Source: Pseudochelatococcus lubricantis
GTDB taxonomy: Bacteria; Pseudomonadota; Alphaproteobacteria; Rhizobiales; Beijerinckiaceae
Reading direction: 5' to 3'
Assembly: GCF_011762225.1 (NCBI RefSeq)
Contig: NZ_JAASQI010000003.1
Coordinates: 186,001 to 250,000, forward strand
Length of the DNA: 64,000 nucleotides
The position numbers and the translations under genes were made by a program. A model generated the notes under the pieces. That model had not been told where the DNA came from and did no database searches. It was given only the letters and a program-made list of their open reading frames with translations. Below are positions 1 to 64,000 of this stretch, piece by piece (the stretch's first letter is position 1; every line of letters starts with the position of its first letter).

Positions 1-45
1 CGATTTTCCATGAGCGAGAGCGTCCGATTTTCCATGAGCGAATGC
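1..45. repeat. short direct repeat at window edge
   Basis: The 17-base string CGATTTTCCATGAGCGA occurs at 1-17 and again at 25-41, a period of 24 bases. It lies beyond the stop of the receiver gene and may continue left of the window. I see no gene in it. Confidence 0.6.
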
Positions 46-110
46 TTATCGGGCTGACGCTCCCATGTGCTCGGAAAGCGCTCCGGCGATAGGCTGCTTC
101 CCGTGGCGGC

Positions 111-473
111 TCAGTTCTTCCAGCTCGTCATAACCGCAGTGATGGCGTCGCTCAGGGCATTGTTGAGAAACGGCTTTTCCACAATCGGAATGCCCTGCGC
201 CTGCGCCCGGTCGCGCAGGGTGGTGCTTGGATAGCTGGTAATCAGGATTGCCGGCATGGCGGAGCGGCGTTCGAGCGCCAGCGAGGCGAGCATGTCGAGT
301 CCGCTTGCGCCGGGCATCTTTTCGTCGACCACGAGGCAGGCGTTGCTGGGCAGGTCGTGCGCTTCCAGAAACTCCGTCGGGCTGGTGTAGCAACGCACGG
401 CGTATCCCTCGATTTCGAGCGCGAACTTGAGGGCGCCGAGCACAGCTGGATCGTCGTCGATGATGAGCACCAT
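111..473 (-). CDS. single-domain response regulator, FixT-like
   Basis: A receiver domain of 120 residues with no output domain. Visible features are the acidic triad at residues 6-8, the phospho-acceptor Asp50 in VVDEKMPG, the Thr/Ser switch in LITSY and the conserved Lys in VEKPF. The start is the ATG after a GAGAAGAAG stretch; the frame stays open upstream to 842 but does not look like protein. It lies just downstream of fixJ on the same strand, with a perfect FNR/FixK box at 811-824 between them. In Caulobacter a single-domain receiver, FixT, is induced by FixK and inhibits the FixL kinase. Context and architecture suggest the same role here, but this is inference; only two Cys (28 and 46) are present. 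Confidence 0.8.
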   Translation of the reverse strand: MVLIIDDDPAVLGALKFALEIEGYAVRCYTSPTEFLEAHDLPSNACLVVDEKMPGASGLDMLASLALERRSAMPAILITSYPSTTLRDRAQAQGIPIVEKPFLNNALSDAITAVMTSWKN

Positions 474-845
474 CTTCTTCTCGACGATCAGCCTGCTCTC
501 CGACGGCGCGTATCCCGTGCCGTCATTTCCGGTCCGGTCGCTGTTTCCCCTCGCTCTGCCGGCGGCGCTGATGCCGGACGTCGCGTACCCTAGCCACGTC
601 AGTAGGCCACCCCCCGCATGCGGGCGATATTTCTCCCCACCGGAGCATTTATTGAAGTTGTTCACGGCACGCCACCATGTCCAGACCGCTCCAGACATTG
701 CATCGGTTCCAACCCGCAGCCGCGGTGCCGTCCATTCGCCGGTACCGCGCCGGCATCGATCGGCGCAACAGGAGTCTGCGTCATTTCGCCATAGTCCGCA
801 AACGGATGCCTTGACCTGCATCAACCATCCGGCATCGCTCACAGA
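474..845. other. intergenic region fixJ / receiver
   Basis: About 370 bases between the fixJ stop and the receiver start. The only recognisable element is the FixK box at 811-824. If FixK activates from its usual position, transcription would start near 776 on the minus strand and leave a leader of about 300 nt. No convincing gene is seen on either strand. Confidence 0.5.
811..824 (-). promoter_or_regulatory. FixK/FNR-type binding site
   Basis: Read on the minus strand the site is TTGATGCAGGTCAA, matching the FNR/FixK pattern TTGAY-N4-RTCAA at every defined position. It lies between fixJ and the single-domain receiver gene, and a FixK homologue is encoded at 3415-4188, so FixK control of the receiver gene is the natural reading. 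Confidence 0.7.
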
Positions 846-1496
846 TCAGGATGCTCCGGTCTCGCCGGCGAGATTCTGCCCGGAATCCAGCGCGTTACTG
901 CTGACGAGCGCCATGCGGACGAGATGCGACAGGCTGGCGGCGTTCATTTTCGTCATCACATGAGCGCGATGGACCTCGACCGTGCGCGGGCTGATTCCTA
1001 GCGAGACGGCGATATGCTTGTTGGTGAGACCCTTCACCAGCCCGTCGAGCACCTCACGTTCCCGGCTGGTCAGCGTCTGCAGCCGCTCGTTGATTTCGCA
1101 GGCCTCGGCGGTCGCCCGCGGCGAGGCCCTGCTACCGTCGAGCGCGATGCGGATGGCCGCCAGCAGCGTCTCGTCATCGAACGGCTTTTCGAGGAAATCG
1201 CTGGCGCCGATCTTCATGGCGTCGACGGCGAGCGGAATATCGGCGTTGCCGGTGATGACGATCACGGGCAGGTCGATGCCCTTTTCCTTCAGGATGCGAA
1301 GCAAATCTATGCCGCTGATGCCGGGCATGCGCACGTCCGTGACGATGCAGCCGCCGAGTCCCCAGGGCCGCTGCTCCAGAAATGCCTCTGCGGAAGGATA
1401 GGTCAGGACGGTCAGGTTCATGCCTTCCAGCAGGAACGAAAGGGAATCGCGCACTGATTCGTCGTCATCGATCACATGGACGGGGCCACTACGCAT
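846..1496 (-). CDS. fixJ: two-component response regulator FixJ
   Basis: Response regulator of 216 residues: receiver domain at about 5-120 with DDD at 10-12, phospho-acceptor Asp54 in VTDVRMPG, Thr in VITGN and Lys in EKPF; then a LuxR/NarL helix-turn-helix at about 137-205 (LTSREREVL ... [20 protein letters not shown]). Length and layout match rhizobial FixJ. The start ATG overlaps the 3' end of fixL by 8 bases, so the pair is translationally coupled. Phosphorylated FixJ activates fixK in this family; fixK lies just beyond fixL in the opposite direction. Confidence 0.95.
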
Positions 1497-3171
1497 GCTC
1501 CGGAGACTCCTCTTGGGCCGAGCGAAGGGTGAAGCGAAAGATAGTGCCGCCGCCGGACGCGCCGTCAGCGTTGATCTGGCCGCCGTGGGCCTCCACGATG
1601 GTGCGCGAGATCGACAGTCCCACGCCCATGCCGTTCTGTTTCGTCGTCACGAAGGGCTGGAACAGGCGCCTCGCGACATCGGGCACAAGGCCGGGTCCCG
1701 TATCTTCGACGCTCACTTCCACCATGCCGTCTTCAATCGGCTTCGTCACGACGCGGATTTCCCGCACATCGGAATCCTGCACCGCCTCCAGCGCGTTGCG
1801 CAACAGATTCACGAGCACCTGCTGTATCTGCACCTTGTCCGCCAGCACCCACATGGCGCGGGGATCGAGGTGGTAGGTGACGCGCGTTCCGTATTCGCGG
1901 GCGCCGACAAGCGCCAGCGCGCTTGCCTCCTCGATCACCTTGGTGAGGTTTTCCACACGCCGCTCGCTTTCGCCGCGCGCCACGAACTCCCGCAGGCGGC
2001 GGATGATCTGGCCGGCGCGCAGGGCCTGGTCGGACGCCTTCTCCAGCGCGTCGCGGATGCGTGTGGCGCGCGGCTCGTCATCGTTCTCCAGCAGGCGGCG
2101 CAGGCCGCGCAGATAGTTGGCGATGGCGGTCAGCGGCTGGTTCAGTTCGTGCGCCAGCGTGGAAGCCATTTCGCCCATCGCCGTCAGACGCGAGATGTGG
2201 ACGAGTTCCGCCTGCAGATCCTGCAGCCGCGTCTCCGTCTTCTGCCGCTCGGTCAGGTCGCGGACGAAACCGGTGAAGAAGACATCGCCGGGCGCGGTTG
2301 TTTCGCCGACAGAAAGTTGCATCGGGAAGGTGGAGCCGTCCTTGCGCTGTCCCATGACGACGCGGCCGATGCCGATGATGCGTTTCTCGCCGGTCCGCAG
2401 GTAGCGTTCCATGTAGCGATCGTGATCCTCCCGGTAGGGAGAGGGCATCAGGATCGAGACGTTCCGGCCCATCACCTCCTCGGCGGTAAAGCCGAACAGG
2501 CGCTCCGCCGCGCGGGAGAAGGAGTGGATGCGCCCGAAACGATCGATCACGACCATGGCATCCGGCACCGTATCCAGAATCGAGCGCAGATGCGCCTCCC
2601 GGGCGAGCAGGTCCCGCGCCGCCGTGTCGGCTTCGGGCGCCTCCTGGTGTTCGTTCCGGGTGCGCAGGCGCTCGCCGTAGTACGCCATGCCGAGGCCAAC
2701 CAGGGCGAAGGCGGCGGCGGCGGCTATATCGGCCTGCGCCTCGCCCGGCGCATGATCAGTGAGCGCGCCGGCGACTGCCAGCGCTACGGCGGTCGCGACC
2801 ACGCCGGGACGGAAACCGCGCTCGCATGCGAACAGAACGGCGAGGAGCAGCATCGGCTGTAGCAGCAACGGTTCGTCGCCAAGCTGAAAGACGAAGCCCA
2901 GCATGCCAACGAAGGCGACCGCGAGAAGCCCTCGTCCGTAATAAAGATAAGGCACGCGCCTGCCGACGCGGGCGGGTGCCAGCGCTTGCGCCGCTCCGGA
3001 ACGGATACGGAAAAGCGGGCAGGCGGAAACCCCGTCCTCCGGCGAGTTGGCAGCTTTCGCAGAAACATTGCGCTGCCGCAAGGCATCCGGGACCTGCGGC
3101 GGGTAATAATCTTTCCCGGCGCCTTGTTTCTGGGCGCCCCCGGGTTCGTTTCGGGACAGACGGTCGATCAT
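1489..3171 (-). CDS. fixL: oxygen sensor histidine kinase FixL
   Basis: Membrane sensor kinase of 560 residues. An N-terminal region with several hydrophobic segments (about 80-165) is followed by a haem PAS domain (about 193-305). The predicted proximal haem ligand is His250 ([11 protein letters not shown]) and the distal Arg is Arg270 (IIGIGR), both as in FixL. The kinase core has the H-box [13 protein letters not shown] with phospho-acceptor His341, then an HATPase domain with N, G1 and G2 boxes (LRNALEA, EDTGPGL, GVGLS). Oxygen loss from haem turns the kinase on and it phosphorylates FixJ. The first part of the N terminus is low in conservation, so the start could be further in. Confidence 0.94.
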
Positions 3172-3330
3172 CGTTGGTCTCTGTTTCGCTCAGGTCCGGT
3201 GATCCCGGTCGGGCGTCGTTCCGGTGCGTCTCTCGGGCGGCCGCGAACCGCCGCGCAGGCTGGCATGATTTTGCCGCAGGTCGTTGCCCGCTACCTTGCG
3301 CCGACCGCATAAAGGGTTCAACATCCGGTA

Positions 3331-3353
3331 CTACGGGATTTCCCTTACGCAGT
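3331..3353 (+). promoter_or_regulatory. candidate FixJ operator in fixK promoter
   Basis: About 60 bases upstream of the fixK start lie two TACG-type elements, CTACGGG and TTACGCAG, flanking ATTTCCC. This resembles the TACG/TTTCC-type FixJ-P target of rhizobial fixK promoters as I recall it. The location between divergent fixL and fixK supports it. No footprint or alignment was possible here. Confidence 0.4.
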
Positions 3354-3414
3354 CGACCGGATTCCGCGTCACGCGGGACGGCGATACACAAAGGACATGA
3401 CGAAGGGAGACGAC

Positions 3415-4188
3415 ATGTCCAGCATCCTGCAAACGCCCCAGACTGTCACCACCGCCGCTATCCCTCTTCCTGCCTCTCCGGTGAACCTCGCCGACGCGAG
3501 AATACGCGGGCAGTGGCGGCCTTCCGCCGAGCAGATCGCCGACTGGTCGCTCGACGCGCGGATCGTCCATATGTTCGCCGAGATCGGGACGCCGGGCACG
3601 GTCGCCCGCAATGGCGAATTGTACGCGGAAGACGACGCAGTCGACAATCTTTACAGGATCGAAAGCGGCGTCATCCGTACCTGCAAGATCCTGAACGACG
3701 GACGTCGGCAGATCGACGGCTTCTACATGGCCGGCGACATCGTCGGGCTGGAATTCGGCCGCCGGCACCTGTATTGCGCGGAAGCCGTGTCGCGCGCCAC
3801 CTTTCGCGTCGTACGGATGCGCACGGTGCACGCGCAGATCGAGACCGGCGGCGACATGTCCTGCGCATTGTGGGAGATGACGGCACGTGAGCTGTACCGC
3901 TCGCAGCAGCACATCCTGCTGCTTGGCCGCCGCAGCGCGCAGGAGCGGGTGGGCTGCTTCCTGCTGGCGATGGCGAACCGGATCGTCGGCAAGGATGTGC
4001 TCGATACTGCCGGCGCGGCGTTCGATCTGCCGATGTCGCGTCAGGACATGGCCGATTATCTCGGCCTGACGATCGAGACGGTTTCACGCACGTTCACGCA
4101 ACTGGAGGCCACGGGCGTGATTGCTCTCGAGTCGGCCCGGACGTTGCGCCTCTGCAACCGTTCGGTGCTCCGCGAGATGAACGGTTGA
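3415..4188 (+). CDS. fixK: Crp/Fnr-family regulator FixK
   Basis: Transcription factor of 257 residues with a cyclic-nucleotide-type sensor domain (LYRIESGVIRTCKIL ... FYMAGDIVGLEFG), a dimer helix, and a C-terminal helix-turn-helix (LPMSRQDMADYLGLTIETVSRTFTQLE). The E..SR recognition helix is that of FNR/FixK proteins, which bind TTGAT-N4-ATCAA. The N-terminal cysteine cluster of oxygen-sensing FNR is absent, as usual for FixK, whose activity is set by FixLJ. I chose the ATG with AAGGGAG six bases upstream; an in-frame ATG 18 bases earlier is possible. It is divergent from fixL and probably drives the receiver gene through the box at 811. Confidence 0.92.
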   Translation: MSSILQTPQTVTTAAIPLPASPVNLADARIRGQWRPSAEQIADWSLDARIVHMFAEIGTPGTVARNGELYAEDDAVDNLYRIESGVIRTCKILNDGRRQIDGFYMAGDIVGLEFGRRHLYCAEAVSRATFRVVRMRTVHAQIETGGDMSCALWEMTARELYRSQQHILLLGRRSAQERVGCFLLAMANRIVGKDVLDTAGAAFDLPMSRQDMADYLGLTIETVSRTFTQLEATGVIALESARTLRLCNRSVLREMNG

Positions 4189-4217
4189 GAGCAGATCCGA
4201 TCCCTTTCGGGACCGGG

Positions 4218-5348
4218 TCATCCCCACGGCCCCCTTTTCCGGGGAGGGGGCTGGTTGTCTGTTGGGCGGCGGGCGTTCCATCTGTCGCGCCACCGGCGGC
4301 TCCAGGGGCCGCCGGCGTCGGTGCCGGGCTCCGGAGCGGCGTCGGTCGTCGCCGGTTCTGTGCCGGGAACGGGCAAGGGCTCGCTCGGCAAGTGGCCGCC
4401 GGCATAACGCACCAGCGCATCGATCCTGTCCCCGATGGGCGGGTGTGTCGCGAAAAGGCTGCTGAAGCCGGTGCGCGGGTTATCGATGCACATTTCCATG
4501 ACGGCAGATGGCGCGGCGGGAACGTCGCTATGGCCGGATATCTTCAGCAGCGCCGAGATCATCGCGTCCGGGTTTTTCGTCAGTTCTACCGCTCCGGCAT
4601 CCGCGAGATACTCGCGCGAACGCGATAGCGAGAAGCGGATGGCGATGGATAGCACCCACGCCAGAACCGCCAGCACCAGCGCGACAAAGATGGCTAGCGC
4701 CGCGCCGCCGCCCTTCCGGTCGTTGTCGCGGGAGGACGAGCGCATGGGTGCGAACCGCAGCCAGCGGAAGAGCATCTCGCCGAAAAACGAGACCACGCCG
4801 GCGATGATCATCGCCGTCACCATCAACTGCACATCCCTGTTGCGGATGTGGGTCAACTCGTGGGCGAGCACTGCCTCGATCTCGGCGCGGTTCAGCGTCG
4901 CCAGCAGGCCGCGCGTGACGGTGACCGTATACTGGTCTTCGTTGAGGCCGGAGGCATAGGCGTTCAGCGCATCCGTTTCCATGACGGCGAGGCGGGGCGT
5001 GCGCAGGCCGCGCGAGATGCACAGGTTTTCGAGCAGCGCATAAAGCTCGGGCGCGTCGGCGCGCGTGATGTCGTGCGAGCCGGTGATCGCGCCGAGGATT
5101 TTCTGGTGAAAGAAGTAGGCGATTCCGATCCACGCGAGCGCCGCCAGCGTGGCGACGGGAATCGTCGTGACGAAGCCGTCCAGCGCACGACGGACGAGCA
5201 CATCGAAAGGCGCGTTCGCCGCGAGCGCCTCGCCGGCCAGCGCGCCCGCGAACACGAGCACATACACCAGCAGGAATAGCCCCGCTATCAGCAGCGCGGA
5301 ACGGACACGGTTGGCCCGGATATGCGTATAGATCCCGAACGCGGCCAT
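4218..5348 (-). CDS. M48 family metalloprotease (HtpX-like)
   Basis: Membrane zinc metalloprotease of 376 residues. Two N-terminal hydrophobic segments (about 18-40 and 60-80), the zinc motif HELTH at 163-167 with a third ligand likely Glu246 (REYLAD), and a third and fourth membrane stretch (about 180-190 and 216-238). The C-terminal 60 residues are a Pro/Arg-rich tail that M48 HtpX proteins usually lack. Family members degrade misfolded membrane proteins. It sits 14 bases after lemA in the same direction; LemA plus M48 peptidase is a recurring pair. Confidence 0.88.
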   Translation of the reverse strand: MAAFGIYTHIRANRVRSALLIAGLFLLVYVLVFAGALAGEALAANAPFDVLVRRALDGFVTTIPVATLAALAWIGIAYFFHQKILGAITGSHDITRADAPELYALLENLCISRGLRTPRLAVMETDALNAYASGLNEDQYTVTVTRGLLATLNRAEIEAVLAHELTHIRNRDVQLMVTAMIIAGVVSFFGEMLFRWLRFAPMRSSSRDNDRKGGGAALAIFVALVLAVLAWVLSIAIRFSLSRSREYLADAGAVELTKNPDAMISALLKISGHSDVPAAPSAVMEMCIDNPRTGFSSLFATHPPIGDRIDALVRYAGGHLPSEPLPVPGTEPATTDAAPEPGTDAGGPWSRRWRDRWNARRPTDNQPPPRKRGPWG

Positions 5349-5362
5349 TCAGCAACCGTCTA

Positions 5363-5917
5363 TCAGAATTTCACCGTCGGCGGCGCGTCGAGCTGCTGGC
5401 GCGCCGTCTCGCCCACGTCGAAGAACTCCCGGTGCGTGAAGCCGAAGTTCCGGGCGAACAGGGTGGCGGGAAACGATTCGATGGCGGCGTTGTATTCGCT
5501 CACCGCGTTGTTGAAGAAGCGCCGCGCGGCCGCGAGCTTGTTCTCGATATCGGAAAGATCGAGCTGCAATTGTTGGAAATTGCCGCTCGCCTTGAGGTCC
5601 GGATAGGCTTCGGCCACGGCGAGGAGCCGGCCCAGTGCCCCCGTCAGCGCCTGCTCGGCACTGGCCTGTCCGGCGGAACCCTGCGCCTCAAGGGCAAGCT
5701 GGCGCGCCCGCGTGACCGAATCGAGCGTCTCGCGCTCATGCACGGCATAGCCCTTCACCGTCTCGACGAGGTTGGGAACAAGGTCGCGGCGCTGCTTGAG
5801 CTGCACGTCGATATCGCCGAATGCCTGATTGACCCGCTGCCGCAGGGACACCAGCCCGTTGTAGACGAAGACGGTGTAAAGCAGGAGTGCGACGATGACG
5901 CCGAGGATGATCCACAT
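5363..5917 (-). CDS. lemA: LemA family protein
   Basis: Protein of 184 residues with one N-terminal membrane helix (WIILGVIVALLLYTVFVYNGL) followed by a helical LemA domain (LRQRVNQAFGDIDVQLKQRRDLVPNLV, YNAAIESFP). The start is the ATG after AAGGGGG; an upstream in-frame ATG would add 11 residues without a ribosome site. It forms a two-gene unit with the M48 protease. LemA function is not established; the fixed pairing suggests a partner or regulator of the protease. Confidence 0.92.
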   Translation of the reverse strand: MWIILGVIVALLLYTVFVYNGLVSLRQRVNQAFGDIDVQLKQRRDLVPNLVETVKGYAVHERETLDSVTRARQLALEAQGSAGQASAEQALTGALGRLLAVAEAYPDLKASGNFQQLQLDLSDIENKLAAARRFFNNAVSEYNAAIESFPATLFARNFGFTHREFFDVGETARQQLDAPPTVKF

Positions 5918-6022
5918 GACGGCCCCCTTGGAGCGTTGCAATGATGGCAACTTATGGCGAACGGCGCCGACGCCAGTGTGACACAGGCCGCCCGCGCGTA
6001 GAAGGGCCGTGCGGTTTTTTCG

Positions 6023-6391
6023 TCAGCCGTCCTCGCCCGGCTCGCTGCCGGGCGGCGCTCCGCCGGATGTCGCCGGAACATGGGCCTCCACATGGGCCGT
6101 TGCCGCGGCGTCCGGGTGGCGCCCGCGGGTTCCTGACGCCCGCAGCGCCATGCCGCCTACCTCAAGCCCCACTTTGCCGCTATCCTGATTATCGAAGCGG
6201 AAGATGATGCCGAACGAATGCCAGTTGTCAGGCGGGACGCCATAGTAACGGACGATGTCTCGCAGGATCGGTTCCAGCCTCCGGGCGATATCCAGGCGGC
6301 GCTCCAGATCGCGATCGAGTGCCTGCAGCACCTCATTGATGTCGATCATTTCATCGAACGCCATGACTTGCGGCGTGTCGTCGTCGGACAT
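6023..6391 (-). CDS. conserved-looking hypothetical protein
   Basis: I do not recognise this 122-residue protein. It begins with a strong GAGGAG site five bases before ATG. The first 50 residues are acidic and helical (INEVLQALDRDLERRLDIARRLEPILRDIVRYYGVPPDNW), then a beta-rich part, and the last 40 residues are low-complexity Gly/Pro/Ala. No membrane segment, signal peptide or catalytic motif is visible. It stands alone between lemA and ilvA. Confidence 0.65.
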   Translation of the reverse strand: MSDDDTPQVMAFDEMIDINEVLQALDRDLERRLDIARRLEPILRDIVRYYGVPPDNWHSFGIIFRFDNQDSGKVGLEVGGMALRASGTRGRHPDAAATAHVEAHVPATSGGAPPGSEPGEDG

Positions 6392-6670
6392 GCGTTCTCC
6401 TCAACCTGCGGGGGCGTGCCCCCGTCACTCCGCCGCCAGATCGGAAACTGTCGTTCGGCAATTTTCCGCCCGCATATCCGGCGTAGCGGATAATAACAGG
6501 CAATCGCGGCCGGTGTATATGTTCGCAACGCGACTCTGATCCGGCAAAGCGGTGGTTCCGCCGGGCGCGAAGGTGCGCTATTGCTCTGTCATCGCCGCCG
6601 GCAGGGCCGGCGAAGGATCGCGAACGCGCACCATATAAATATATCACAGCATGACAGGCAAAGGCGAGCG

Positions 6671-8197
6671 ATGCCAGACACGCAAAACTATATCCGCCGG
6701 ATATTGACGTCATCGGTCTATGACGTTGCCATCGAATCTCCGCTCGATCCGATGCGGCGTCTGTCGCAGCGCATCGGCACGCCGGTCTTCCTGAAGCGTG
6801 AGGACCTGCAGCCGGTCTATTCCTTCAAGCTGCGCGGCGCCTATAACAAGGTGGCGCAACTTTCGGCGGAGGAACGCGCGCGCGGCGTCATCTGCGCCTC
6901 GGCCGGCAATCACGCCCAGGGCGTGGCTCTCGCCACCCAGAAGCTCGGCATCCGTTCCGTCATCGTCATGCCGCGCACCACGCCCGGCATCAAGGTCGCG
7001 GCTGTGCGCAATCTCGGCGGCGAGGTGGTGCTGTTCGGCGACGCCTTCGACGACGCGCGCCGCCACGCGATGGAACTGGAACGCGAGCAAGGCCTCGTCT
7101 TCGTCCACCCCTACGACGATCCGGATGTGATCGCCGGGCAGGGTACGGTCGCGGTGGAGCTGCTGCGCCAGCATCCGGGGCCGCTGGAAGCCGTTTTCGT
7201 GCCCATCGGCGGCGGCGGCCTGGCGTCGGGCATCGCGCTCTACATCAAGTTCCTGCGCCCCAATGTGAAGGTGATCGGCGTCGAGCCCGACGACGCCGCC
7301 AGCATGAAGGCCGCCATCGCCGCGGGCGAGCGCGTGGTGCTGCCGCATGTCGGCCTGTTCGCGGACGGCGTCGCCGTAGCGCAGGCGGGCGTGGAGACGT
7401 TCCGCATCTGCCGTGAACGGCTCGACGGCATCATCACCGTTTCAGGCGACGAAATCTGCGCGGCGATCAAGGACATCTTCGACGACACCCGCGCCATCGC
7501 CGAACCGGCCGGCGCGCTGGCGCTCGCGGGGCTCAAGCGCTACCGCACGCTGCCGGAGGCCGGCAACGGCCCGTTGATCGCCATCAACTCCGGCGCCAAC
7601 CTCAACTTCGATCGCCTGCAGCACGTGGCCGAACGGGCGCAGGTCGGCGAGCGGTCCGAGGCGCTGATCGCCGTTACCATTCCCGAGCGGCCGGGCAGCT
7701 ACCGCCAGTTCATCCGCCTGCTGGGCGACCGCCAGATCACGGAGTTCAACTACCGTTATGCGGCCGGCGCCGATGCCCATATTTTCGTCGGCGTGCAGCT
7801 GCGCGACGGCGAGCGGGAGCGGGAACAGATCCTCGCCCTGCTGAAGGAGCGTGATTACCCGGCGATCGACCTCTCCGACAACGAGCTTGCGAAGCTGCAC
7901 GTCCGCCATATGGTCGGTGGACGGGCGGCCTCGGTGGGCAACGAACTCGTCTACCGGTTCGAATTTCCGGAACGCCCGGGCGCGCTGTTGCGCTTTCTGG
8001 AGGTGCTGCGCTCGGACTGGAACATCTCGATGTTCCACTATCGCAACCACGGCACGGATTTCGGCCGGGTGCTCGCGGGCATCCAGGTGGAGGAGGCCGA
8101 CCGGCCCGCATTCGCCGGTTTTCTGGAGGAGCTTGGCTATCCCTGGTGGGAGGAGACGGACAATCCCGCCTACCGGCTTTTCCTGGACGGAAGCTGA
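6671..8197 (+). CDS. ilvA: threonine ammonia-lyase, biosynthetic
   Basis: PLP enzyme of 508 residues that deaminates threonine to 2-oxobutanoate, the first step to isoleucine. The PLP lysine is Lys53 in SFKLRGAYN, the phosphate-binding loop is GGGGLASG, and SAGNHAQG is also present. The C-terminal 180 residues hold two ACT-like regulatory domains (ERPGSYRQF ..., ERPGALLRF ...), so this is the isoleucine-inhibited biosynthetic form and not the short catabolic one. The start ATG follows AAAGGCGAG. Confidence 0.95.
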   Translation: MPDTQNYIRRILTSSVYDVAIESPLDPMRRLSQRIGTPVFLKREDLQPVYSFKLRGAYNKVAQLSAEERARGVICASAGNHAQGVALATQKLGIRSVIVMPRTTPGIKVAAVRNLGGEVVLFGDAFDDARRHAMELEREQGLVFVHPYDDPDVIAGQGTVAVELLRQHPGPLEAVFVPIGGGGLASGIALYIKFLRPNVKVIGVEPDDAASMKAAIAAGERVVLPHVGLFADGVAVAQAGVETFRICRERLDGIITVSGDEICAAIKDIFDDTRAIAEPAGALALAGLKRYRTLPEAGNGPLIAINSGANLNFDRLQHVAERAQVGERSEALIAVTIPERPGSYRQFIRLLGDRQITEFNYRYAAGADAHIFVGVQLRDGEREREQILALLKERDYPAIDLSDNELAKLHVRHMVGGRAASVGNELVYRFEFPERPGALLRFLEVLRSDWNISMFHYRNHGTDFGRVLAGIQVEEADRPAFAGFLEELGYPWWEETDNPAYRLFLDGS

Positions 8198-8332
8198 AGC
8201 TAAAGTTTCATATCCGTCCGGATATTCGCCACATTGCACGCGCCTTTTTGGATGGTCGAGTTACCACACCGGCGGGCGTTCTATCGGGCGGCCGCCGGGA
8301 GATGTCAGGCGCTTCTACCGGCGGCATATGCG

Positions 8333-9490
8333 ATGGCTTTCCCTCCCCACCCGAATGAAGAATCGTCGCCGACACCCTCGGCCGGTTTGCTGGAAATCGA
8401 CCTCGCGGCCATCCGCGCCAATTACCGCCTGTTGCAGGCGCGGCTGGGGCAGACCCAGTGCGCCGGCGTGGTGAAGGCGGATGCCTACGGCCTCGGCGCG
8501 TCGCGCGTCGCGCCGGAACTGCACGCTGAAGGCTGCCGCCACTTCTTCGTCGCGCATTTCGACGAAGCGCTGGCGCTGCGGCCTGTGCTGCCGGACGACA
8601 GCACTCTTTATGTATTGAATGGCCTCACGCGCGACGCCGTCGGCGCGTGCGCGCAAGCGGCGGTCGTGCCGGTGCTCAATTCAGCCGATCATCTCGCCGC
8701 GTGGCGCGCGGAGGCAGCGCGGCTCGGCCGCATCTTGCCCGCCGTCGTACAGATCGATACCGGCATGTCGCGCCTTGGCCTCGCGCCGGCGGAGGTGCGG
8801 ACGCTCGCGCAGAACGCGCGGGCTTTCGAGGGGCTCGACATCCTTTTCGTCATGAGCCATCTCGCCTGCGCCGACGAACCGGCACGTGCCGCCAATGCCG
8901 AGCAACTCGCCAACTTCCGCGCCGGCCACGATGTCCTCGCCTCCCATTCCGCCTTTGCTCGCGCACGCCGCTGTCTCGCCAACTCCTCCGGCATCTTCCT
9001 GGGGCAGGACTATCATTTCGACATGGCACGTCCCGGCGCGGCGCTCTACGGCATCAATCCCCTGCCGGGGAGGCCCAATCCGATGCGCCCGGTCGTGCGC
9101 CTCCACGCACGTGTCATCCAGACGCGGGCGATCCCGCGCGGCGTCCATGTCGGCTACGGTTACACCTTCGAAGCGCCTGCGCCCGTGCGCGTTGCCACGC
9201 TGTCCGTGGGCTACGCGGACGGCTGGCTGCGCAGTCTGGGCGGGCGCGGCACGGTCTACCTCGACGGTCACCGCCTGCCCATACTGGGCCGCGTGTCGAT
9301 GGACAGCATCTCGGTAGACATCTCCTCGCTGCCGGAAGGCGCGGTCGGCACGGATGCACGGGTCGAACTGATCGGCGACCACCAGAGCGTCGATCAGGTG
9401 GCGGACGCGGCCGGCACCATTGGATACGAGATCCTGACATCGCTCGGTCATCGCTACAGGCGCATCTATAGCGGTGAGGCGCGGGCCTGA
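8333..9490 (+). CDS. alr: alanine racemase
   Basis: PLP enzyme of 385 residues that interconverts L- and D-alanine. The PLP lysine is Lys48 in VVKADAYGLG, and the C-terminal domain has VGYGYTF (catalytic Tyr region) and RVSMDSISVD. I placed the start at the ATG 20 residues before the conserved LEIDLAAIRANY; a TTG at 8234 and an ATG at 8252 are in frame upstream, and no ribosome site is decisive. It is followed after 41 bases by dadA; alr-dadA pairs make and then oxidise D-alanine, so this may be the catabolic racemase. It is the only racemase in the window. Confidence 0.93.
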   Translation: MAFPPHPNEESSPTPSAGLLEIDLAAIRANYRLLQARLGQTQCAGVVKADAYGLGASRVAPELHAEGCRHFFVAHFDEALALRPVLPDDSTLYVLNGLTRDAVGACAQAAVVPVLNSADHLAAWRAEAARLGRILPAVVQIDTGMSRLGLAPAEVRTLAQNARAFEGLDILFVMSHLACADEPARAANAEQLANFRAGHDVLASHSAFARARRCLANSSGIFLGQDYHFDMARPGAALYGINPLPGRPNPMRPVVRLHARVIQTRAIPRGVHVGYGYTFEAPAPVRVATLSVGYADGWLRSLGGRGTVYLDGHRLPILGRVSMDSISVDISSLPEGAVGTDARVELIGDHQSVDQVADAAGTIGYEILTSLGHRYRRIYSGEARA

Positions 9491-9531
9491 CTTCCGGCCG
9501 GATTTCTTAACATCGAGAGAGTCGTGATCCC

Positions 9532-10791
9532 ATGAAAGTGATTGTTCTGGGCGCCGGCGTCGTTGGCGTGACCTCGGCCTGGTATCTGGCGAAGGCTGGC
9601 TGCGACGTTACCGTCATCGACCGCCAGCAGGGGCCCGCCCTTGAAACGAGCTTCGCCAACGCGGGGCAGATTTCACCCGGCTATGCCTCGCCGTGGGCAT
9701 CGCCTGAAATTCCGCTGAAGGCGTTCAAATGGCTGTTCATGGAGCACTCGCCGCTGATCCTGCGGCCTCGGGCGGATGCCGCCATGCTGGCGTGGCTCGT
9801 GCAGATGCTCGGCAACTGCACGCCTGCGCGTTATGCCGCCAACAAGGCCCGCATGGTGCGCATAGCCGAATATAGCCGCGACTGCCTCGATGCGTTGCGG
9901 GCAGAAACCGGCATCGCCTATGACGAGCGCACGCAGGGCACGCTGCAGCTCTTCCGCACGCAGAAGCAGCTCGATGCCGTCGGCGGCGATATCGAGGTTC
10001 TGCGCCAGTACGGCGTGCCATTCGAATTGCTCACGGTCGACGGTTGCGTCACGGCGGAGCCCGCGCTTAAGCATACGCGCCACAAGATCGTCGGCGGTCT
10101 GCGCCTGCCCCGCGACGAGACGGGAGACTGCTTCAAGTTCACCAATGCGCTGGCGCAGCAAGCCGCCGGCGCGGGCGTGACTTTCCGCTACGGCGTCGAG
10201 ATCCTCGGCCTCAGTGCCGAAGGTGACCGCGTCACCGGGGTGCGCACGGCGGACGGTATCGAGAAGGCCGACGGTGTCGTGGTGGCGCTGGGCAGCTTCT
10301 CGCCCCAGTTGCTGAAGCCACTCGGCCTGCGCCTGCCGGTCTATCCCGTGAAAGGTTATTCGATCACGGTCGATATCGCCGATGCGGAGGCGGCGCCGGT
10401 TTCCACGGTGCTGGACGACAGCTACAAGGTCGCGATCACCCGCCTCGGAGATCGCATCCGCGTCGGCGGCATGGCGGAAGTGTCCGGCTATCAGATTGCG
10501 CTGCATCCGGACCGTAAGGGCACGCTGTCACTTGTGCTGCACGACCTGTTCCCGCATGGCGGCGATCCGGCCCCTGCGCAGCTCTGGTCCGGCCTGCGGC
10601 CGATGACGCCAGACAGCACCCCGGTCATCGGCAAGACGCGCTTCGCTAATCTCTACACCAACACAGGTCATGGAACGCTGGGCTGGACGATGGCCTGCGG
10701 ATCGGGAAAAGTGCTGGCCGACATCGTGACGGGTGCGGCGCCCGAACTCGACGTGTCGGATCTTTCTCTCGCCCGCTATGGCGCGGGGTGA
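9532..10791 (+). CDS. dadA: D-amino acid dehydrogenase
   Basis: FAD enzyme of 419 residues with the dinucleotide fold at the N terminus ([21 protein letters not shown]), the DadA signature [19 protein letters not shown], and the C-terminal [18 protein letters not shown]. It oxidises D-alanine to pyruvate and passes electrons to the quinone pool. It lies directly after alr and is probably co-transcribed. Length matches the family. Confidence 0.95.
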
Positions 10792-10813
10792 TGGCTTGTC
10801 CCGCTTTTCGGGG

Positions 10814-11059
10814 TCACGCCCTGGCTGCAGCCGCCTGACGGAACTGTGCCAGCACGAAGACGCGGATCGCGGAAGACAGGTTGCTGTCTCCGCGCGCTGT
10901 GTCGATGTCGGCGATCAATGCCGCTACCGATGTCTGACGGTTTTCGGCAATCTCGCGCAAGGCGTCCCAGAACGGCTGCTCCAGTGATACGCTGGTGCGA
11001 TGCCCGGCGATCATGACCGAACGCTTGATAACGGTCTCGCTCACGCCGGTTGCGCTCAT
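10814..11059 (-). CDS. ribbon-helix-helix domain protein
   Basis: Protein of 81 residues with an RHH fold of the alphaproteobacterial type: VIKRSVMIAGHRTSVSLEQPFWDALREIAENRQTSVAALIADID, followed by NLSSAIRVFVLAQFR. Proteins of this family bind DNA as dimers, but the target is unknown. The start is either this ATG or a GTG at 11074, which would overlap the DUF4169 gene by 4 bases. Last gene of the fumC-DUF4169-RHH unit. Confidence 0.85.
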   Translation of the reverse strand: MSATGVSETVIKRSVMIAGHRTSVSLEQPFWDALREIAENRQTSVAALIADIDTARGDSNLSSAIRVFVLAQFRQAAAARA

Positions 11060-11070
11060 GCTGCTTCCGC

Positions 11071-11289
11071 TCACGCCTTGCCGTCGTCATCGGAACGCGA
11101 TCGGGCGGCATCGGTTTCCGCGAGGCGATGCCCGTCGAGACGGCGTTCGTCTTTCTCGCGCGTGGCGGAGGAGAGCGTCCGCTCAGCCTTCGGCACGCCG
11201 GAGCGCAGGCGGTTCTCCGCCGCCTGCGCTTCCTTTTCCGATCTGGCGCGCGCCTTGCGGGCACGGCGCAGGTTGATGAGTTCGGCCAT
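11071..11289 (-). CDS. DUF4169 family protein
   Basis: Small, very basic and charged helical protein of 72 residues (MAELINLRRARKARARSEKE ... NRLRSGVPKAERTLSSA ... ERRLDGHRL), the recognisable DUF4169 pattern. Function unknown. It starts 11 bases after the fumC stop and runs into the RHH gene; this arrangement is common in Hyphomicrobiales. Confidence 0.88.
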   Translation of the reverse strand: MAELINLRRARKARARSEKEAQAAENRLRSGVPKAERTLSSATREKDERRLDGHRLAETDAARSRSDDDGKA

Positions 11290-11300
11290 GGCGGCGGCGG

Positions 11301-12692
11301 TCAGTGCGGGGCCAGCATGTCCTGCGGGCGGACGACGGCATCGAACTCCTCGGCCGTGACCTTGCCGGACTTCAGCGCTTCCTCGCGAAGGGTGGTGCCG
11401 TGCTTGTGGGCGGCCTTGGCGATGTCCGCCGCAGCGTCGTAGCCGATCTTCGGCGCAAGCGCCGTCACCAGCATGAGCGAGCGCTCCAGCAGCTCCGTGA
11501 TGCGCTCCCGGTTGGGCTGAATGCCGACGACGCAGTTGTCGGTGAAGCTCACGGCGCCATCGGCGAGCAGCCGCACAGACTGCAGGAATACATGGACGAT
11601 GACCGGCTTGTAGACGTTGAGTTCGAGGTGGCCCTGGCTGCCGGCGACCGAGATCGTCGTGCCGTTGCCTATGACCTGCGCGGCGAGCATCGTCACCGCT
11701 TCCGACTGCGTGGGGTTGACCTTGCCGGGCATGATCGACGAGCCGGGCTCGTTCTCCGGCAGGGACAGCTCGCCGAGGCCCGAACGCGGGCCGGAGCCGA
11801 GCAGGCGGATGTCGTTGGCGATCTTGAACAGGGCGGTCGCGACGCTCACCAGCGCGCCGTGCGCGAACACGACGGCATCGTTGCTTGCCAGCGATTCGAA
11901 CTTGTTCGGCGCGGTGACGAAGGGCTGGCCGGTGATTTCCGCGACCTTGGCGGCGAAGCGCGCCGCGAATTCCGGATGGGCGTTGAGGCCGGTGCCGACG
12001 GCCGTGCCGCCCTGTGCCAGAGGATAAAGGGATTCGATGCCCTTCTTCACATGGCGGATGCCGGTTTCGACTTGCGCCGCGTAGCCGGAGAATTCCTGGC
12101 CCAGCGTGACGGGCGTGGCGTCCTGCAGATGGGTGCGGCCGATCTTGACGATGTCCCCGAACTCTTCCGACTTGGCGACGAGCGCCTTGTGCAGATGCTC
12201 CAGCGCCGGCAACAGGCGATTGCTGACGTCGAGCACGGCGGCGATGTGGATGGCAGTCGGGAAGGTGTCGTTCGACGACTGGCCCCTGTTGACATGATCG
12301 TTCGGGTGGACCGGCGTCTTGGAGCCGAGCGGCGCGCCGAGCAGCTCGTTGGCGCGGTTGGCGATCACCTCGTTGGCGTTCATGTTCGACTGCGTGCCGG
12401 AGCCCGTCTGCCAGACGGCGAGCGGGAAGTGGTCGTCGAATTTGCCCGCGATCACTTCGTCCGCCGCGGATGCGACAGCGTCGGCCACCTTGCCGTCGAG
12501 CACGCCGAGATCCTTGTTGACGAGCGCGGCCGCGCGCTTCACCAGAGCGAGCGCATGGACGAGAGGCAGCGGCATCTTCTCCGTTCCGATGCGGAAATTC
12601 TGGAGCGAGCGCTGGGATTGCGCGCCCCAGTAACGATCGGCGGGAACCTCGATCGGGCCAAAGGAATCGGTTTCGGTACGGGTCTGCGACAT
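11301..12692 (-). CDS. fumC: class II fumarate hydratase
   Basis: Iron-independent fumarase of 463 residues, fumarate to malate in the TCA cycle. Family signature [15 protein letters not shown] near residue 320 and the conserved [14 protein letters not shown] and TVGTGLN-like stretches are present. The ATG follows GAGGAG by seven bases; a longer open frame upstream is not coding. First gene of a three-gene unit with DUF4169 and RHH. Confidence 0.97.
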
Positions 12693-12951
12693 CGGGCGCT
12701 CCTCGGAAGGGCGATACGCTTCCCCGGGAAGCGCTCGCTCAAAACCACATGCGCAAGGCACCACCGCAACCCTTCGCGATCCACGATCCCGAACCGGCCA
12801 GCGATGCTTCGCTCTCTCGTCTGGGCGCAACCAGGTGGCCATGCCCATTGGGGAAGTGGTATAGCCGCAGCCGTAGCGTCTCGCAAAGGGGGTTAAGAAG
12901 GATCGTTGCGGATCGGGTGACGAATCAGTGACTTTGTCACGCCTTGCCCGG

Positions 12952-13629
12952 TCAGGTGTTCTTCTTGCGGAATGCGTCGAGCCGCACTACCTGCGCACCG
13001 GTCTGCTCGCCGTCGCCTGCGGGCTGGTCGGCGTCGCCATCCTCGCCAGCGCCCTCGGGAGCGGAAGCCCGCTCCTGCGCCGGCGTCTCTTCCGTCGCCA
13101 CGGTTCCGTGCGACGAGGAGACGGTGTCGTCCAGCTGTCTGTCGTCCGTCTCGCCGGGGCGGACTGGCGGGGCGATCTCGAAAATGCGGCGGGGGAAGGT
13201 GGCTGGCGTAACCTCTCCGGCGGGAACGGAATCGGTTTCCGCCTCATCCGCCTCGTCGTCGTCAAGTGTGTCGAGATCCGTCTCGAAGCGCAGGCCGAAA
13301 TCGACGGAACGGTCGAAGAAGCCGGTCAGCGCGTCGAACGGCACCACCAGCTTCTCCGGAATGCCCTTGAACGACAGCCCGACCTCGAACGCCGTTTCCG
13401 AGACCGAAAGGTCCCAGAACTGGTGCTGGAGCACGATCGTCATCTCGTCCGGATACTCGGCCCGCATGCGATTCGACAGCCGGACGCCGGGGTGGCGCGT
13501 CAGGAAGGTGATGTAGAAATGATGGTCGCCCGGCAACCCGTCCCGCGCCACATCGGCCAGCACCTTGCGGACGACGCCGCGGAGGGCGTCCTGGACGTGG
13601 AGGTCGTAGCGGATGAAGTCCTGAGCCAT
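12952..13629 (-). CDS. sspB: alphaproteobacterial SspB, ClpXP adaptor
   Basis: Protein of 225 residues: a folded SspB domain (about 1-155; [69 protein letters not shown]) and a long acidic, disordered linker ending in the basic peptide [11 protein letters not shown] that docks on ClpX. SspB delivers ssrA-tagged proteins to ClpXP. The tmRNA gene that makes those tags begins about 130 bases upstream on the same strand. Confidence 0.93.
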
Positions 13630-13763
13630 GGAACGGATGCCTGAAAAATCCCGATGCAGAATCCGCATCTCCGGGCAACGTTGATGCCAGACTTGCAGGG
13701 GGCAGCGCAAGCCCTGAAAAGCATATTCCGATCCGCCCGTTCGACCGTCCTGCGAAAGGGAAG

Positions 13764-14087
13764 TGGAGGCTTCTGTTGCCAGGTGCCTCCGAACCCCGCC
13801 CTACGGGGCTAACCGCAGGGACTTTGAATCGATTACCGGTACCGCATTACGCGGCGACAGCAACCGGAGCATAGTTGTCGTTGGCAACTATTGTTTCGGC
13901 CCGATGACGGCGGAACCATGCCGAACGAAAGCACACCCTTTACACCCTCGTCGATCCTGTTTCGCCCCCGCCGAAACCCGGCCTTCTCAGGCGTGTGCCG
14001 GGCTTTGGTGGAGGCGCCGGGTACCGCCCCCGGGTCCGAATGGTTTATTGCGATGACCGTTTATCGTCATAGCCGTCTTGCGACGGC
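13764..14087 (-). ncRNA. ssrA: tmRNA, two-piece (circularly permuted)
   Basis: The alphaproteobacterial permuted form is read on the minus strand. The acceptor piece ends with encoded CCA at 14006 (GCGCCTCC then ACCA); after a 36-base spacer the coding piece begins GGGGGCGAAACAGGATCGACG at 13969. Its first seven bases pair with CGCCTCC of the acceptor piece, closing the tRNA-like stem. The tag frame at 13885-13847 reads ANDNYAPVAVAA then TAA. A GGAGGC/GCCTCC hairpin closes the 3' end near 13765. The 5' boundary is estimated from a TATATT -10 element at 14094-14099. Works with sspB just downstream. Confidence 0.93.
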
Positions 14088-14131
14088 AAAATGAATATAG
14101 GGGCTATTCATCCCGGATGGAAGAGGCCATA

Positions 14132-14150
14132 ATCTGGAATAATTCCAGAT
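14132..14150. promoter_or_regulatory. 19-bp perfect palindrome upstream of ssrA
   Basis: ATCTGGAATAATTCCAGAT is a perfect inverted repeat around one central base. It lies about 50 bases upstream of the predicted ssrA start and about 120 bases upstream of thyA, so it may serve either gene. The cognate regulator is unknown. Confidence 0.5.
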
Positions 14151-14267
14151 AGGATGCGCTCTCCCCAGCGATTTTGAGCCGTCTTCTTTCTGCGCGACAG
14201 GCGACTGTGCTAGCGTCACCGCCAGCGCGTTTTTCCGCGCCGGGCTGCAGCGTTTCGTTGGGGAGAT

Positions 14268-15068
14268 GTGATCGTGCGCGCCTATCTCGATCTGCTCGAT
14301 CGCATCCTGCGCGAGGGGAAGCACAAGGATGACCGCACCGGCACCGGCACGCTGTCGCTGTTCGGGGAGCAGGTGCGCTTCGATCTGACGCGGGGCTTCC
14401 CGCTGCTGACCACCAAGCGCGTCCATCTGAAATCCGTCATCCATGAATTGCTGTGGTTCCTGCGCGGCGACACCAATGTCGCGTATCTGCACGAGCACGG
14501 CGTCACCATCTGGGACGAGTGGGCGGACGGGAACGGCGATCTCGGCCCGGTCTACGGCAAGCAGTGGCGGGCGTTTGCCGGCGGGAACGGCGAGACGGTC
14601 GACCAGATCGCCTGGGTCGTCGAGGAAATTCGCCGCAATCCTGATTCGCGCCGGCTGGTGGTGAGCGCGTGGAATCCGGCTGACATCCCGAAGATGGCGC
14701 TCGCGCCCTGCCATTGCCTGTTCCAGTTCTACGTCGTCGACGGTAGCCTCTCCTGCCAGCTCTACCAGCGTTCGGCGGACGTGTTTCTGGGCGTGCCCTT
14801 CAACATCGCGAGCTATGCGCTGCTGACGGAACTGATCGCCCATGTCGTCGGGCTCAAGACCGGCGAGCTGGTGATGACCTTCGGCGACGTGCATCTCTAC
14901 CTGAACCACATCGAGCAGGCGCGCACGCAACTGGCGCGGGAACCGCGCGCGCTGCCGCGCCTCTCGATCGATGAAAGGGTGACGTCGGTGTTCGACGTCC
15001 TGGCGGAGGATATCACCGTCGCGGGCTACGATCCCCACCCGGCCATCCGGGCGCCGGTTGCGGTGTGA
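14268..15068 (+). CDS. thyA: thymidylate synthase
   Basis: Enzyme of 266 residues making dTMP from dUMP with methylene-tetrahydrofolate. Catalytic cysteine in the motif [13 protein letters not shown], dUMP-binding [22 protein letters not shown] and folate-site [21 protein letters not shown] are all present. The start is GTG with GGGGAG upstream. It is followed after 3 bases by folA, which regenerates the folate it oxidises. Confidence 0.97.
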
Positions 15069-15071
15069 GCG

Positions 15072-15656
15072 ATGGCGGAACGGGCGTCGCGTCATCCGCT
15101 GGTCATCGTCGCCGCCGTCGCGTCTAACGGCGTCATCGGCGTGCGCAACACCTTGCCATGGCGGCTTGGCAGCGATCTGAAGCGATTCCGCGCGCTCACA
15201 ACGGGCAAGCCGCTGGTGATGGGCCGGCGGACGTTCGAATCGCTGCCGCCCGCCCGCCCGGGCAAGGACGGCGCCCCGGCGCTGGGCCGGCTGCCCGGCC
15301 GGCCGCTCGTGGTGCTGAGCCGCTCCGCACTTCCGGTGACGCCCGAGGACGGGGAGGTCGCACGCGCCTGCGATCTCGACGAGGCGCTGGCGCTGGCGGA
15401 TGCCATGGCGATGCGCGACGGCGCTGATGAAATCGTGATCGCCGGCGGCGGCGACGTTTTCGCGCAGGCGCTGCCGCTCGCCGAACGTCTCCATTTGACG
15501 TGGGTCGATGCCGCGCCGGACGGCGATGCCTTCTTTCCGGCCATTCCGGCCGACGTGTTCCGGGAGGTTCGTCGCGAGGCGCACGCGCCGGGAGAGCGGG
15601 ACGACCACGCCTTCGCCTTCGTCGACTACGAGCGACGGCGCGCTGACGCGATATGA
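15072..15656 (+). CDS. folA: dihydrofolate reductase
   Basis: Protein of 194 residues reducing dihydrofolate to tetrahydrofolate with NADPH. Conserved parts: VAAVASNGVIGVRNTLPWRL (substrate and Met20-type loop), KRFRALTTGKPLVMGRRTFESL and IAGGGDVFAQALPLA. It is a little longer than the usual 160-170 because of a Pro/Gly-rich insert (about 59-75). Translated directly after thyA. Confidence 0.95.
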   Translation: MAERASRHPLVIVAAVASNGVIGVRNTLPWRLGSDLKRFRALTTGKPLVMGRRTFESLPPARPGKDGAPALGRLPGRPLVVLSRSALPVTPEDGEVARACDLDEALALADAMAMRDGADEIVIAGGGDVFAQALPLAERLHLTWVDAAPDGDAFFPAIPADVFREVRREAHAPGERDDHAFAFVDYERRRADAI

Positions 15657-15896
15657 CCTTTTCCCGAATCGTCATATCACTCTTGTCGGTCTGTCCGCGC
15701 GCCGCCGTTTACGGAACCGGCGCGCGCTTTTCCGGACCATGCGCCGGCGATCGACGCATTAAGGGAGTTTTGGAGCTTGACGGGGCCGCCCGCGCCACCC
15801 AAGTTGCGGGCATCGTATTGAAAGATCATGCCGAAGGCATGCGGGCGCGGACGTCCCGCCTGCGGGCGGAACACCAGAACAGGGAATGGCTGACTT

Positions 15897-17072
15897 ATGC
15901 CTTGGAGTAACCAGAGCGGCGGTCCGTGGGGCCAGAAACCACAGGGACCATGGGGCACCGGGCCGCAAGGCGGCGGCGGGCAACAGCCCGATCTCGAGGA
16001 TATCCTGAGACGCGGTCAGGACAAGCTGAAGGGCATACTCCCCGGCGGGGGCGGCGGAGCGCGCGGCATCGCCGTGGTCGCACTCGGCGCGGTGCTGCTG
16101 TGGCTCGCGACCGGTTTCTACACGGTGCGCCCGGACGAGGTCGGCCTGAACCTGATTTTCGGCAAGTTCGTCGGCAAGACGGGCGAGGGGCTGCGCTACA
16201 ACTTCCCCTATCCGGTCGGCTCGGTGATCAAGCCGCGCGTGACCACCGTCAATACGATCGAGGTGGGCCAGCGCACGGGCGATACGTCGCAGCGCATCTC
16301 GCAGCGCGAGGTGCCCGAGGAAAGCCTGATGCTCACCGGCGACGAGAACATCGTCGACATCAACTTCACCGTGCAGTGGCAGGTCAGCCCCAGCAGCCCG
16401 GAAAACTACGTGTTCAACCTCAAGAACCCCGATGCCTCCATCAAGGCGGTGGCGGAAAGCGCCATGCGCGAAGAGGTGGGCCGGCGCAACATCCAGGCCG
16501 TGCTCACCACGGACCGCGGCCCCATCGAATCCGAGGTGCGCAGGCTGATGCAGGCGCAGCTCGACGAATACGGCGCCGGCGTCGAAATCCGGCAGGTGCA
16601 GTTGCAGAAGGTCGACCCGCCGCAGCAGGTCATTGATGCGTTCCGCGACGTGCAGGCCGCACGGCAGGACCAGGACCGTCTGCGCAACGAGGCGGAAACC
16701 TATGCCAGCCGCGTCGTCCCGGAGGCGCGCGGTGAGGCTGCCCGCATCACCCAGGCGGCGGAAGGCTATCGCGAGAGCGTGGTGGCGGACGCGCGCGGCG
16801 CGGCGGGACGGTTCACGCAGGTGTATGAAACCTACAAGGCCGCGCCCGCCGTGACGCGCGAGCGTATGTTCATTGAGACGCTTGAGAAGGTGCTCGGCAG
16901 CACCGACAAGGTCATTCTCGACCAGAGCGGCACGCAGGGGGCGCTGCCGCTGTTGCCGCTCGGCGCGCTGCAGGTGCCGGGCGTGTTGCAGCCGCAGGCC
17001 GGCGCGGCCGCGCGGCCGCCGGCGCAGGCACCGCAGGCCGGAACGGTCATTCAGCAGGGAGCCGCCCGATGA
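15897..17072 (+). CDS. hflK: FtsH protease modulator HflK
   Basis: SPFH/band-7 protein of 391 residues: Gly/Pro-rich cytoplasmic N terminus (1-50), one membrane helix (about 57-77), band-7 domain (PDEVGLNLIFGKFVG ... LTGDENIVDINFTVQWQV) and a coiled-coil part rich in Arg/Glu/Ala (about 245-320). With HflC it forms the periplasmic cage around FtsH. The stop overlaps the hflC start by 4 bases (ATGA). Confidence 0.96.
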   Translation: MPWSNQSGGPWGQKPQGPWGTGPQGGGGQQPDLEDILRRGQDKLKGILPGGGGGARGIAVVALGAVLLWLATGFYTVRPDEVGLNLIFGKFVGKTGEGLRYNFPYPVGSVIKPRVTTVNTIEVGQRTGDTSQRISQREVPEESLMLTGDENIVDINFTVQWQVSPSSPENYVFNLKNPDASIKAVAESAMREEVGRRNIQAVLTTDRGPIESEVRRLMQAQLDEYGAGVEIRQVQLQKVDPPQQVIDAFRDVQAARQDQDRLRNEAETYASRVVPEARGEAARITQAAEGYRESVVADARGAAGRFTQVYETYKAAPAVTRERMFIETLEKVLGSTDKVILDQSGTQGALPLLPLGALQVPGVLQPQAGAAARPPAQAPQAGTVIQQGAAR

Positions 17073-17980
17073 ACAGCCAGACCCTGAAGATCGCCGGCGC
17101 GGTGATTCTCGCGATCGTGGTATTCGTGCTTTACACTGCGACCTTCATCGTCCACCAGACGGAACAGGCGCTGGTGCTGCGCTTCGGCGGCGTGCGCTCC
17201 GTGGCGACCGAGCCTGGACTCTATTTCAAGCTGCCGCTAATCGAGACCGTGGTCGACATCGACAACCGCGTGCTCGACCTCGACCTGCCGGAGCAGGAAG
17301 TGATCGCCGCCGACCAGAAGCGGCTCGTGGTCGACGCCTTCACCCGCTACAAGGTGACGGACGCCGTGCGCTTCTATCAGACGGTGAACAACATCGCCGG
17401 CGCCAACCTGCGGCTCGCCAACATCATCAACTCGACAGTGCGGTCGGTGGTGGCGGAGGCGACGTTCACGGATATCGTGCGCACCAACCGCGCCGGGCTG
17501 ATGGGCGAAATCCGCGATGAGGTGAACAGGCAGGCGCAGGGCCTTGGCCTCACCGTGATCGACGTGCGGCTGCGCCGCGCCGACCTGCCGCAGCAGAACA
17601 GCGAGGCGGTCTTCCAGCGCATGCAGACGGAGCGCCAGCGCGAGGCGGCGGACATCCGCGCGCAGGGCTCGCAGCTCGCGCAGGGCATCCGGGCGCGCGC
17701 CGACCGTGACGTGACCGTGATCAAGGCCGACGCCAACCAGCAGGCGCAGCAGACGCGAGGCGAGGGCGACGCGCAGGTGAACAGTATCCTGGCGGAGGCG
17801 TACAGCCGCGACCCCGAGTTCTTCGCCTTCTTCCGTTCGCTGCAGGCCTACACCACGAGCCTCGTCGGCAGCGGCACGCGCTGGGTGCTCTCGCCCGATT
17901 CGCCGTTCTTCCGCTACCTCGGCGGCCCCGGCGGCACGGCGACGCCGCAGGCGTCTTCCGGAAGTACGCCCGGGCAGTAA
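17069..17980 (+). CDS. hflC: FtsH protease modulator HflC
   Basis: SPFH/band-7 partner of HflK, 303 residues. N-terminal membrane helix (about 6-26), band-7 domain starting IVHQTEQALVLRFGGVR, conserved ADQKRLVVDAFTRYKV and DVRLRRADLPQQNSEAVFQRM, then coiled coil and the conserved RDPEFFAFFRSLQAY. Translationally coupled to hflK. An intrinsic terminator follows at 17993-18023. Confidence 0.96.
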   Translation: MNSQTLKIAGAVILAIVVFVLYTATFIVHQTEQALVLRFGGVRSVATEPGLYFKLPLIETVVDIDNRVLDLDLPEQEVIAADQKRLVVDAFTRYKVTDAVRFYQTVNNIAGANLRLANIINSTVRSVVAEATFTDIVRTNRAGLMGEIRDEVNRQAQGLGLTVIDVRLRRADLPQQNSEAVFQRMQTERQREAADIRAQGSQLAQGIRARADRDVTVIKADANQQAQQTRGEGDAQVNSILAEAYSRDPEFFAFFRSLQAYTTSLVGSGTRWVLSPDSPFFRYLGGPGGTATPQASSGSTPGQ

Positions 17981-17992
17981 GCAGTTTGAAGC

Positions 17993-18023
17993 GGCGGGCG
18001 CCCCAGCGGGCGTCCGCCTTTTT
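17993..18023 (+). terminator. intrinsic terminator after hflC
   Basis: A 10-bp stem (GGCGGGCGCC with GGCGTCCGCC, one G-U pair) and a short loop are followed by five T. It lies just after the hflC stop. Confidence 0.8.
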
Positions 18024-18217
18024 CGTGGATGCGGCGGGACAGCCGCCCACGCCGGTGTGATTATGTTGGCCGTGAGCCCAAAGAGCCTTTATCTTTGCGT
18101 TCGGCCGTGATCTTTTTACCAGAAGAAGAGCGAAGCATCGGCCATGGCGCGACCAGGGAGATCGCAGCCGCGGGGGCCGGCCGTTTCGCCGCGTTGCCGG
18201 GAGGGGCTTGACGGCGA

Positions 18218-18415
18218 ATGACAGATTTTCTTGCCGCTTTCGGGCTGCTGCTTGCGCTGGAAGGCATATTCTTCGCCGCGCTGCCCGGCGTCGCCCGCCG
18301 GGTGCTGAGCGAGGCGGCGGATTCGCCGGTCGAACGCATGCGCCTCGTCGGCATCGTGTTCGCCGTCATCGGCGTCGTGGTGGTCTGGACGGTGCGCCGC
18401 GGTGGCCTATTATAG
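18218..18415 (+). CDS. DUF2065 family small membrane protein
   Basis: Protein of 65 residues with two hydrophobic helices (DFLAAFGLLLALEGIFFAALPGVA and RLVGIVFAVIGVVVVWTVR), matching DUF2065/YjeT. Members often lie near hflKC and degP genes, as here. Function unknown. The ATG is immediately after the preceding GC-rich leader; no strong ribosome site is seen. Confidence 0.85.
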   Translation: MTDFLAAFGLLLALEGIFFAALPGVARRVLSEAADSPVERMRLVGIVFAVIGVVVVWTVRRGGLL

Positions 18416-18547
18416 CTGAATGTCGAACGTCGGAGCGGCCTGCCCCTTCACGGAAACGCCGGCCCGTTCCATCTTTCCGTTTTTCACTGCTCCGGACGGA
18501 AAAGCCCGTCAGGCTCGTTCCGGAAAGGCTCTGGGCACCGCAGCACC

Positions 18548-20050
18548 ATGCACGACACCGCACACGCTCCCCGACGATTCGAAACGCCGTTCACGCATGA
18601 GGCCGCGAGGAGCGGCGTGTGCCTGTGGCGCGGCGCCGTGCTGGCCGCGGCGCTGATGCTCGGCATGGCCGGCGCGCCCGCCTTCGCGCGCGGGCCGGAG
18701 GCCATCGCCGACCTCGCCAGCGAGGTGATGGACGCCGTCGTCAATATTTCCGCCGCCGAGACGGAAACCGTCACGAAGCGGGGGGAGGTGCCGCCCGCCA
18801 TTCCCGGTTCGCCCTTCGGTGACCTGTTCGACGAGTTCCGCAAGCGTCGCAATGAGGGCGGGCCGCGCCCACGGGGCGCCGAATCGGCGGGTTCGGGCTT
18901 CGTGATCGACGAATCGGGCATCGTCGTCACCAACAATCACGTGATCGGCGAGGCGAACGACATCACCGTGGTGTTCACGGACGGCGCCAAACGTAAGGCG
19001 GAGGTCGTGGGGCGCGACGACAAGCTCGACCTCGCCGTGTTGCGGGTGAAGACCGATAAGCCGCTGAAGGCGGTGAAGTTCGGCAATTCGGAGAGCCTGC
19101 GCATCGGCGACTGGGTCGTAGCGATCGGCAACCCCTTCGGGCTCGGCGGCTCGGTGACGGCGGGCATCGTCTCCGCCCACAGCCGCAACATCGAGCAGGG
19201 ACCCTACGACGACTATATCCAGACGGACGCCGCCATCAACCGGGGCAACTCGGGCGGGCCGCTGTTCAACCTGAAGGGCGAGGTGATCGGCATCAACACG
19301 GCGATCCTGTCGCCCTCCGGCGGCTCGGTGGGCATCGGCTTCGCGGTGCCGGCGGAACTTGCGGCGCCAACCGTCGCCCAACTGCGGGAGTTCGGCGAGA
19401 CGCGCCGCGGGTGGCTCGGCGTGCGCATCCAGCCCGTGGACGAGGACACGGCGGAGGCGCTCGGCCTCGGTGGCCAGGATGGCGCGCTCGTCGCCAGCAT
19501 CGACGGCAAGGGGCCGGCCGCGAACGCGGACATCAAGACGGGCGACGTCATCGTGCAGATCGACGGCAAGCGGGTGAAGGAGCCGCGCGACCTGTCGCGC
19601 ACCGTCGCGGCGATGCCGGTCGGCAAGCGCGTCGACGTAACGCTGCTGCGCGACGGCAAGGAACGCAAGGCTTCGGTGACACTGGGCCGCCTTGAGGACG
19701 GCGAGAAGGCGCAGGCCCAGGCAGCGGGAGAGACCAGCAAGGCACGGTCCGGCCGGACGCTGGGGCTGCGCCTTTCGGAAATCGACGACGAACTGCGCCA
19801 GCAGTATGCGCTGGCGGAGGACATCAAGGGCGTTGTGGTGGTGGAGGTTGAGCCCGATTCGCCCGCCGCCGACAAGCGCATCGAGCCCGGCGACGTGATC
19901 ACGGAAGTGGGCAAGTCGCCGGTGACGGCGCCGGCGGAAGTGGAACGCCGGCTTGAGACGCTGCGCAAGGAAGGCCGCCGCTCGGCGCTGCTGCTGGTGA
20001 CCGGGCGCGACGGCGACGTGCGTTTCGTCGCCATCCGGCTGGAGGAATGA
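18548..20050 (+). CDS. Do-family periplasmic serine protease (DegP-like)
   Basis: Protein of 500 residues: N-terminal signal peptide or anchor (about 26-48), trypsin-like domain with catalytic His131 (TNNHVIG), Asp161 (KLDLAVLRV) and Ser235 (NRGNSGGPLF), and two PDZ domains (about 290-385 and 405-495). The family removes misfolded envelope proteins. It lies in the hflKC-DUF2065 neighbourhood, a protein-quality group. Its stop abuts the convergent serB stop with no spacer. Confidence 0.95.
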   Translation: MHDTAHAPRRFETPFTHEAARSGVCLWRGAVLAAALMLGMAGAPAFARGPEAIADLASEVMDAVVNISAAETETVTKRGEVPPAIPGSPFGDLFDEFRKRRNEGGPRPRGAESAGSGFVIDESGIVVTNNHVIGEANDITVVFTDGAKRKAEVVGRDDKLDLAVLRVKTDKPLKAVKFGNSESLRIGDWVVAIGNPFGLGGSVTAGIVSAHSRNIEQGPYDDYIQTDAAINRGNSGGPLFNLKGEVIGINTAILSPSGGSVGIGFAVPAELAAPTVAQLREFGETRRGWLGVRIQPVDEDTAEALGLGGQDGALVASIDGKGPAANADIKTGDVIVQIDGKRVKEPRDLSRTVAAMPVGKRVDVTLLRDGKERKASVTLGRLEDGEKAQAQAAGETSKARSGRTLGLRLSEIDDELRQQYALAEDIKGVVVVEVEPDSPAADKRIEPGDVITEVGKSPVTAPAEVERRLETLRKEGRRSALLLVTGRDGDVRFVAIRLEE

Positions 20051-20995
20051 TCAGTCGGCCGCGAAATCCTCGCGCTTGTAGCCCTGGATATAGAGAAGTG
20101 CGCTGAGATCCGCCTTCTCGACGCGGGCGTGTGCGGCCGCGGCCACGGCCGGCTTGGCGCGGAAGGCGACACCGAGGCCGGCTTCCTCCAGCATGGCGAG
20201 GTCGTTGGCGCCGTCGCCCACCGCGAGCGTTTCGTGCAGCGCGAGGCCGTGCGCCTCCCGCAGCTCGCGCAGGGTGGCGAGCTTGGCCTCGCGGCCCAGA
20301 ATCGGCTCCTCGACGACGCCGGCCAGATGCTCCTCCTTCACCACGAGGCGGTTGGCGCGGTGCTCGTGGAAGCCGGTGAGCAGCGCGATGCGGCTTGTGA
20401 ACAGGGTGAAACCGCCCGACACCAGGCAGGTGTAGGCGCCGTGCGCGCGCATGGTGCGCACGAGGCGCGCGCCGCCCGGCGTGAGCGTGATGCGCTCGGC
20501 GACGATGCGGTCGACGACGCCGACCGGCAGACCGCGCAGCAGCGCCACGCGCTCGCGCAGCGCCGGCTCGAAGGCCAGCTCGCCACGCATGGCGCGCTCC
20601 GTGATGGCGGACACCTTTGCCTTCAGGCCGACGAAGTCCGCCAGCTCGTCGATGCACTCCTGTCCGATCATGGTGGAATCCATGTCGGCGAGGAAGAGCT
20701 TCTTGCGCCGGCCGAGAAGGGGCTGGACGATGACGTCCACAGGCGCGTCGGCAACCGATTCGCGCAGGCGGTCGGCAATGGCGCGCGGCGAATCGCCCGG
20801 TTCCGGCGTAAACACGAGATCGGCCGCGATGCCGGCATCGAGCCAGCGGGCCGGCGGCGTGCCCGGCAGGGCTTGCGCCGCGCGCCGAACGACGGCATCC
20901 GTGAGGGCGGGCGCGGCCGGATTCGCGACCAGCGTCGCGACATAAGGCGTGACGGGCGGCTGGGGCGTAACGGGCGATTGATCGACTGATGTCAT
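20051..20995 (-). CDS. serB: phosphoserine phosphatase
   Basis: HAD-family phosphatase of 314 residues, last step of serine synthesis. The nucleophile motif DMDST is at 104-108 (Asp104, Asp106), with SGGFTLF and [10 protein letters not shown] as motifs II and IV. The N-terminal 95 residues are a diverged ACT-like part. I took the ATG at 20995; a TTG four codons upstream would reach 21007. The start lies 11 bases from the miaA start on the other strand. Confidence 0.95.
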
Positions 20996-21006
20996 GCGAA
21001 CCAACA

Positions 21007-21936
21007 ATGATTGAGAACGAAGAGCGGCACGGGACGCGGGCTATCCTCATCGCAGGCCCGACGGCATCCGGCAAGTCTGCTCTTGCGCTCGCGCTCGCGC
21101 AACGGTGCGGCGGCGTGGTGGTAAATGCCGATTCGATGCAGGTCTATGCCGGTTTGCGAATCATCACCGCACGGCCGACCGAGGAGGAGGAGCGGCTCGC
21201 GCCGCACCGGCTCTATGGCCATGTCGACGCGGGCGTGAACTATTCCGTCGGGCGCTGGCTGGAGGACGTGACGGCGGCACTCGCCGACGTGTGGCGGGCC
21301 GGCGGCCTGCCGGTCGTCACCGGCGGCACGGGGCTCTACTTCAAGGCGCTCATCGAAGGATTGTCCGAGATACCGCCCGTGCCGGAGGAGGTGAGGGCGC
21401 AGGTGCGCGAGCGGGCGGCGGGGCGCGAGACGCCCCTGCTCTATGCGGATTTCGCGGCGCGCGACCCGGAAACCGCGCTGCGCATAAGCCCCACGGACCG
21501 GCAGCGGATATTGCGCGGGCTGGAGGTGCTGGCGGCGACGGGACGGCCGCTCGCCTCCTTCCGCAACATGCGGCGGGCGGGGCCGCTCGCGGGGCTGGCG
21601 GTGCGGAAGGTGTTTCTCGCGCCCGGACGGGCGCAGGTCAACGACCGGATCGACGCGCGCTTCCTCGCCATGATGGCGGCCGGCGGCCTCGATGAGGTGC
21701 GGCATCTCGCCGCGCGCGGGCTCGATCCGGCGCTGCCGGCCATGCGGGCGCACGGCGTGCCGTGGCTCATCCGCCATATCCGCGGCGAGATCGGCCTCGA
21801 CGAGGCGGTGGCGGGCGCGCAGGCCGATACGCGCCACTACGCCAAGCGGCAGTTCACCTGGTTCCGGCACCAGCTCGGCGGTTTCGAGTGGCTGACGCCG
21901 GAGGAGGCGGCCGACAGGCTGCCGGCCGGCGCCTGA
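21007..21936 (+). CDS. miaA: tRNA dimethylallyltransferase
   Basis: Protein of 309 residues that prenylates A37 of tRNAs reading UNN codons. P-loop GPTASGKS at 17-24, [19 protein letters not shown] and [12 protein letters not shown] are diagnostic. An in-frame ATG at 20989 would overlap serB. The starts of miaA and serB are head to head with almost no spacer, so each promoter must lie inside the other gene. Confidence 0.95.
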
Positions 21937-21939
21937 CCG

Positions 21940-22620
21940 TCAGAGGGCGGCGAGATCGGCCGGCATATCGGCCTGCAGCACGACGACCTTGGTGCCGAGC
22001 GGCACGCGGCTGTGCAGGTCGATGATGTCCTGGTTGAGCAGGCGGATGCAGCCGCTCGACAGCGACAGGCCGATGGAGGACGGGTCGTTGGTGCCGTGGA
22101 TGCGGTAGAGCGTATCCCGGTCGCCCTGATAGAGGTAGAGGGCGCGCGCGCCGAGCGGGTTGTCGAGGCCCGGCGGCATGCCTTTGCGGTATTTCTCCAG
22201 CTCCGGCTGGCGCTTGATCATTTCGGCGGGCGGCGTCCACACCGGCCATTCGGACTTGCGGCGGATGGTGGCGCGGCCGTTCCAGTCGAACCCGTCGCGG
22301 CCCACGCCGACGCCGTAGCGGATGGCGCGGCCTTCCGGGCGCACGAGGAACAGGAAGTGGTTGCCGGGATCGACGACGATGGTGCCGGGCTCCTCCGGCG
22401 TATCGTAGGCGATCTCGCGGCGGAAGAACTGCGGGTCGATCTTCACGAGATCGATGGCGGGAACGGGGAAGCGCTCGGATGGAATCTCGGCATACATGCG
22501 CACGAAACCCGGATCGATGCCGGGAACTGCCGACTCGATCACGGGTGGGGACTGGGTCACGCAGCCTGCGGCTGCAAGGGGGGCACCGAAAACGAACACA
22601 CGCCTGCTGATCGCGAACAT
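21940..22620 (-). CDS. L,D-transpeptidase (YkuD), probable lipoprotein
   Basis: Protein of 226 residues with an N-terminal signal and lipobox-like LAAAGC (Cys20), then a YkuD catalytic domain with His175 (HGTNDP) and nucleophile Cys191 in SSGCIRL. Such enzymes make 3-3 peptidoglycan links or attach outer-membrane proteins to the wall. GAGG at five bases upstream picks this ATG over longer frames. Convergent with miaA, 3 bases apart. Confidence 0.93.
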
Positions 22621-22828
22621 CATATCCTCAAGACTGACAACGTTTGTGATGGGCCTCGCGCGAAGTGAAGGCAATTTCAAGACGTGTGGGCCGACGAAAG
22701 GTTCCATCTGCGACATGGTGCCCCAAATCCCTTAACGTGTGGTATTTTCATCACGAATATCAAGCGCTTCGCTTCAATTTCCCGTGATTGCGGAACCTGA
22801 TGCGAATCGAAAAATAGGAAAATAATCC

Positions 22829-22857
22829 TTGACAGCGTGACGCTGGTCCGCTATGTT
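22829..22857 (+). promoter_or_regulatory. sigma70-type promoter of the GTA cluster
   Basis: A consensus -35 TTGACA at 22829-22834, a 17-base spacer and -10 TATGTT at 22852-22857 point toward the GTA genes. It is the best promoter match I noticed in the window. Transcription would start near 22864, about 160 bases before the g1 start, and runs first through the terminator at 22922-22962. Confidence 0.7.
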
Positions 22858-22921
22858 TCAGCCATGCTCAGAAAGTGTGTCCGGATGGCGCGGCCATTGA
22901 CCGGGCAGCGTGCGGGCCGGA

Positions 22922-22962
22922 CCCGTTGTCGATGAGGCAGCCTCGTCGACAGCGGGTTTTTT
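22922..22962 (+). terminator. intrinsic terminator inside the GTA leader
   Basis: Arms 22922-22938 and 22940-22956 pair over about 17 positions with two G-U pairs and a three-base loop, followed by six T. It sits between the promoter at 22829 and the first GTA gene at 23027, so it either ends a small RNA of about 100 nt or attenuates GTA transcription. The gene to the left runs away from it, so it does not belong to that gene. Confidence 0.8.
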
Positions 22963-23026
22963 CATGGGCCGGTTGTCCGCGCCCGAAACGAATGCCGATT
23001 ACCGACATCATGAACGAGGAAGGGCC

Positions 23027-23611
23027 ATGCCTCAGCCTGATCGTGCCGCCCAGGTGGGCGGCGGCGACGATGACCTCTGGAAAGAAGCGCGCCGCCTCTA
23101 CGAACAGACGAACACGCCCGCGCAGGATATCGCGGCGCTGCTCGGCAAGTGCAGCACACGCGCGCTCTACCGGCTCGCGGAGCGGCGCGGCTGGGGCAAG
23201 CGGCCGAAAGGCGGGAAGCCGGAAGGGCGGGCGCCGGCGGACGGCGGCAAGCTGGAACGCGCGGCGAGCCTCAACGGGCGCCGGCAACTGATCCAGAAGC
23301 TGGAAAAGACAGTGGCCCGCGAGATCGCCGCCATCGACAGCCGCGTGCGGGAATACGCGGCCGAGACGGGTGGCGGCGCGCCCGGCGCCGACCACGAGCG
23401 CCGCGCGCGGGCGCTGGCGACGCTGGCGCGCACGCTGCGGGAACTCGCGGCCATCGACAGGGCGGACGCGCAATTGGCGGAAACGCAGACCGGGGAGGAC
23501 GAGGATGAAGAATTCCCGCGCGACGCCGCGGCGCTGCGCGACACGCTTGCGCGGCGCCTTGAGCAACTGTCTCGCCAGCGGCCAGCTCGGAGCGTTCCTC
23601 GCGACCTGTGA
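23027..23611 (+). CDS. GTA g1, small terminase-like protein
   Basis: Protein of 194 residues with a helix-turn-helix-like start (WKEARRLYEQTNTPAQDIAALLGKCSTRALYRLAERRGW) followed by a charged helical part (about 85-190). By position and fold it is the RcGTA g1 small terminase, which regulates DNA packaging by the large terminase. The ATG follows GGAAGGG. It overlaps g2 by 107 bases. Confidence 0.8.
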   Translation: MPQPDRAAQVGGGDDDLWKEARRLYEQTNTPAQDIAALLGKCSTRALYRLAERRGWGKRPKGGKPEGRAPADGGKLERAASLNGRRQLIQKLEKTVAREIAAIDSRVREYAAETGGGAPGADHERRARALATLARTLRELAAIDRADAQLAETQTGEDEDEEFPRDAAALRDTLARRLEQLSRQRPARSVPRDL

Positions 23612-24878
23612 CGCGGCGGCGCTGCGCTATCTCATGCATGCCTGGGCGGATGTCTGGGCGCGCGACGACCAGTTGCCGCCGGACTGCGCGCAGGGCGGCG
23701 GGGACTGGACGACGTGGCTCGTGATCGGCGGGCGCGGCGCCGGCAAGACGCGCACGGGCGCGGAATGGGTACGGGGCATGGCGCTCGGCCTGCCGCCGTT
23801 CAGCGGGCGGCCGGTGGCGCGCATCGCGCTGGTGGGCGAGACGATCGCCGACGTGCGTGAGGTGATGGTGGAGGGCGTCTCGGGCGTGCTCGGCGTGCAT
23901 CCGCGCGGCGAGCGCCCGGCGTGGATACCGACGCGCCGCAGGCTGGAATGGCCGAACGGCGCGGTGGCGCAGGTCTTTTCGGCGGAAGACCCGGAAGCGC
24001 TGCGCGGCCCGCAATTCGCCGCCGCCTGGTGCGACGAACTCTGCAAATGGCGGCAGGCGGAGGAAACCTGGGACATGCTCCAATTCGGCCTGCGGCTCGG
24101 CGAACACCCGCGCCAGCTCGTCACCACGACGCCGCGCCCTGTGCCGCTGCTGAAGCGGTTGCTGGCGGACCCGCGCGCCGCCGTCACCCGCGCCGCGACG
24201 CGCGCCAACGCCTGGAACCTCGCGCCAGCGTTTCTCGATGCCGTGGTGGGGCGCTACGCGGGCACGCGGCTCGGGCGGCAGGAACTCGACGGCGAGCTGA
24301 TCGAGGAGCGGGCGGACGCGCTGTGGACGCGCGCCATGATCGACGCCGCGCGCATCGACGCGCCGCCGCCGCTGGCACGCATCGTGGTGGCGGTCGATCC
24401 GCCCGCAACGTCGGGCAAACGCGCCGACGCCTGCGGGCTGGTGGTGGCGGGACGCGACGAGGCAGGCCTGTTCCACGTGCTGGAAGACGCCACCATGGAG
24501 CGCGCCCGGCCCGCCGAATGGGCGGCGCGCGCCATCGCGCTCTACCATCGCCATGGGGCGGACGCGCTCGCCGTGGAGGTTAATCAGGGCGGTGAAATGG
24601 CCATCGCCGTATTGGGCGAGGTCGACGCCTCCGTGCCCGTCACGCCGGTGCGCGCCACGCGCGGCAAGTACCTGCGCGCGGAACCCGTCGCCGCCCTCTA
24701 CGAACAAGGCAGGGTGCGCCACGCCGCCGCGTTCCCGGCACTTGAAGACGAGATGACCGATTTCGGGCCCGGCGGGCTCTCCAACGGCCGCTCGCCGGAC
24801 AGGCTCGACGCGCTCGTCTGGGCCATCACCAGCCTGATGAGCGTGAAGAGCGGCGCGCCCCGGATCAGGCGGCTGTGA
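23505..24878 (+). CDS. GTA g2, large terminase
   Basis: DNA-packaging ATPase/nuclease of 457 residues. Walker A GGRGAGKT at 75-82, Walker B region QFAAAWCDELCKW, and a C-terminal RNase-H-like nuclease with VAVDPPAT and the ending GLSNGRSPDRLDALVWAITSLM. The ATG after GGGGAGG lies inside g1. The last 27 coding bases are the first part of a tandem repeat that continues to 25251. Confidence 0.93.
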   Translation: MKNSRATPRRCATRLRGALSNCLASGQLGAFLATCDAAALRYLMHAWADVWARDDQLPPDCAQGGGDWTTWLVIGGRGAGKTRTGAEWVRGMALGLPPFSGRPVARIALVGETIADVREVMVEGVSGVLGVHPRGERPAWIPTRRRLEWPNGAVAQVFSAEDPEALRGPQFAAAWCDELCKWRQAEETWDMLQFGLRLGEHPRQLVTTTPRPVPLLKRLLADPRAAVTRAATRANAWNLAPAFLDAVVGRYAGTRLGRQELDGELIEERADALWTRAMIDAARIDAPPPLARIVVAVDPPATSGKRADACGLVVAGRDEAGLFHVLEDATMERARPAEWAARAIALYHRHGADALAVEVNQGGEMAIAVLGEVDASVPVTPVRATRGKYLRAEPVAALYEQGRVRHAAAFPALEDEMTDFGPGGLSNGRSPDRLDALVWAITSLMSVKSGAPRIRRL

Positions 24879-25251
24879 CGGCTGGACTACGTCGGCGTCC
24901 GCCGGGCTTCACGCTTTTTTGAAGAGAGCCTCGCATTGGCTCGGGCGCGCGTTCGCGCTTGCCGCGCTTTGCGCGGGAGAGGGCGGCGCGCCCCGGATCA
25001 GGCGGCTGTGACGGCTGGGCGACGTCGGCGCCCGCCGGGCTTCACGCTTTTTTTGAAGAGAGCCTCGCATTGGCTCGGGCGCGCGTTCGCGCTTGCCGCG
25101 CTTTGCGCGTGAAGAGCGGCGCGCCCCGGATCAGGCGGCTGTGACGGCTGGACTACGTCGGCGTCCGCCGGGCTTCACGCTTTTTTTGAAGAGGACCTCG
25201 CCTTGGCTCGGGCGCGCGTTCGCGCTTGCCGCGCGTTGCGCGGGAGCGGGC
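24852..25251. repeat. triple tandem repeat, unit 133-134 bp
   Basis: Three near-identical units start at 24852, 24985 and 25118, each opening with GGCGCGCCCCGGATC and containing GACTACGTCGGCGTCCGCC-like and GGGCTTCACGC plus a run of 6-7 T. The first unit includes the end of the terminase gene; 25252 onward shows the start of a fourth copy that decays. Unit length is not a multiple of three and no gene fits. It fills the gap between g2 and the displaced tape-measure gene. Confidence 0.92.
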
Positions 25252-25288
25252 GGCGCGATGTTCCGGGCGGTTTTGAAGGGAGAAGGGG

Positions 25289-25924
25289 ATGAGCGATATC
25301 GGTTCCGCCGGCGGGTTTGCCGAGAACCTGACGGCGAGCGTGGAGGGTGCGCGGGAGGCGATGCTCGACCTTGAAGACGTCGCCCAGCGCTTCGGCAATA
25401 CCGTCACCGGCGTGTTCTCGCGCGCCGTCGTCAACGGCAAGCAGTTCGACGACGTCGTCCGGACGCTCGGCACGCGGCTGACGCAACTCGCCCTGCAGGC
25501 GGCGCTGAAGCCGCTGGAAACGGCGGTGACATCCGGGCTGGGAAGTCTGCTCGACAAGGGTGTCAGCGCGGGCATCGGCTCGCTTGGCACGGCGCTGTCC
25601 GGCAACCTGCTGACGGCGAGCGCGGCGGGCAATGTCGTCGCGGGCGGCGCGGTGCGGCCCTTCGCCGACGGCGGCGTCATCGCCGCGCCGACCTATTTCC
25701 CGCTCGGGCGTGGGACCGGGCTCATGGGCGAGAAAGGCGCGGAAGCCATCATGCCGCTGACGCGCGGCCCGGATGGCAAGCTCGGCGTGCAGGCTGCCGG
25801 CGGGGGCGCGTCGACCGTCAACGTCACCATCAACGCCAGCGACGCGGAAAGCTTCCGCCGCTCCGAGGCGCAGGTCGCGGCCGCGCTGGCGCGAGCCGTG
25901 GCGCGCGGGCGGCGCGGACTGTAG
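25289..25924 (+). CDS. GTA tail tape measure protein (g11-like)
   Basis: Protein of 211 residues, close to the roughly 219 of RcGTA g11. N-terminal amphipathic helices (SVEGAREAMLDLEDVAQRFGNTVTGVFSRAV), a Gly/Ala/Leu-rich middle (about 75-115), and the typical tape-measure ending FADGGVIAAPTYFPLGRG, GLMGEKGAEAIMPL. It sets the tail length. In RcGTA this gene lies between g10.1 and g12, but here it sits between terminase and portal, just after the tandem repeat. No second tape measure is seen near 32.1-32.7 kb. GGGAGAAGGGG precedes the start. Confidence 0.88.
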   Translation: MSDIGSAGGFAENLTASVEGAREAMLDLEDVAQRFGNTVTGVFSRAVVNGKQFDDVVRTLGTRLTQLALQAALKPLETAVTSGLGSLLDKGVSAGIGSLGTALSGNLLTASAAGNVVAGGAVRPFADGGVIAAPTYFPLGRGTGLMGEKGAEAIMPLTRGPDGKLGVQAAGGGASTVNVTINASDAESFRRSEAQVAAALARAVARGRRGL

Positions 25925-25997
25925 CGCTCACCGAAAGCATCGCGCCGGCGCCATCGGATCGGCACGGCCGTCCATCCCGAAACATCAGGAAACGATC

Positions 25998-27200
25998 ATG
26001 GCTTCTTTCATCGGCCGCCTTTTCGGCGGCGGAGGGCGCGCGGCCGCGCCCGTTCAGGAGGCTTCCGGGCCGCCGGAGCGCAAGACCTCGCGCACGGCCG
26101 CGCTGTTCGCCGTCTCGGAGCCCGGCCGGCCGCTGTGGACGCCGCGCGATTATCAGGCACTTGCGCGGGAGGGTTTTCAACGCAACGCCGTGGTACACCG
26201 CTGTGTGCGGCTCGTGGCGGAGGCGGCGGCTTCCGTGCCGCTGCTGCTGAAGGCCGGCCGGCGCGAGTTCGACACGCATCCGCTGCTGTCGCTCATCGCG
26301 CGGCCCAGCCCGCGCGAGGCGGGAACGGCGTTTCTGGAGGCGGTGTACGGCCACCTGCTGGTGGCGGGCAACGCCTATGTCGAGGCGGTTTCGCTCGACG
26401 GCACGCCGCGCGAGCTTTATGCGCTGCGGCCCGACCGCATGCAGGTGGTGCCGGGGCCGGACGGCTGGGCCGCGGCCTACGACTACCGCGCCGGCCACAG
26501 TGCTGTGCGTTTCCGGCAGGAGGGGGAGGTGCCGCCGATCCTGCATCTGCGGCTGTTCCATCCCGCCGACGATCACTATGGCCTGTCGCCCATGGAGGCG
26601 GCGGCTGTGGCGCTCGACATCCACAACGCCTCGGCGGGGTGGAACAAGGCGCTGCTCGACAACGCGGCGCGGCCCTCCGGCGCGCTGATCTACGCCGGGC
26701 CCGACGGCGCCAACCTGACGGACGCGCAGTTCGAGCGGCTGAAGGTGGAACTGGAGGCGCAGTTCCAGGGGGCGGCAAACGCCGGCCGCCCGCTGCTGCT
26801 GGAAGGCGGGCTGGACTGGCGGCAACTGTCGCTGACGCCGGCGGAGATGGACTTCGCGGAAGCGCGGGCCTCCGCCATGCGGGAAATCGCGCTCGCCTTC
26901 GGCGTGCCGCCGCTGATGCTCGGCCTGCCGGGCGATTCCACCTACGCGAACTACGCGGAGGCGAACCGGGCGTTCTGGCGGCAGACGGTGCTCCCGCTGG
27001 TGCGGCGCACCGCGCAGGCCATGGCGCACTGGCTGGCGCCCGCCTACGGCGGCGGCCTCTCGCTCGACCCCGATCTCGACAGCATCGAGGCGCTCGCCGG
27101 CGAGCGCGAGGCGCTGTGGCGGCGCATCACGGCGGCGGATTTCCTCTCCGCCGACGAGAAGCGCGAGGCCGTGGGCTACGGGAAGGGAGACCGGCGATGA
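25998..27200 (+). CDS. GTA g3, portal protein
   Basis: HK97-type portal of 400 residues (RNAVVHRCVRLVAEAAASVPLLL, HPLLSLIARPSPREAG, GNAYVEAV, GLSPMEAAAVALDIHNASAGWNKALLDNAARPSGALIY, FGVPPLMLGLPGDSTYANYAEANRAFWRQTVLP). Twelve copies form the DNA gate at the head vertex and the docking site for the terminase. The start follows CAGGAAACGATC. Overlaps the next gene by 4 bases. Confidence 0.95.
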   Translation: MASFIGRLFGGGGRAAAPVQEASGPPERKTSRTAALFAVSEPGRPLWTPRDYQALAREGFQRNAVVHRCVRLVAEAAASVPLLLKAGRREFDTHPLLSLIARPSPREAGTAFLEAVYGHLLVAGNAYVEAVSLDGTPRELYALRPDRMQVVPGPDGWAAAYDYRAGHSAVRFRQEGEVPPILHLRLFHPADDHYGLSPMEAAAVALDIHNASAGWNKALLDNAARPSGALIYAGPDGANLTDAQFERLKVELEAQFQGAANAGRPLLLEGGLDWRQLSLTPAEMDFAEARASAMREIALAFGVPPLMLGLPGDSTYANYAEANRAFWRQTVLPLVRRTAQAMAHWLAPAYGGGLSLDPDLDSIEALAGEREALWRRITAADFLSADEKREAVGYGKGDRR

Positions 27201-27424
27201 CGGACATCGTGACGGAGCTGCCGGCTGCCGTGCTCGCGCCGGTGGCGGAAAGCCTCATCGCGCGCGGCGACCTCGCCCATCTCGCACTGTTCCTGTGGGC
27301 GGGCGGCGCCTCGGCGCTGCTCGTGCTGACGCTGCGCGACCTTGCCGGCGCCAACCGGCGTTTCGACGCCTTCGTGCGCGAACTCGCGCGCTTCAATCGC
27401 CGCCACGACGGGGAAGACGGCTGA
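27197..27424 (+). CDS. GTA g3.5-like small membrane protein
   Basis: Protein of 75 residues with one hydrophobic segment (LALFLWAGGASALLVLTLRDL) and a basic C-terminal helix. The start ATG overlaps the portal stop (ATGA). Position and size match RcGTA g3.5. Function unknown. Confidence 0.75.
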   Translation: MTDIVTELPAAVLAPVAESLIARGDLAHLALFLWAGGASALLVLTLRDLAGANRRFDAFVRELARFNRRHDGEDG

Positions 27425-27439
27425 CAAGGAGAATTGACC

Positions 27440-27643
27440 ATGGCCCGTTCGATCAACCGCGCAAGGCCGGTGCCGAAGCGCGCCACCGCGCCGCGCAGGC
27501 CGGCGCCGCAAAAGGCCGACGAGGCGATCTCGGCCTTCATCCGCGTGCTGGAGCGGCTGGACGCCGCGCCCGCCGCGCCGCTGCCCACGGGGCTGGGGGC
27601 GAAGCAGAACAAGGCGCTGGACCGCGCGCCGGAGGGCCGGTGA
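27440..27643 (+). CDS. small basic protein in GTA cluster
   Basis: Protein of 67 residues, Arg/Lys/Pro/Ala-rich (MARSINRARPVPKRATAPRR) with a short helix (ADEAISAFIRVLERLDAAP). AAGGAGAATTGACC precedes the ATG. The stop overlaps the g4 start (TGATG), so it is coupled to the protease gene. I know of no standard RcGTA gene at this position and cannot assign a function; a DNA- or scaffold-binding role is only a guess. Confidence 0.65.
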   Translation: MARSINRARPVPKRATAPRRPAPQKADEAISAFIRVLERLDAAPAAPLPTGLGAKQNKALDRAPEGR

Positions 27644-28221
27644 TGGAGGAACATCTGGTGACGGGCCGTCTTGCCGGCGGGCTGCGTCTTGCCGGGCGGC
27701 TGCCGGAGCTGAAGGCGGTGCCGAGCGTGATAGGGCCTGTCGACGGGGAAGGTGTGTTCGAGGGCTACGCGAGCCTTTTCAACGTGCCGGACCTCGGCGG
27801 CGACATCATCGAACCCGGCGCCTTCGCGGCGAGCCTCGCGCGGCGCGGTGCGGCGGGAGTGCGGCTGCTGTGGCAGCACGACCCCGGCGAGCCGCTCGGC
27901 ACCTGGCTGTCGCTCGTGGAGGACGCGCGCGGGCTGAAGGTGCGCGGGCGCCTGAGCCTCGACGCGCGGCGGGCGCGGGATGTCGAGGCGCTGCTGAAAA
28001 CCGGAGCCGTGGACGGCCTGTCCATCGGCTTCCGCACGGAACGCGCGCGGCGGGAAGCCTCCGGCGTGCGCAGGATATCCCGGCTCGACCTGTGGGAGGT
28101 CTCCATCGTGACCTTTCCCATGGCGCCGGGAGCACGGGTGCTCGCCGCGGCGCCCGCGACGAAAGGCAACCCGCCGCTGGCCGAGGCCATCCGGCGGGTG
28201 ACGGCCGAACTTCATTCCTGA
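27643..28221 (+). CDS. GTA g4, HK97-family prohead protease
   Basis: Serine protease of 192 residues that trims the capsid protein during head maturation. Features: FEGYASLFNVPDLGGDIIEPGAF, catalytic His79 in WQHDPGEPLG, and Ser127 in DGLSIGFRT, followed by LDLWEVSIVTFPM. Starts inside the stop of the preceding small gene. The next gene is its substrate, the capsid. Confidence 0.93.
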   Translation: MEEHLVTGRLAGGLRLAGRLPELKAVPSVIGPVDGEGVFEGYASLFNVPDLGGDIIEPGAFAASLARRGAAGVRLLWQHDPGEPLGTWLSLVEDARGLKVRGRLSLDARRARDVEALLKTGAVDGLSIGFRTERARREASGVRRISRLDLWEVSIVTFPMAPGARVLAAAPATKGNPPLAEAIRRVTAELHS

Positions 28222-28235
28222 ACGGAGATATGCCG

Positions 28236-29561
28236 ATGACCGTTGAATACGATGTTGCCACGCTGCCGACCGGCGCGCCCGAGACCAAGGTGGCGCACGA
28301 CAGGGCTTCGCATGGCGAGGTTGCCGCCGCCTTCGCGGAGTTCTCGCGCGCCTTCGCCGCCTTCCGCGAGGCCAACGACGCGCGCATCGACGCGCTGGAG
28401 ACGCGCATGGCCGGCGATCCCGTGATCGAGGACAAGGTCGCGCGCATCGACCGGGCCGTGGACGAGACCAAAGGCAGGCTCGACCGGCTGATGCTGGAGG
28501 CGCGCCGGCCCGCGCTCGCAGGGATCGAGGGGCGCGCCGCCGATCCGGTGGTGGAGGAGCACCGGAGTGCGTTCGCCGGCTACATGCGGGGCGGCGAGAC
28601 GGCTGGACTGAAGGCGCTGGAGCTGAAGGCGGGCGGCGCCCGCGCCCTCTCGGCGGGATCGGGGCCGGACGGCGGCTATCTGACGCCGGCGGCGGTGGAG
28701 CGGGACGTGCTGGCGCGCCTCGGCGACATCTCGCCCATGCGAGCGCTCGCCTCCGTGCGGCTTATCTCCGGCGCGGCCTACAAGGGCGCGGTCACGAAGA
28801 CGGCGGCGGGCGCCGGCTGGGTCGCGGAGACGGGCGCGCGGGCGCAGACCGACACGCCCGTGCTGGCGGAACTCGACTTTCCCGCCCTCGAACTCTACGC
28901 GCTGCCCGCCGCGACGCAGACCCTGCTCGACGACGCGGTGGTCAACATCGAGGAATGGCTCGTCTCGGAGGTGGAAACGGCGTTCGCCGAGCAGGAGGGC
29001 AGAGCCTTCATCGAAGGCAGCGGCACGGGCCAGCCGAAGGGGGTCGTCAAGTATCCGACTGCCGCCCACGCGGACTGGGAATGGGGCAAGCTCGGCACCA
29101 CCGTGACGGGCGCATCCGGCGCATTTCCGGCGAGCAACCCGGCCGATATCCTGCTCGATCTCATCTACAGCCTCAAGGCGGGCTACCGGCAGAACGGCGT
29201 CTTCCTGATGAACCGGAAAGTGCAGAGCGCCGTGCGCAAGCTGAAGGGCGGCGACGGGCACTACCTGTGGCAGCCGCCAGCCACCGCCGACCAGGCGGCA
29301 TCGCTGTTCTCTTTCCCCATCGTGGAGGCGGAGCATATGCCGGACATCGGTGCCGACAGCCTCTCCATCGCCTTCGGGGACTTCCGGCGCGGGTATCTCG
29401 TCGTGGACCGCGCGGGCGTGCGCGTGCTGCGCGATCCGTATTCCGCCAAGCCCTACGTGCTGTTCTACACCACGAAGCGCGTGGGCGGCGGCGTGCAGGA
29501 CTTCGACGCCATCAAGCTGCTGAAGTTCGGCACTTCCGCCGCGCCCGCGGCAGGCGGTTAA
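28236..29561 (+). CDS. GTA g5, HK97-fold major capsid protein
   Basis: Protein of 441 residues: a helical N-terminal delta-like region (about 25-100) that g4 removes, then the HK97 fold (GPDGGYLTPAAVERDVLARL, KTAAGAGWVAETGA, EEWLVSEVETAFAEQEGRAFIEGSGTGQPKG, GDFRRGYLVVDRAGVRVLRDPYSA). GGAG eight bases upstream picks this ATG over one two codons earlier. Its stop overlaps the stop of the antisense protease gene. Confidence 0.95.
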   Translation: MTVEYDVATLPTGAPETKVAHDRASHGEVAAAFAEFSRAFAAFREANDARIDALETRMAGDPVIEDKVARIDRAVDETKGRLDRLMLEARRPALAGIEGRAADPVVEEHRSAFAGYMRGGETAGLKALELKAGGARALSAGSGPDGGYLTPAAVERDVLARLGDISPMRALASVRLISGAAYKGAVTKTAAGAGWVAETGARAQTDTPVLAELDFPALELYALPAATQTLLDDAVVNIEEWLVSEVETAFAEQEGRAFIEGSGTGQPKGVVKYPTAAHADWEWGKLGTTVTGASGAFPASNPADILLDLIYSLKAGYRQNGVFLMNRKVQSAVRKLKGGDGHYLWQPPATADQAASLFSFPIVEAEHMPDIGADSLSIAFGDFRRGYLVVDRAGVRVLRDPYSAKPYVLFYTTKRVGGGVQDFDAIKLLKFGTSAAPAAGG

Positions 29562-30364
29562 CGCCACTCCGCCGTGCGGCCCCAGCGGTTCAGGGTGCCG
29601 TCGATGAAGCCGCGCTGGGGGGCGACGAGCACGCCCTGCGTGTAGAGGCCGCACTGGCTGTTGCCCGCGCCCTTCGCCCAGGTGGAGACGGCGATGACGG
29701 CGCCGTCTCCGCGCACGATGGGGCCGCCTGAGTCGCCCTGGCAGACGCCCGCGCCGGGGCGCTTCCCGAGCCCGGACGGATCGGCCGCCCACAGCAGGAT
29801 CTTGCCCGGTCCGTAGGGCTCGACGGTGACGAGTTCCGCCGCGCGGAAGGTGCCCATCGTTTTCGGGTCGCCCTCCGCCGCCGTGCCCCAGCCCAGCGCG
29901 GTGACGGGCGTGCCGGCGCGCGGCAGCTTCGCCGCGCTGAGGGCAGCCGGCGCGAAACGGGCGGGCAGGGGCGCGGGCAGGCGGATGAGGGCGAGGTCTA
30001 TGGAGCGCTGGCGCGCCTCTATCGCGCCCGCGTTGTAGCCGCCGTGCGTCGCGACCTCGGCGGGCTCCAGCAACACCGGCTCGCCGGAGGGGTCGCGGAA
30101 ATGGACGCGGATCTCGCGCCCGCCCGCGACGCAATGGCCGGCGGTGAGCACCGCATCCCGCGCCAGCACGATGCCGGAACACACGCCGCCGCCCTTCGAC
30201 AGCACCATCACGGTGCGCGCCTTCAGCGGGCCGCCGTTCTCCGCGCCGCGGACGATGGCGGCGGCCGGCGTGGCGGCCAGACCAGCAACAAGCGAGGCAA
30301 CGACCGTTGCCACCGCGACATGCACGCGCGCGTTCACGCGCGCCGATTTCCGAAGGATCATCAT
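29558..30364 (-). CDS. secreted trypsin-like (S1) protease inserted in GTA cluster
   Basis: Protein of 268 residues: signal peptide (about 11-36, cleavage near AAA-IVRGAENGG), then a chymotrypsin-fold domain with His77 (TAGHC), Asp123 (SIDLALIRL) and Ser212 (CQGDSGGP). Cys62/Cys78 and Cys208/Cys233-type pairs fit the family's disulphides. It is the only gene on the minus strand inside the GTA cluster; its stop overlaps the capsid stop and its ATG overlaps the g6 ATG. Any promoter must lie within g6. A role in particle release, or a passenger gene, is possible; nothing in the sequence decides. Confidence 0.9.
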   Translation of the reverse strand: MMILRKSARVNARVHVAVATVVASLVAGLAATPAAAIVRGAENGGPLKARTVMVLSKGGGVCSGIVLARDAVLTAGHCVAGGREIRVHFRDPSGEPVLLEPAEVATHGGYNAGAIEARQRSIDLALIRLPAPLPARFAPAALSAAKLPRAGTPVTALGWGTAAEGDPKTMGTFRAAELVTVEPYGPGKILLWAADPSGLGKRPGAGVCQGDSGGPIVRGDGAVIAVSTWAKGAGNSQCGLYTQGVLVAPQRGFIDGTLNRWGRTAEWR

Positions 30365-30929
30365 GACCCCGCTTCTCCTGACCGGACCGGCAGCCGAGCC
30401 GGTGACGCTCGCCGATATCAAGGGTTACCTGCGCCTCGACCATGACGACGAGGACAGGCTCATCACATCGCTTATGACAGCCGCGCGGCTGATGGTCGAG
30501 GCCGAAAGCGGCCGTTGCCTCGTCGCGCAGACCTGGCGGCTGGTGCTCGACCGCTGGCCGGCGGCAGGCCCGATCCGGCTGCCGCTTTCGCCCGTCATCA
30601 GGCTCGACGGCGCGCGCGTGTTCGATGCGGCGGGCGCCGCGACGGCGGTGCCGGCGACGCATTTCCATGTGGATACGCTCGCCGAACCGCCGCGTCTTAT
30701 GCCTGCGGCGGCACTGCCGGCGCCGGGACGGCCGTTCTCCGGCATCGAGATCGATGTCACGGCCGGCTACGGAGAGGCCGCCGCCGACGTGCCGATGCCG
30801 CTGCGGCAGGCGGTGCGGGCCATCGTGGCGCGCTGGTACGAGCATCGCGGCGACGGCACCGGCGAGGTGCCGGCCATTCCGCCCGAGGCGCTGGCGCTGA
30901 TCGCGCCCTACCGGCGCGGGAGGCTGTGA
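30363..30929 (+). CDS. GTA g6, head-tail adaptor
   Basis: Protein of 188 residues of the HK97 gp6/DUF-type adaptor family (EPVTLADIKGYLRLDHDDEDRLITSLMTAARLMVEAESGRCLVAQTWRL ... YGEAAADVPMPLRQAVRAIVARWYEHRGD). It sits under the portal and starts the connector. Preceded by AAGGATCATC. It resumes the plus-strand operon after the inverted protease gene and is followed one base later by g7. Confidence 0.9.
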   Translation: MTPLLLTGPAAEPVTLADIKGYLRLDHDDEDRLITSLMTAARLMVEAESGRCLVAQTWRLVLDRWPAAGPIRLPLSPVIRLDGARVFDAAGAATAVPATHFHVDTLAEPPRLMPAAALPAPGRPFSGIEIDVTAGYGEAAADVPMPLRQAVRAIVARWYEHRGDGTGEVPAIPPEALALIAPYRRGRL

Positions 30930-30930
30930 G

Positions 30931-31269
30931 ATGGCGGTGCGCGGAATCGGCGAGCGGCGGCGGCATTTCTGGCTGGAGGCGCCGGTGGAGCAAAGCGACG
31001 GCGCGGGCGGCGTGGTGCGCCGCTACGCACGCCGCGCCCGCCTGTGGGGAACGCTGGAGGCGGTCGGCGCGTCGTCCGGCGCGGCGCGGGAGGCGGCGGA
31101 GCGGCGGGAGATCGCCACGACGTGGCGTATCGTGACCGGCTTTAGGGCCGATATCGACGGCCGCAGCCGGCTGCGGCTCGGCGGCCGTGTGTTCGCGGTG
31201 CTGTCCGCCGCCGACCCCGACGGGCGGCGCCGTGGCCTCGTCGTGGTGGCGGAGGAGATCACGCCATGA
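30931..31269 (+). CDS. GTA g7, head closure / stopper protein
   Basis: Protein of 112 residues of the SPP1 gp16-like head-tail joining family (RHFWLEAPVEQSDGAGGVVRRY ... LWGTLEAVGASSGAAREAAERREIATTWRIVTGFRADIDGRSRLRLGGRVFAVLSAADPD). It closes the filled head. Overlaps g8 by 4 bases. Confidence 0.88.
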   Translation: MAVRGIGERRRHFWLEAPVEQSDGAGGVVRRYARRARLWGTLEAVGASSGAAREAAERREIATTWRIVTGFRADIDGRSRLRLGGRVFAVLSAADPDGRRRGLVVVAEEITP

Positions 31270-31700
31270 GCGGGGCGGAAGCGAAAGGGCCGGTGCTGGC
31301 GCTGCGCGAGGCCATCGTCACGGCACTGGCGGGGGATGCGGCGCTGACGGCGATGCTCGGCGGCGCGACGATCCGCGACGAGGTCCCGCGCGGCGCGCGC
31401 GGTGTGTACGCCGTGTTTTCGGAAACGCGGCTGCGCGACTGGTCGACGGGCAGCGACCAGGGCCACGAGCAGGACGTCGCCATCAGCGTGTGGTCGGTGG
31501 AGGGCGGGGCGCGGATGGCGCTGCGCGCGGCGGCGCGGATCGGCGAACTGCTGGACGGAGCGGCGTTGACGCCAGACGGCCACCGGCTGGTGAACCTGCG
31601 GGTCACGTCGTCCGAAACGCGGCGCGATACACGCGCCGACCGCTCCCGCGTGGTGCTGCGGCTGCGGGCGGTGACGGAAGTACTCTCAACCCGGAATTGA
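31266..31700 (+). CDS. GTA g8, tail terminator
   Basis: Protein of 144 residues (LREAIVTALAGDAALTAMLGG ... VFSETRLRDWSTGSDQGHEQDVAISVWSVEGG ... DGHRLVNLRVTSSETRRDTRADRSRVVLRLRAVTE), DUF3168-like. It caps the tail tube and joins it to the head. Coupled to g7 by a 4-base overlap. Confidence 0.88.
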   Translation: MSGAEAKGPVLALREAIVTALAGDAALTAMLGGATIRDEVPRGARGVYAVFSETRLRDWSTGSDQGHEQDVAISVWSVEGGARMALRAAARIGELLDGAALTPDGHRLVNLRVTSSETRRDTRADRSRVVLRLRAVTEVLSTRN

Positions 31701-31711
31701 TGGAGGAGCGG

Positions 31712-32122
31712 ATGGGTGCCCAGAAAGGCAAGGACCTGCTGCTGAAGGTCCGCGACGGCGGCGGCGTCTTCGTGACGGTGGCGGGCCTGCGTGCCCGCCA
31801 GATCGCGTTCAACGCGGAGGCCGTCGACGTGACGCACGCGGAATCCGTCGGGCGCTGGCGTGAGCTGCTGGCGGGGGCGGGCGTGCGGCGCGCGGCGGTG
31901 ACGGGCGCCGGCGTGTTCAAGGATGAGGCGTCCGACGCGCTTGTGCGCCAGAGCTTCTTCGACGCGACCATCGCCACCTGGCAGGTGATCGTGCCCGATT
32001 TCGGGCGGATCGAGGGGCCGTTTCAGGTGACGAGCCTCGAATACCGCGGCGACCACGCCGGCGAGGTGACGTTCGATCTGGCGCTGGAATCGGCCGGCGC
32101 CCTCGTTTTCAACGCATTGTGA
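31712..32122 (+). CDS. GTA g9, major tail tube protein
   Basis: Protein of 136 residues (MGAQKGKDLLLKVRDGGGVFVTVAGLRARQIAFNAEAVDVTHAES ... WRELLAGAGVRRAAVTGAGVFKDEASDALVRQ), the family that stacks as hexamers in the tail tube. GGAGG just upstream picks this ATG; another ATG four codons earlier overlaps the g8 stop. Confidence 0.93.
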   Translation: MGAQKGKDLLLKVRDGGGVFVTVAGLRARQIAFNAEAVDVTHAESVGRWRELLAGAGVRRAAVTGAGVFKDEASDALVRQSFFDATIATWQVIVPDFGRIEGPFQVTSLEYRGDHAGEVTFDLALESAGALVFNAL

Positions 32123-32145
32123 GGACGGTCATCGGGAGGACGATT

Positions 32146-32679
32146 ATGGCCAATCGCAGACGGGGCGAGATCGAGGCGGTGCTCGCCGGAGAGCGCCATA
32201 AGCTGGTGCTGACGCTGGGCGCGCTCGCGGAGCTGGAGGGCGCCTTCGGCGTCGCGGACCTCGCGGCGCTCGGCCGGCGGCTGGCGGCGGGCGGGCTCTC
32301 GGCGCGCGATATCACGCACATCCTGCAGGCGGGACTGCACGGGGCGGGCAGCAGCCTCGACGCCTCCCGCCTGCCGGTGGCGCGGGCACTGCCGGAAATC
32401 TTGCGCGCCGTGACGGAGCTGCTCACCGCGACCTTCGGGCAGGAGGAAGCCGCAGGCGGGCCTTCGCACGCCGTTGACGCGGCGCGGCCTTTTCCGTGGG
32501 AGGAGGCGATGCGGCTGGGTTTCGGCGTTTTGCGGCTGTCGTCGCGCGCCTTCTGGGGCATGACGCCGCGCGAGCTGGCGGCGGCGTCGGCGGGCATCTA
32601 TGGGCCGCCGCGCGCGCCGCTTTCCGGCGGGGAGCTTGCGGCGCTGATGCGCGCCTTTCCGGACGACACGGGAGCATGA
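32146..32679 (+). CDS. GTA g10 and g10.1 fused: tail assembly chaperone
   Basis: Protein of 177 residues. The first 105 match RcGTA g10 (GEIEAVLAGERHKLVLTLGALAELEGAFGV ... ARDITHILQAGLHGAG). After a short linker the last 50 (FPWEEAMRLGFGVLRLSSRAFWGMTPRELAAAS) look like g10.1, the small tail assembly chaperone, which is a separate gene in Rhodobacter. Both parts act in tail assembly in siphophages. No internal start with a ribosome site is obvious before the second part. GGGAGG precedes the ATG. Confidence 0.82.
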   Translation: MANRRRGEIEAVLAGERHKLVLTLGALAELEGAFGVADLAALGRRLAAGGLSARDITHILQAGLHGAGSSLDASRLPVARALPEILRAVTELLTATFGQEEAAGGPSHAVDAARPFPWEEAMRLGFGVLRLSSRAFWGMTPRELAAASAGIYGPPRAPLSGGELAALMRAFPDDTGA

Positions 32680-32681
32680 CG

Positions 32682-33317
32682 ATGCCGGCAGGTTTTCATG
32701 AAGTGCGCTTTCCGCTCGATGTAACGCCCGGTGGGCGCGGCGGGCCGGAATGGCGCACCGACGTTGTGACGCTCGGCTCCGGCGCGGAGCATCGCAACGC
32801 GCGCTGGGTGCAATCGCGCAGGCGCTACGACGCCGGCTACGGCATCAAGACGCTCGATGCGCTGCACGCAGTGCTCGTCTTCTTCGAGGAACGGCGCGGC
32901 AGGCTTTTCGGCTTCCGCTGGCACGACCGGATGGATTGCCGCTCGGGAGCGCCCTCGCGGACACCGGCCTTCACCGACCAGCGGATTGGCACCGGCGACG
33001 GCGCGGCGCGGACGTTCCAGCTCGTGAAAAGCTACGGGACGGGCTACGCGCCTTATGTGAGGCGGATCGCCAAACCGCTGGCAGGAACGGTCTCCGTCGG
33101 CCTCGATGGAGCCGCGCTGCCGGCGGAGGCGTTCGATGTCGACACCGCGACGGGGCGCGTGACACTCGCGCAGGCGCCGCAGGCGGGGGCGGCGGTGACG
33201 GCCGGGTTCGCGTTCGACGTACCCGTGCGCTTCGATACCGATGCGCTTGGCATCGATTTCGCGGCGTTCTCGGCCGGCGTCATCCCGGCCATTCCGCTCG
33301 TCGAAATCCTGGATTGA
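32682..33317 (+). CDS. GTA g12, distal tail protein
   Basis: Protein of 211 residues (DUF2460 type): FHEVRFPLDVTPGGRGGPEWRTDVVTLGSGAEHRNARWVQSRRRYDAGYGIKT, FRWHDRMDCRS and the C-terminal VPVRFDTDALGIDF. It forms the hexameric distal ring of the tail. GGAG seven bases upstream picks the second of two in-frame ATG codons. In RcGTA the tape measure would precede this gene; here g10 directly does. Confidence 0.92.
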   Translation: MPAGFHEVRFPLDVTPGGRGGPEWRTDVVTLGSGAEHRNARWVQSRRRYDAGYGIKTLDALHAVLVFFEERRGRLFGFRWHDRMDCRSGAPSRTPAFTDQRIGTGDGAARTFQLVKSYGTGYAPYVRRIAKPLAGTVSVGLDGAALPAEAFDVDTATGRVTLAQAPQAGAAVTAGFAFDVPVRFDTDALGIDFAAFSAGVIPAIPLVEILD

Positions 33318-33329
33318 AAAGGAGGCGCC

Positions 33330-34211
33330 ATGCGCGCGCTATCGGATGGGCTCTCGTCGCACCTCGGCGAGGGCGTGACCACGCTTTGCCGCTGCTGGAA
33401 GCTGCTGCGCCGCGACGGCACGGCCGCGGGTTTCACCGACCACGACCGCGATCTGCATTTCGCGGGTGTGACCTTTCTGGCCCGCTCCGGACTGGAGGCG
33501 GCGGAGGCGACGGCGGAGCTGGGCTTCGCCGTTTCGGGCGGCGACGTGGCGGGCGTGCTGGCGGCGGCCAGCATCACGGAGGAGGATCTCGCCGGCGGGC
33601 AATATGACGACGCGGGTGTCGAGACGTGGCTCGTGAACTGGGCGGACGTCGCGCAGCGGCTGCTGCTCGACGTCGCGTCCATCGGCGAGATCAGGCGCAC
33701 CGAGCATGCCTTCACGGCGGAGCTGCGCGGCGCGATGCACCGTTACGATCAGGAGCAGGGCCGGGTCTACCGGGCGGATTGCGCGGCCGATCCCGGCGAC
33801 AGCCGCTGCAGGGTGGCGCTCGACGCGCCGCATCTGCGCGCGGCGGGAACGGTGGAGACGACGGACGGGCGGCTCGGCTTCTCGGCGGCGGTGCTCGGCG
33901 GATACGCGGACGGCTGGTTCACGGGCGGTGTGCTGACGTTTCAGGGCGGCGCGAACGCCGGCGTCACCGCCGGGGTGAAGGCGCACCGGGGCGCGACGCT
34001 GCAATTGTGGACGCCGGCGGCGAGGGCAATCGCGGCGGGCGATGCGTTCGCCGTGACGGCTGGCTGCGACAGGAGTTTCGCCACCTGCCGGGCGAAGTTC
34101 GGCAACGCGGTGAACTTTCGCGGCTTTCCGCACATGCCCGGCAACGATTTCGTCGTGCGCTACCCGTCGCAGGGCGAGCCGGGGCTCGACGGCGGGAGCC
34201 TGTTCCGATGA
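33330..34211 (+). CDS. GTA g13, tail hub protein (DUF2163)
   Basis: Protein of 293 residues with the DUF2163/phage BR0599 pattern (TTLCRCWKLLRRDGTAAGFTDHDRDLHFAGVTF ... YRADCAADPGDSRCRV ... AGCDRSFATCRAKFGNAVNFRGFPHMPGND). RcGTA g13 is the hub below the distal ring and binds an iron-sulphur cluster; several Cys are present here. The start follows AAAGGAGGCGCC. Overlaps g14 by 4 bases. Confidence 0.92.
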   Translation: MRALSDGLSSHLGEGVTTLCRCWKLLRRDGTAAGFTDHDRDLHFAGVTFLARSGLEAAEATAELGFAVSGGDVAGVLAAASITEEDLAGGQYDDAGVETWLVNWADVAQRLLLDVASIGEIRRTEHAFTAELRGAMHRYDQEQGRVYRADCAADPGDSRCRVALDAPHLRAAGTVETTDGRLGFSAAVLGGYADGWFTGGVLTFQGGANAGVTAGVKAHRGATLQLWTPAARAIAAGDAFAVTAGCDRSFATCRAKFGNAVNFRGFPHMPGNDFVVRYPSQGEPGLDGGSLFR

Positions 34212-34657
34212 TCGCGCGCGCTGCCATTGTCGCGCAGGCGCGAAGCTGGATCGGCACGCCGTACCTGCATCAGGCGGCGCTGAAGGGCGTGGGCTGCGAC
34301 TGCCTGGGGCTCGTGCGCGGCGTCTGGACGGCGCTGTACGGCCGCGCGCCGGAAACGCCGCCGCCCTACAGCGCCGACTGGGCGGAGGCGGGCGGCGTTG
34401 AGACCCTGCGCGACGCGGCGCTGCGGCACCTCCGGCCGGTGAGCCCGGACGCCATCCGGGCGGGCGACGTGCTGCTGTTCCGCTGGCGCGCGCATGTGCC
34501 GGCGAAGCACCTCGCCATCGCCAGCGAGGCGGGGCCGGACGGCGCGCGCATGGTGCATGCGCACGACGGCGCGGCCGTGTGCGAGGTGGCGCTGTCGGGG
34601 TGGTGGCGGCGGCACCTCGCCGGCGCCTTCTCGTTTCCCGATTCTCTCGACCAGTGA
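34208..34657 (+). CDS. GTA g14, NlpC/P60 peptidase
   Basis: Cysteine peptidase of 149 residues that cuts the peptidoglycan peptide during entry. Catalytic Cys32 in GCDCLGLVRGVW and His101 in KHLAIAS. Located between hub and megatron as in RcGTA and coupled to g13 by an ATGA overlap. Confidence 0.93.
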   Translation: MIARAAIVAQARSWIGTPYLHQAALKGVGCDCLGLVRGVWTALYGRAPETPPPYSADWAEAGGVETLRDAALRHLRPVSPDAIRAGDVLLFRWRAHVPAKHLAIASEAGPDGARMVHAHDGAAVCEVALSGWWRRHLAGAFSFPDSLDQ

Positions 34658-34669
34658 AGGAGGGCGCGG

Positions 34670-37600
34670 ATGGCGACGCTTGTGTTGCAGGTGGCGGGGG
34701 CGGCCGTAGGCGGGCTCGTCGGCGGACCCGTGGGGGCGATTGCCGGGCGGGCGCTCGGCGGACTCGCCGGGGCGATGATCGACAGCACGCTGTTCGCGCA
34801 GGGCGGCGGCACGCAATACCGCGAGGGGCCGCGCCTGGCCGACATGGACGGGCTGACCTCGACGGAGGGAGCGCCGGTGCCGCGCGTCTACGGGCGGGCG
34901 CGTATCGGCGGGCAGCTCATCTGGGCGACGCGGTTCGAGGAGAACGTCGAGCACGAGGTGACGCGCAGCAGCGCGCGCGGCGGCAAGGGCGGCGGCGCTA
35001 AAAGGCAGACGACCGTCACGACCACCTATTCCTACTATGCCAACCTTGCCATCGGCCTGTGCGAGGGCGAGATCGCGCAGGTGCGGCGTGTGTGGGCGGA
35101 CGGGCAGGAACTCGATCCCGAAATCGCCTTCCGCGTCTACAGGGGCACGGAAGACCAGCAGCCGGACCACCTGATCGTGGCCAAGGAGGGCGAGGCGAAT
35201 GCGCCCGCCTATCGCGGCCTCGCCTATGTGGTGTTCGAGCGCCTGCCGCTCGCGGAATACGGCAACCGCGTGCCGCAGTTCTCGTTCGAGGTGGTGCGGC
35301 CGGCTAACGGGCTCGGGGCGCGGATCAGGGCCGTCGAGGTCATTCCCGGCGCGTCCGAGTTCGCCTACGACACGGCGGCGGTGGTGCGGCTGGGCGCGCC
35401 GGGGGTGAGCGTTTCCGAAAACCGGCACCAGCGCGAGCGGGAGGCGGATGTGCTCGCCTCCTTCGATGCGCTCGCGGCCGTCTGCCCCAACCTGGAACGG
35501 GTGGCGATCGTCGCGAGCTGGTTCGGCGACGACCTGCGCGCGGGGCATTGCACGATCACGCCGCGAGTCGAGCATGCGGCGAAGGAAACCCACGGCGGCG
35601 AATGGTCCGTGGCCGGGTTGACACGGGCGCAGGCGCGGACGGTGAGCAGCGTGGACGGCGCGCCGGCCTATGGCGGCACGCCTTCCGACGCCTCGGTGAG
35701 GGCGATCATCGCGGAGGCGAAGGCGCGCGGCTGGGCGGTGACGCTCTATCCCTTCGTCATGATGGACGTGCCGCCCGGCAATGCCCTCCCCGATCCGTAC
35801 ACGGGCGCGGCCGGACAGCCGCCCTATCCCTGGCGAGGGCGCATCACCTGCGATCCCGCGCCCGACCGCGCCGGCACGGTTGACGGCACCGCGGAAGCGG
35901 CGGCGCAGGTGAAGCGGGTCTTCGGCGCGGCGGACGGCCCGGGCCTGCGGCGGCTGGTGCGCCATTACGCAACGCTCGCGGCGGAGGCCGGCGGCGTGGA
36001 TGCCTTCGTCATCGGCTCGGAACTCGTGGGGCTGACGCGCGTATGCGCGGCGCCCGGCGTCTATCCGGCCGTCGCGGAACTCGTGGCGCTCGCGGCGGAG
36101 GCGCGCGCCATCCTCGGTGCGGGCACCGCCATCACCTACGCGGCGGACTGGACGGAATACGGCGCGCATGTGCGCGACGGCGGGCGGGAAGTGCGCTTCC
36201 CGCTCGATCCGCTGTGGGCGGACGCGAACATCGACGCGGTGGGCATCGACTTCTACGCGCCGCTCTCGGATTGGCGCGACGGCACAGGCCATGCCGACGC
36301 GCGGGAAGCGGAGTCCGTCCACGATCTCGACTACCTCCGGCGCCGGGTGACGGCGGGCGAGGGCTTCGATTGGTATTACGCCAACGCCGCCGGGCGGGCG
36401 GCGCAGCAGCGCCTGCCTATCACGGATGGCGCTCATGGCAAGCCGTGGATATTCCGCCAGAAGGACATCGCCGGCTGGTGGGGCAATGCGCACGTGGAGC
36501 GCGTCGACGGCGTCGAAACGGGCGCGACCGCATGGGTGCCGTGCGGCAAGCACGTGTGGCTGACCGAGATCGGCATTCCGGCGGTCGACCGCGGCACCAA
36601 CGGGCCGAACGTGTTTCCCGATCCGAAATCCTCGGAATCGGCCTATCCGCCGTTCTCGCGCGGCACGCGCGACGACCTGATCCAGAACCGGGGGCTGACG
36701 GCGCTGCTCGATGCCTACGGCTCCGGCGGGACGGCGGCCAATCCGCTCTCGCCGCGCGACGGGTTGCCGATGGTGCCGGCTGACCGCGTGTATGTATGGA
36801 CGTGGGACGCGCGGCCCTATCCGGCCTTTCCGGCGCTGACCGACGTGTGGCGCGACGGCGGCAACTGGGAGACGGGGCACTGGCTTACCGGGCGGCTCGA
36901 CGGGCTGACGCTGGACGGCCTCGTCGCGGCGGTGATCGCCGACTGGGGCCTGTCGGCCGCCGACGTCATGCTCGACGGGGAACTCGACGGCTATGTCGTC
37001 GACCGGCCCATGTCGGCCAGGCAGGTGCTGGAGCCGCTGGCGAGCGCCTTCGGCTTCCATGCCGTGGCGAGCGGCGGGGCGGTGCGCTTCCGCGCCAACG
37101 CGGGGCCTGCCGCCGTCGCGCTGGCGGCGAGCGAGATCGTGCCGGACGGGGAGGGCGCGGGCATCACGCTGCGGCGGGCGCAGGAAACGGATCTGCCAGG
37201 CGAGATCAGGCTCGGCTACACGGACGGCGACCGCGACTATCGCCGCTCCGCTGCCGTCTCGCGCCGTGTCGCGACGGGCAGCCGGCGCTCGGAAGGGCGG
37301 GAGCTGGCGGCGGTGCTGCGGGCAGGGCTGGCGCAGCATCTGGCCGATACGGGATTGCAGGCGCTGTGGGTGGGGCGCGAGACGGCCGCCTTCGCGCTTT
37401 CCACGCGGCAGGTAAGGCTGGAGCCCGGCGATGTCATCGCGCTGCCGGTCGGCGGGGAGACGCGGCCGTTCCGCGTTTCCCGCATCACGGACGGGGCGGT
37501 GCGGCAGGTGGAGGCGCATGCCGTGGAGCCTTCGCTGCAGCGGGACGCCGTGCCGACGCTGCCGCGCCCGCTGCCCGCCGTTCCGCAACTGCCGGGGCCG

Positions 37601-38530
37601 CCCGCCGTCACCGTGCTCGACCTGCCGCTCGCGACCGGTGAGCCCGCGCCGCTGCAGGCGATGGCGGTGTTCGCCGATCCGTGGCCGGGGCGCGAGGCGA
37701 TCTGGCGCGCGGGCGATGGCGGCGGCTTCGCGCTGCATGCCGTCGCGGAGCTGCGCGCCATCGCGGGCGAGACGCTGACGCCGCTCGGGCCGGGGCCGCT
37801 CTGGCGATGGGATATGGGCAACAGCGTCGACGTGCGGCTGCGCGGCGGACTGCTCACCAGCCTCGACGACGCGGCCGCGCTGGCGGGCGGCAACGCTGTC
37901 GCCGTGCAGGGCGCGGATGGGCGCTGGGAAATTCTCTGCGCGGCGCGCGCGGAACTGGTGGCGGCGAATACGGTGCGGCTGTCGCGGCTGCTGCGGGGGC
38001 TGGGCGGCTCCGAAGCGGAGGCGGCGCGCACCGTGGCGGGCGGGGCGGCGGTCGTCGTGCTCGATTCCGCGCTGGTGCCGCTGACGACGGATGCGGGCGA
38101 GATCGGGCGGCCGTGGCGCTATCGCGTCGGGCCGGCTTCCGGCGATCATGCAGGGCCGATGGTCGTGGAAGTCACGGCCGCCGCGACGGCGCAGGCGCTG
38201 AAGCCGCTGGCGCCGGTGCATCTTTCCGCCCGCCGCACGGCGGACGGGATCGCCATCGGTTTCATCCGCCGCGCGCGGACAGGCGGAGACAGCTGGGAAC
38301 TCGCGGAGGTGCCGCTGGCGGAGGCGATCGAAGCCTACGAGATCGACATTCTCGCCGGCGACACCGTGAAACGCACGCTCTTCGCCACGGCGTCGCCGGC
38401 GCTCTATCCGGCGGCGCAGGAACTCGCGGATTTCGGCTCCGCGCAGGGCGCGATCGGCGTCGCGGCGTTCCAGCTCGGCGCGACGGTCGGGCGTGGCTTT
38501 GCGGCGCGGGCCACGTTGAAGGTTCTCTGA
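34670..38530 (+). CDS. GTA g15, megatron tail-tip protein
   Basis: Protein of 1286 residues. A glycine-zipper hydrophobic N terminus (AGAAVGGLVGGPVGAIAGRALGGLAGAMIDS, residues 8-40) probably enters the membrane; a GTA TIM-barrel domain follows (about 400-760, VDAFVIGSELVGLTR, ITYAADWTEYG, DPLWADANIDAVGIDFYAPLSDW), then a phage-tail_3-like part (about 780-1000) and beta-rich C-terminal domains. Forms the central tail spike. Length is similar to RcGTA g15 (about 1300). Confidence 0.94.
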   Translation: MATLVLQVAGAAVGGLVGGPVGAIAGRALGGLAGAMIDSTLFAQGGGTQYREGPRLADMDGLTSTEGAPVPRVYGRARIGGQLIWATRFEENVEHEVTRSSARGGKGGGAKRQTTVTTTYSYYANLAIGLCEGEIAQVRRVWADGQELDPEIAFRVYRGTEDQQPDHLIVAKEGEANAPAYRGLAYVVFERLPLAEYGNRVPQFSFEVVRPANGLGARIRAVEVIPGASEFAYDTAAVVRLGAPGVSVSENRHQREREADVLASFDALAAVCPNLERVAIVASWFGDDLRAGHCTITPRVEHAAKETHGGEWSVAGLTRAQARTVSSVDGAPAYGGTPSDASVRAIIAEAKARGWAVTLYPFVMMDVPPGNALPDPYTGAAGQPPYPWRGRITCDPAPDRAGTVDGTAEAAAQVKRVFGAADGPGLRRLVRHYATLAAEAGGVDAFVIGSELVGLTRVCAAPGVYPAVAELVALAAEARAILGAGTAITYAADWTEYGAHVRDGGREVRFPLDPLWADANIDAVGIDFYAPLSDWRDGTGHADAREAESVHDLDYLRRRVTAGEGFDWYYANAAGRAAQQRLPITDGAHGKPWIFRQKDIAGWWGNAHVERVDGVETGATAWVPCGKHVWLTEIGIPAVDRGTNGPNVFPDPKSSESAYPPFSRGTRDDLIQNRGLTALLDAYGSGGTAANPLSPRDGLPMVPADRVYVWTWDARPYPAFPALTDVWRDGGNWETGHWLTGRLDGLTLDGLVAAVIADWGLSAADVMLDGELDGYVVDRPMSARQVLEPLASAFGFHAVASGGAVRFRANAGPAAVALAASEIVPDGEGAGITLRRAQETDLPGEIRLGYTDGDRDYRRSAAVSRRVATGSRRSEGRELAAVLRAGLAQHLADTGLQALWVGRETAAFALSTRQVRLEPGDVIALPVGGETRPFRVSRITDGAVRQVEAHAVEPSLQRDAVPTLPRPLPAVPQLPGPPAVTVLDLPLATGEPAPLQAMAVFADPWPGREAIWRAGDGGGFALHAVAELRAIAGETLTPLGPGPLWRWDMGNSVDVRLRGGLLTSLDDAAALAGGNAVAVQGADGRWEILCAARAELVAANTVRLSRLLRGLGGSEAEAARTVAGGAAVVVLDSALVPLTTDAGEIGRPWRYRVGPASGDHAGPMVVEVTAAATAQALKPLAPVHLSARRTADGIAIGFIRRARTGGDSWELAEVPLAEAIEAYEIDILAGDTVKRTLFATASPALYPAAQELADFGSAQGAIGVAAFQLGATVGRGFAARATLKVL

Positions 38531-38544
38531 AAGGATATCCCACC

Positions 38545-39516
38545 ATGAGCGAGACGACGAAACTGCGGCTGCCGCTGTTGGCGGCGGCGCAGGCGCAGAA
38601 ACACGTCACCCACAACGAGGCGTTGCTGAAGCTCGACGCGCTGCTGCATCTGGAGGTCATCGACCGGGATCTCGCCGCACCGCCTCCCGGCCCCGCCGAC
38701 GGCGACCGCTATATCGTGGCGGCCGGCGCGTCGGGTGCATGGGCGGGCGAGGACGGCCATGTCGCCGTGTGGCAGGACGGCGTCTGGCGCTTCCACGTGC
38801 CGCAAACCGGCTGGCGGGCGTACGTGCGCGACGAGGGGGCGCTCTGCGTCAAGGCCGACGCCGGCTGGTTGGCGCTCGGCGCGGGCGGAGGGGCGTTGCA
38901 GAACCTGACGCTGTTCGGGCTCGGCACGCAGGCGGACGCCGAGAACCCGTTCGCGGCGAAGATCGGCAAGGCGTTGTGGACGGCGAAGACAGTGGCCGAG
39001 GGAGGCACCGGCGACCTGCGCTACACATTCAACAAGGAATCGGCCGCGAACGTGCTCTCGCTGCTCTTCCAGCGCAACTGGTCGGGCCGGGCGGAGATGG
39101 GGCTGATCGGCAGCGACGACCTGCAGGTCAAGGTCTCGGCGGACGGCGCGACATGGCGCGAGGCGCTGCGCATCGACCGCGCGACGGGGCGGGTGACGTT
39201 CTCGCAAGGCATCGCGCCGCGCGCGTGGGTGACGCTGACGGACGCCGCGACCGTCGCCATCGACGCGGCGGCCGGCGACAAATTCCGCCTGACGACGAGC
39301 GGCACGCGGACGCTGGGAAAACCGACCAATCTCACGGACGGCGTGCGCTTCCTGCTGCGCGTCATCAACAGCGCGGCGACGACGCTGACGCTGAACGCGG
39401 CCTATGCGCCGCTCTCCGGCAGCGTGCCCGCGCTGCGCACCGGAGCGGGGCAGGGCAACACCTTCGACTGCGTCTACGACGCGGCCGCCGACAAGATTTT
39501 CTATGCCTGGTACTGA
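38545..39516 (+). CDS. DUF2793 tail fibre protein
   Basis: Protein of 323 residues starting with the DUF2793 pattern (TTKLRLPLLAAAQAQKHVTHNEALLKLDALLHLEVIDRD ... PGPADGDRYIV ... WAGEDGHVAVWQDGVWRFHVPQTGWRAYV), then a fibre-like beta-rich region (FNKESAANVLSLLFQRNWSGRAEMGLIGSDDLQVKVSADG). DUF2793 also occurs in the RcGTA tail fibre Rcc00171, which is encoded away from the main cluster in Rhodobacter. Here it is contiguous. GGATATCCCACC precedes the ATG. Confidence 0.85.
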   Translation: MSETTKLRLPLLAAAQAQKHVTHNEALLKLDALLHLEVIDRDLAAPPPGPADGDRYIVAAGASGAWAGEDGHVAVWQDGVWRFHVPQTGWRAYVRDEGALCVKADAGWLALGAGGGALQNLTLFGLGTQADAENPFAAKIGKALWTAKTVAEGGTGDLRYTFNKESAANVLSLLFQRNWSGRAEMGLIGSDDLQVKVSADGATWREALRIDRATGRVTFSQGIAPRAWVTLTDAATVAIDAAAGDKFRLTTSGTRTLGKPTNLTDGVRFLLRVINSAATTLTLNAAYAPLSGSVPALRTGAGQGNTFDCVYDAAADKIFYAWY

Positions 39517-39532
39517 CGGACGGGAGACTGCC

Positions 39533-39922
39533 TTGAGCTGTGCGAAGGGGCGCGTTCCGCGCCACGATTTCCACCTGCGGCGCGGCGACAGCGCCACCAT
39601 CGTCCTGCGTTTCAGGACGCTGTCGCAGACGGGCGCGACGCGCCTGCTCGACCTTGCCGAAAGCGACATCACACTCGCCGTGGAGTGGCCCGGCGGCGGG
39701 CTGGTGCGCCGTTCCGGCAACGGAGGGCTTGCCGTCGACGCGCGTGCCGGCACGGTCGCCTGGCGGCCGGAGCCCGGCGAGACGCGCGCCATTCCCGAAG
39801 GGCGCGTCGCCACCTACCGGCTCCTGCGCGAGCTGGTGGACGGCGAACGGCGCACGCTGCTGACGGGCTTCGTCATCGGTGCCGGAACCACGGGCGAAGG
39901 AGGAGATGCTGACGATGTGTGA
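39533..39922 (+). CDS. small beta-rich tail-tip protein
   Basis: Protein of 129 residues starting at a TTG six bases after GGGAG; an ATG at 39503 lies within the previous gene. Predicted beta strands start with HDFHLRRGDSATIVLRFRT and end in RRTLLTGFVIGAG. The pattern resembles the small N-terminal baseplate/fibre domains of phages (BppU-like), but I cannot name a family. It overlaps the next gene by 8 bases. Confidence 0.65.
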   Translation: MSCAKGRVPRHDFHLRRGDSATIVLRFRTLSQTGATRLLDLAESDITLAVEWPGGGLVRRSGNGGLAVDARAGTVAWRPEPGETRAIPEGRVATYRLLRELVDGERRTLLTGFVIGAGTTGEGGDADDV

Positions 39923-41186
39923 CAACGACTGCGCGACGGTGGTCGAAATCCTGATCCCCGGCCCTCAGGGACCGGGCGGTGTGGGCAACAGCGGCATCGG
40001 CGGCTATTCCGTCGCCGTCGAGAACGCCGCGGAAGGCCATATCCTCGTCTTCGACGGGGAGGTGTGGGAAAACCGCCCGCAGCCGGCGGGACAGGGCGAC
40101 ATGAAAAAGGCCGTCTACGACGCGGACGGCGACGGCAAGGTCGACGTGGCCGCCGTCGCGGACGCGGTGGCGTGGGCTGGCATCGCGGACGTGCCGCAGA
40201 GCTTTCCACCTGCTGCGCACGCGCACGACACGGCGCAGGTGACGGGTCTCGACGCAGCGCTGGCCGCGAAAGCGCCGCTCGACTCGCCGACCTTCACCGG
40301 CGTGCCGACCGCGCCGACGGCGGAGCCGGGCGCGAACGGCGGGCAACTCGCGACAACGGCGTTCGTGGCGGCGTCCATCGGCGCATTCGAACCGGCGGTG
40401 ACGTGGGACGCGATCGCCGGCCGGCCGGAAGCCTATCCGCCCGCCACGCACGGCCACGGCATGGCGGAAATCGCCGGCCTCGGCGAGGCACTCGCACAAG
40501 CGGGCAGGATCGCCGGGCCGGAGACGACGCTCGCGGGCGCGCTCGCCTACTTCGACGACACCACCGGCGCGCTGCTATCATCCGGAGACGACACGATGAC
40601 GAGCCTGACCACCGCACTGGAGGCGATTGCCGGGGCGATCGCCGAGCATCCGGGCACGACCCCTTCCGCGCCGACGTGGGAGATGCTGACCGGAAAGCCC
40701 GCCGCATTTCCGCCCGCGGAGCACCTGCATCCGTTGTCGGACGTGACGGGTCTCGACGCGGCACTGGGCGGAAAGGCGGACGCTTCGGCGCTGCCCACGC
40801 CCGCGAGCGTCGGCACGCTGCTGGCCGGCGCAGACGACGCAGCCTTCGCCACGGGAAAGGGAATTGCGGACGCCAACGCGCCCGTGGCGCTCGATGCCAC
40901 CGGTGAGACGGTCGCCATCGATCTGGCGGCGGGTCTCAATTTCACGCTCGCGCTGCCGGACAGCCGCACCGTCGCCAACCCCGCCAACGCGCGGCCGGGG
41001 CAATCTGGCAGCATCTGGGTAACGCGCACAGCCGCAGGCGCGGTGCCGTCGTTCGGCGCTCACTGGCGGCCGGCCGGGGGCAGCAGCGCATTCAGCGCGG
41101 ACACGAATGCGGCCGACCTCGTGACATTTCTCGTCATCGCGCCGGGCGTCGTGGCCTACACGGTGCTCGGCGGCTTCGCGGCGTAG
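39915..41186 (+). CDS. tail fibre with repeated motif
   Basis: Protein of 423 residues. A short collagen-like start (IPGPQGPGGVGNSGIGGYS) is followed by three copies of a phage-fibre repeat of the type FPPAxHxHxxxxVTGLDAALAAKA (about residues 95, 168 and 255), between which lies the tail-fibre stretch DSPTFTGVPTAPTAEPGANGGQLATTAFV. The C-terminal 130 residues are predicted beta-rich (ATGETVAIDLAAGLNFTLALPDSRTV), typical for a fibre tip. The GGAGG about 10 bases before ATG picks this start. Confidence 0.85.
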   Translation: MCDNDCATVVEILIPGPQGPGGVGNSGIGGYSVAVENAAEGHILVFDGEVWENRPQPAGQGDMKKAVYDADGDGKVDVAAVADAVAWAGIADVPQSFPPAAHAHDTAQVTGLDAALAAKAPLDSPTFTGVPTAPTAEPGANGGQLATTAFVAASIGAFEPAVTWDAIAGRPEAYPPATHGHGMAEIAGLGEALAQAGRIAGPETTLAGALAYFDDTTGALLSSGDDTMTSLTTALEAIAGAIAEHPGTTPSAPTWEMLTGKPAAFPPAEHLHPLSDVTGLDAALGGKADASALPTPASVGTLLAGADDAAFATGKGIADANAPVALDATGETVAIDLAAGLNFTLALPDSRTVANPANARPGQSGSIWVTRTAAGAVPSFGAHWRPAGGSSAFSADTNAADLVTFLVIAPGVVAYTVLGGFAA

Positions 41187-41198
41187 GAGGGGAACATG

Positions 41199-42089
41199 AT
41201 GCTGGGCCTGCATCCCATGTTGATGGGAGAGATGGCAAAGCCGGAGCCGCCGGGCGTGTGGAAGGCGTATGCCTCGGCGTCGCCGCGCACGATCCGCTCC
41301 GTCATCCACGTCAACGGACTGTTCGTGGCGGTGGGGGACGGCGACACGATCCAGACGAGCACTGACGGCGCCAACTGGACGCTGCGCAGCAGCGGCACCG
41401 CCGGCGACCTGCGCAGCGTGACCCATGGCAAGGGCCAGTTCGTGGCCGTGGGCGACAAGTGCCAGATATACACCAGCCCGGACGGCATCGGCTGGGCGTC
41501 GCACGGGACGCCGGAAGAGGCCGCCGGCGGCATGTGGAGCGTCGCCTACGGCAATGGCCTGTTCGTGGCCGGCGGCGACGGCGGCACGATGTATACGAGC
41601 TGGGACGGCGTGTACTGGGCGGCCCGCGCCGGCCACTACGCCGCCAACGCCTACGCGCTGATCTATACCGATTATACCGGCAGCCTGTTCGTGGCCGGAT
41701 GCGGCGGCGGGCGGTTCCAGACGAGTACCGACGGCATCTTCTGGATGCCCGGCGACGACTTCGGCGTCAGCGCGGTGCGCGCCATGGCCTATGTCGGCGG
41801 CGTGTTCGTGGCCGTGGGCGACAGTGGCGTCACGCAAACGGGCACTAATGGCAAGAAGTGGACGCGCCGGTCCGGCGCCCACACGAGCGACATCCACGCG
41901 CTCGCCCACGGCGGCGGCCTGTTCGTCGCGGGCGGAGACAGCGGCGCGCTCCAGCGGAGCGCGGACGGAATCACCTGGCAGGCGGACGCCGGGGCGCAAA
42001 CGGGCGATATCCGGAGCCTCGTCTACGCCGGCGGCCAGTTCGTCGCCGGCGGGCAGGGCGGCCAGATCCAGAAAATGAGATGGCCGTAG
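41199..42089 (+). CDS. predicted seven-bladed beta-propeller, GTA tip protein
   Basis: Protein of 296 residues built from seven repeats of about 38 residues with the core LFVAVGDxGxIxTSxDGxxW. Repeat starts lie near residues 34, 73, 114, 155, 195, 234 and 273. The last copy is cut after its third strand, and the N-terminal VWKAYASASPRT can supply the missing strand, closing the ring. Aspartates in SxDGxxW resemble BNR/sialidase Asp-boxes, which do not need to be catalytic. No signal peptide. Right after the fibre gene, so a glycan-binding tip of the particle is likely. AGGAGG seven bases upstream. Confidence 0.8.
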   Translation: MLGLHPMLMGEMAKPEPPGVWKAYASASPRTIRSVIHVNGLFVAVGDGDTIQTSTDGANWTLRSSGTAGDLRSVTHGKGQFVAVGDKCQIYTSPDGIGWASHGTPEEAAGGMWSVAYGNGLFVAGGDGGTMYTSWDGVYWAARAGHYAANAYALIYTDYTGSLFVAGCGGGRFQTSTDGIFWMPGDDFGVSAVRAMAYVGGVFVAVGDSGVTQTGTNGKKWTRRSGAHTSDIHALAHGGGLFVAGGDSGALQRSADGITWQADAGAQTGDIRSLVYAGGQFVAGGQGGQIQKMRWP

Positions 42090-42135
42090 CGCATTTTTGC
42101 TTGAAAACGCTTTAACGCCGGGAACCGGATGCAAT

Positions 42136-42159
42136 GCCGCCATCCGGGGCGGCTTTTTT
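42136..42159 (+). terminator. intrinsic terminator after the beta-propeller gene
   Basis: GCCGCC and GGCGGC form a 6-bp stem with a six-base loop, followed by six T. It separates the structural GTA genes from the endolysin gene that starts at 42199. Confidence 0.8.
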
Positions 42160-42198
42160 GTGGCTGAACTTCTTCATCAAACGAACATGGAGGCCAGC

Positions 42199-42849
42199 AT
42201 GGACCGCAAGGTAACGGACCTCGTCATCGACCGCATCAGGCAATGGGAGGGGCTGCGGCTGACCGCCTATCGCGACGCGGGCGGTGTGTGGACCATAGGC
42301 TACGGCCACACGGGCGCGGAGGCGCGCGCCGGCCGGACCATCACGCGCGAGCAGGCGGAAGCGCTGCTGCGGCGCGATCTCGCCCGCTTCGAGGCGGCGG
42401 TGGAAAAGGCCGTCGGCGTGCCGCTGTCCGACAACCAGTTCGGCGCGCTGGTGTCGTTCGCGTTCAACGTGGGGGAAGCGGCCTTTGCCGGCTCGACGCT
42501 GGTGAAGCTGCTCAACGGCGGCGACTACAACAGTGTGCCCGCGCAGCTCGCCCGCTGGGTCCACGCCGGCGGGCGACGGGTGCAGGGGCTGGTCAACCGC
42601 CGGGCGGCGGAGGCGGGCCTGTGGGCCGCGGGCGCGTTCGTGTCGTCCGCGCCGGTGGCGGCTTCCGTGCCGCCGCAGGGGTTGCTGACGGCGGAATCCG
42701 CCACGGCGACGGCAGGCGTGCTCTCGGCCGTCGCCACGGCGGCGAGCACGCCGGGACCGCTGCAATGGCTGTTCATGGCGATCCTCGTCGCTTCCTACGG
42801 CTTCAGCGCACTGTCGTGGTGGTCGCGCCGCCGGGAGCAGGCACGGTGA
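42199..42849 (+). CDS. GH24 endolysin (lysozyme) with C-terminal membrane anchor
   Basis: Phage-type lysozyme of 216 residues. The T4-like triad spacing is intact: Glu17, Asp26 and Thr32 in IRQWEGLRLTAYRDAG...TIGYGHT. The lysozyme domain ends near 145; after a Ala/Thr/Pro linker a hydrophobic helix (LQWLFMAILVASYGFSALSWWS) and a basic tail follow. It would lyse the producer cell and release particles, like the RcGTA endolysin, which is encoded elsewhere. GGAGG five bases upstream. The stop abuts the convergent fadD stop. Confidence 0.92.
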   Translation: MDRKVTDLVIDRIRQWEGLRLTAYRDAGGVWTIGYGHTGAEARAGRTITREQAEALLRRDLARFEAAVEKAVGVPLSDNQFGALVSFAFNVGEAAFAGSTLVKLLNGGDYNSVPAQLARWVHAGGRRVQGLVNRRAAEAGLWAAGAFVSSAPVAASVPPQGLLTAESATATAGVLSAVATAASTPGPLQWLFMAILVASYGFSALSWWSRRREQAR

Positions 42850-44502
42850 TCAGCCCTCCTCTCGCAGCGCCCGGCGCAGGACCTTGCCGACGTTGCTCCG
42901 GGGCAGGGCATCGCGGAAGACGATGGAGCGCGGCGTCTTGTAGGCGGTGAGGAACTGCCTGCAATACTTGACGATATCCTCCTCCGTCAGGTTCGGGTCC
43001 TTGCGCACCACAAAGGCCCGGACCGCCTCGCCGGTCGCCTTGTCCGGCACGCCGACGACGGCGACTTCCGAAACGCCGGGATGGCCCGCGACGACGTCCT
43101 CGATCTCCGCCGGGTAGACATTGAAGCCGGAAACCAGGATCATGTCCTTCTTGCGGTCGACCAGCACGACGCGGCCGTTGTCCGTGAGGCGGGCGATGTC
43201 ACCGGTCTTCAGCCAGCCGTCGGCGGTGAGGGCGCGGTCGGTCTCCTCCGGCGCGTTCCAGTAGCCGCGCATGATGTTGGGGCCGCGCACCCACAGCTCG
43301 CCTTCCTTTCCCGGCGCGACCTCCTCGCCCAGATCGTCGCGCAGGCTGATCTCCATGGAGGGCAGCGGCAGGCCGACGCTGCCGTCGAATTCGTGGCCGT
43401 CGACCACCGGGCTGAAGGTGACGACGGGCGACGTCTCGGTGAGGCCGTAGCCTTCGATGATGGGCACGCCCGTGCGCTCGCGCCAGCGCCGCGCCACGGC
43501 TTCCTGCGTCGAGGCGCCGCCGGCGATGGCATAGCGCAGGCCGCTGAAGTCGATCCGGCCGAAATCCGGGTGGTTCAGCATGGCGTTGTAGAGCGTGTTG
43601 ATGCCCATGATCGCCCTGAACTTCAGCCTGGCGATGGTTCGGATGAAGCCCTTGATGTCACGCGGGTTGGCGATCAGCACCGACGTCATGCCGTAGGACA
43701 TGAACAGCAGCAGCATGTTGAGCGCGAAGATATGGTAGAGCGGCAGCGGCACGATGACGCTGCCGCCGCCCGTGAGGCAGGCGAGGGCGCGAACCTGCTC
43801 GACATTGGCGACGAGGTTGCGGTGGGTGAGCATCGCCCCCTTCGCCCGCCCGGTGGTGCCGCCCGTGTACTGCAGGAACGCCAGATCGTCGCCAAGGATG
43901 CGCGGCCTGCACGGCGGCTGCTTGCGGCCGATCGCCAGCGCCTCGCGCAGGGACCGCGCGCCGGGCAGGTCGTAAGGCGGGACGGCCTTGCGGAACTTCA
44001 GGACCAGTTCCACGAGCCAGCGGCGCGGCAGGGGCAGCAGATCACCGATGCCGGTGACGATGACCGTGCCGACGGGCGTCTGTGCGCGGACTTCCGCCAG
44101 CGTGGCGGCGGCGAGGCTGCTGACGACGATGACCTCCGCGCCGCTGTCGACGAGCTGCGACTTCAGCTCGCGCGCCGTGTAGAGGGGATTGACGTTCGTG
44201 ACCACGAGGCCGGCCTTCAGGATGCCCAGAAGCGCCACCGGATATTGCAGCAGGTTCGGCATCATCAGCGCCACGCGGGTGCCGGCGCGCAGGCCGAGGC
44301 CGTTTTGGAGATAGCTGGCGAAGTCGTCGGAGAGGCGGTCCAGCGCGCCGTAGGTCATCGGTGCGCCGAAACTCGACAGAGCGACGCGGTCGCGGTAGCG
44401 TCCGGCGGCTTCCGCGAACATTGCCGGGATGGACGGAAAGCGGTCGGGATCTATGGTCTCCGGCGCGTTCGGCGGGTAGTGATCCAGCCAGATCGGTTTC
44501 AT
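42850..44502 (-). CDS. fadD: long-chain fatty acid-CoA ligase
   Basis: ANL-family enzyme of 550 residues that activates fatty acids to acyl-CoA. P-loop-like YTGGTTGRAKGAML, adenylate motif EGYGLTETSPVV, and GWLKTGDIARL, DRKKDMILVSGFNVYPAEIE. Length and motifs match FadD. Last gene of the beta-oxidation operon, 74 bases after fadL. Confidence 0.93.
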   Translation of the reverse strand: MKPIWLDHYPPNAPETIDPDRFPSIPAMFAEAAGRYRDRVALSSFGAPMTYGALDRLSDDFASYLQNGLGLRAGTRVALMMPNLLQYPVALLGILKAGLVVTNVNPLYTARELKSQLVDSGAEVIVVSSLAAATLAEVRAQTPVGTVIVTGIGDLLPLPRRWLVELVLKFRKAVPPYDLPGARSLREALAIGRKQPPCRPRILGDDLAFLQYTGGTTGRAKGAMLTHRNLVANVEQVRALACLTGGGSVIVPLPLYHIFALNMLLLFMSYGMTSVLIANPRDIKGFIRTIARLKFRAIMGINTLYNAMLNHPDFGRIDFSGLRYAIAGGASTQEAVARRWRERTGVPIIEGYGLTETSPVVTFSPVVDGHEFDGSVGLPLPSMEISLRDDLGEEVAPGKEGELWVRGPNIMRGYWNAPEETDRALTADGWLKTGDIARLTDNGRVVLVDRKKDMILVSGFNVYPAEIEDVVAGHPGVSEVAVVGVPDKATGEAVRAFVVRKDPNLTEEDIVKYCRQFLTAYKTPRSIVFRDALPRSNVGKVLRRALREEG

Positions 44503-44576
44503 GGCTTCCCCCAGATAGCCTGATATTGGACAGATGCCTTGCGGCCCGGGGCGCGTGCCGGGCCGGGGCGTCGCTT

Positions 44577-45869
44577 CTAGCGGAACACCGCCAGCGGCTG
44601 TTCAGGGTCGTCCCAGCGGTAGCGCATGCCGACGGAGACGATGTCGGCCGAGGGCTTGAGGTCCGCCACGAAGGGCAGGCCCACGTAGTCCGGATGGCCG
44701 GGCACGATGCGCACCGGCGCGGGCTTCACGAAGAGATGCGCGTAGGAAACATCGAACGACAGCTTGTCGTTCCACCGGTAGGAGGCGCCGAGCGACGTCC
44801 ACAGCCGGTCGGCATCCGGGATGCGCACGTTGCGCACCGCGTCCGAAATCGGCGACAGCTCGTAGCCCAGGCCGCCGCGCAGGGTCAGCCTGTCATCGAC
44901 CTTGTACTCCGCGCCGAGGCTGAAGAACCAGCCGTCGTCGTACTGGAACTTCAGCGCCGTGGCGGGGGTGCCGGTGACCTTGTTGACGACCGCGACGCGG
45001 TTCAGCCGGCTCCAGTTGGTCCACTCCACGCCGGCGAGCAGCGTCCAGCGTTCGTCGATGCGCTGCGACAGGCCGAGCGTCAGCACCTCCGGCAGGTTCA
45101 CCTTGGCGCGCACCGGGACGGAGACGCCGGGACGGGGCAGCAGCGAACCGTCCAGCTCGTGATGGATGGAGGAACGGAAGCCGAGGCCGATCACCGTGCC
45201 CTCGGCGGGCGTGAGCGTCGCGCCCAGCACATAGCCGACACCGGTGTGATCGCCCTCCAGCGAGACGTTGGGCGCGCCGAAGCCGATGCCGGAAGCCTGC
45301 CGCAGGGTGACGTCGAGATACTGGACCTGGATGCCCGCGCCCAGCGACAGCCAGTCGTTGACCTTGTAGGCAATGATCGGCGTGGCGTTGAGGGAGAACA
45401 CCTTCGACGTGCGGCCGTAGACCTGGCCGGCCCAGTCCTGATTCGGTTTGGTGACGAAGCCGAAGGGCGTGTTGGTGGTGAGGCCGAGCCAGAACCGGTC
45501 GTTCAGCTGGATGGCGGCGGTGCTCGCGGGCAGCACGCCTGCCTGGCTGATGTTGCCGGAATCCCGCGGCACGCCGCCGGCTGCCCTGACGGTGCCGAGC
45601 GTGTAGAGATCGGGCTTGATGGTGGACCGCGGCGCGACAAGCGTGACGCTGCTCTCAAAGGTGAGGCCCGGGTTCATGGTGATCGTCGCCGGGTTCCAGA
45701 AGGCCGACGACAGGCCGCCCGAGCCCGCGCTGACGCCCGCGAACGACAGGCCGAGCCCACGGGCGCTCTGCTCGCGCAGTGCGAAGGAGCCTGCGATAGC
45801 CGGCAAACAAAATCCTGTAAAGGAGAAGGAAACGGCCAGCATGCATGCCAGCCGCGAGGGCTTGTTCAT
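44577..45869 (-). CDS. fadL: OmpP1/FadL outer-membrane fatty acid transporter
   Basis: Beta-barrel protein of 430 residues with a signal peptide (about 6-26) ending AIAG/SFALREQSARGLGLSFAG, the FadL opening, followed by SSAFWNPATITMNPG and repeated barrel strands to a C-terminal aromatic/Arg end. It admits long-chain fatty acids through the outer membrane. Fits the surrounding beta-oxidation genes. Confidence 0.93.
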   Translation of the reverse strand: MNKPSRLACMLAVSFSFTGFCLPAIAGSFALREQSARGLGLSFAGVSAGSGGLSSAFWNPATITMNPGLTFESSVTLVAPRSTIKPDLYTLGTVRAAGGVPRDSGNISQAGVLPASTAAIQLNDRFWLGLTTNTPFGFVTKPNQDWAGQVYGRTSKVFSLNATPIIAYKVNDWLSLGAGIQVQYLDVTLRQASGIGFGAPNVSLEGDHTGVGYVLGATLTPAEGTVIGLGFRSSIHHELDGSLLPRPGVSVPVRAKVNLPEVLTLGLSQRIDERWTLLAGVEWTNWSRLNRVAVVNKVTGTPATALKFQYDDGWFFSLGAEYKVDDRLTLRGGLGYELSPISDAVRNVRIPDADRLWTSLGASYRWNDKLSFDVSYAHLFVKPAPVRIVPGHPDYVGLPFVADLKPSADIVSVGMRYRWDDPEQPLAVFR

Positions 45870-45973
45870 ATGGTCCTCCCTATATGTTTTTTTGGCGTCC
45901 GCCTTGTCGGCGGCTCTTGTTGGTGGCGATACGGCGGGTGGGCCGTATCGCTTCTTGCCCCGTGGGCGTGCGG

Positions 45974-46288
45974 TCAGTCTTCTCCCTGCAGCAGGCCGGC
46001 GAGCTTGAGGGCGACGCCCTGCGACCCTTCGACCTTCAGGCGGCCCGTGGAATAGGCGACCAGGGGGTTGAGCTTGCCGTCCATCAGCTTCTGCAGGTTG
46101 GCGGAGGACAGCCGCACGGTGGTGTCGGCCTCTTCGCCGCCCGCCTCGACGCTGATGCCGTCCTCGCCGTCGGCGATGGTGATGGTGTCGTCGTTGTCCG
46201 TCAGCGCCACCACGACGCGGTAACCGATCCGCGCCACGTTGCCGACGCGCGCGCGGATCGCATCGATGAGTTCTTCCGTCGCGACCAT
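45974..46288 (-). CDS. SCP2 sterol-binding domain protein
   Basis: Protein of 104 residues with the SCP2 pattern (ITIADGEDGISVEAGGEEADTTVRLSSANLQKLMDGKLNPLVAYSTGRLKVEGSQGVALKLAGLL). SCP2 domains bind acyl-CoA or lipids in a cavity and here probably serve the beta-oxidation enzymes as carrier. GAAGGAGAATCCGC precedes the ATG. Confidence 0.92.
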   Translation of the reverse strand: MVATEELIDAIRARVGNVARIGYRVVVALTDNDDTITIADGEDGISVEAGGEEADTTVRLSSANLQKLMDGKLNPLVAYSTGRLKVEGSQGVALKLAGLLQGED

Positions 46289-46353
46289 GCGGATTCTCCT
46301 TCTGTCACAGCGCGCTCCGGTCTGGTCTATGGGGACGCGCCAAAATCAAAGAA

Positions 46354-48144
46354 CTAGAACCGGTCCTCGCCCAGCGCCATCGTCGACGCCTTGCCGCTTC
46401 TGATTGCCGACCACAAGGCACCGGTCTGCGGCAGCAGGCGTTCCATGTAGAAGCGGGCGGTCACCAGCTTCGCTTCATAGAACGCGGCATCGGCGCCGGC
46501 GGTTTCACGTTTCCCGACGGCGATCTTCGCCATGCGCGCCCACATGTAGCCCAGCGCCACGAGGCCGAAGAGGCGAAGGTAGTCGGTGGCGGCGGCGCCG
46601 GCCTCCTCGGGATCGCGCAGGCCGTTCGCGGCGATGTGGGCGGTGGCCTGCTGGAGAGTGCCGAATGATTTGGCGAGCGGGCCGATGAAGTCGGCAAGCG
46701 CCTCGTCCTCCAGATTGGCGTCGATGAAGGCGAGCACGGGATGGAAGAAGCTGCGCAGCGGCCGGCCGAAGTTGGACGACATCTTGCGGCCGACGAGATC
46801 GAGCGCCTGCACGCCGTTGGTGCCCTCGTAGATCTGGGCGATGCGGGCATCGCGGACGTATTGCTCGACGCCGTGCTCGCGGATGTAGCCGTGGCCGCCG
46901 TAGGTCTGCACCGCGAGGTTCGCCACCTCGAAGCCGAGGTCCGTGAACAGCGCCTTGACGATGGGCGTCATCAGCGCCACGCGGTCCTCCGCCGCCGTGC
47001 GGATCTGCTGGTCCGGCGACAGCTCATGCTCGTCCAGCGCACGCGCCACCCAGCCGCAGAGCGCGCGGCAGCCCTCGGTATAGGCGCGGGCCGTCATCAG
47101 CATGCGGCGCACGTCGGGATGGACGATAATGGGATCGGCGGGCCTGTCGGGGTACTTCGCACCCGCCAGCGAGCGGCCCTGCAGACGCTCCCGCGCGTAG
47201 GCGACGGCTGCTTGATAGGCAGCCTCCGCCACGCCGAGTCCCTGCGTGCCGACCGAGACGCGCTCGCTGTTCATCATGGTGAACATGGCGCGCATGCCCT
47301 TGTGCGGCTCGCCGATGAGCCAGCCTTTTGCGGCGTCGAAGTTGATCTGGCAGGTGGCGGACGCCTTGATGCCCATCTTGTGCTCGATGCCGGAGCAGCT
47401 CACGCCGTTGCGCGGGCCGGGGTTGCCGTCGGCATCCTGCAGGAATTTCGGCACCAGAAAGAGGCTGATGCCCTTGATGCCCTTCGGCGCGTCGGGAAGC
47501 CTCGCCAGCACGAGGTGGACGATGTTTTCCGTGAGGTCGTGCTCGCCGGCCGAGATGAAGATCTTCGAGCCGGTGATGCTGTAGCTGCCGTCGCCCTGCG
47601 GTATGGCGCGGGTGCGCAGCAGGCCGAGGTCGGTGCCGCAATGCGGCTCGGTGAGGCACATCGTGCCGCTCCAGCGGCCCTCGACCATCTTCGGCAGCCA
47701 GGCGTCCTTCAGCTCTTGCGATCCGTGCGACCTCAACGCCAGATAGGCGCCATGCGTGAGGCCCGGATAAAGACCGAACGACAGGTTCGACGAGCAGATC
47801 ATTTCCTCGACGAGCTTGTAGACGCTCGCGGGCAGTCCCTGTCCGCCATAGGCCGGGTCGCTCGCCGCGGCATTCCAGCCGGCCTCGCGGAAGGCGTCGT
47901 AGGCCTGCCGGAAGCCCTGGGGCGTGCGCACCACGCCGTTCTCGTAATGGCAGCCTTCCAGATCGCCGCTGGCGTTGAGCGGCAGCAGAACGGTTTCGGT
48001 GAAGTTCGCCGCCTGCTCCAGCACATCGTCGATGAGATCGGCGGACAGCTCGCCCTGTCCCTCAAGCGCTGTCAGCTCCGCGCTGCCGTGCAGCTCGTGC
48101 AGCACGAAGCGCATGTCCCGCAAGGGAGCCTTGTAAACCTGCAT
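46354..48144 (-). CDS. acyl-CoA dehydrogenase
   Basis: FAD enzyme of 596 residues of the long type with extra N- and C-terminal domains (PF12418/PF12806-like). Features: MQVYKAPLRDMRFVLHELHG start, MCLTEPHCGTDLGLLRTRA, GTKIF-like GSKIFISAGEHDL, and IAQIYEGTNGVQALDLVGRK with the catalytic Glu. It makes trans-2-enoyl-CoA. GGGGAGGAG lies before the ATG. Electrons go to ETF, which is not in the window. Confidence 0.93.
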   Translation of the reverse strand: MQVYKAPLRDMRFVLHELHGSAELTALEGQGELSADLIDDVLEQAANFTETVLLPLNASGDLEGCHYENGVVRTPQGFRQAYDAFREAGWNAAASDPAYGGQGLPASVYKLVEEMICSSNLSFGLYPGLTHGAYLALRSHGSQELKDAWLPKMVEGRWSGTMCLTEPHCGTDLGLLRTRAIPQGDGSYSITGSKIFISAGEHDLTENIVHLVLARLPDAPKGIKGISLFLVPKFLQDADGNPGPRNGVSCSGIEHKMGIKASATCQINFDAAKGWLIGEPHKGMRAMFTMMNSERVSVGTQGLGVAEAAYQAAVAYARERLQGRSLAGAKYPDRPADPIIVHPDVRRMLMTARAYTEGCRALCGWVARALDEHELSPDQQIRTAAEDRVALMTPIVKALFTDLGFEVANLAVQTYGGHGYIREHGVEQYVRDARIAQIYEGTNGVQALDLVGRKMSSNFGRPLRSFFHPVLAFIDANLEDEALADFIGPLAKSFGTLQQATAHIAANGLRDPEEAGAAATDYLRLFGLVALGYMWARMAKIAVGKRETAGADAAFYEAKLVTARFYMERLLPQTGALWSAIRSGKASTMALGEDRF

Positions 48145-48210
48145 TGTCTCCTCCCCGTTGAAGCGCCCGCCGCTTTCGCTGGCGGCGGGCATTCGTGTTG
48201 CGTTGTGCCG

Positions 48211-50550
48211 TCAGTTGCGGAGCGGCTTGCCGGTCAGCAGCATGTGCTCGATGCGCGCCAGCGTGCCGGGCGTGCGCGCGAGGCGCATGAACGTCTCGCG
48301 CTCAAGCCGCAGCACATCCTTTTCGGCGGCCGGCACGGTGGGGTCGGCATCGCCGCCCGAGAGCACGTCCGCAAGCCCGTCCGCGACGACGAGGTCGTGG
48401 TCCGTGGCGATGCCGCGCTTGTGGAAGCCCTGCGCGGCCATCATCATGGCGAGCTTGCCGGACGGGCCGGGCAGGACGATCTCGACGCGCTCCGGCGGCG
48501 TGTAGCCTTCCACGAGTTCGAGCGCGCGCGCCTTCGCGTCCGCGAGCAGACGGTCGCGGTTCATGGTGACGCGGTCGCCCTCGCGCAGGATCAGCATGTC
48601 GCGCGCCTCCGCCGCCGATTTGGAAACGGTGGCGGTAGAGACCATCTCGAACACCTTCGCGGGCGCGGGCATCGGGCCATGCGGCAGCTTGCCGGGCGCA
48701 GACCAGCGCACCAGCAGCTCCTTGCAACCGCCCCATGCCGGCACGAGGCCGACGCCGCATTCGACGAGGCCGGCGTAGGTCTCGGCGTGCGCCTGCACCG
48801 CGTCCGAATGCAGCAGCAGCTCGCAGCCGCCGCCGAGCGCCATGCCCGACGGCGCGCCGACAACGGGGAAGGGGGCGTGCTTCAGCGCGCCGTAGACCTT
48901 CTGGCCGGTGGCGACGAGCTTCTCGATCTCGCCCCACGCGGCGATGTTGGCCGCGAAGAGCGCCAGGCCGAGGTTGGCGCCGACGGAGAAATGCCGGCCC
49001 TCGTTGTAGATCACCAGCGCCTTGTAGTCCCTCGCGACCAGCTTGATGGTGCGGTCGAGCGCGTCCAGCACCTGATCGTCGAGGGAATTGCCCCTCGTGG
49101 TGATCTCGAAGCACGCCACGCCGTCGCCGATATCCCACAGGCTCGCGGCGCCGTTTTTCAGCACCGGCTGCGACCGGCGCCTGATGTCCTCCAGCAGGAT
49201 CACGCCTTCCGGGCGGACGACGTCGTGATAGTCGCCGTCGAGGCCGAAGAACTGCAGGCGGCCGTTTTCGACGCGGTAGAATTTCCGGTCGCCGATCTGC
49301 TCCAGCAGCGGCGGCACGGTTGCGCCCTCCGCCTTCAGCCGTTCGACGAGCCACGCCGCGCCCACGCGGTCGATGAGCGCGAACGGCCCTTCCTTCCAGT
49401 TGTAGCCGAGGCGCATGGCGTCATCGATGGCGACAATGTCGTCCGCCGCCTCCGGCACCAGACCGGCGGCGTAGGCCAGCGTGCGGCCCATCACGCGCCA
49501 GGCATATTCGCCAACGGGGCCGGGTGCGTTGAACAGCGCGCGCAGGTCGCGGCCGGCTTCCTTCAGCGTTTCCGTATCCGCCCTGGCCGAAGGGCGGTAG
49601 GCGCCGGTCGCGAGGTCGATGCTCTCCTTGACGCGCCCGCCGTTCGCGGTATTGAGGCGATAGAAGCCGCCCTTGCCCTTGCGGCCCGTGTAACCCTCCG
49701 CGATCATGCGGCCGATCAGCGGCAGGTCGCGGTTCAGCGCGTGGAAGGCATCCGCCGGCGGCAGGCTTTTCGCCAGACTCGCGTTGATGTGCGGCATCAG
49801 GTCCAGCCCCACGAGGTCGGCGAGGCCGAAGACGCCGGTCTTCGGGATGCCGAACGGCCGGCCCATGACGGCGTCGGCGTCCTCGATGGCGAGGCCGAGG
49901 TCGATGGCCTCCACGACGCCCGCCTGTATCCAGTAGACGCCGAGCCGGTTGGCGATGAAACCCGGGCTATCCTTGCATCTGACGATGGACTTGCCCAGCC
50001 TTTCGTCGGCGAAACGCGACACGCGCGCCGCCTGCGCGGGATCGGTATCCGCTCCCGCCACCACCTCCAGCAGCCGCATGTAGCGCGGCGGGTTGAAGAA
50101 GTGGGTGATCAGGAAGTTCAGCCGGAACGTTTCCGGCAATCCAGCGACGAGGTCGTGCAGCGGAATGGTGGAGGTGTTCGAGGACACGGCTGCGTCCGGC
50201 CGGCGTGCCGCCTCGATCTTCGCGTAAAGCGCCTGCTTGATGTCGAGACGCTCAATGACGGCTTCGACGATCCAGTCGCATTCGCCGATCCGGGCGAGAT
50301 CGTCGTCGATGTTGCCTGGCTCGATGAGCCTCGCAGCCTTTTCCGACATCAGCGGGGCGGGGTCGGTCTTCTTCAGCCGCTCGATGGCGGTGCGCGCGAT
50401 GGCGCTGCGGTCTCCGCCTTCCGCCGCGCCGGCAGGAACAATGTCGAGCAGCAGCACCGGCACGCCCGCATTGGCGACCTGCGCCGCGATGCCCGCCCCC
50501 ATGACGCCTGCGCCGATGACGGCGACTTTTTCAATCTTGCCGTTGGTCAT
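48211..50550 (-). CDS. 3-hydroxyacyl-CoA dehydrogenase / enoyl-CoA hydratase
   Basis: Bifunctional enzyme of 779 residues. N-terminal NAD-binding 3-hydroxyacyl-CoA dehydrogenase (VAVIGAGVMGAGIAAQVANAG, NTSTIPLHDL, HFFNPPRYMRLLEVV, KDSPGFIANRLG), then its helical domain, and a C-terminal crotonase domain (GRHFSVGANLG, PSGMALGGGCELLLHSD). This order is opposite to E. coli FadB and like FadN/Rhizobiales FadB-type proteins. The start overlaps the thiolase stop (TGATG), so both are coupled, as usual for trifunctional complexes. Confidence 0.94.
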   Translation of the reverse strand: MTNGKIEKVAVIGAGVMGAGIAAQVANAGVPVLLLDIVPAGAAEGGDRSAIARTAIERLKKTDPAPLMSEKAARLIEPGNIDDDLARIGECDWIVEAVIERLDIKQALYAKIEAARRPDAAVSSNTSTIPLHDLVAGLPETFRLNFLITHFFNPPRYMRLLEVVAGADTDPAQAARVSRFADERLGKSIVRCKDSPGFIANRLGVYWIQAGVVEAIDLGLAIEDADAVMGRPFGIPKTGVFGLADLVGLDLMPHINASLAKSLPPADAFHALNRDLPLIGRMIAEGYTGRKGKGGFYRLNTANGGRVKESIDLATGAYRPSARADTETLKEAGRDLRALFNAPGPVGEYAWRVMGRTLAYAAGLVPEAADDIVAIDDAMRLGYNWKEGPFALIDRVGAAWLVERLKAEGATVPPLLEQIGDRKFYRVENGRLQFFGLDGDYHDVVRPEGVILLEDIRRRSQPVLKNGAASLWDIGDGVACFEITTRGNSLDDQVLDALDRTIKLVARDYKALVIYNEGRHFSVGANLGLALFAANIAAWGEIEKLVATGQKVYGALKHAPFPVVGAPSGMALGGGCELLLHSDAVQAHAETYAGLVECGVGLVPAWGGCKELLVRWSAPGKLPHGPMPAPAKVFEMVSTATVSKSAAEARDMLILREGDRVTMNRDRLLADAKARALELVEGYTPPERVEIVLPGPSGKLAMMMAAQGFHKRGIATDHDLVVADGLADVLSGGDADPTVPAAEKDVLRLERETFMRLARTPGTLARIEHMLLTGKPLRN

Positions 50551-51686
50551 CACACGCGCTCCAGAATCGTTGCGATGCCCTGGCCGCCGCCGATGCACTG
50601 GGTGGCGAGCGCGTAGCGCTTGCCCTCGCGCACGAGCAGGCTCGCGGCCTTGCCGGTAATGCGCGCGCCCGTCGCGCCGAGCGGATGGCCGAGCGCGATG
50701 GCGCCGCCGTCGATGTTGAGCGTTTCCTCGCGGATGCCGAGTTCGCGCACGCAGGCGAGCGCCTGGCTGGCGAAAGCCTCGTTCAGTTCCACGATGTCGA
50801 TGTCATCGATGGTGAGCCCGGCGCGGTTCAGCGCCTTGCGGGTCGCGGCGACGGGGCCGATGCCCATGATCTCCGGCTCGCAGCCCGCCACGGCCACCGA
50901 GACCACCCGGGCGAGCGGCGTCAGGCCGTTCCTGTCGGCATAATCCTCGCTCGTCACGAGAACGGCGGAGGCGCCGTCAGTGAGCGGCGAGGACGTGCCC
51001 GCGGTGACCGTGCCTTGCGCGTCGAAGGCCGGCTTGAGGGCCGCGAGCGCCTCGGCGGTGGTGTCCGGGCGCGGGCAGCCGTCGCGCGTTACCAGACTCT
51101 TGCCGGTATCGATGGCGACGATCTCGTCGTCGAGGCGCCCGGCCGCCTGCGCCTCGGCTGTCAGGCGCTGGCTGCGCAGGGCGAAGGCCTCCTGCTCCTG
51201 GCGGCCGATGTCCCACTGCCTGGCGACGTTTTCCGCCGTGTCGCCCATGCCGAGCAGCGCGCCCGGACGGGTTTTCGCGAAGGCCGGATTGGGCAGCGGG
51301 TTGAAGCCCATCATCGGCACGCGCGACATGCTTTCCACACCCGCCGCGATGAATGCCTCGCCCGCGCCGAGCTGGATCTGGCCCGCTGCGATGTGGATCG
51401 ACTGCATCGACGATCCGCAATAGCGGTTGACCGTCATGCCCGCGACGGACAGCGGCAAGCCGGCGAGGAGACCCACGGCGCGGCCGATGTTGAAGCCCTG
51501 CTCGCCCTCCGGAAAGGCGCAGCCCATGATCAGGTCCTCAAGGTCGGCGGCTTTCACGCGGCTGCGCTCCACGAGCGCGCGCACCACCTGCGCGGCGAGG
51601 TCGTCCGGGCGCACACGCGCCAGATCTCCCTTGCGGGCAAGCCCGAAGGGGGAACGGACGTAGCCGGCGATGACGACATTCTTCAT
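50550..51686 (-). CDS. fadA: acetyl-CoA acyltransferase (thiolase)
   Basis: Thiolase of 378 residues, last step of beta-oxidation. Catalytic Cys90 in NRYCGSSMQSIHIAAG, His in GGAIALGHPLGATGAR and second Cys in TQCIGGGQG. The ATG follows GGGGAGGATTACGTCA. First structural gene of the operon; MerR-type regulator upstream. Confidence 0.95.
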   Translation of the reverse strand: MKNVVIAGYVRSPFGLARKGDLARVRPDDLAAQVVRALVERSRVKAADLEDLIMGCAFPEGEQGFNIGRAVGLLAGLPLSVAGMTVNRYCGSSMQSIHIAAGQIQLGAGEAFIAAGVESMSRVPMMGFNPLPNPAFAKTRPGALLGMGDTAENVARQWDIGRQEQEAFALRSQRLTAEAQAAGRLDDEIVAIDTGKSLVTRDGCPRPDTTAEALAALKPAFDAQGTVTAGTSSPLTDGASAVLVTSEDYADRNGLTPLARVVSVAVAGCEPEIMGIGPVAATRKALNRAGLTIDDIDIVELNEAFASQALACVRELGIREETLNIDGGAIALGHPLGATGARITGKAASLLVREGKRYALATQCIGGGQGIATILERV

Positions 51687-51852
51687 TGACGTAATCCTCC
51701 CCAAGTAATGGCAATCGATTTTTTTATTCACTCGGCGGCGGCCAGTACGGCGCTATAGTCTGTCCTGTTTACGTTGAAATAGGCAGATTATAGCTTCCTT
51801 ATATTGAGCGAATTCTGATCGATCAGATGGTTCCATCTGATCGGAGCGCGCT

Positions 51853-52341
51853 CTAGCGGCCGGAAGGCGCGGTTCTGCTGCCGTATGCCATCGCCGCGCG
51901 GGCTTCCCGCTCGATCTCGTCGAGTTCGGCCAGCGCCTCGTCGAGGGCGATGCGCTGCTCCTGCAGGGACTGCCGGCGCACGCCGATGCGCTTCAGCAGC
52001 ATGCGCAACTGCTCCTGCTGGGTCCTGTCGGCGTCGTAGAGATCAAGATACTCCCTGATCTCGCGCAGCGAAAACCCCAGCCGCTTGCCGCGCAGGATCA
52101 GGATCATGCGCACCCGGTCGCGGTGGCTGTAGATGCGGTTGTTGCCGGCGCGGCGCGGCGCGATCAGCCCGCTATCCTCATAGAAACGCAGCGTGCGCGC
52201 GCTTACGCCGAGTTCGCGGCCAAGCTCCGTGACCGAATAGAGGCGGTCGTCCGGCGCGCCCGCGTCTTCGCCGAAGCCGCCATCCACCGCGGCGGAAACG
52301 GTCTGCTCCGGCACCGCATCGATCGCGCCCGCGTCAGTCAT
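51853..52341 (-). CDS. MerR-family regulator of fatty-acid degradation
   Basis: Protein of 162 residues: a 30-residue variable N terminus, the MerR winged helix (LYSVTELGRELGVSARTLRFYEDSGLIAPRRAGNNRIYSHRDRVRMILILRGKRLGFSLREIREYLDLYD) and a coiled-coil dimer helix. No metal-binding cysteines follow, so it is a LiuR/ligand-type member. It is transcribed toward the fadA operon, 166 bases away, and is divergent from nitronate monooxygenase with the palindrome 52474-52489 between. By position it controls this operon. Confidence 0.88.
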   Translation of the reverse strand: MTDAGAIDAVPEQTVSAAVDGGFGEDAGAPDDRLYSVTELGRELGVSARTLRFYEDSGLIAPRRAGNNRIYSHRDRVRMILILRGKRLGFSLREIREYLDLYDADRTQQEQLRMLLKRIGVRRQSLQEQRIALDEALAELDEIEREARAAMAYGSRTAPSGR

Positions 52342-52473
52342 TCCGCCCTGTATCCCTGCTGCATGTTTTTCATCCTCCCGTCAGCTGGCGATACGAATCG
52401 CCCGCACGCGCCGGAGCGGCGGCCATTTGCAGCCTTGTTGCTCATGCTCCAAGCTTCCCTATACATCTCATAC

Positions 52474-52489
52474 TTGACGTATACGTCAA
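52474..52489. promoter_or_regulatory. MerR/LiuR-type operator palindrome
   Basis: TTGACGTATACGTCAA is a perfect 16-bp palindrome in the divergent region between the MerR gene and the nitronate monooxygenase gene. It resembles the ACGT-centred LiuR palindromes of proteobacterial branched-chain and fatty-acid catabolism. A weaker half site, TTTACGTTGAA, lies before fadA near 51770. Confidence 0.7.
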
Positions 52490-52618
52490 TTGCAATACCA
52501 CTTGGTGAGGAAAGATCGCCCGGCCCGGGCCGTCTGGTGGAATCCGCCGGTGTAGGCAATAGTTGCGGGCGATGGTTGCGATCGCATCAAGGATGCATTT
52601 GGGAATGGAGCGCCTGGA

Positions 52619-53596
52619 ATGGGTTTGATGTCTCTTGTCGAAGGCCGGCTGACGCTGCCGGCGATTGCCGCGCCGATGTTTCTGGTTTCGGGGCCCGATC
52701 TCGTGATCGCCCAATGCCGTGCGGGCGTCGTCGGCAGCTTTCCCTCGCTCAACGCGCGGCCGCTTGAGGTGCTCGACGAATGGCTTGTGCGGATCGGGGA
52801 GGCGTTGCGCGCCCACGACGCGGCGCATCCTGAAAAGCCTGCGGCGCCTTTCGCGGTCAACCTGATCGTGCACCGGTCGAATGCGCGTCTCGACGACGAT
52901 CTGGCGCTCGTCGTCAAGCACAGGGTGCCGCTGGTCATCACGTCGCTCGGCGCGCGCGAGGACGTGAACGCCGCGATCCACGCCTACGGCGGCATCGTGC
53001 TGCATGACGTGATCCACACCACCTTCGCCCGCAAGGCGATCGAGAAGGGCGCGGACGGGCTGATCGCCGTCTCCGCCGGCGCCGGCGGACATGCGGGCGC
53101 GTGGTCGCCATTCGCGCTCATCGAGGAAATCCGCGCGTGGTGGGACGGGCCGCTGGCGCTGTCCGGCGCCATCGCCACCGGGCGCGGCGTGCTGGCGGCG
53201 CGCGCGGCGGGGGCGGACTTCGCCTACATCGGTTCCGCCTTCATCGCCACGCAGGAGGCGCAGGCGCCGCAGGCGTACAAGGACATGATCGTGGCGGGCG
53301 GCGCCGCCGACATCATCTATACGGATGTATTCACCGGCGTTGCGGGCAACTATCTGAAGCCTTCACTGACGGCGGCCGGCATCGATCCCGACAAGCTGTC
53401 GCAGGTGACGCCGCAGGCGCTGGACCTCGCGCTGTCGAAGGACGGCCCCCGGCCGTGGCGCGACATCTGGGGCGCGGGGCAGGGAATCGGTGCGATTCGC
53501 GAAATACCGACGGTCGCCGGCCTCGTGGCGCGGCTGAAACAGGAGTATGACGCCCAGCGCGAACGGCTTTGCGGCGCCCCCGGCGCAGGGGAATGA
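52619..53596 (+). CDS. nitronate monooxygenase
   Basis: FMN enzyme of 325 residues of class I NMO (2-nitropropane dioxygenase): LPAIAAPMFLVSGPDLVIAQCRAGVVGSFPSLNAR, GADGLIAVSAGAGGHAG with the conserved His, GADFAYIGSAFIATQEA. It oxidises alkyl nitronates and handles toxic propionate 3-nitronate. Divergent from the MerR gene. Its link to fatty-acid breakdown is only by shared promoter region. An alternative ATG is 3 codons in. Confidence 0.9.
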   Translation: MGLMSLVEGRLTLPAIAAPMFLVSGPDLVIAQCRAGVVGSFPSLNARPLEVLDEWLVRIGEALRAHDAAHPEKPAAPFAVNLIVHRSNARLDDDLALVVKHRVPLVITSLGAREDVNAAIHAYGGIVLHDVIHTTFARKAIEKGADGLIAVSAGAGGHAGAWSPFALIEEIRAWWDGPLALSGAIATGRGVLAARAAGADFAYIGSAFIATQEAQAPQAYKDMIVAGGAADIIYTDVFTGVAGNYLKPSLTAAGIDPDKLSQVTPQALDLALSKDGPRPWRDIWGAGQGIGAIREIPTVAGLVARLKQEYDAQRERLCGAPGAGE

Positions 53597-53688
53597 GGGC
53601 GCCGGGCGAGGCGCGGGTCGCGGACTGTTTTGCGCATCGCCCGCAAAATCACCATATTGAGGCGTGAACACCACGCGCTACTGAAAAG

Positions 53689-54177
53689 ATGACAAGCGAG
53701 CCCGTTGCCATGCAGCCCCCCCTTGAAGAGATTCTCGACAACTTCGCGTTCCTCGACGACTGGGACGACAGGTATCGATATCTGATCGAGCTGGGGCGCA
53801 CGCTGGAGCCGCTGCCCGAGGACGCGCGCACGGAGGACAACAAGGTGCGCGGCTGCGCCAGCCAGGTGTGGCTGCAGTCGAGCGTCGTGCCCGATTCGCG
53901 GGGCGGCGCGCCGGTGCTCATCTTCCACGGCGACAGCGACGCCCATATCGTGCGCGGGCTGGTGGCGCTGGCGCTCGCGATCTTTTCCGGCAAGCGCGCG
54001 GCCGAGATCGTGCGCACCGATGCCTTTCCGGTCTTCGACCAGCTCGGCCTCGCCGCGCACCTTACGCCCCAGCGCTCCAACGGCCTGCGGTCGATGGTGG
54101 ACAGAATCAGGAAAGACGCCCAGCGCGTCGTGGCGCAATCGTCGCCGAACGCGGCGGCAACCGCCGATTCCGCCTGA
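53689..54177 (+). CDS. sufE: SufE family cysteine desulfurase sulphur acceptor
   Basis: Protein of 162 residues; catalytic Cys56 in KVRGCASQVWLQ, and FLDDWDDRYRYLIELGRTLEPL near the start. It takes persulphide sulphur from SufS for Fe-S assembly. No other suf gene is in the window. The C-terminal 20 residues are low complexity. Confidence 0.93.
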   Translation: MTSEPVAMQPPLEEILDNFAFLDDWDDRYRYLIELGRTLEPLPEDARTEDNKVRGCASQVWLQSSVVPDSRGGAPVLIFHGDSDAHIVRGLVALALAIFSGKRAAEIVRTDAFPVFDQLGLAAHLTPQRSNGLRSMVDRIRKDAQRVVAQSSPNAAATADSA

Positions 54178-54336
54178 CTCCGCGCAATGGAAGGCGCGCG
54201 GGACGATATCTCTGCCGGAAAATACGCCGCACGGGGACTTGTCCACAGGCGTCACGCAAACGACATAACAAGTGCCTCACCCCCCATTGACAGTTCGGGA
54301 ACGGCTTCGTAAACAGACGTCCTCGCTTGCAGGCGA

Positions 54337-54421
54337 GCCCAGGTGGCGGAATTGGTAGACGCGCTGGTTTCAGGTACCAGTGACGCAAGTCGTGGAGGTT
54401 CGAGTCCTCTCCTGGGCACCA
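54337..54421 (+). tRNA. tRNA-Leu (CAG)
   Basis: An 85-base type II tRNA with GCCCAGG/CCTGGGC acceptor stem, D loop AATTGGTAGAC, anticodon loop TTCAGGT (anticodon CAG at 54371-54373), a long variable arm, GGTTCGAGTCC in the T arm and encoded CCA. Codon CUG. Confidence 0.97.
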
Positions 54422-54650
54422 TCAGTCTGATCTCTTTCATGAAATCGGCTGATCAGGTGCAGGGCGCATCCCGGAAAGCAAGGGATCAAGGCGCTGCTGA
54501 TAGACTTTCCCATTACGATTAAGGCCAGGTTGATTACGTCGCAATTGTCGTGTGGCGAGTCGGCCTCTGTTGCCTTTGCGGCGGAGGCGGTGGCTACCGT
54601 GGCAAGAGCCATGGCGATGTTGCCATGATATGCGGGGTCGCGGGGACCGG

Positions 54651-55109
54651 ATGACAGATTATCTCCACCACGTCATGCTCACTACCGGCGACGTCACGCG
54701 GATGCCGCGCGACGGGATTTCGGACGACGACATCGGGGCTATCGCCGAGATGCTGGATGGCGTGTTGCTGGGCGGCGTGCTGCCGGCTCCCGGTGCGGAA
54801 GAATATCTGGTCAACGGCTCACACCATCGGGATAACCTGATGGTCACGTTATGGCGCGGCCCCTGGCCGAAGCGGACGGCAGTCCTGACGACGGCCGTGG
54901 CGCGCGGGCCGGGGCCTGCGCTGACGTTGTGGCGCGAGATGCACCGCAGCGCGCGCGTACCTCTTGCCACCGACACCGGCAACCCGCCGCCGGAGCCGTG
55001 GATCGCCGACCGCGTGGAAGCGAATGCAGTCGCATATGCGGCGGAGGCGTCGCGGATCGGTGACTGGTCGCGACGCCTCGGCTGGGCGTGGATGGATTAT
55101 GGCAGGTGA
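54651..55109 (+). CDS. hypothetical protein
   Basis: Protein of 152 residues that I do not recognise. It begins MTDYLHHVMLTTGDVTRMPRDGISDDDIGAIAEMLDG and is rich in Trp and Arg (VTLWRGPWPKRTAVLTTAV, ALTLWREMHRSARV, WSRRLGWAWMDYG). No membrane segment or signal peptide; base composition is like its neighbours. It lies between the tRNA-Leu gene and a convergent OYE reductase. The ribosome site is weak. Confidence 0.6.
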   Translation: MTDYLHHVMLTTGDVTRMPRDGISDDDIGAIAEMLDGVLLGGVLPAPGAEEYLVNGSHHRDNLMVTLWRGPWPKRTAVLTTAVARGPGPALTLWREMHRSARVPLATDTGNPPPEPWIADRVEANAVAYAAEASRIGDWSRRLGWAWMDYGR

Positions 55110-55126
55110 GGGCGCAGGCCGGCTCC

Positions 55127-56236
55127 TCAATCCGCCTGATCGAACAACTTGCTGAACTGCCGCGGCTGGGAGCGCAGGTACTGGTTGGGCGCGCGCACGC
55201 TCGCGCCGAAATGGGCGGCGGCGTGCCAGGGCCAGTGCGGATCGTAGAGGATGGTGCGCGCCAGGGCGATGAGGTCGGCATCGCCGGTGCTGACAATTGC
55301 TTCGGCCTGCTCGAATTCCGTGATCAGCCCCACCGCGACGACCGGAATTCCGACAGCGGCCTTCACCGCCCGCGCGAAGGGGACCTGATAACTGGGGCCG
55401 ATGGCGATCCGCTGGTTTTCGGCCAGCCCGCCGCTCGAAACGTGGATGGCATCGCAGCCGCGCGCTTCCAGCGCCTGCGCGAAAGCAATGGTCTGCTCGA
55501 CATCCCAGCCGCCTTCCACCCAGTCGGTTGCGGAGACGCGCGCCGAGACCGGGCGGTCGGCCGGAAAGGCCGCGCGCACGGCGTCGAACACCTCCAGCGG
55601 GAACCGCAAGCGGTTTTCCAGCGATCCGCCGTATTCGTCATCGCGCCGGTTCGAAAGCGGCGACAGGAACTCATGCAGCAGGTAGCCGTGCGCGGCGTGG
55701 ATCTGGACTGCGTCCAGCCCGAGTCTGCCGGAACGTTCGGCCGCCTGCGCGAAGGCCAGGCGGATGCGTTCAAGCCCGTTCCTGTCGAGCGCTGCCGGCG
55801 CGACATCGCTGGCGCGGAAGGGCACGGCGGATGGGGCCACCGTCTGCCAGCCATTCGCATGGTCGGGCGGAATCTGCGCGCCGCCGTTCCACGGCACGTC
55901 CGTGGAGGCCTTGCGGCCGGCGTGGGCGAGCTGGATGGCGATCGGCATGCCCGACCAGCGGCGGATGCCGTCCAGCGTCCGGCCCAGCGCGGCCTCGGTT
56001 TCATCCGAATACAGGCCGATGTCCCTGTAGGTGATGCGCCCTTCGGGCGCGACGGCCGTCGCCTCGATCGTCAGCAGGCCGGCGCCGGAATTGGCGAGGC
56101 TGCCAAGGTGAATCAGGTGCCAGTCTGTCGTCTTGCCGTCCTCGGCCGAGTATTGGCACATAGGAGCGATGACGATTCTGTTCCGCAGGGGTAGCTTGCC
56201 GATGTCGATCGGTGAAAATAACTTCGCGTGAGTCAC
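55127..56236 (-). CDS. old yellow enzyme, NADH:flavin oxidoreductase (YqjM/NamA type)
   Basis: FMN ene-reductase of 369 residues. IVIAPMCQYSAEDG has the class-III Cys in the active site, and HAAHGYLLHEFLSPLSNRRDDEYGG is the family signature; ARVSATDW and GDADLIALARTILYDPHWP also fit. GTG start after GAAGGAAAGCAATC; longer frames upstream are not coding. It reduces activated C=C bonds of enones or aldehydes. Physiological substrate unknown. Confidence 0.92.
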   Translation of the reverse strand: MTHAKLFSPIDIGKLPLRNRIVIAPMCQYSAEDGKTTDWHLIHLGSLANSGAGLLTIEATAVAPEGRITYRDIGLYSDETEAALGRTLDGIRRWSGMPIAIQLAHAGRKASTDVPWNGGAQIPPDHANGWQTVAPSAVPFRASDVAPAALDRNGLERIRLAFAQAAERSGRLGLDAVQIHAAHGYLLHEFLSPLSNRRDDEYGGSLENRLRFPLEVFDAVRAAFPADRPVSARVSATDWVEGGWDVEQTIAFAQALEARGCDAIHVSSGGLAENQRIAIGPSYQVPFARAVKAAVGIPVVAVGLITEFEQAEAIVSTGDADLIALARTILYDPHWPWHAAAHFGASVRAPNQYLRSQPRQFSKLFDQAD

Positions 56237-56467
56237 GATTGCTTTCCTTCGCGTAGAAACAGGCGGTGTCCCCAAGAGTGGCACAGCGGACGGCTGGCGA
56301 CCATGCGCTCCGGCAGCACAGGCCGACGGATCGATCAACGGACACTGAAGACAAGCAATTTTATAGATGATCGCGATGAAGCTCCACCGCCGCGACAGGG
56401 GACACCACCGGACAGGTGCGCACAAGCACCCATCCCAATTTCAGCAGCATTTCACTGTGAGATTGAG

Positions 56468-56552
56468 TGGTGCGGCCGAGAGGACTCGAACCTCCACTGG
56501 TTGCCCAACTAGCACCTCAAGCTAGCGCGTCTACCAATTCCGCCACGGCCGC
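56468..56552 (-). tRNA. tRNA-Leu (GAG)
   Basis: An 85-base type II tRNA on the minus strand. Acceptor stem GCGGCCG/CGGCCGC, D loop AATTGGTAGAC, anticodon loop TTGAGGT (GAG), long variable arm, GGTTCGAGTCC, encoded CCA. Reads CUC and CUU. Confidence 0.97.
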
Positions 56553-56939
56553 AGCGTGTCCCGAAGGAGCATGTCCTCCCGAAGTGGGCTTGGATGTAAC
56601 AGAACGTTTCAGCTTCCACAAGTCCCTTGCGGCATCTCGCGCCGGACGATTCACATTGCCTGTGGGCAACTTTGCCGTGCCCGCCGCGCGGGGGGCGGCA
56701 AAAAGGTTTGCCGGATATAGCGGCGCGGCCGGCGGGGGCCTATATTACGGTCACGAACGCGCTTCGGGAAAACGAATTGCCTTCATTTCGAGGCGCGCGG
56801 GCAAAGGCGGGAATCAGCCGGCTGATTCGACAGGGCCATTACGCGCCGGCGGGATTTCGCTTTATGTCCGGCTGCAATCGTTCAAATGTAGGGTGACGCG
56901 GTCGGCGGCGGGAATCGGGCCGGAGACGGCGGAGAATCA
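56553..56939. other. intergenic region, no gene seen
   Basis: About 390 bases between the tRNA-Leu gene and the sirtuin gene. GC-rich with an AAAAAGGTTTGCCGG stretch. No convincing gene, RNA or promoter was recognised on either strand. Confidence 0.5.
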
Positions 56940-57698
56940 ATGTATCAAGAGCAGGTCATGATGAGCGAGCATTCCGATGACGGCCCGCGTCTCCCGAGGC
57001 TGGTGGTGTTTTCGGGCGCCGGCATCAGCGCCGAGTCCGGTATCGCGACCTTTCGGGACGCCAACGGGCTCTGGCACGGGCACGATCCGCGCGACGTCGC
57101 CAATTTCGATACGTGGCGGCAGAATCATGCACTCGTCCACGCATTTTACAATCATCGGCGGACGGAACTCGGCAAGGTGGCGCCCAACCCCGCCCATGCG
57201 GCGGTCGCCACGTGGGAAAAGGACTTTCCTGGCCGGGTGCTGAACATCACGCAGAACATCGATGATCTATTCGAACGCGCCGGGGTGGAGAGCACGGTGC
57301 ATCTGCACGGCTTCCTGCGCAACCTGCGCAACACGCGCACCGGGGAATTGCGCGACATCGGCTACACGAGCTTCGACCCCGCCGGCGATCCGCAGCGCGT
57401 GATCAAGCCGGACGTGGTCTTCTTCGGCGAACTGGCGCCGAACTACCGGCTGCTGGGCGAACTCGCCGCAAGCCTCGACGAAAACGACACGGTGATCAGC
57501 ATCGGCAGTTCGGGCGCCGTGGTCAGTATCGACGGGCTCGTGGAGGCGACCGGCGTCTTCGGCATCCTGAACGTGCTGGACAACGTCGTGGGCGCGATCG
57601 ACGAGCGTGTCTGGCACGAGCGCTTCTTCGAGCCGGCGACGCGCGCCGTCGAACGCATCGATGAGATCGTGCGCGAGCGCATGCAGGAGAAGCCATGA
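56940..57698 (+). CDS. Sir2-family (sirtuin) NAD-dependent deacylase without zinc cysteines
   Basis: Protein of 252 residues with sirtuin motifs: [27 protein letters not shown] with HLHG downstream, [10 protein letters not shown], and ILN near the end. The zinc-binding module of Sir2 (two CxxC pairs) is replaced by [26 protein letters not shown], and the whole protein has no cysteine. So either the zinc ribbon is lost or another fold holds the domain. The catalytic His in LHG is kept. GGAG five bases before ATG. It overlaps lipB by 4 bases, so lipoyl or acyl-lysine removal is an attractive but unproven role. Confidence 0.88.
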
Positions 57699-58435
57699 CC
57701 GCGTCGTCCTTGCCCGTCGCGCGCGGCGACCTCGTGGACAGGCTGCTGCCCGCGCCCGGCGCGTCGCCCGTCGAATGGATCGTCACCGACACGCCGGTGC
57801 CTTACGAGACGGCGATGGCACTGATGGAAACGCGCGTCGCGGCCATCGCGGACGGCAAGGCCGGCGAATGCGTGTGGCTGCTGGAGCATCCGCCGCTCTA
57901 CACCGCCGGCACCTCCGCCAAGCCGGAGGACCTCGTCGACCGGCGCTTCCCCGTGTTCCGGACAGGCAGGGGCGGGCAGTTCACCTATCACGGCCCGGGC
58001 CAGCGGGTGGCCTATGTCATGCTCGACCTCCACCGCCGCACGCCCAGCCCGCAGACGCCGGATCTGCGCCGTTTCGTGGCTTGCCTTGAAAGCTGGCTGA
58101 TCGCGACGCTCGATGCGTTCAACGTGCGCGGGGAGCGGCGGGAAGACCGTGTCGGCGTCTGGGTCAGGCGGCCCGAGATGGGCGACGGCGCGGAAGACAA
58201 GATCGCCGCCATCGGCATCCGCGTGCGCCGCTGGGTGACGTTTCACGGCATCAGCCTCAACGTGGAGCCCGACCTGTCGCATTATCAGGGCATCGTGCCT
58301 TGCGGCATTCGGGGGCATGGCGTCACCAGCCTGGTCGATCTCGGCCTGCCCGTCACGCTCGCCGACGCCGACGTGGCCCTGCGCGCGGCGTTCGAGGATA
58401 TTTTCGGCGAGACGGTTTCGGGACTCCAGCCATGA
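57695..58435 (+). CDS. lipB: lipoyl(octanoyl) transferase
   Basis: Protein of 246 residues that moves octanoate from acyl carrier protein to lipoate-dependent enzymes. [21 protein letters not shown] is the family signature, with the catalytic Lys in [22 protein letters not shown] and Cys in [13 protein letters not shown]. Slightly long at the N terminus. Coupled to the sirtuin gene by an ATGA overlap. Confidence 0.96.
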
Positions 58436-58460
58436 CGGTTCTTGTAGCGGGAGCGCCCGC

Positions 58461-58877
58461 ATGAGCGGGCTGCATCTCATCAAGCTGTGCGTGGGCGTCG
58501 ATTCGGTCGCCGAACTCGTGGCCTGGAACGCGCAGCATGAGGGCCGCGAGAGCGGCCACACCACGCGCATGACACCGAAACGGAACGACGAACTGCTCGA
58601 CGGCGGATCGCTGTACTGGGTGATCAAGGGCCAGATCGCCTGTCGACAGCGGCTGCTGGAGTTGCGCCCGATGCGCGGCGAAGACGGCGTATCGCGCTGT
58701 CGCCTCGTGCTGGACGGCACGATCGTGCCGGTGGTGCCGCGGCCGTATCGTGCGTTTCAGGGCTGGCGCTATCTTGAAGCGAAGGATGCGCCGCCCGATC
58801 TGGAGGAAAGCTCCGGCGCCGTCGCCGCCATGCCCGAGGAGATGAAGCGCGAACTCGCGGCGCTCGGCTTGATCTGA
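58461..58877 (+). CDS. DUF1489 family protein
   Basis: Protein of 138 residues (LHLIKLCVGVDSVAELVAWNAQ ... HTTRMTPKRNDELLDGGSLYWVIKGQIACRQRLLELRP ... RPYRAFQGWRYLEAKDAPPDL), the conserved alphaproteobacterial DUF1489. Function unknown. GCGGGAGCGCCCGC before ATG contains GGAG. 25 bases after lipB. Confidence 0.9.
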   Translation: MSGLHLIKLCVGVDSVAELVAWNAQHEGRESGHTTRMTPKRNDELLDGGSLYWVIKGQIACRQRLLELRPMRGEDGVSRCRLVLDGTIVPVVPRPYRAFQGWRYLEAKDAPPDLEESSGAVAAMPEEMKRELAALGLI

Positions 58878-58973
58878 GCCCGGCGCCCGTTGCGTTCACG
58901 CCCGTACGTTTTAGCCCATACGTTTCGCTTGGACGCCGGATGCTTTATGATGGCGGCAACGCAGGAGGATCGT

Positions 58974-59279
58974 TTGAAAAGAGTGACGACCTTGTTGACC
59001 GGCGCACCCGTGCTTCTGGTGCTGGTTGCCGGTTGCGCCTTCGCACAGCCGGCGGGGAATGCCGGGCGCTGCATCGCTGTGGGCGGTGAAACACCAGCCG
59101 GCGCTGGCGCCGATTGTCGCGGCGGGCCGCTGAAGCCGGGCGATCCGCGCTTTGGCAAGCCGCAGGTGCCGCAGTCGGCGCAACGCGCGGGGCCGCCGGG
59201 GCAGACGTTCCAGATCGGCGGCAGCAGCGTGACGCTTTCCGGCTCCGTGCGGGTCGAGGGTGTATATTCTTCCCGCTGA
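58974..59279 (+). CDS. small secreted protein
   Basis: Protein of 101 residues starting at TTG five bases after CAGGAGG. N-terminal signal peptide (VTTLLTGAPVLLVLVAGCAFA, cleavage after FAQ or lipobox-like AGC). The rest is Gly/Pro-rich with PGDPRFGKPQVPQSAQRAGPP and ends in a short beta stretch (TFQIGGSSVTLSGSVRVEGVY). I do not recognise a family. Confidence 0.6.
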   Translation: MKRVTTLLTGAPVLLVLVAGCAFAQPAGNAGRCIAVGGETPAGAGADCRGGPLKPGDPRFGKPQVPQSAQRAGPPGQTFQIGGSSVTLSGSVRVEGVYSSR

Positions 59280-59333
59280 CGGTGACCGGCACGCGGAAGA
59301 CGCCCGTTTTCCCAATCATTGATGGTATGGCGT

Positions 59334-59822
59334 ATGATCTACCTTCTTGGAGGAATTCTTGCCGTCAGCCTGCTCTGGTGGGTGGGGAAGAACTATGCCG
59401 ACGCCGATCCCCGGCAGATGGCGGCGCTCGTCCGCAAGATCGGCGGCTGGGGCCTCATCGCCTTCGCTGCACTGCTGCTGCTGCGCGGGCGGATAGACCT
59501 CGCCGTGCTCATGGGCGGCGCGGGCTGGTGGCTGGTGCAGGGAAACCGCCTAGATGCGTATCTGAACAGCCGCTTTTCCCTTGGGCGAAAAAACGCTGAG
59601 GGAAACGCGCACGCGGGGCCGGTCGAGCGCACGCGGCCGGGCGAGATGTCCGAAAAGGAGGCTCTTGAGATACTCGGCCTTCATCCGGGGGCGACCGAGA
59701 CGCAGATTCGCGAAGCCCACCGGAATCTGATGAAGAAACTGCACCCCGACCAAGGGGGCACGAACTACCTTGCCATGCGGGTCAATCAGGCCAAGGACGT
59801 CTTGTTGAACCGACATCGCTGA
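59334..59822 (+). CDS. membrane protein with C-terminal DnaJ domain
   Basis: Protein of 162 residues: two hydrophobic segments (MIYLLGGILAVSLLWWVG and WGLIAFAALLLLRGRIDLAVLMGGAGWWLV), a linker, and a C-terminal J domain (SEKEALEILGLHPGATETQIREAHRNLMKKLHPDQGG) with HPD. Topology resembles Tim14/Pam18-like bacterial proteins; the J domain would stimulate DnaK at the membrane. Start uncertain (ATG at 59322 or TTG at 59319 also possible). Confidence 0.88.
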   Translation: MIYLLGGILAVSLLWWVGKNYADADPRQMAALVRKIGGWGLIAFAALLLLRGRIDLAVLMGGAGWWLVQGNRLDAYLNSRFSLGRKNAEGNAHAGPVERTRPGEMSEKEALEILGLHPGATETQIREAHRNLMKKLHPDQGGTNYLAMRVNQAKDVLLNRHR

Positions 59823-59909
59823 TGGCTCCGCTTTCGGATTGATCATCGGGTGGACAACCTGGAAGCGACGTCGCCGCTTCCGCTATGGCAGCAACCTTGG
59901 CCCGAAGGC

Positions 59910-61439
59910 TCAGCCGGGCGTCGCGAAGCAGTCGAACCCGCTGCGCTTCAGCGTCTTGCATGCGGCCTGCGCGCCTTCGGGGTCGAAGCCGGAGAAGCGC
60001 GCCCTGAACAGCGTGACGTTGCCGCGCACGACCTTTTCGGTGAACGGCGAGGCATTGGCCAGCAGGCCGCGCGACTTGCTCTTCGCCTGCTGCAGGATAT
60101 GGTGGGCCTTGTCCTCGTCGGCAGATGCGCCAAGCTGGATGATCCAGCCGGGAGCGCGCGCGGCGGACGCCGCAGCCGGCTGTGCCGGCGCCTCGACGGC
60201 GGGAGTGGCGGCGAGCTTGGCCAGCGCCTTTTTTTCCAGCGTCCGGTCGGGTTGGACGGAAGCGAGCGTCACCGTTGCCTCCGCAGGCCGGGGCGCGGGC
60301 GCCGGAGCGTCCGCATACGCGAGCGCGCCGCTGGTCGAGGATTGCGCGGCGGGGCCGGAAGAGGGCGTCACCGTCGCGCCCGAGGCCGAGGCGACGACCG
60401 GGCGGATGTTGGACAGGTCGATCGGCTTGCCGATCTGCAGCGGCACCGTATTGGAAAGGGGCTGGGACGGCGGCACATAGACCGGCTCGGCGCTGGCCAC
60501 CCGGACAGGCGCCTCGACATTGCGGGCGCTGGGTGCCTCGACGACGAGCGCCGTCCGGCGGCGGCCGGTGGAGGCGTCCGGCAGGGACTGTGCCAGCAGG
60601 ACTTCCATGCGTTGATCGCGCTGCGCGCCGGAGCGCCCGCCCAGAACCGTGGCCACCACGTGACGGCTGTCCGTGCGCAGGGACGTCAGCAGGTTGAAGC
60701 CGGATGCCCGCGTATAGCCAGTCTTGATGCCGTCGACGCCCTCGACGCGGCCGAGCAGGCGGTTGTGATTGCCGATCGACCGGCTGCCGTAGTTGAAGGT
60801 CCGCGTGCCGAAATAGGCATAGTAGCGGGGGAAGCGGTCCTGGATAGCGCGTCCGAGGATCGTGAGATCGCGGGCGGTCGTGATGTTCGGCGGGTTAGCC
60901 GGCAGGCCATGCGGATTGCGGAACGTCGTCCTGCTCATGCCGAGCGCGCGCGCCTTCTGGGTCATCATGCGGGCGAAGTCGGCCTCGGTCCCGGCGATGT
61001 TTTCGGCGATGACCATCGAGACGTCATTCGCGGAGAGCGTGACGAGCGACTTGATGGCGTCCTCGACACGGATGGTGCTGCCCGCCCTCACGCCAAGCTT
61101 GGTCGGCGGCTGGGAGGCGGCGTATTTCGTGACCCGCAGGCGAGTGTCGAGATTGAAATTCCCGCTCTCAAGCTGTTCGAAAAGCAGATAGAGCGTCATC
61201 ACCTTGGTTATGGATGCCGGGATGCGCGGGGCGTCCTCGTTTTCCGCGAACAGCGTCCGGCCAGTCTTGACGTCGACGACCATCGCCGCAGATGGAGGCG
61301 CATAGGCGGGCGCATGGCTCCTGCGCTGCGCAGCATCGGCGGAACTGGCCGCCCCAACGACAACGGCAGCCGCCAGACCAGCCGCTCCCGAAATCTCAAG
61401 AATGCGATGACGTTTCCCCACAACGCAACCCCAGATCAT
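59910..61439 (-). CDS. D-alanyl-D-alanine carboxypeptidase with SPOR domain
   Basis: Class C/PBP5-type protein of 509 residues. Signal peptide (about 12-37), then the S11 domain with SxxK at Ser76/Lys79 (PASITKV), SAN at 136-138 and KTG (VDGIKTGYT). A long Pro/Ala/Thr-rich linker (about 300-430) leads to a C-terminal SPOR domain (GWIIQLGASADEDKAHHILQQAKSK), which binds denuded peptidoglycan at the septum. So it trims wall peptides, probably at division sites. The ATG lies after GGGGCGGCGGCT. Confidence 0.93.
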   Translation of the reverse strand: MIWGCVVGKRHRILEISGAAGLAAAVVVGAASSADAAQRRSHAPAYAPPSAAMVVDVKTGRTLFAENEDAPRIPASITKVMTLYLLFEQLESGNFNLDTRLRVTKYAASQPPTKLGVRAGSTIRVEDAIKSLVTLSANDVSMVIAENIAGTEADFARMMTQKARALGMSRTTFRNPHGLPANPPNITTARDLTILGRAIQDRFPRYYAYFGTRTFNYGSRSIGNHNRLLGRVEGVDGIKTGYTRASGFNLLTSLRTDSRHVVATVLGGRSGAQRDQRMEVLLAQSLPDASTGRRRTALVVEAPSARNVEAPVRVASAEPVYVPPSQPLSNTVPLQIGKPIDLSNIRPVVASASGATVTPSSGPAAQSSTSGALAYADAPAPAPRPAEATVTLASVQPDRTLEKKALAKLAATPAVEAPAQPAAASAARAPGWIIQLGASADEDKAHHILQQAKSKSRGLLANASPFTEKVVRGNVTLFRARFSGFDPEGAQAACKTLKRSGFDCFATPG

Positions 61440-61614
61440 AGCCGCCGCCCCTTCATCACACCTTGCAGCACTCACCGTTCTGTGCCTTCCGGCTTACACG
61501 CCCGAGAGCGCGTCGCCCGGCCGGCACAGTCAACAACCCTAAAGGGACGCGGTTACGGAGCCGTTAATTCCACGACGGTTCCGGCTGAACTTATTTTGCA
61601 CCGCACAATAACGC

Positions 61615-61644
61615 TTGACAACTTTTGTGCAGTGCACATATATT
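61615..61644 (+). promoter_or_regulatory. phasin promoter with palindromic operator
   Basis: -35 TTGACA at 61615-61620 and -10 TATATT at 61639-61644, 18 bases apart. The spacer holds the perfect palindrome TGTGCAGTGCACA (61626-61638), and a related TTGCACCGCACAA lies just upstream. TGC/GCA-rich repeats overlapping phasin promoters are bound by PhaR in PHA-making alphaproteobacteria; PhaR itself is not in the window. Confidence 0.7.
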
Positions 61645-61795
61645 GGCGGCGTTCGATATGCTCAGATGGGCAGGTAACGGTTTGGCCTTGGGAACGGCAT
61701 GTCGGGAAGGGAACCGGTGCGGGCGATTCTCCCGCATCGATCCCATGTATAATGAAATCCGGGCGGACGCCGGTCCGCGCTCAAGGAGATACATG

Positions 61796-62137
61796 ATGGC
61801 TGCGCAGTACGAAGACGTTCAGAAGTTCGGCAAGGAACAGATCGACAGCTCGCTCAAGGCGTTCGGCGCCTTCTCCAAGGGTCTGCAGGGCATCGCCGCC
61901 GAGCTGGCCGACTACACCAAGCGTTCCTTCGAGGAAGGCACGAGCGCGCTTGAGAAGCTCGCTGCCGCGAAGACGCTCGACAAGGCTCTCGAAATCCAGA
62001 CCGAATACGCGCGCACCGCGTATGAGAACTTCGTCGCCGAGTCCACCCGCATCGGCGAACTCTACACCGACCTGACCCGCGAGGCCTTCAAGCCTTACGA
62101 GGGCGCTTTCGCCCGCAGCCAGTCGCAGTCGCACTGA
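61796..62137 (+). CDS. phasin family protein
   Basis: Protein of 113 residues, almost all helix (QYEDVQKFGKEQIDSSLKAFGAFSKGLQGIAAELADYTKRSFEEGTSALEKLAAAKTLDKALEIQTEYARTAYENFVAESTRIGELYTDLTREAFKPYE), the short alphaproteobacterial phasin type. It coats polyhydroxyalkanoate granules. AAGGAG seven bases before ATG; another ATG is one codon earlier. The PhaR-like site in its promoter fits PHA control. Confidence 0.93.
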   Translation: MAAQYEDVQKFGKEQIDSSLKAFGAFSKGLQGIAAELADYTKRSFEEGTSALEKLAAAKTLDKALEIQTEYARTAYENFVAESTRIGELYTDLTREAFKPYEGAFARSQSQSH

Positions 62138-62240
62138 CGATACCGTCGGTCGGGAAGGGCTGACGCCCGTCCGCCGCGCAGGCCGTTTTGCGGCATGCGG
62201 TCGGGGCGGGTGTGGTGCCCTGCGTTCAGTAATATGTGAA

Positions 62241-62265
62241 AAAGCCCGGCGATGCGGGCTTTTTT
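62241..62265 (+). terminator. intrinsic terminator after phasin gene
   Basis: An 8-bp perfect stem (AAAGCCCG with CGGGCTTT), a six-base loop, and a T run that overlaps the stem end (eight T with one G break). Just over 100 bases after the phasin stop. Confidence 0.88.
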
Positions 62266-62598
62266 GCTTTCTGGCGGCGCGGATGTTCCTGCTCGCCGCC
62301 CGGCAGCGACGACCTGAAAGCTTTGTGACTGAATTATTGCATGGGGGACTGGCGTGGAGGTGCAACCGCGATTAGATTGTGCAGGGTGAGGAATTCGACG
62401 CGCCGCAGCAGCGGCCGGGGATGTGATCGGGCAGTGACGCAGTCAGGAACGACGGGAGCGAGCGGGGTGCTCCAGGCAGCAGAACATCCGGGCATATTGC
62501 CCGCATTTCCGACTGCTTGCCGGAAAGCGGCGTCTGGCGTTGCCGGCATGGCGACAAAAGGGCGTTCCGCGGACGGGCACAGCCGCGCGGTGTGGCAT
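62266..62598. other. upstream region of clpS
   Basis: About 330 bases between the phasin terminator and clpS. The clpS frame is open upstream to 62341, but those residues (Arg/Ser-rich) do not look like ClpS. I see no clear promoter or RNA. Confidence 0.4.
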
Positions 62599-62934
62599 AT
62601 GGCGGACAAGCCGTCGCGAACGGTCTCCATTCCCGAAGGGCCGGGGACCACGCTGCTGACGCGCACCCGGACCCGCACGAAGCGGCCGAGCATGTATCGC
62701 GTATTGCTGCTTAACGACGACTACACGCCAATGGAGTTCGTCGTACATGTACTCGAACGGTTTTTCAACAAGAACAAAGAAGATGCCACGCGCATCATGC
62801 TGCACGTCCACCAGACGGGCGTCGGCGAATGCGGCATCTTCACCTACGAGGTTGCCGAGACCAAAGTGACTCAGGTTATGGACTTCTCACGCAAACACCA
62901 GCATCCTCTCCAATGCGTCATGGAGAAGAAATAG
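62599..62934 (+). CDS. clpS: ATP-dependent Clp protease adaptor ClpS
   Basis: Adaptor of 111 residues delivering N-end-rule substrates to Clp[22 protein letters not shown] has the N-degron pocket residues, with [22 protein letters not shown] and [10 protein letters not shown] following. The N-terminal tail contains [11 protein letters not shown] chose the ATG before ADKPSRTV; an ATG at 62548 is in frame but has no better ribosome site. 30 bases before clpA. Confidence 0.94.
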
Positions 62935-62964
62935 GGCCCACCCAGCCGGAGAAAGGATTTTCCC

Positions 62965-64000
62965 TTGCCGACATTCTCCCGCAGCCTTGAACAGGCCCTG
63001 CATCGTGCCTTGGCTTTCGCCAACGAGCGCCGCCATGAATATGCCACGCTCGAACACCTGCTACTCGCGCTGGTGGACGATCAGGACGCAGCGGCCGTGA
63101 TGCGGGCCTGCAACGTCGACATCGAGGCGCTGCGGCGCAATCTCATCGATTATGTCGACGGTGAACTCACAAATCTGGTCGTTTCCGGACGTGAGGATTC
63201 GAAACCGACAGCGGGCTTCCAGCGCGTCATTCAGCGCGCGGTCATCCACGTCCAATCGTCCGGGCGGGAAGAGGTGACCGGCGCCAACGTGCTCGTGGCG
63301 ATTTTCGCCGAGCGCGAGAGCCACGCCGCGTATTTCCTGCAGGAGCAGGACATGACGCGCTATGACGCCGTCAACTACATCAGCCACGGCATCGCCAAGC
63401 GTCCCGGCGTCGCGGAATCGCGCCCGCCGCGCGGCGCCGACGAGGAGGCGGAAACGAGTTCTCCCAGCAACGAGGAAACCGAGGTTCGCGCCAAGAAAAA
63501 GGGCGATGCCCTCGATGCTTACTGCATAAACCTCAACAAGAAGGCGAAGGAAGGCCGCATTGATCCGCTGATCGGCCGCGCCAGCGAAATACAGCGCACC
63601 ATCCAGGTGCTGTGCAGGCGGCAGAAGAACAATCCGCTGCTCGTCGGCGACCCCGGCGTGGGCAAGACGGCCATCGCCGAGGGGCTGGCGCGCAAGATCG
63701 TGACCGGCGAGGTGCCGGACGTGCTGAAGGACGCGACGGTGTTCTCGCTCGACATGGGCACGCTGCTCGCCGGCACGCGCTACCGCGGCGACTTCGAGGA
63801 GCGCCTGAAGCAGGTAATGAAGGAAATCGAGGCGCACCCGAACGCCATCGTCTTCATCGACGAAATCCACACCGTCATCGGCGCGGGCGCTACATCCGGC
63901 GGGGCGATGGATGCATCGAATCTGCTGAAGCCGGCGCTCGCCTCCGGGACGCTGCGCTGCATCGGCTCGACGACCTACAAGGAATATCGCCAGTATTTCG
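62965..64000 (+). CDS. clpA: ClpA, ATP-dependent Clp protease ATP-binding subunit (3' end outside window)
   Basis: First 345 residues of a Hsp100 unfoldase. N domain with [32 protein letters not shown], then the first AAA+ domain with Walker [10 protein letters not shown], Walker [10 protein letters not shown] and [17 protein letters not shown], where the window stops. The start is TTG, seven bases after AAAGGA, and the protein begins PTFSRSLEQ as in alphaproteobacterial ClpA. Partner of the preceding clpS. Confidence 0.95.

Follow-up and report, generated by a model that had tools for sequence, protein, structure and literature searches.

The GTA operon of Pseudochelatococcus lubricantis is probably controlled by a processive antitermination region of the lambda pR' and PalpB type, in which GafZ would be the factor. 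This reading comes from the sequence of a 64,000-nt stretch of contig NZ_JAASQI010000003.1 (the window, to which all positions below refer) and from its comparison with relatives. RNA polymerase would start at A22864 from a near-consensus promoter and would be held by sigma at a -10-like hexamer occupying positions -1 to +5. Without a helper, it would yield an RNA of about 99 nt ending at 22957-22962 in GTA-off cells. Once the gafYZ operon is on, GafZ would bind a palindrome in the promoter spacer and load on the paused polymerase; the loaded polymerase would then pass the leader terminator and, later, a set of terGTA-like repeats, resulting in transcription of the cluster. A regulator on a GGA-N6-TCC dyad probably also gates the promoter jointly with gafYZ.

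Promoter, leader terminator and gene cluster

The preliminary description of this DNA had proposed a near-consensus promoter (TTGACA-N17-TATGTT), a long intrinsic terminator with six T about 60 bases past its start, and GTA genes that start only past the terminator, and these three features were confirmed. The promoter lies on the plus strand, as do the other features described here unless stated otherwise. Its -35 element TTGACA (22829-22834) and -10 element TATGTT (22852-22857) are separated by a 17-nt spacer, and 10 of their 12 bases agree with the consensus. It is the sole sigma-70-like match on both strands of positions 20000-38000, where shuffled sequences gave 0.6 +/- 0.8 matches. The predicted transcription start is the A at 22864, the seventh base after the -10 element. 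The end of the -35 element and the spacer are overlapped by a palindrome, CAGCG-TGA-CGCTG (22833-22845), which is a candidate GafZ-binding element, and the -10-like hexamer CATGCT (22863-22868) is a candidate sigma-dependent pause element. Further on, a TGTG (22876-22879) represents the TGYG motif with which the conserved part ends; we take this motif to resemble the elemental pause sequence, with a partial fit. On the other side, the dyad TAGGAAAATAATCCT (GGA-N6-TCC, 22815-22829) abuts the -35 element and is a probable operator.

The leader terminator (22919-22962) consists of a 19-bp stem, a 3-nt loop and six T. The hairpin occupies 22919-22959, with a G+C core at 22922-22956 and the loop at 22938-22940, and the T run occupies 22957-22962. 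Relative to the predicted start, the stem starts at +56 and the G+C core at +59, and the RNA from the start to the last T is 99 nt long. The RNA 22918-22962 folds with -32.9 kcal/mol compared to -12.3 +/- 2.7 for shuffled sequences (z -7.6, with 0 of 200 shuffles as good), and its hairpin has the lowest energy among the 15 strict terminator matches (hairpin length 46 nt or less) in the window, both strands included. A loose terminator scan did not exceed chance, with 5 matches where shuffles gave 7.6 +/- 2.7; the evidence for the terminator was therefore taken from the strength of the stem and from the comparison with relatives. By its sequence, this locus carries an intrinsic terminator between promoter and first gene, a property that not all loci share.

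The first GTA gene, g1 (23027-23611), starts at ATG 23027, well past the hairpin that ends at 22962; the ATG is preceded by GAGGAAGG and the two sister genomes have a similar start, with the N-terminus MPQPDRA corresponding to MPRPDRA and MPLADRA. No Pfam family scored above its cut-off for g1, which is called small-terminase-like from its place and its homologues. The large terminase follows at 23520-24878 (PF03237, 6.6e-30; PF17289, 5.3e-28; the start is approximate, as the ORF opens at 23370), and portal, capsid and tail genes and the GTA_TIM megatron extend over 25998-38530 (PF04860, PF05065, PF06199, PF11836, PF09931 and PF13547). Pfam matches were obtained for 7 of the 10 cluster proteins tested, one of them a protease on the opposite strand. 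Terminase, portal, capsid, tail and GTA TIM-barrel megatron genes in one strand order identify the cluster as RcGTA-type. The protease is trypsin-like (PF00089, 6e-23) and is encoded at 29558-30421 on the minus strand, between the capsid gene and the next structural gene. Between terminase and portal, the ORF at 25289-25924 had no Pfam match; it may encode a tape-measure-like protein, for which this would be an unusual place.

The element and leader terminators in relatives

The promoter is part of a 66-nt element. A sequence-only model built from 24 copies of it matched 201 of the 397 genomes searched from the order Hyphomicrobiales. A DNA search with positions 22720-23200 as query matched 23 of 60 genomes, its own included, mostly over about 22810-22884. 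In a class-wide sample the model matched 9 of 385 genomes, four of which came from the same family, the own genome among them; of four of the five matches outside this family, L331, L332 and L334 precede a terminase and L333 does not. Scanning the genome collection with a strict pattern returned at least 117 stretches, and the 80 matches listed were from Hyphomicrobiales by name apart from a few 'Proteobacteria' MAGs, one Rhodobacteraceae MAG and Rhodovulum sp. PH10.

To describe the element, the best-listed matches among the 201 element-bearing genomes were sampled. Of 139 loci scanned, 4 scored below 40 and were dropped; once multiple records of a single site had been combined, 119 genomes contributed 128 distinct copies. 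A GTA large terminase (TerL) lies downstream on the same strand in 104 of these 128. The counts that follow refer to these 104 GTA-linked loci, one per genome, and omit the 24 copies with no TerL match in the sequence examined, some of which have short flanking sequence and some of which are dispersed copies. The -35 element reads TTGACA in 86 of 104 loci and TTGAC in 99, the -10 element conforms to TA...T in 96, and the predicted start is an A in all 104. With positions counted from this inferred start, A+1 is accompanied by T+5 in 93 loci. Parts of the palindrome were found in about two thirds of the loci (ACGCT in 69 of 104, AGCG in 72 of 104), and covariation of its half-sites across loci is weak. 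TGYG occurs within +10 to +18 in 87 of 104, and conservation reaches background past about +17.

The -10-like columns are part of the model by which most loci were detected, the viral-contig sample being the exception: for this reason a separate pattern, ending at the -10 element, was used on 45 viral contigs. A+1 and T+5 were present at 15 of 20 TerL-linked sites and at 0 of 25 unlinked sites (p = 4.5e-8), the latter representing 16 distinct sequences (0 of 16). Four of the five TerL-linked exceptions carry TACAAC or TATAAC in the same place and the fifth is shifted by one base. Three of the 20 TerL-linked loci (L265, L270 and L282) share their element core with a genome locus.

Leader terminators were then counted by a strict definition (energy of -12 kcal/mol or lower and -0.5 per nt or lower, at least 5 T in 8, within +1 to +160). 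They were present in 40 of 104 GTA-linked loci, compared to 3.6% of shuffled sequences, 1 of 104 antisense sequences and 7 of 412 downstream windows. Among 48 genera, designated by GTDB-type labels, 24 contained at least one, with 3.3 expected from shuffles. The enrichment was seen again in the viral-contig sample, where 9 of 20 loci had a strict terminator but none of the 20 antisense sequences and none of 80 windows did. In a sample of named genomes it was present in 21 of 76 loci, Ancylobacter aquaticus and A. tetraedralis being among the relatives that have one, compared to 2 of the 76 antisense sequences and 1 of 283 windows. These samples partly overlap, 19 of the 76 named-genome loci sharing their element core with the first set. 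A loose definition extending over +1 to +300 gave a weaker contrast (59 of 104, versus 32% of shuffles, 19 of 104 antisense and 21 of 103 downstream). Well-sampled genera can have few or none, as the strict terminator was found in 0 of 11 loci in one and 2 of 11 in another. Seen in 40 of 104 loci, the leader terminator is not an invariable component of the system.

Coordinates could be assigned to 37 of the 40 strict positives. Their hairpins have unrelated sequences, start at +14 to +118 and end at +41 to +149; 23 of 37 start at +14 to +28 and 24 of 37 end by +60. Conservation of the hairpin in related GTA leaders, which the preliminary description had put forward as a check, holds for the recurrence of a terminator (40 of 104) but not for the hairpin sequence. 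As 24 of 37 end by +60, they leave little room for an aptamer or a leader peptide, which makes a factor loaded at the promoter likely. In a genome of another order (G436), the same type of GTA promoter is present (L331, 1490-1800) and a hairpin of the form GGGCCGG...CCGGCCC-TTTT was noted by eye before the first gene.

A second candidate termination zone, terGTA-like, overlaps the end of the terminase gene at 24847-25257, where 3.1 tandem repeats of 133 bp contain inverted repeats and runs of six to seven T. Both sister genomes have arrays after the terminase as well (2.2 x 134 and 2.0 x 152), and none was found in 56 relatives outside the genus. When three units were folded, the outer two gave a long hairpin, only modestly more stable than shuffles (z -2.4 and -1.4), and the middle one did not (z 0.6, no better than shuffles). 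In the 56 relatives for which the end of TerL was available, a strict terminator was found in the leader of 24 and after TerL in 1, with 0 and 2 in control windows inside TerL. Where found, the terminators of this order thus sit in the leader, whereas the one reported for Caulobacter comes after the first gene.

gafYZ and the control of the operon

The genome encodes a single DUF6456 protein, which is GafZ-like (281 aa; PF20057, 6e-45), and a GafY of 132 aa with a DnaA C-terminal helix-turn-helix (PF08299, 4e-8). The two genes overlap by 4 nt and form an adjacent gafYZ pair as in the Caulobacter type, on another contig than the GTA operon (C1 versus C3). Across the order, the GafZ domain was found in 200 of 201 element-bearing genomes and in 110 of 196 other genomes (p = 1e-30, a value not corrected for relatedness); the domain was missing from one element-bearing assembly, G245, whose completeness is 93%. 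Sherlock and Fogg have described gafA genes of this order that are split (PMC9638019).

The GTA promoter and the gafY promoter have the dyad in common. The exact sequence TAGGANNNTAATCCT occurs at two sites in the 4.63-Mb genome, one in each of these promoters, and the gafY promoter carries a second near-match. When one mismatch was allowed, 6 matches were obtained genome-wide compared to 4 for a reversed control pattern, so that the argument for the dyad is its place and not its number. The form GGA-W6-TCC with TA on either flank accompanied the GTA element at 32 of 80 loci and occurred at 6 of 20 gafYZ loci, and elsewhere it was found 0 times in 286,657 bp (the background count takes each palindrome once and leaves aside 150 bp surrounding the element). 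From this pattern, the dyad is a probable operator for a regulator common to the GTA promoter and gafYZ. The protein that binds it may be GafY or a repressor resembling RogA; the genome encodes four S24-type proteins, one of them below the family cut-off, and none was identified as RogA.

Antitermination of GTA genes by GafZ is already known. The preliminary description had held that known GTA control acts at initiation, a view out of date since Tran and Le published GafZ antitermination for Caulobacter in 2024 (PMC11150451, from which the following is taken as far as the accessible text goes). In Caulobacter, GafZ needs a palindrome between the -10 and -35 elements (ZBE), and its mutation reduces GafZ binding to background and eliminates GTA production. 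Throughout the cluster GafZ co-localizes with RNA polymerase and Nus factors, and it enables polymerase to read through terminators, including E. coli rrnB T1. The Caulobacter -35 element is a degenerate AATCAT that depends on GafY and IHF; a near-consensus version makes the promoter about sixfold weaker but active with or without GafYZ. The terminator there is formed by three 150-bp direct repeats after the first gene, which encodes the large terminase. The system described here resembles Caulobacter GafYZ/PgtaT/terGTA, as far as the latter is described there, in its RcGTA-type cluster, in gafYZ (DnaA-like helix-turn-helix and DUF6456), in a palindrome between -35 and -10, and in about three repeats of 130-150 bp with inverted repeats after the terminase, the last in this genus only. 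By the same account, it differs from Caulobacter in having a consensus -35 element in place of a degenerate one and an extra terminator before the first gene, in a dyad that abuts the -35 element where the Caulobacter YBE lies at -123 to -113, and in the sequence of the palindrome. The accessible parts of that paper name neither a leader terminator nor a pause element. A paper on GTA antitermination in Bartonella is cited in the available portion of PMC13236601.

Two other antiterminator systems share the layout of the promoter region, as judged from the portions of the reports at hand. At Pseudomonas aeruginosa PalpB, a -10-like CACGAT lies at -1 to +5, and antitermination by AlpA requires A+1 and T+5 of this hexamer (PMC9371919); the terminator tB begins at +54 (PMC7969949). 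The likeness covers the element in the spacer (here a candidate binding element), the -10-like hexamer at -1 to +5 with A+1 and T+5, and a terminator before the first gene (tB at +54; here the stem at +56 and its G+C core at +59), but the target of PalpB is the alpB lysis operon and not a GTA. Lambdoid Q requires a binding element in the -35/-10 spacer together with a -10-like sequence (PMC6606751). Q/pR'/tR' combines a late-gene promoter that has this spacer element, sigma-dependent pausing at the -10-like sequence, and a terminator downstream; these have counterparts here in the form of sequence signals only, and unlike the lambdoid arrangement, gafYZ lies on another contig than the operon. 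A -10-like sequence in the initially transcribed region, common to Q and AlpA, was found in 93 of 104 GTA-linked loci and, on viral contigs, at 15 of 20 linked versus 0 of 25 unlinked sites. Antiterminators including AlpA are reported to be unlike GafZ in sequence and predicted structure (accessible text of PMC11150451). In Rhodobacter capsulatus, the C-terminal part of GafA binds an RcGTA promoter fragment containing -35, -10 and start (PMC9638019). GafA (PMC6363796, PMC9638019) belongs to the same activator family and is a single polypeptide, whereas GafYZ is split here; in the sections of this work available to us, neither a leader terminator nor antitermination is described.

Regarding the leader terminator, the preliminary description had left the choice between antitermination and a separate RNA. 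Recurrent terminators, Q/AlpA-type signals and the presence of gafYZ argue for antitermination, and this half of the earlier interpretation is, as a reading of sequences, well supported by comparison. A more specific form of the proposal, which we advance tentatively and consider rather doubtful, is that the Hyphomicrobiales GTA promoter has retained the late-gene switch of phages: it fires without a dedicated activator, pauses, and is held mainly by the proximal terminator until GafZ loads. The contrary arrangement, with initiation as the real switch as in Caulobacter, would have GafY or a RogA-like repressor act at the dyad, GafZ provide processivity and the terminator serve as a backup against leaky starts. 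We keep it because the dyad abuts the -35 element and is shared with gafYZ; Caulobacter GafY contacts domains 3-4 of RpoD and is an activator of both promoters (PMC11150451), and about half of the sampled genera lack a strict leader terminator and keep the element. It is nevertheless unlikely: 99 of 104 loci have TTGAC at the -35, in contrast to the degenerate AATCAT at which GafY is required in Caulobacter, and the enrichment of leader terminators demands a reason.

The remaining explanations would dispense with a factor loaded at the promoter or with a role in GTA control, and we consider each of them very improbable. In classical attenuation, a leader peptide, a riboswitch or an RNA-binding protein would choose between a terminator and an antiterminator fold. 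A 23-codon arginine-rich frame does begin at ATG 22864 and reaches into the hairpin, but this ATG is replaced by ACG, ATC or ATT in some relatives and a leader peptide was rejected on this ground; conservation stops at about +17, and in 23 of the 37 located hairpins the stem begins between +14 and +28. No Rfam family reached its gathering score in the leader (three weak matches were all on the other strand), and a riboswitch or other known RNA family was rejected accordingly. Scarcely more probable is a separate small RNA gene of about 100 nt formed by promoter and terminator, the GTA genes using another promoter. Promoter and terminator are complete and the RNA is well folded (z -4.65, mostly owing to the terminator itself). 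Against it, the scan of 18 kb detected no second sigma-70-like promoter, a GTA TerL follows 104 of the 128 copies of the element, no sequence is conserved past about +17 and hairpin ends vary from +41 to +149; with 24 of 37 hairpins ending by +60 and no Rfam match, the separate RNA found no support. That the hairpin has no role in GTA control, being a chance hairpin or the remnant of a lost upstream gene, would agree with more than half of the relatives examined having no strict terminator, but it is hard to reconcile with the enrichment in three partly overlapping samples versus several controls, antisense sequences giving 1 of 104. The gene upstream (21940-22716, minus strand) is divergent, so no co-directional neighbour uses this terminator.

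The search found no paper dealing with GafZ and a pause, and among the titles listed none concerned leader terminators or a pause element at GTA promoters. Within the literature searched, what is new is the order-wide element with a consensus -35, a -10-like hexamer, leader terminators and an operator probably common with gafYZ. GTAs spread any host gene and the cells that make them die, so the site of the off-switch matters; Hyphomicrobiales include symbionts, methylotrophs and pathogens. If antitermination at the leader is correct, a leader in which transcription starts and stops governs many GTAs of the order, GafZ can be placed beside Q and AlpA among the antiterminators for which a loading site and a pause are defined, and the 66-nt element can serve as a simple DNA marker for GTA promoters. 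This reading predicts a short RNA, about 99 nt here, in non-producing cells. If, in addition, the promoter is held mainly by its proximal terminator, elongation and not initiation would be the step at which GTA production, and the death of the producer cell, are chiefly controlled, an emphasis opposite to that in Caulobacter.

Further occurrences of the element

Elsewhere in its own genome, the element has four weak partial matches (14-23 nt), one of them within a long ORF. One other genus has up to 13 matches per genome (L140-L145 of G293; L027, G054; L079, G216; L094, G309). In nine copies of this genus with no terminase match in the sequence examined, the -35 element, ACGCT and A+1/T+5 are kept, and the dyad is present in 7 of the 9. 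These copies sit before or against varied chromosomal genes and may represent either an enlarged GafZ regulon or a promoter that has spread.

A blastn search with positions 22700-23700 gave no match among 'phages'. In the same division, the sole record with a GafZ-like match was MW462191.1, a sequence of 103 kb filed as 'Bacteriophage sp.' that contains chromosomal genes, a GTA cluster and the promoter element (L349, 40000-80000). It was rejected as a phage, its gene content pointing to a misfiled bacterial contig. Its GafZ-like gene, located by tblastn, lies behind a gene for a DNA-binding protein and near a sulfur acceptor gene.
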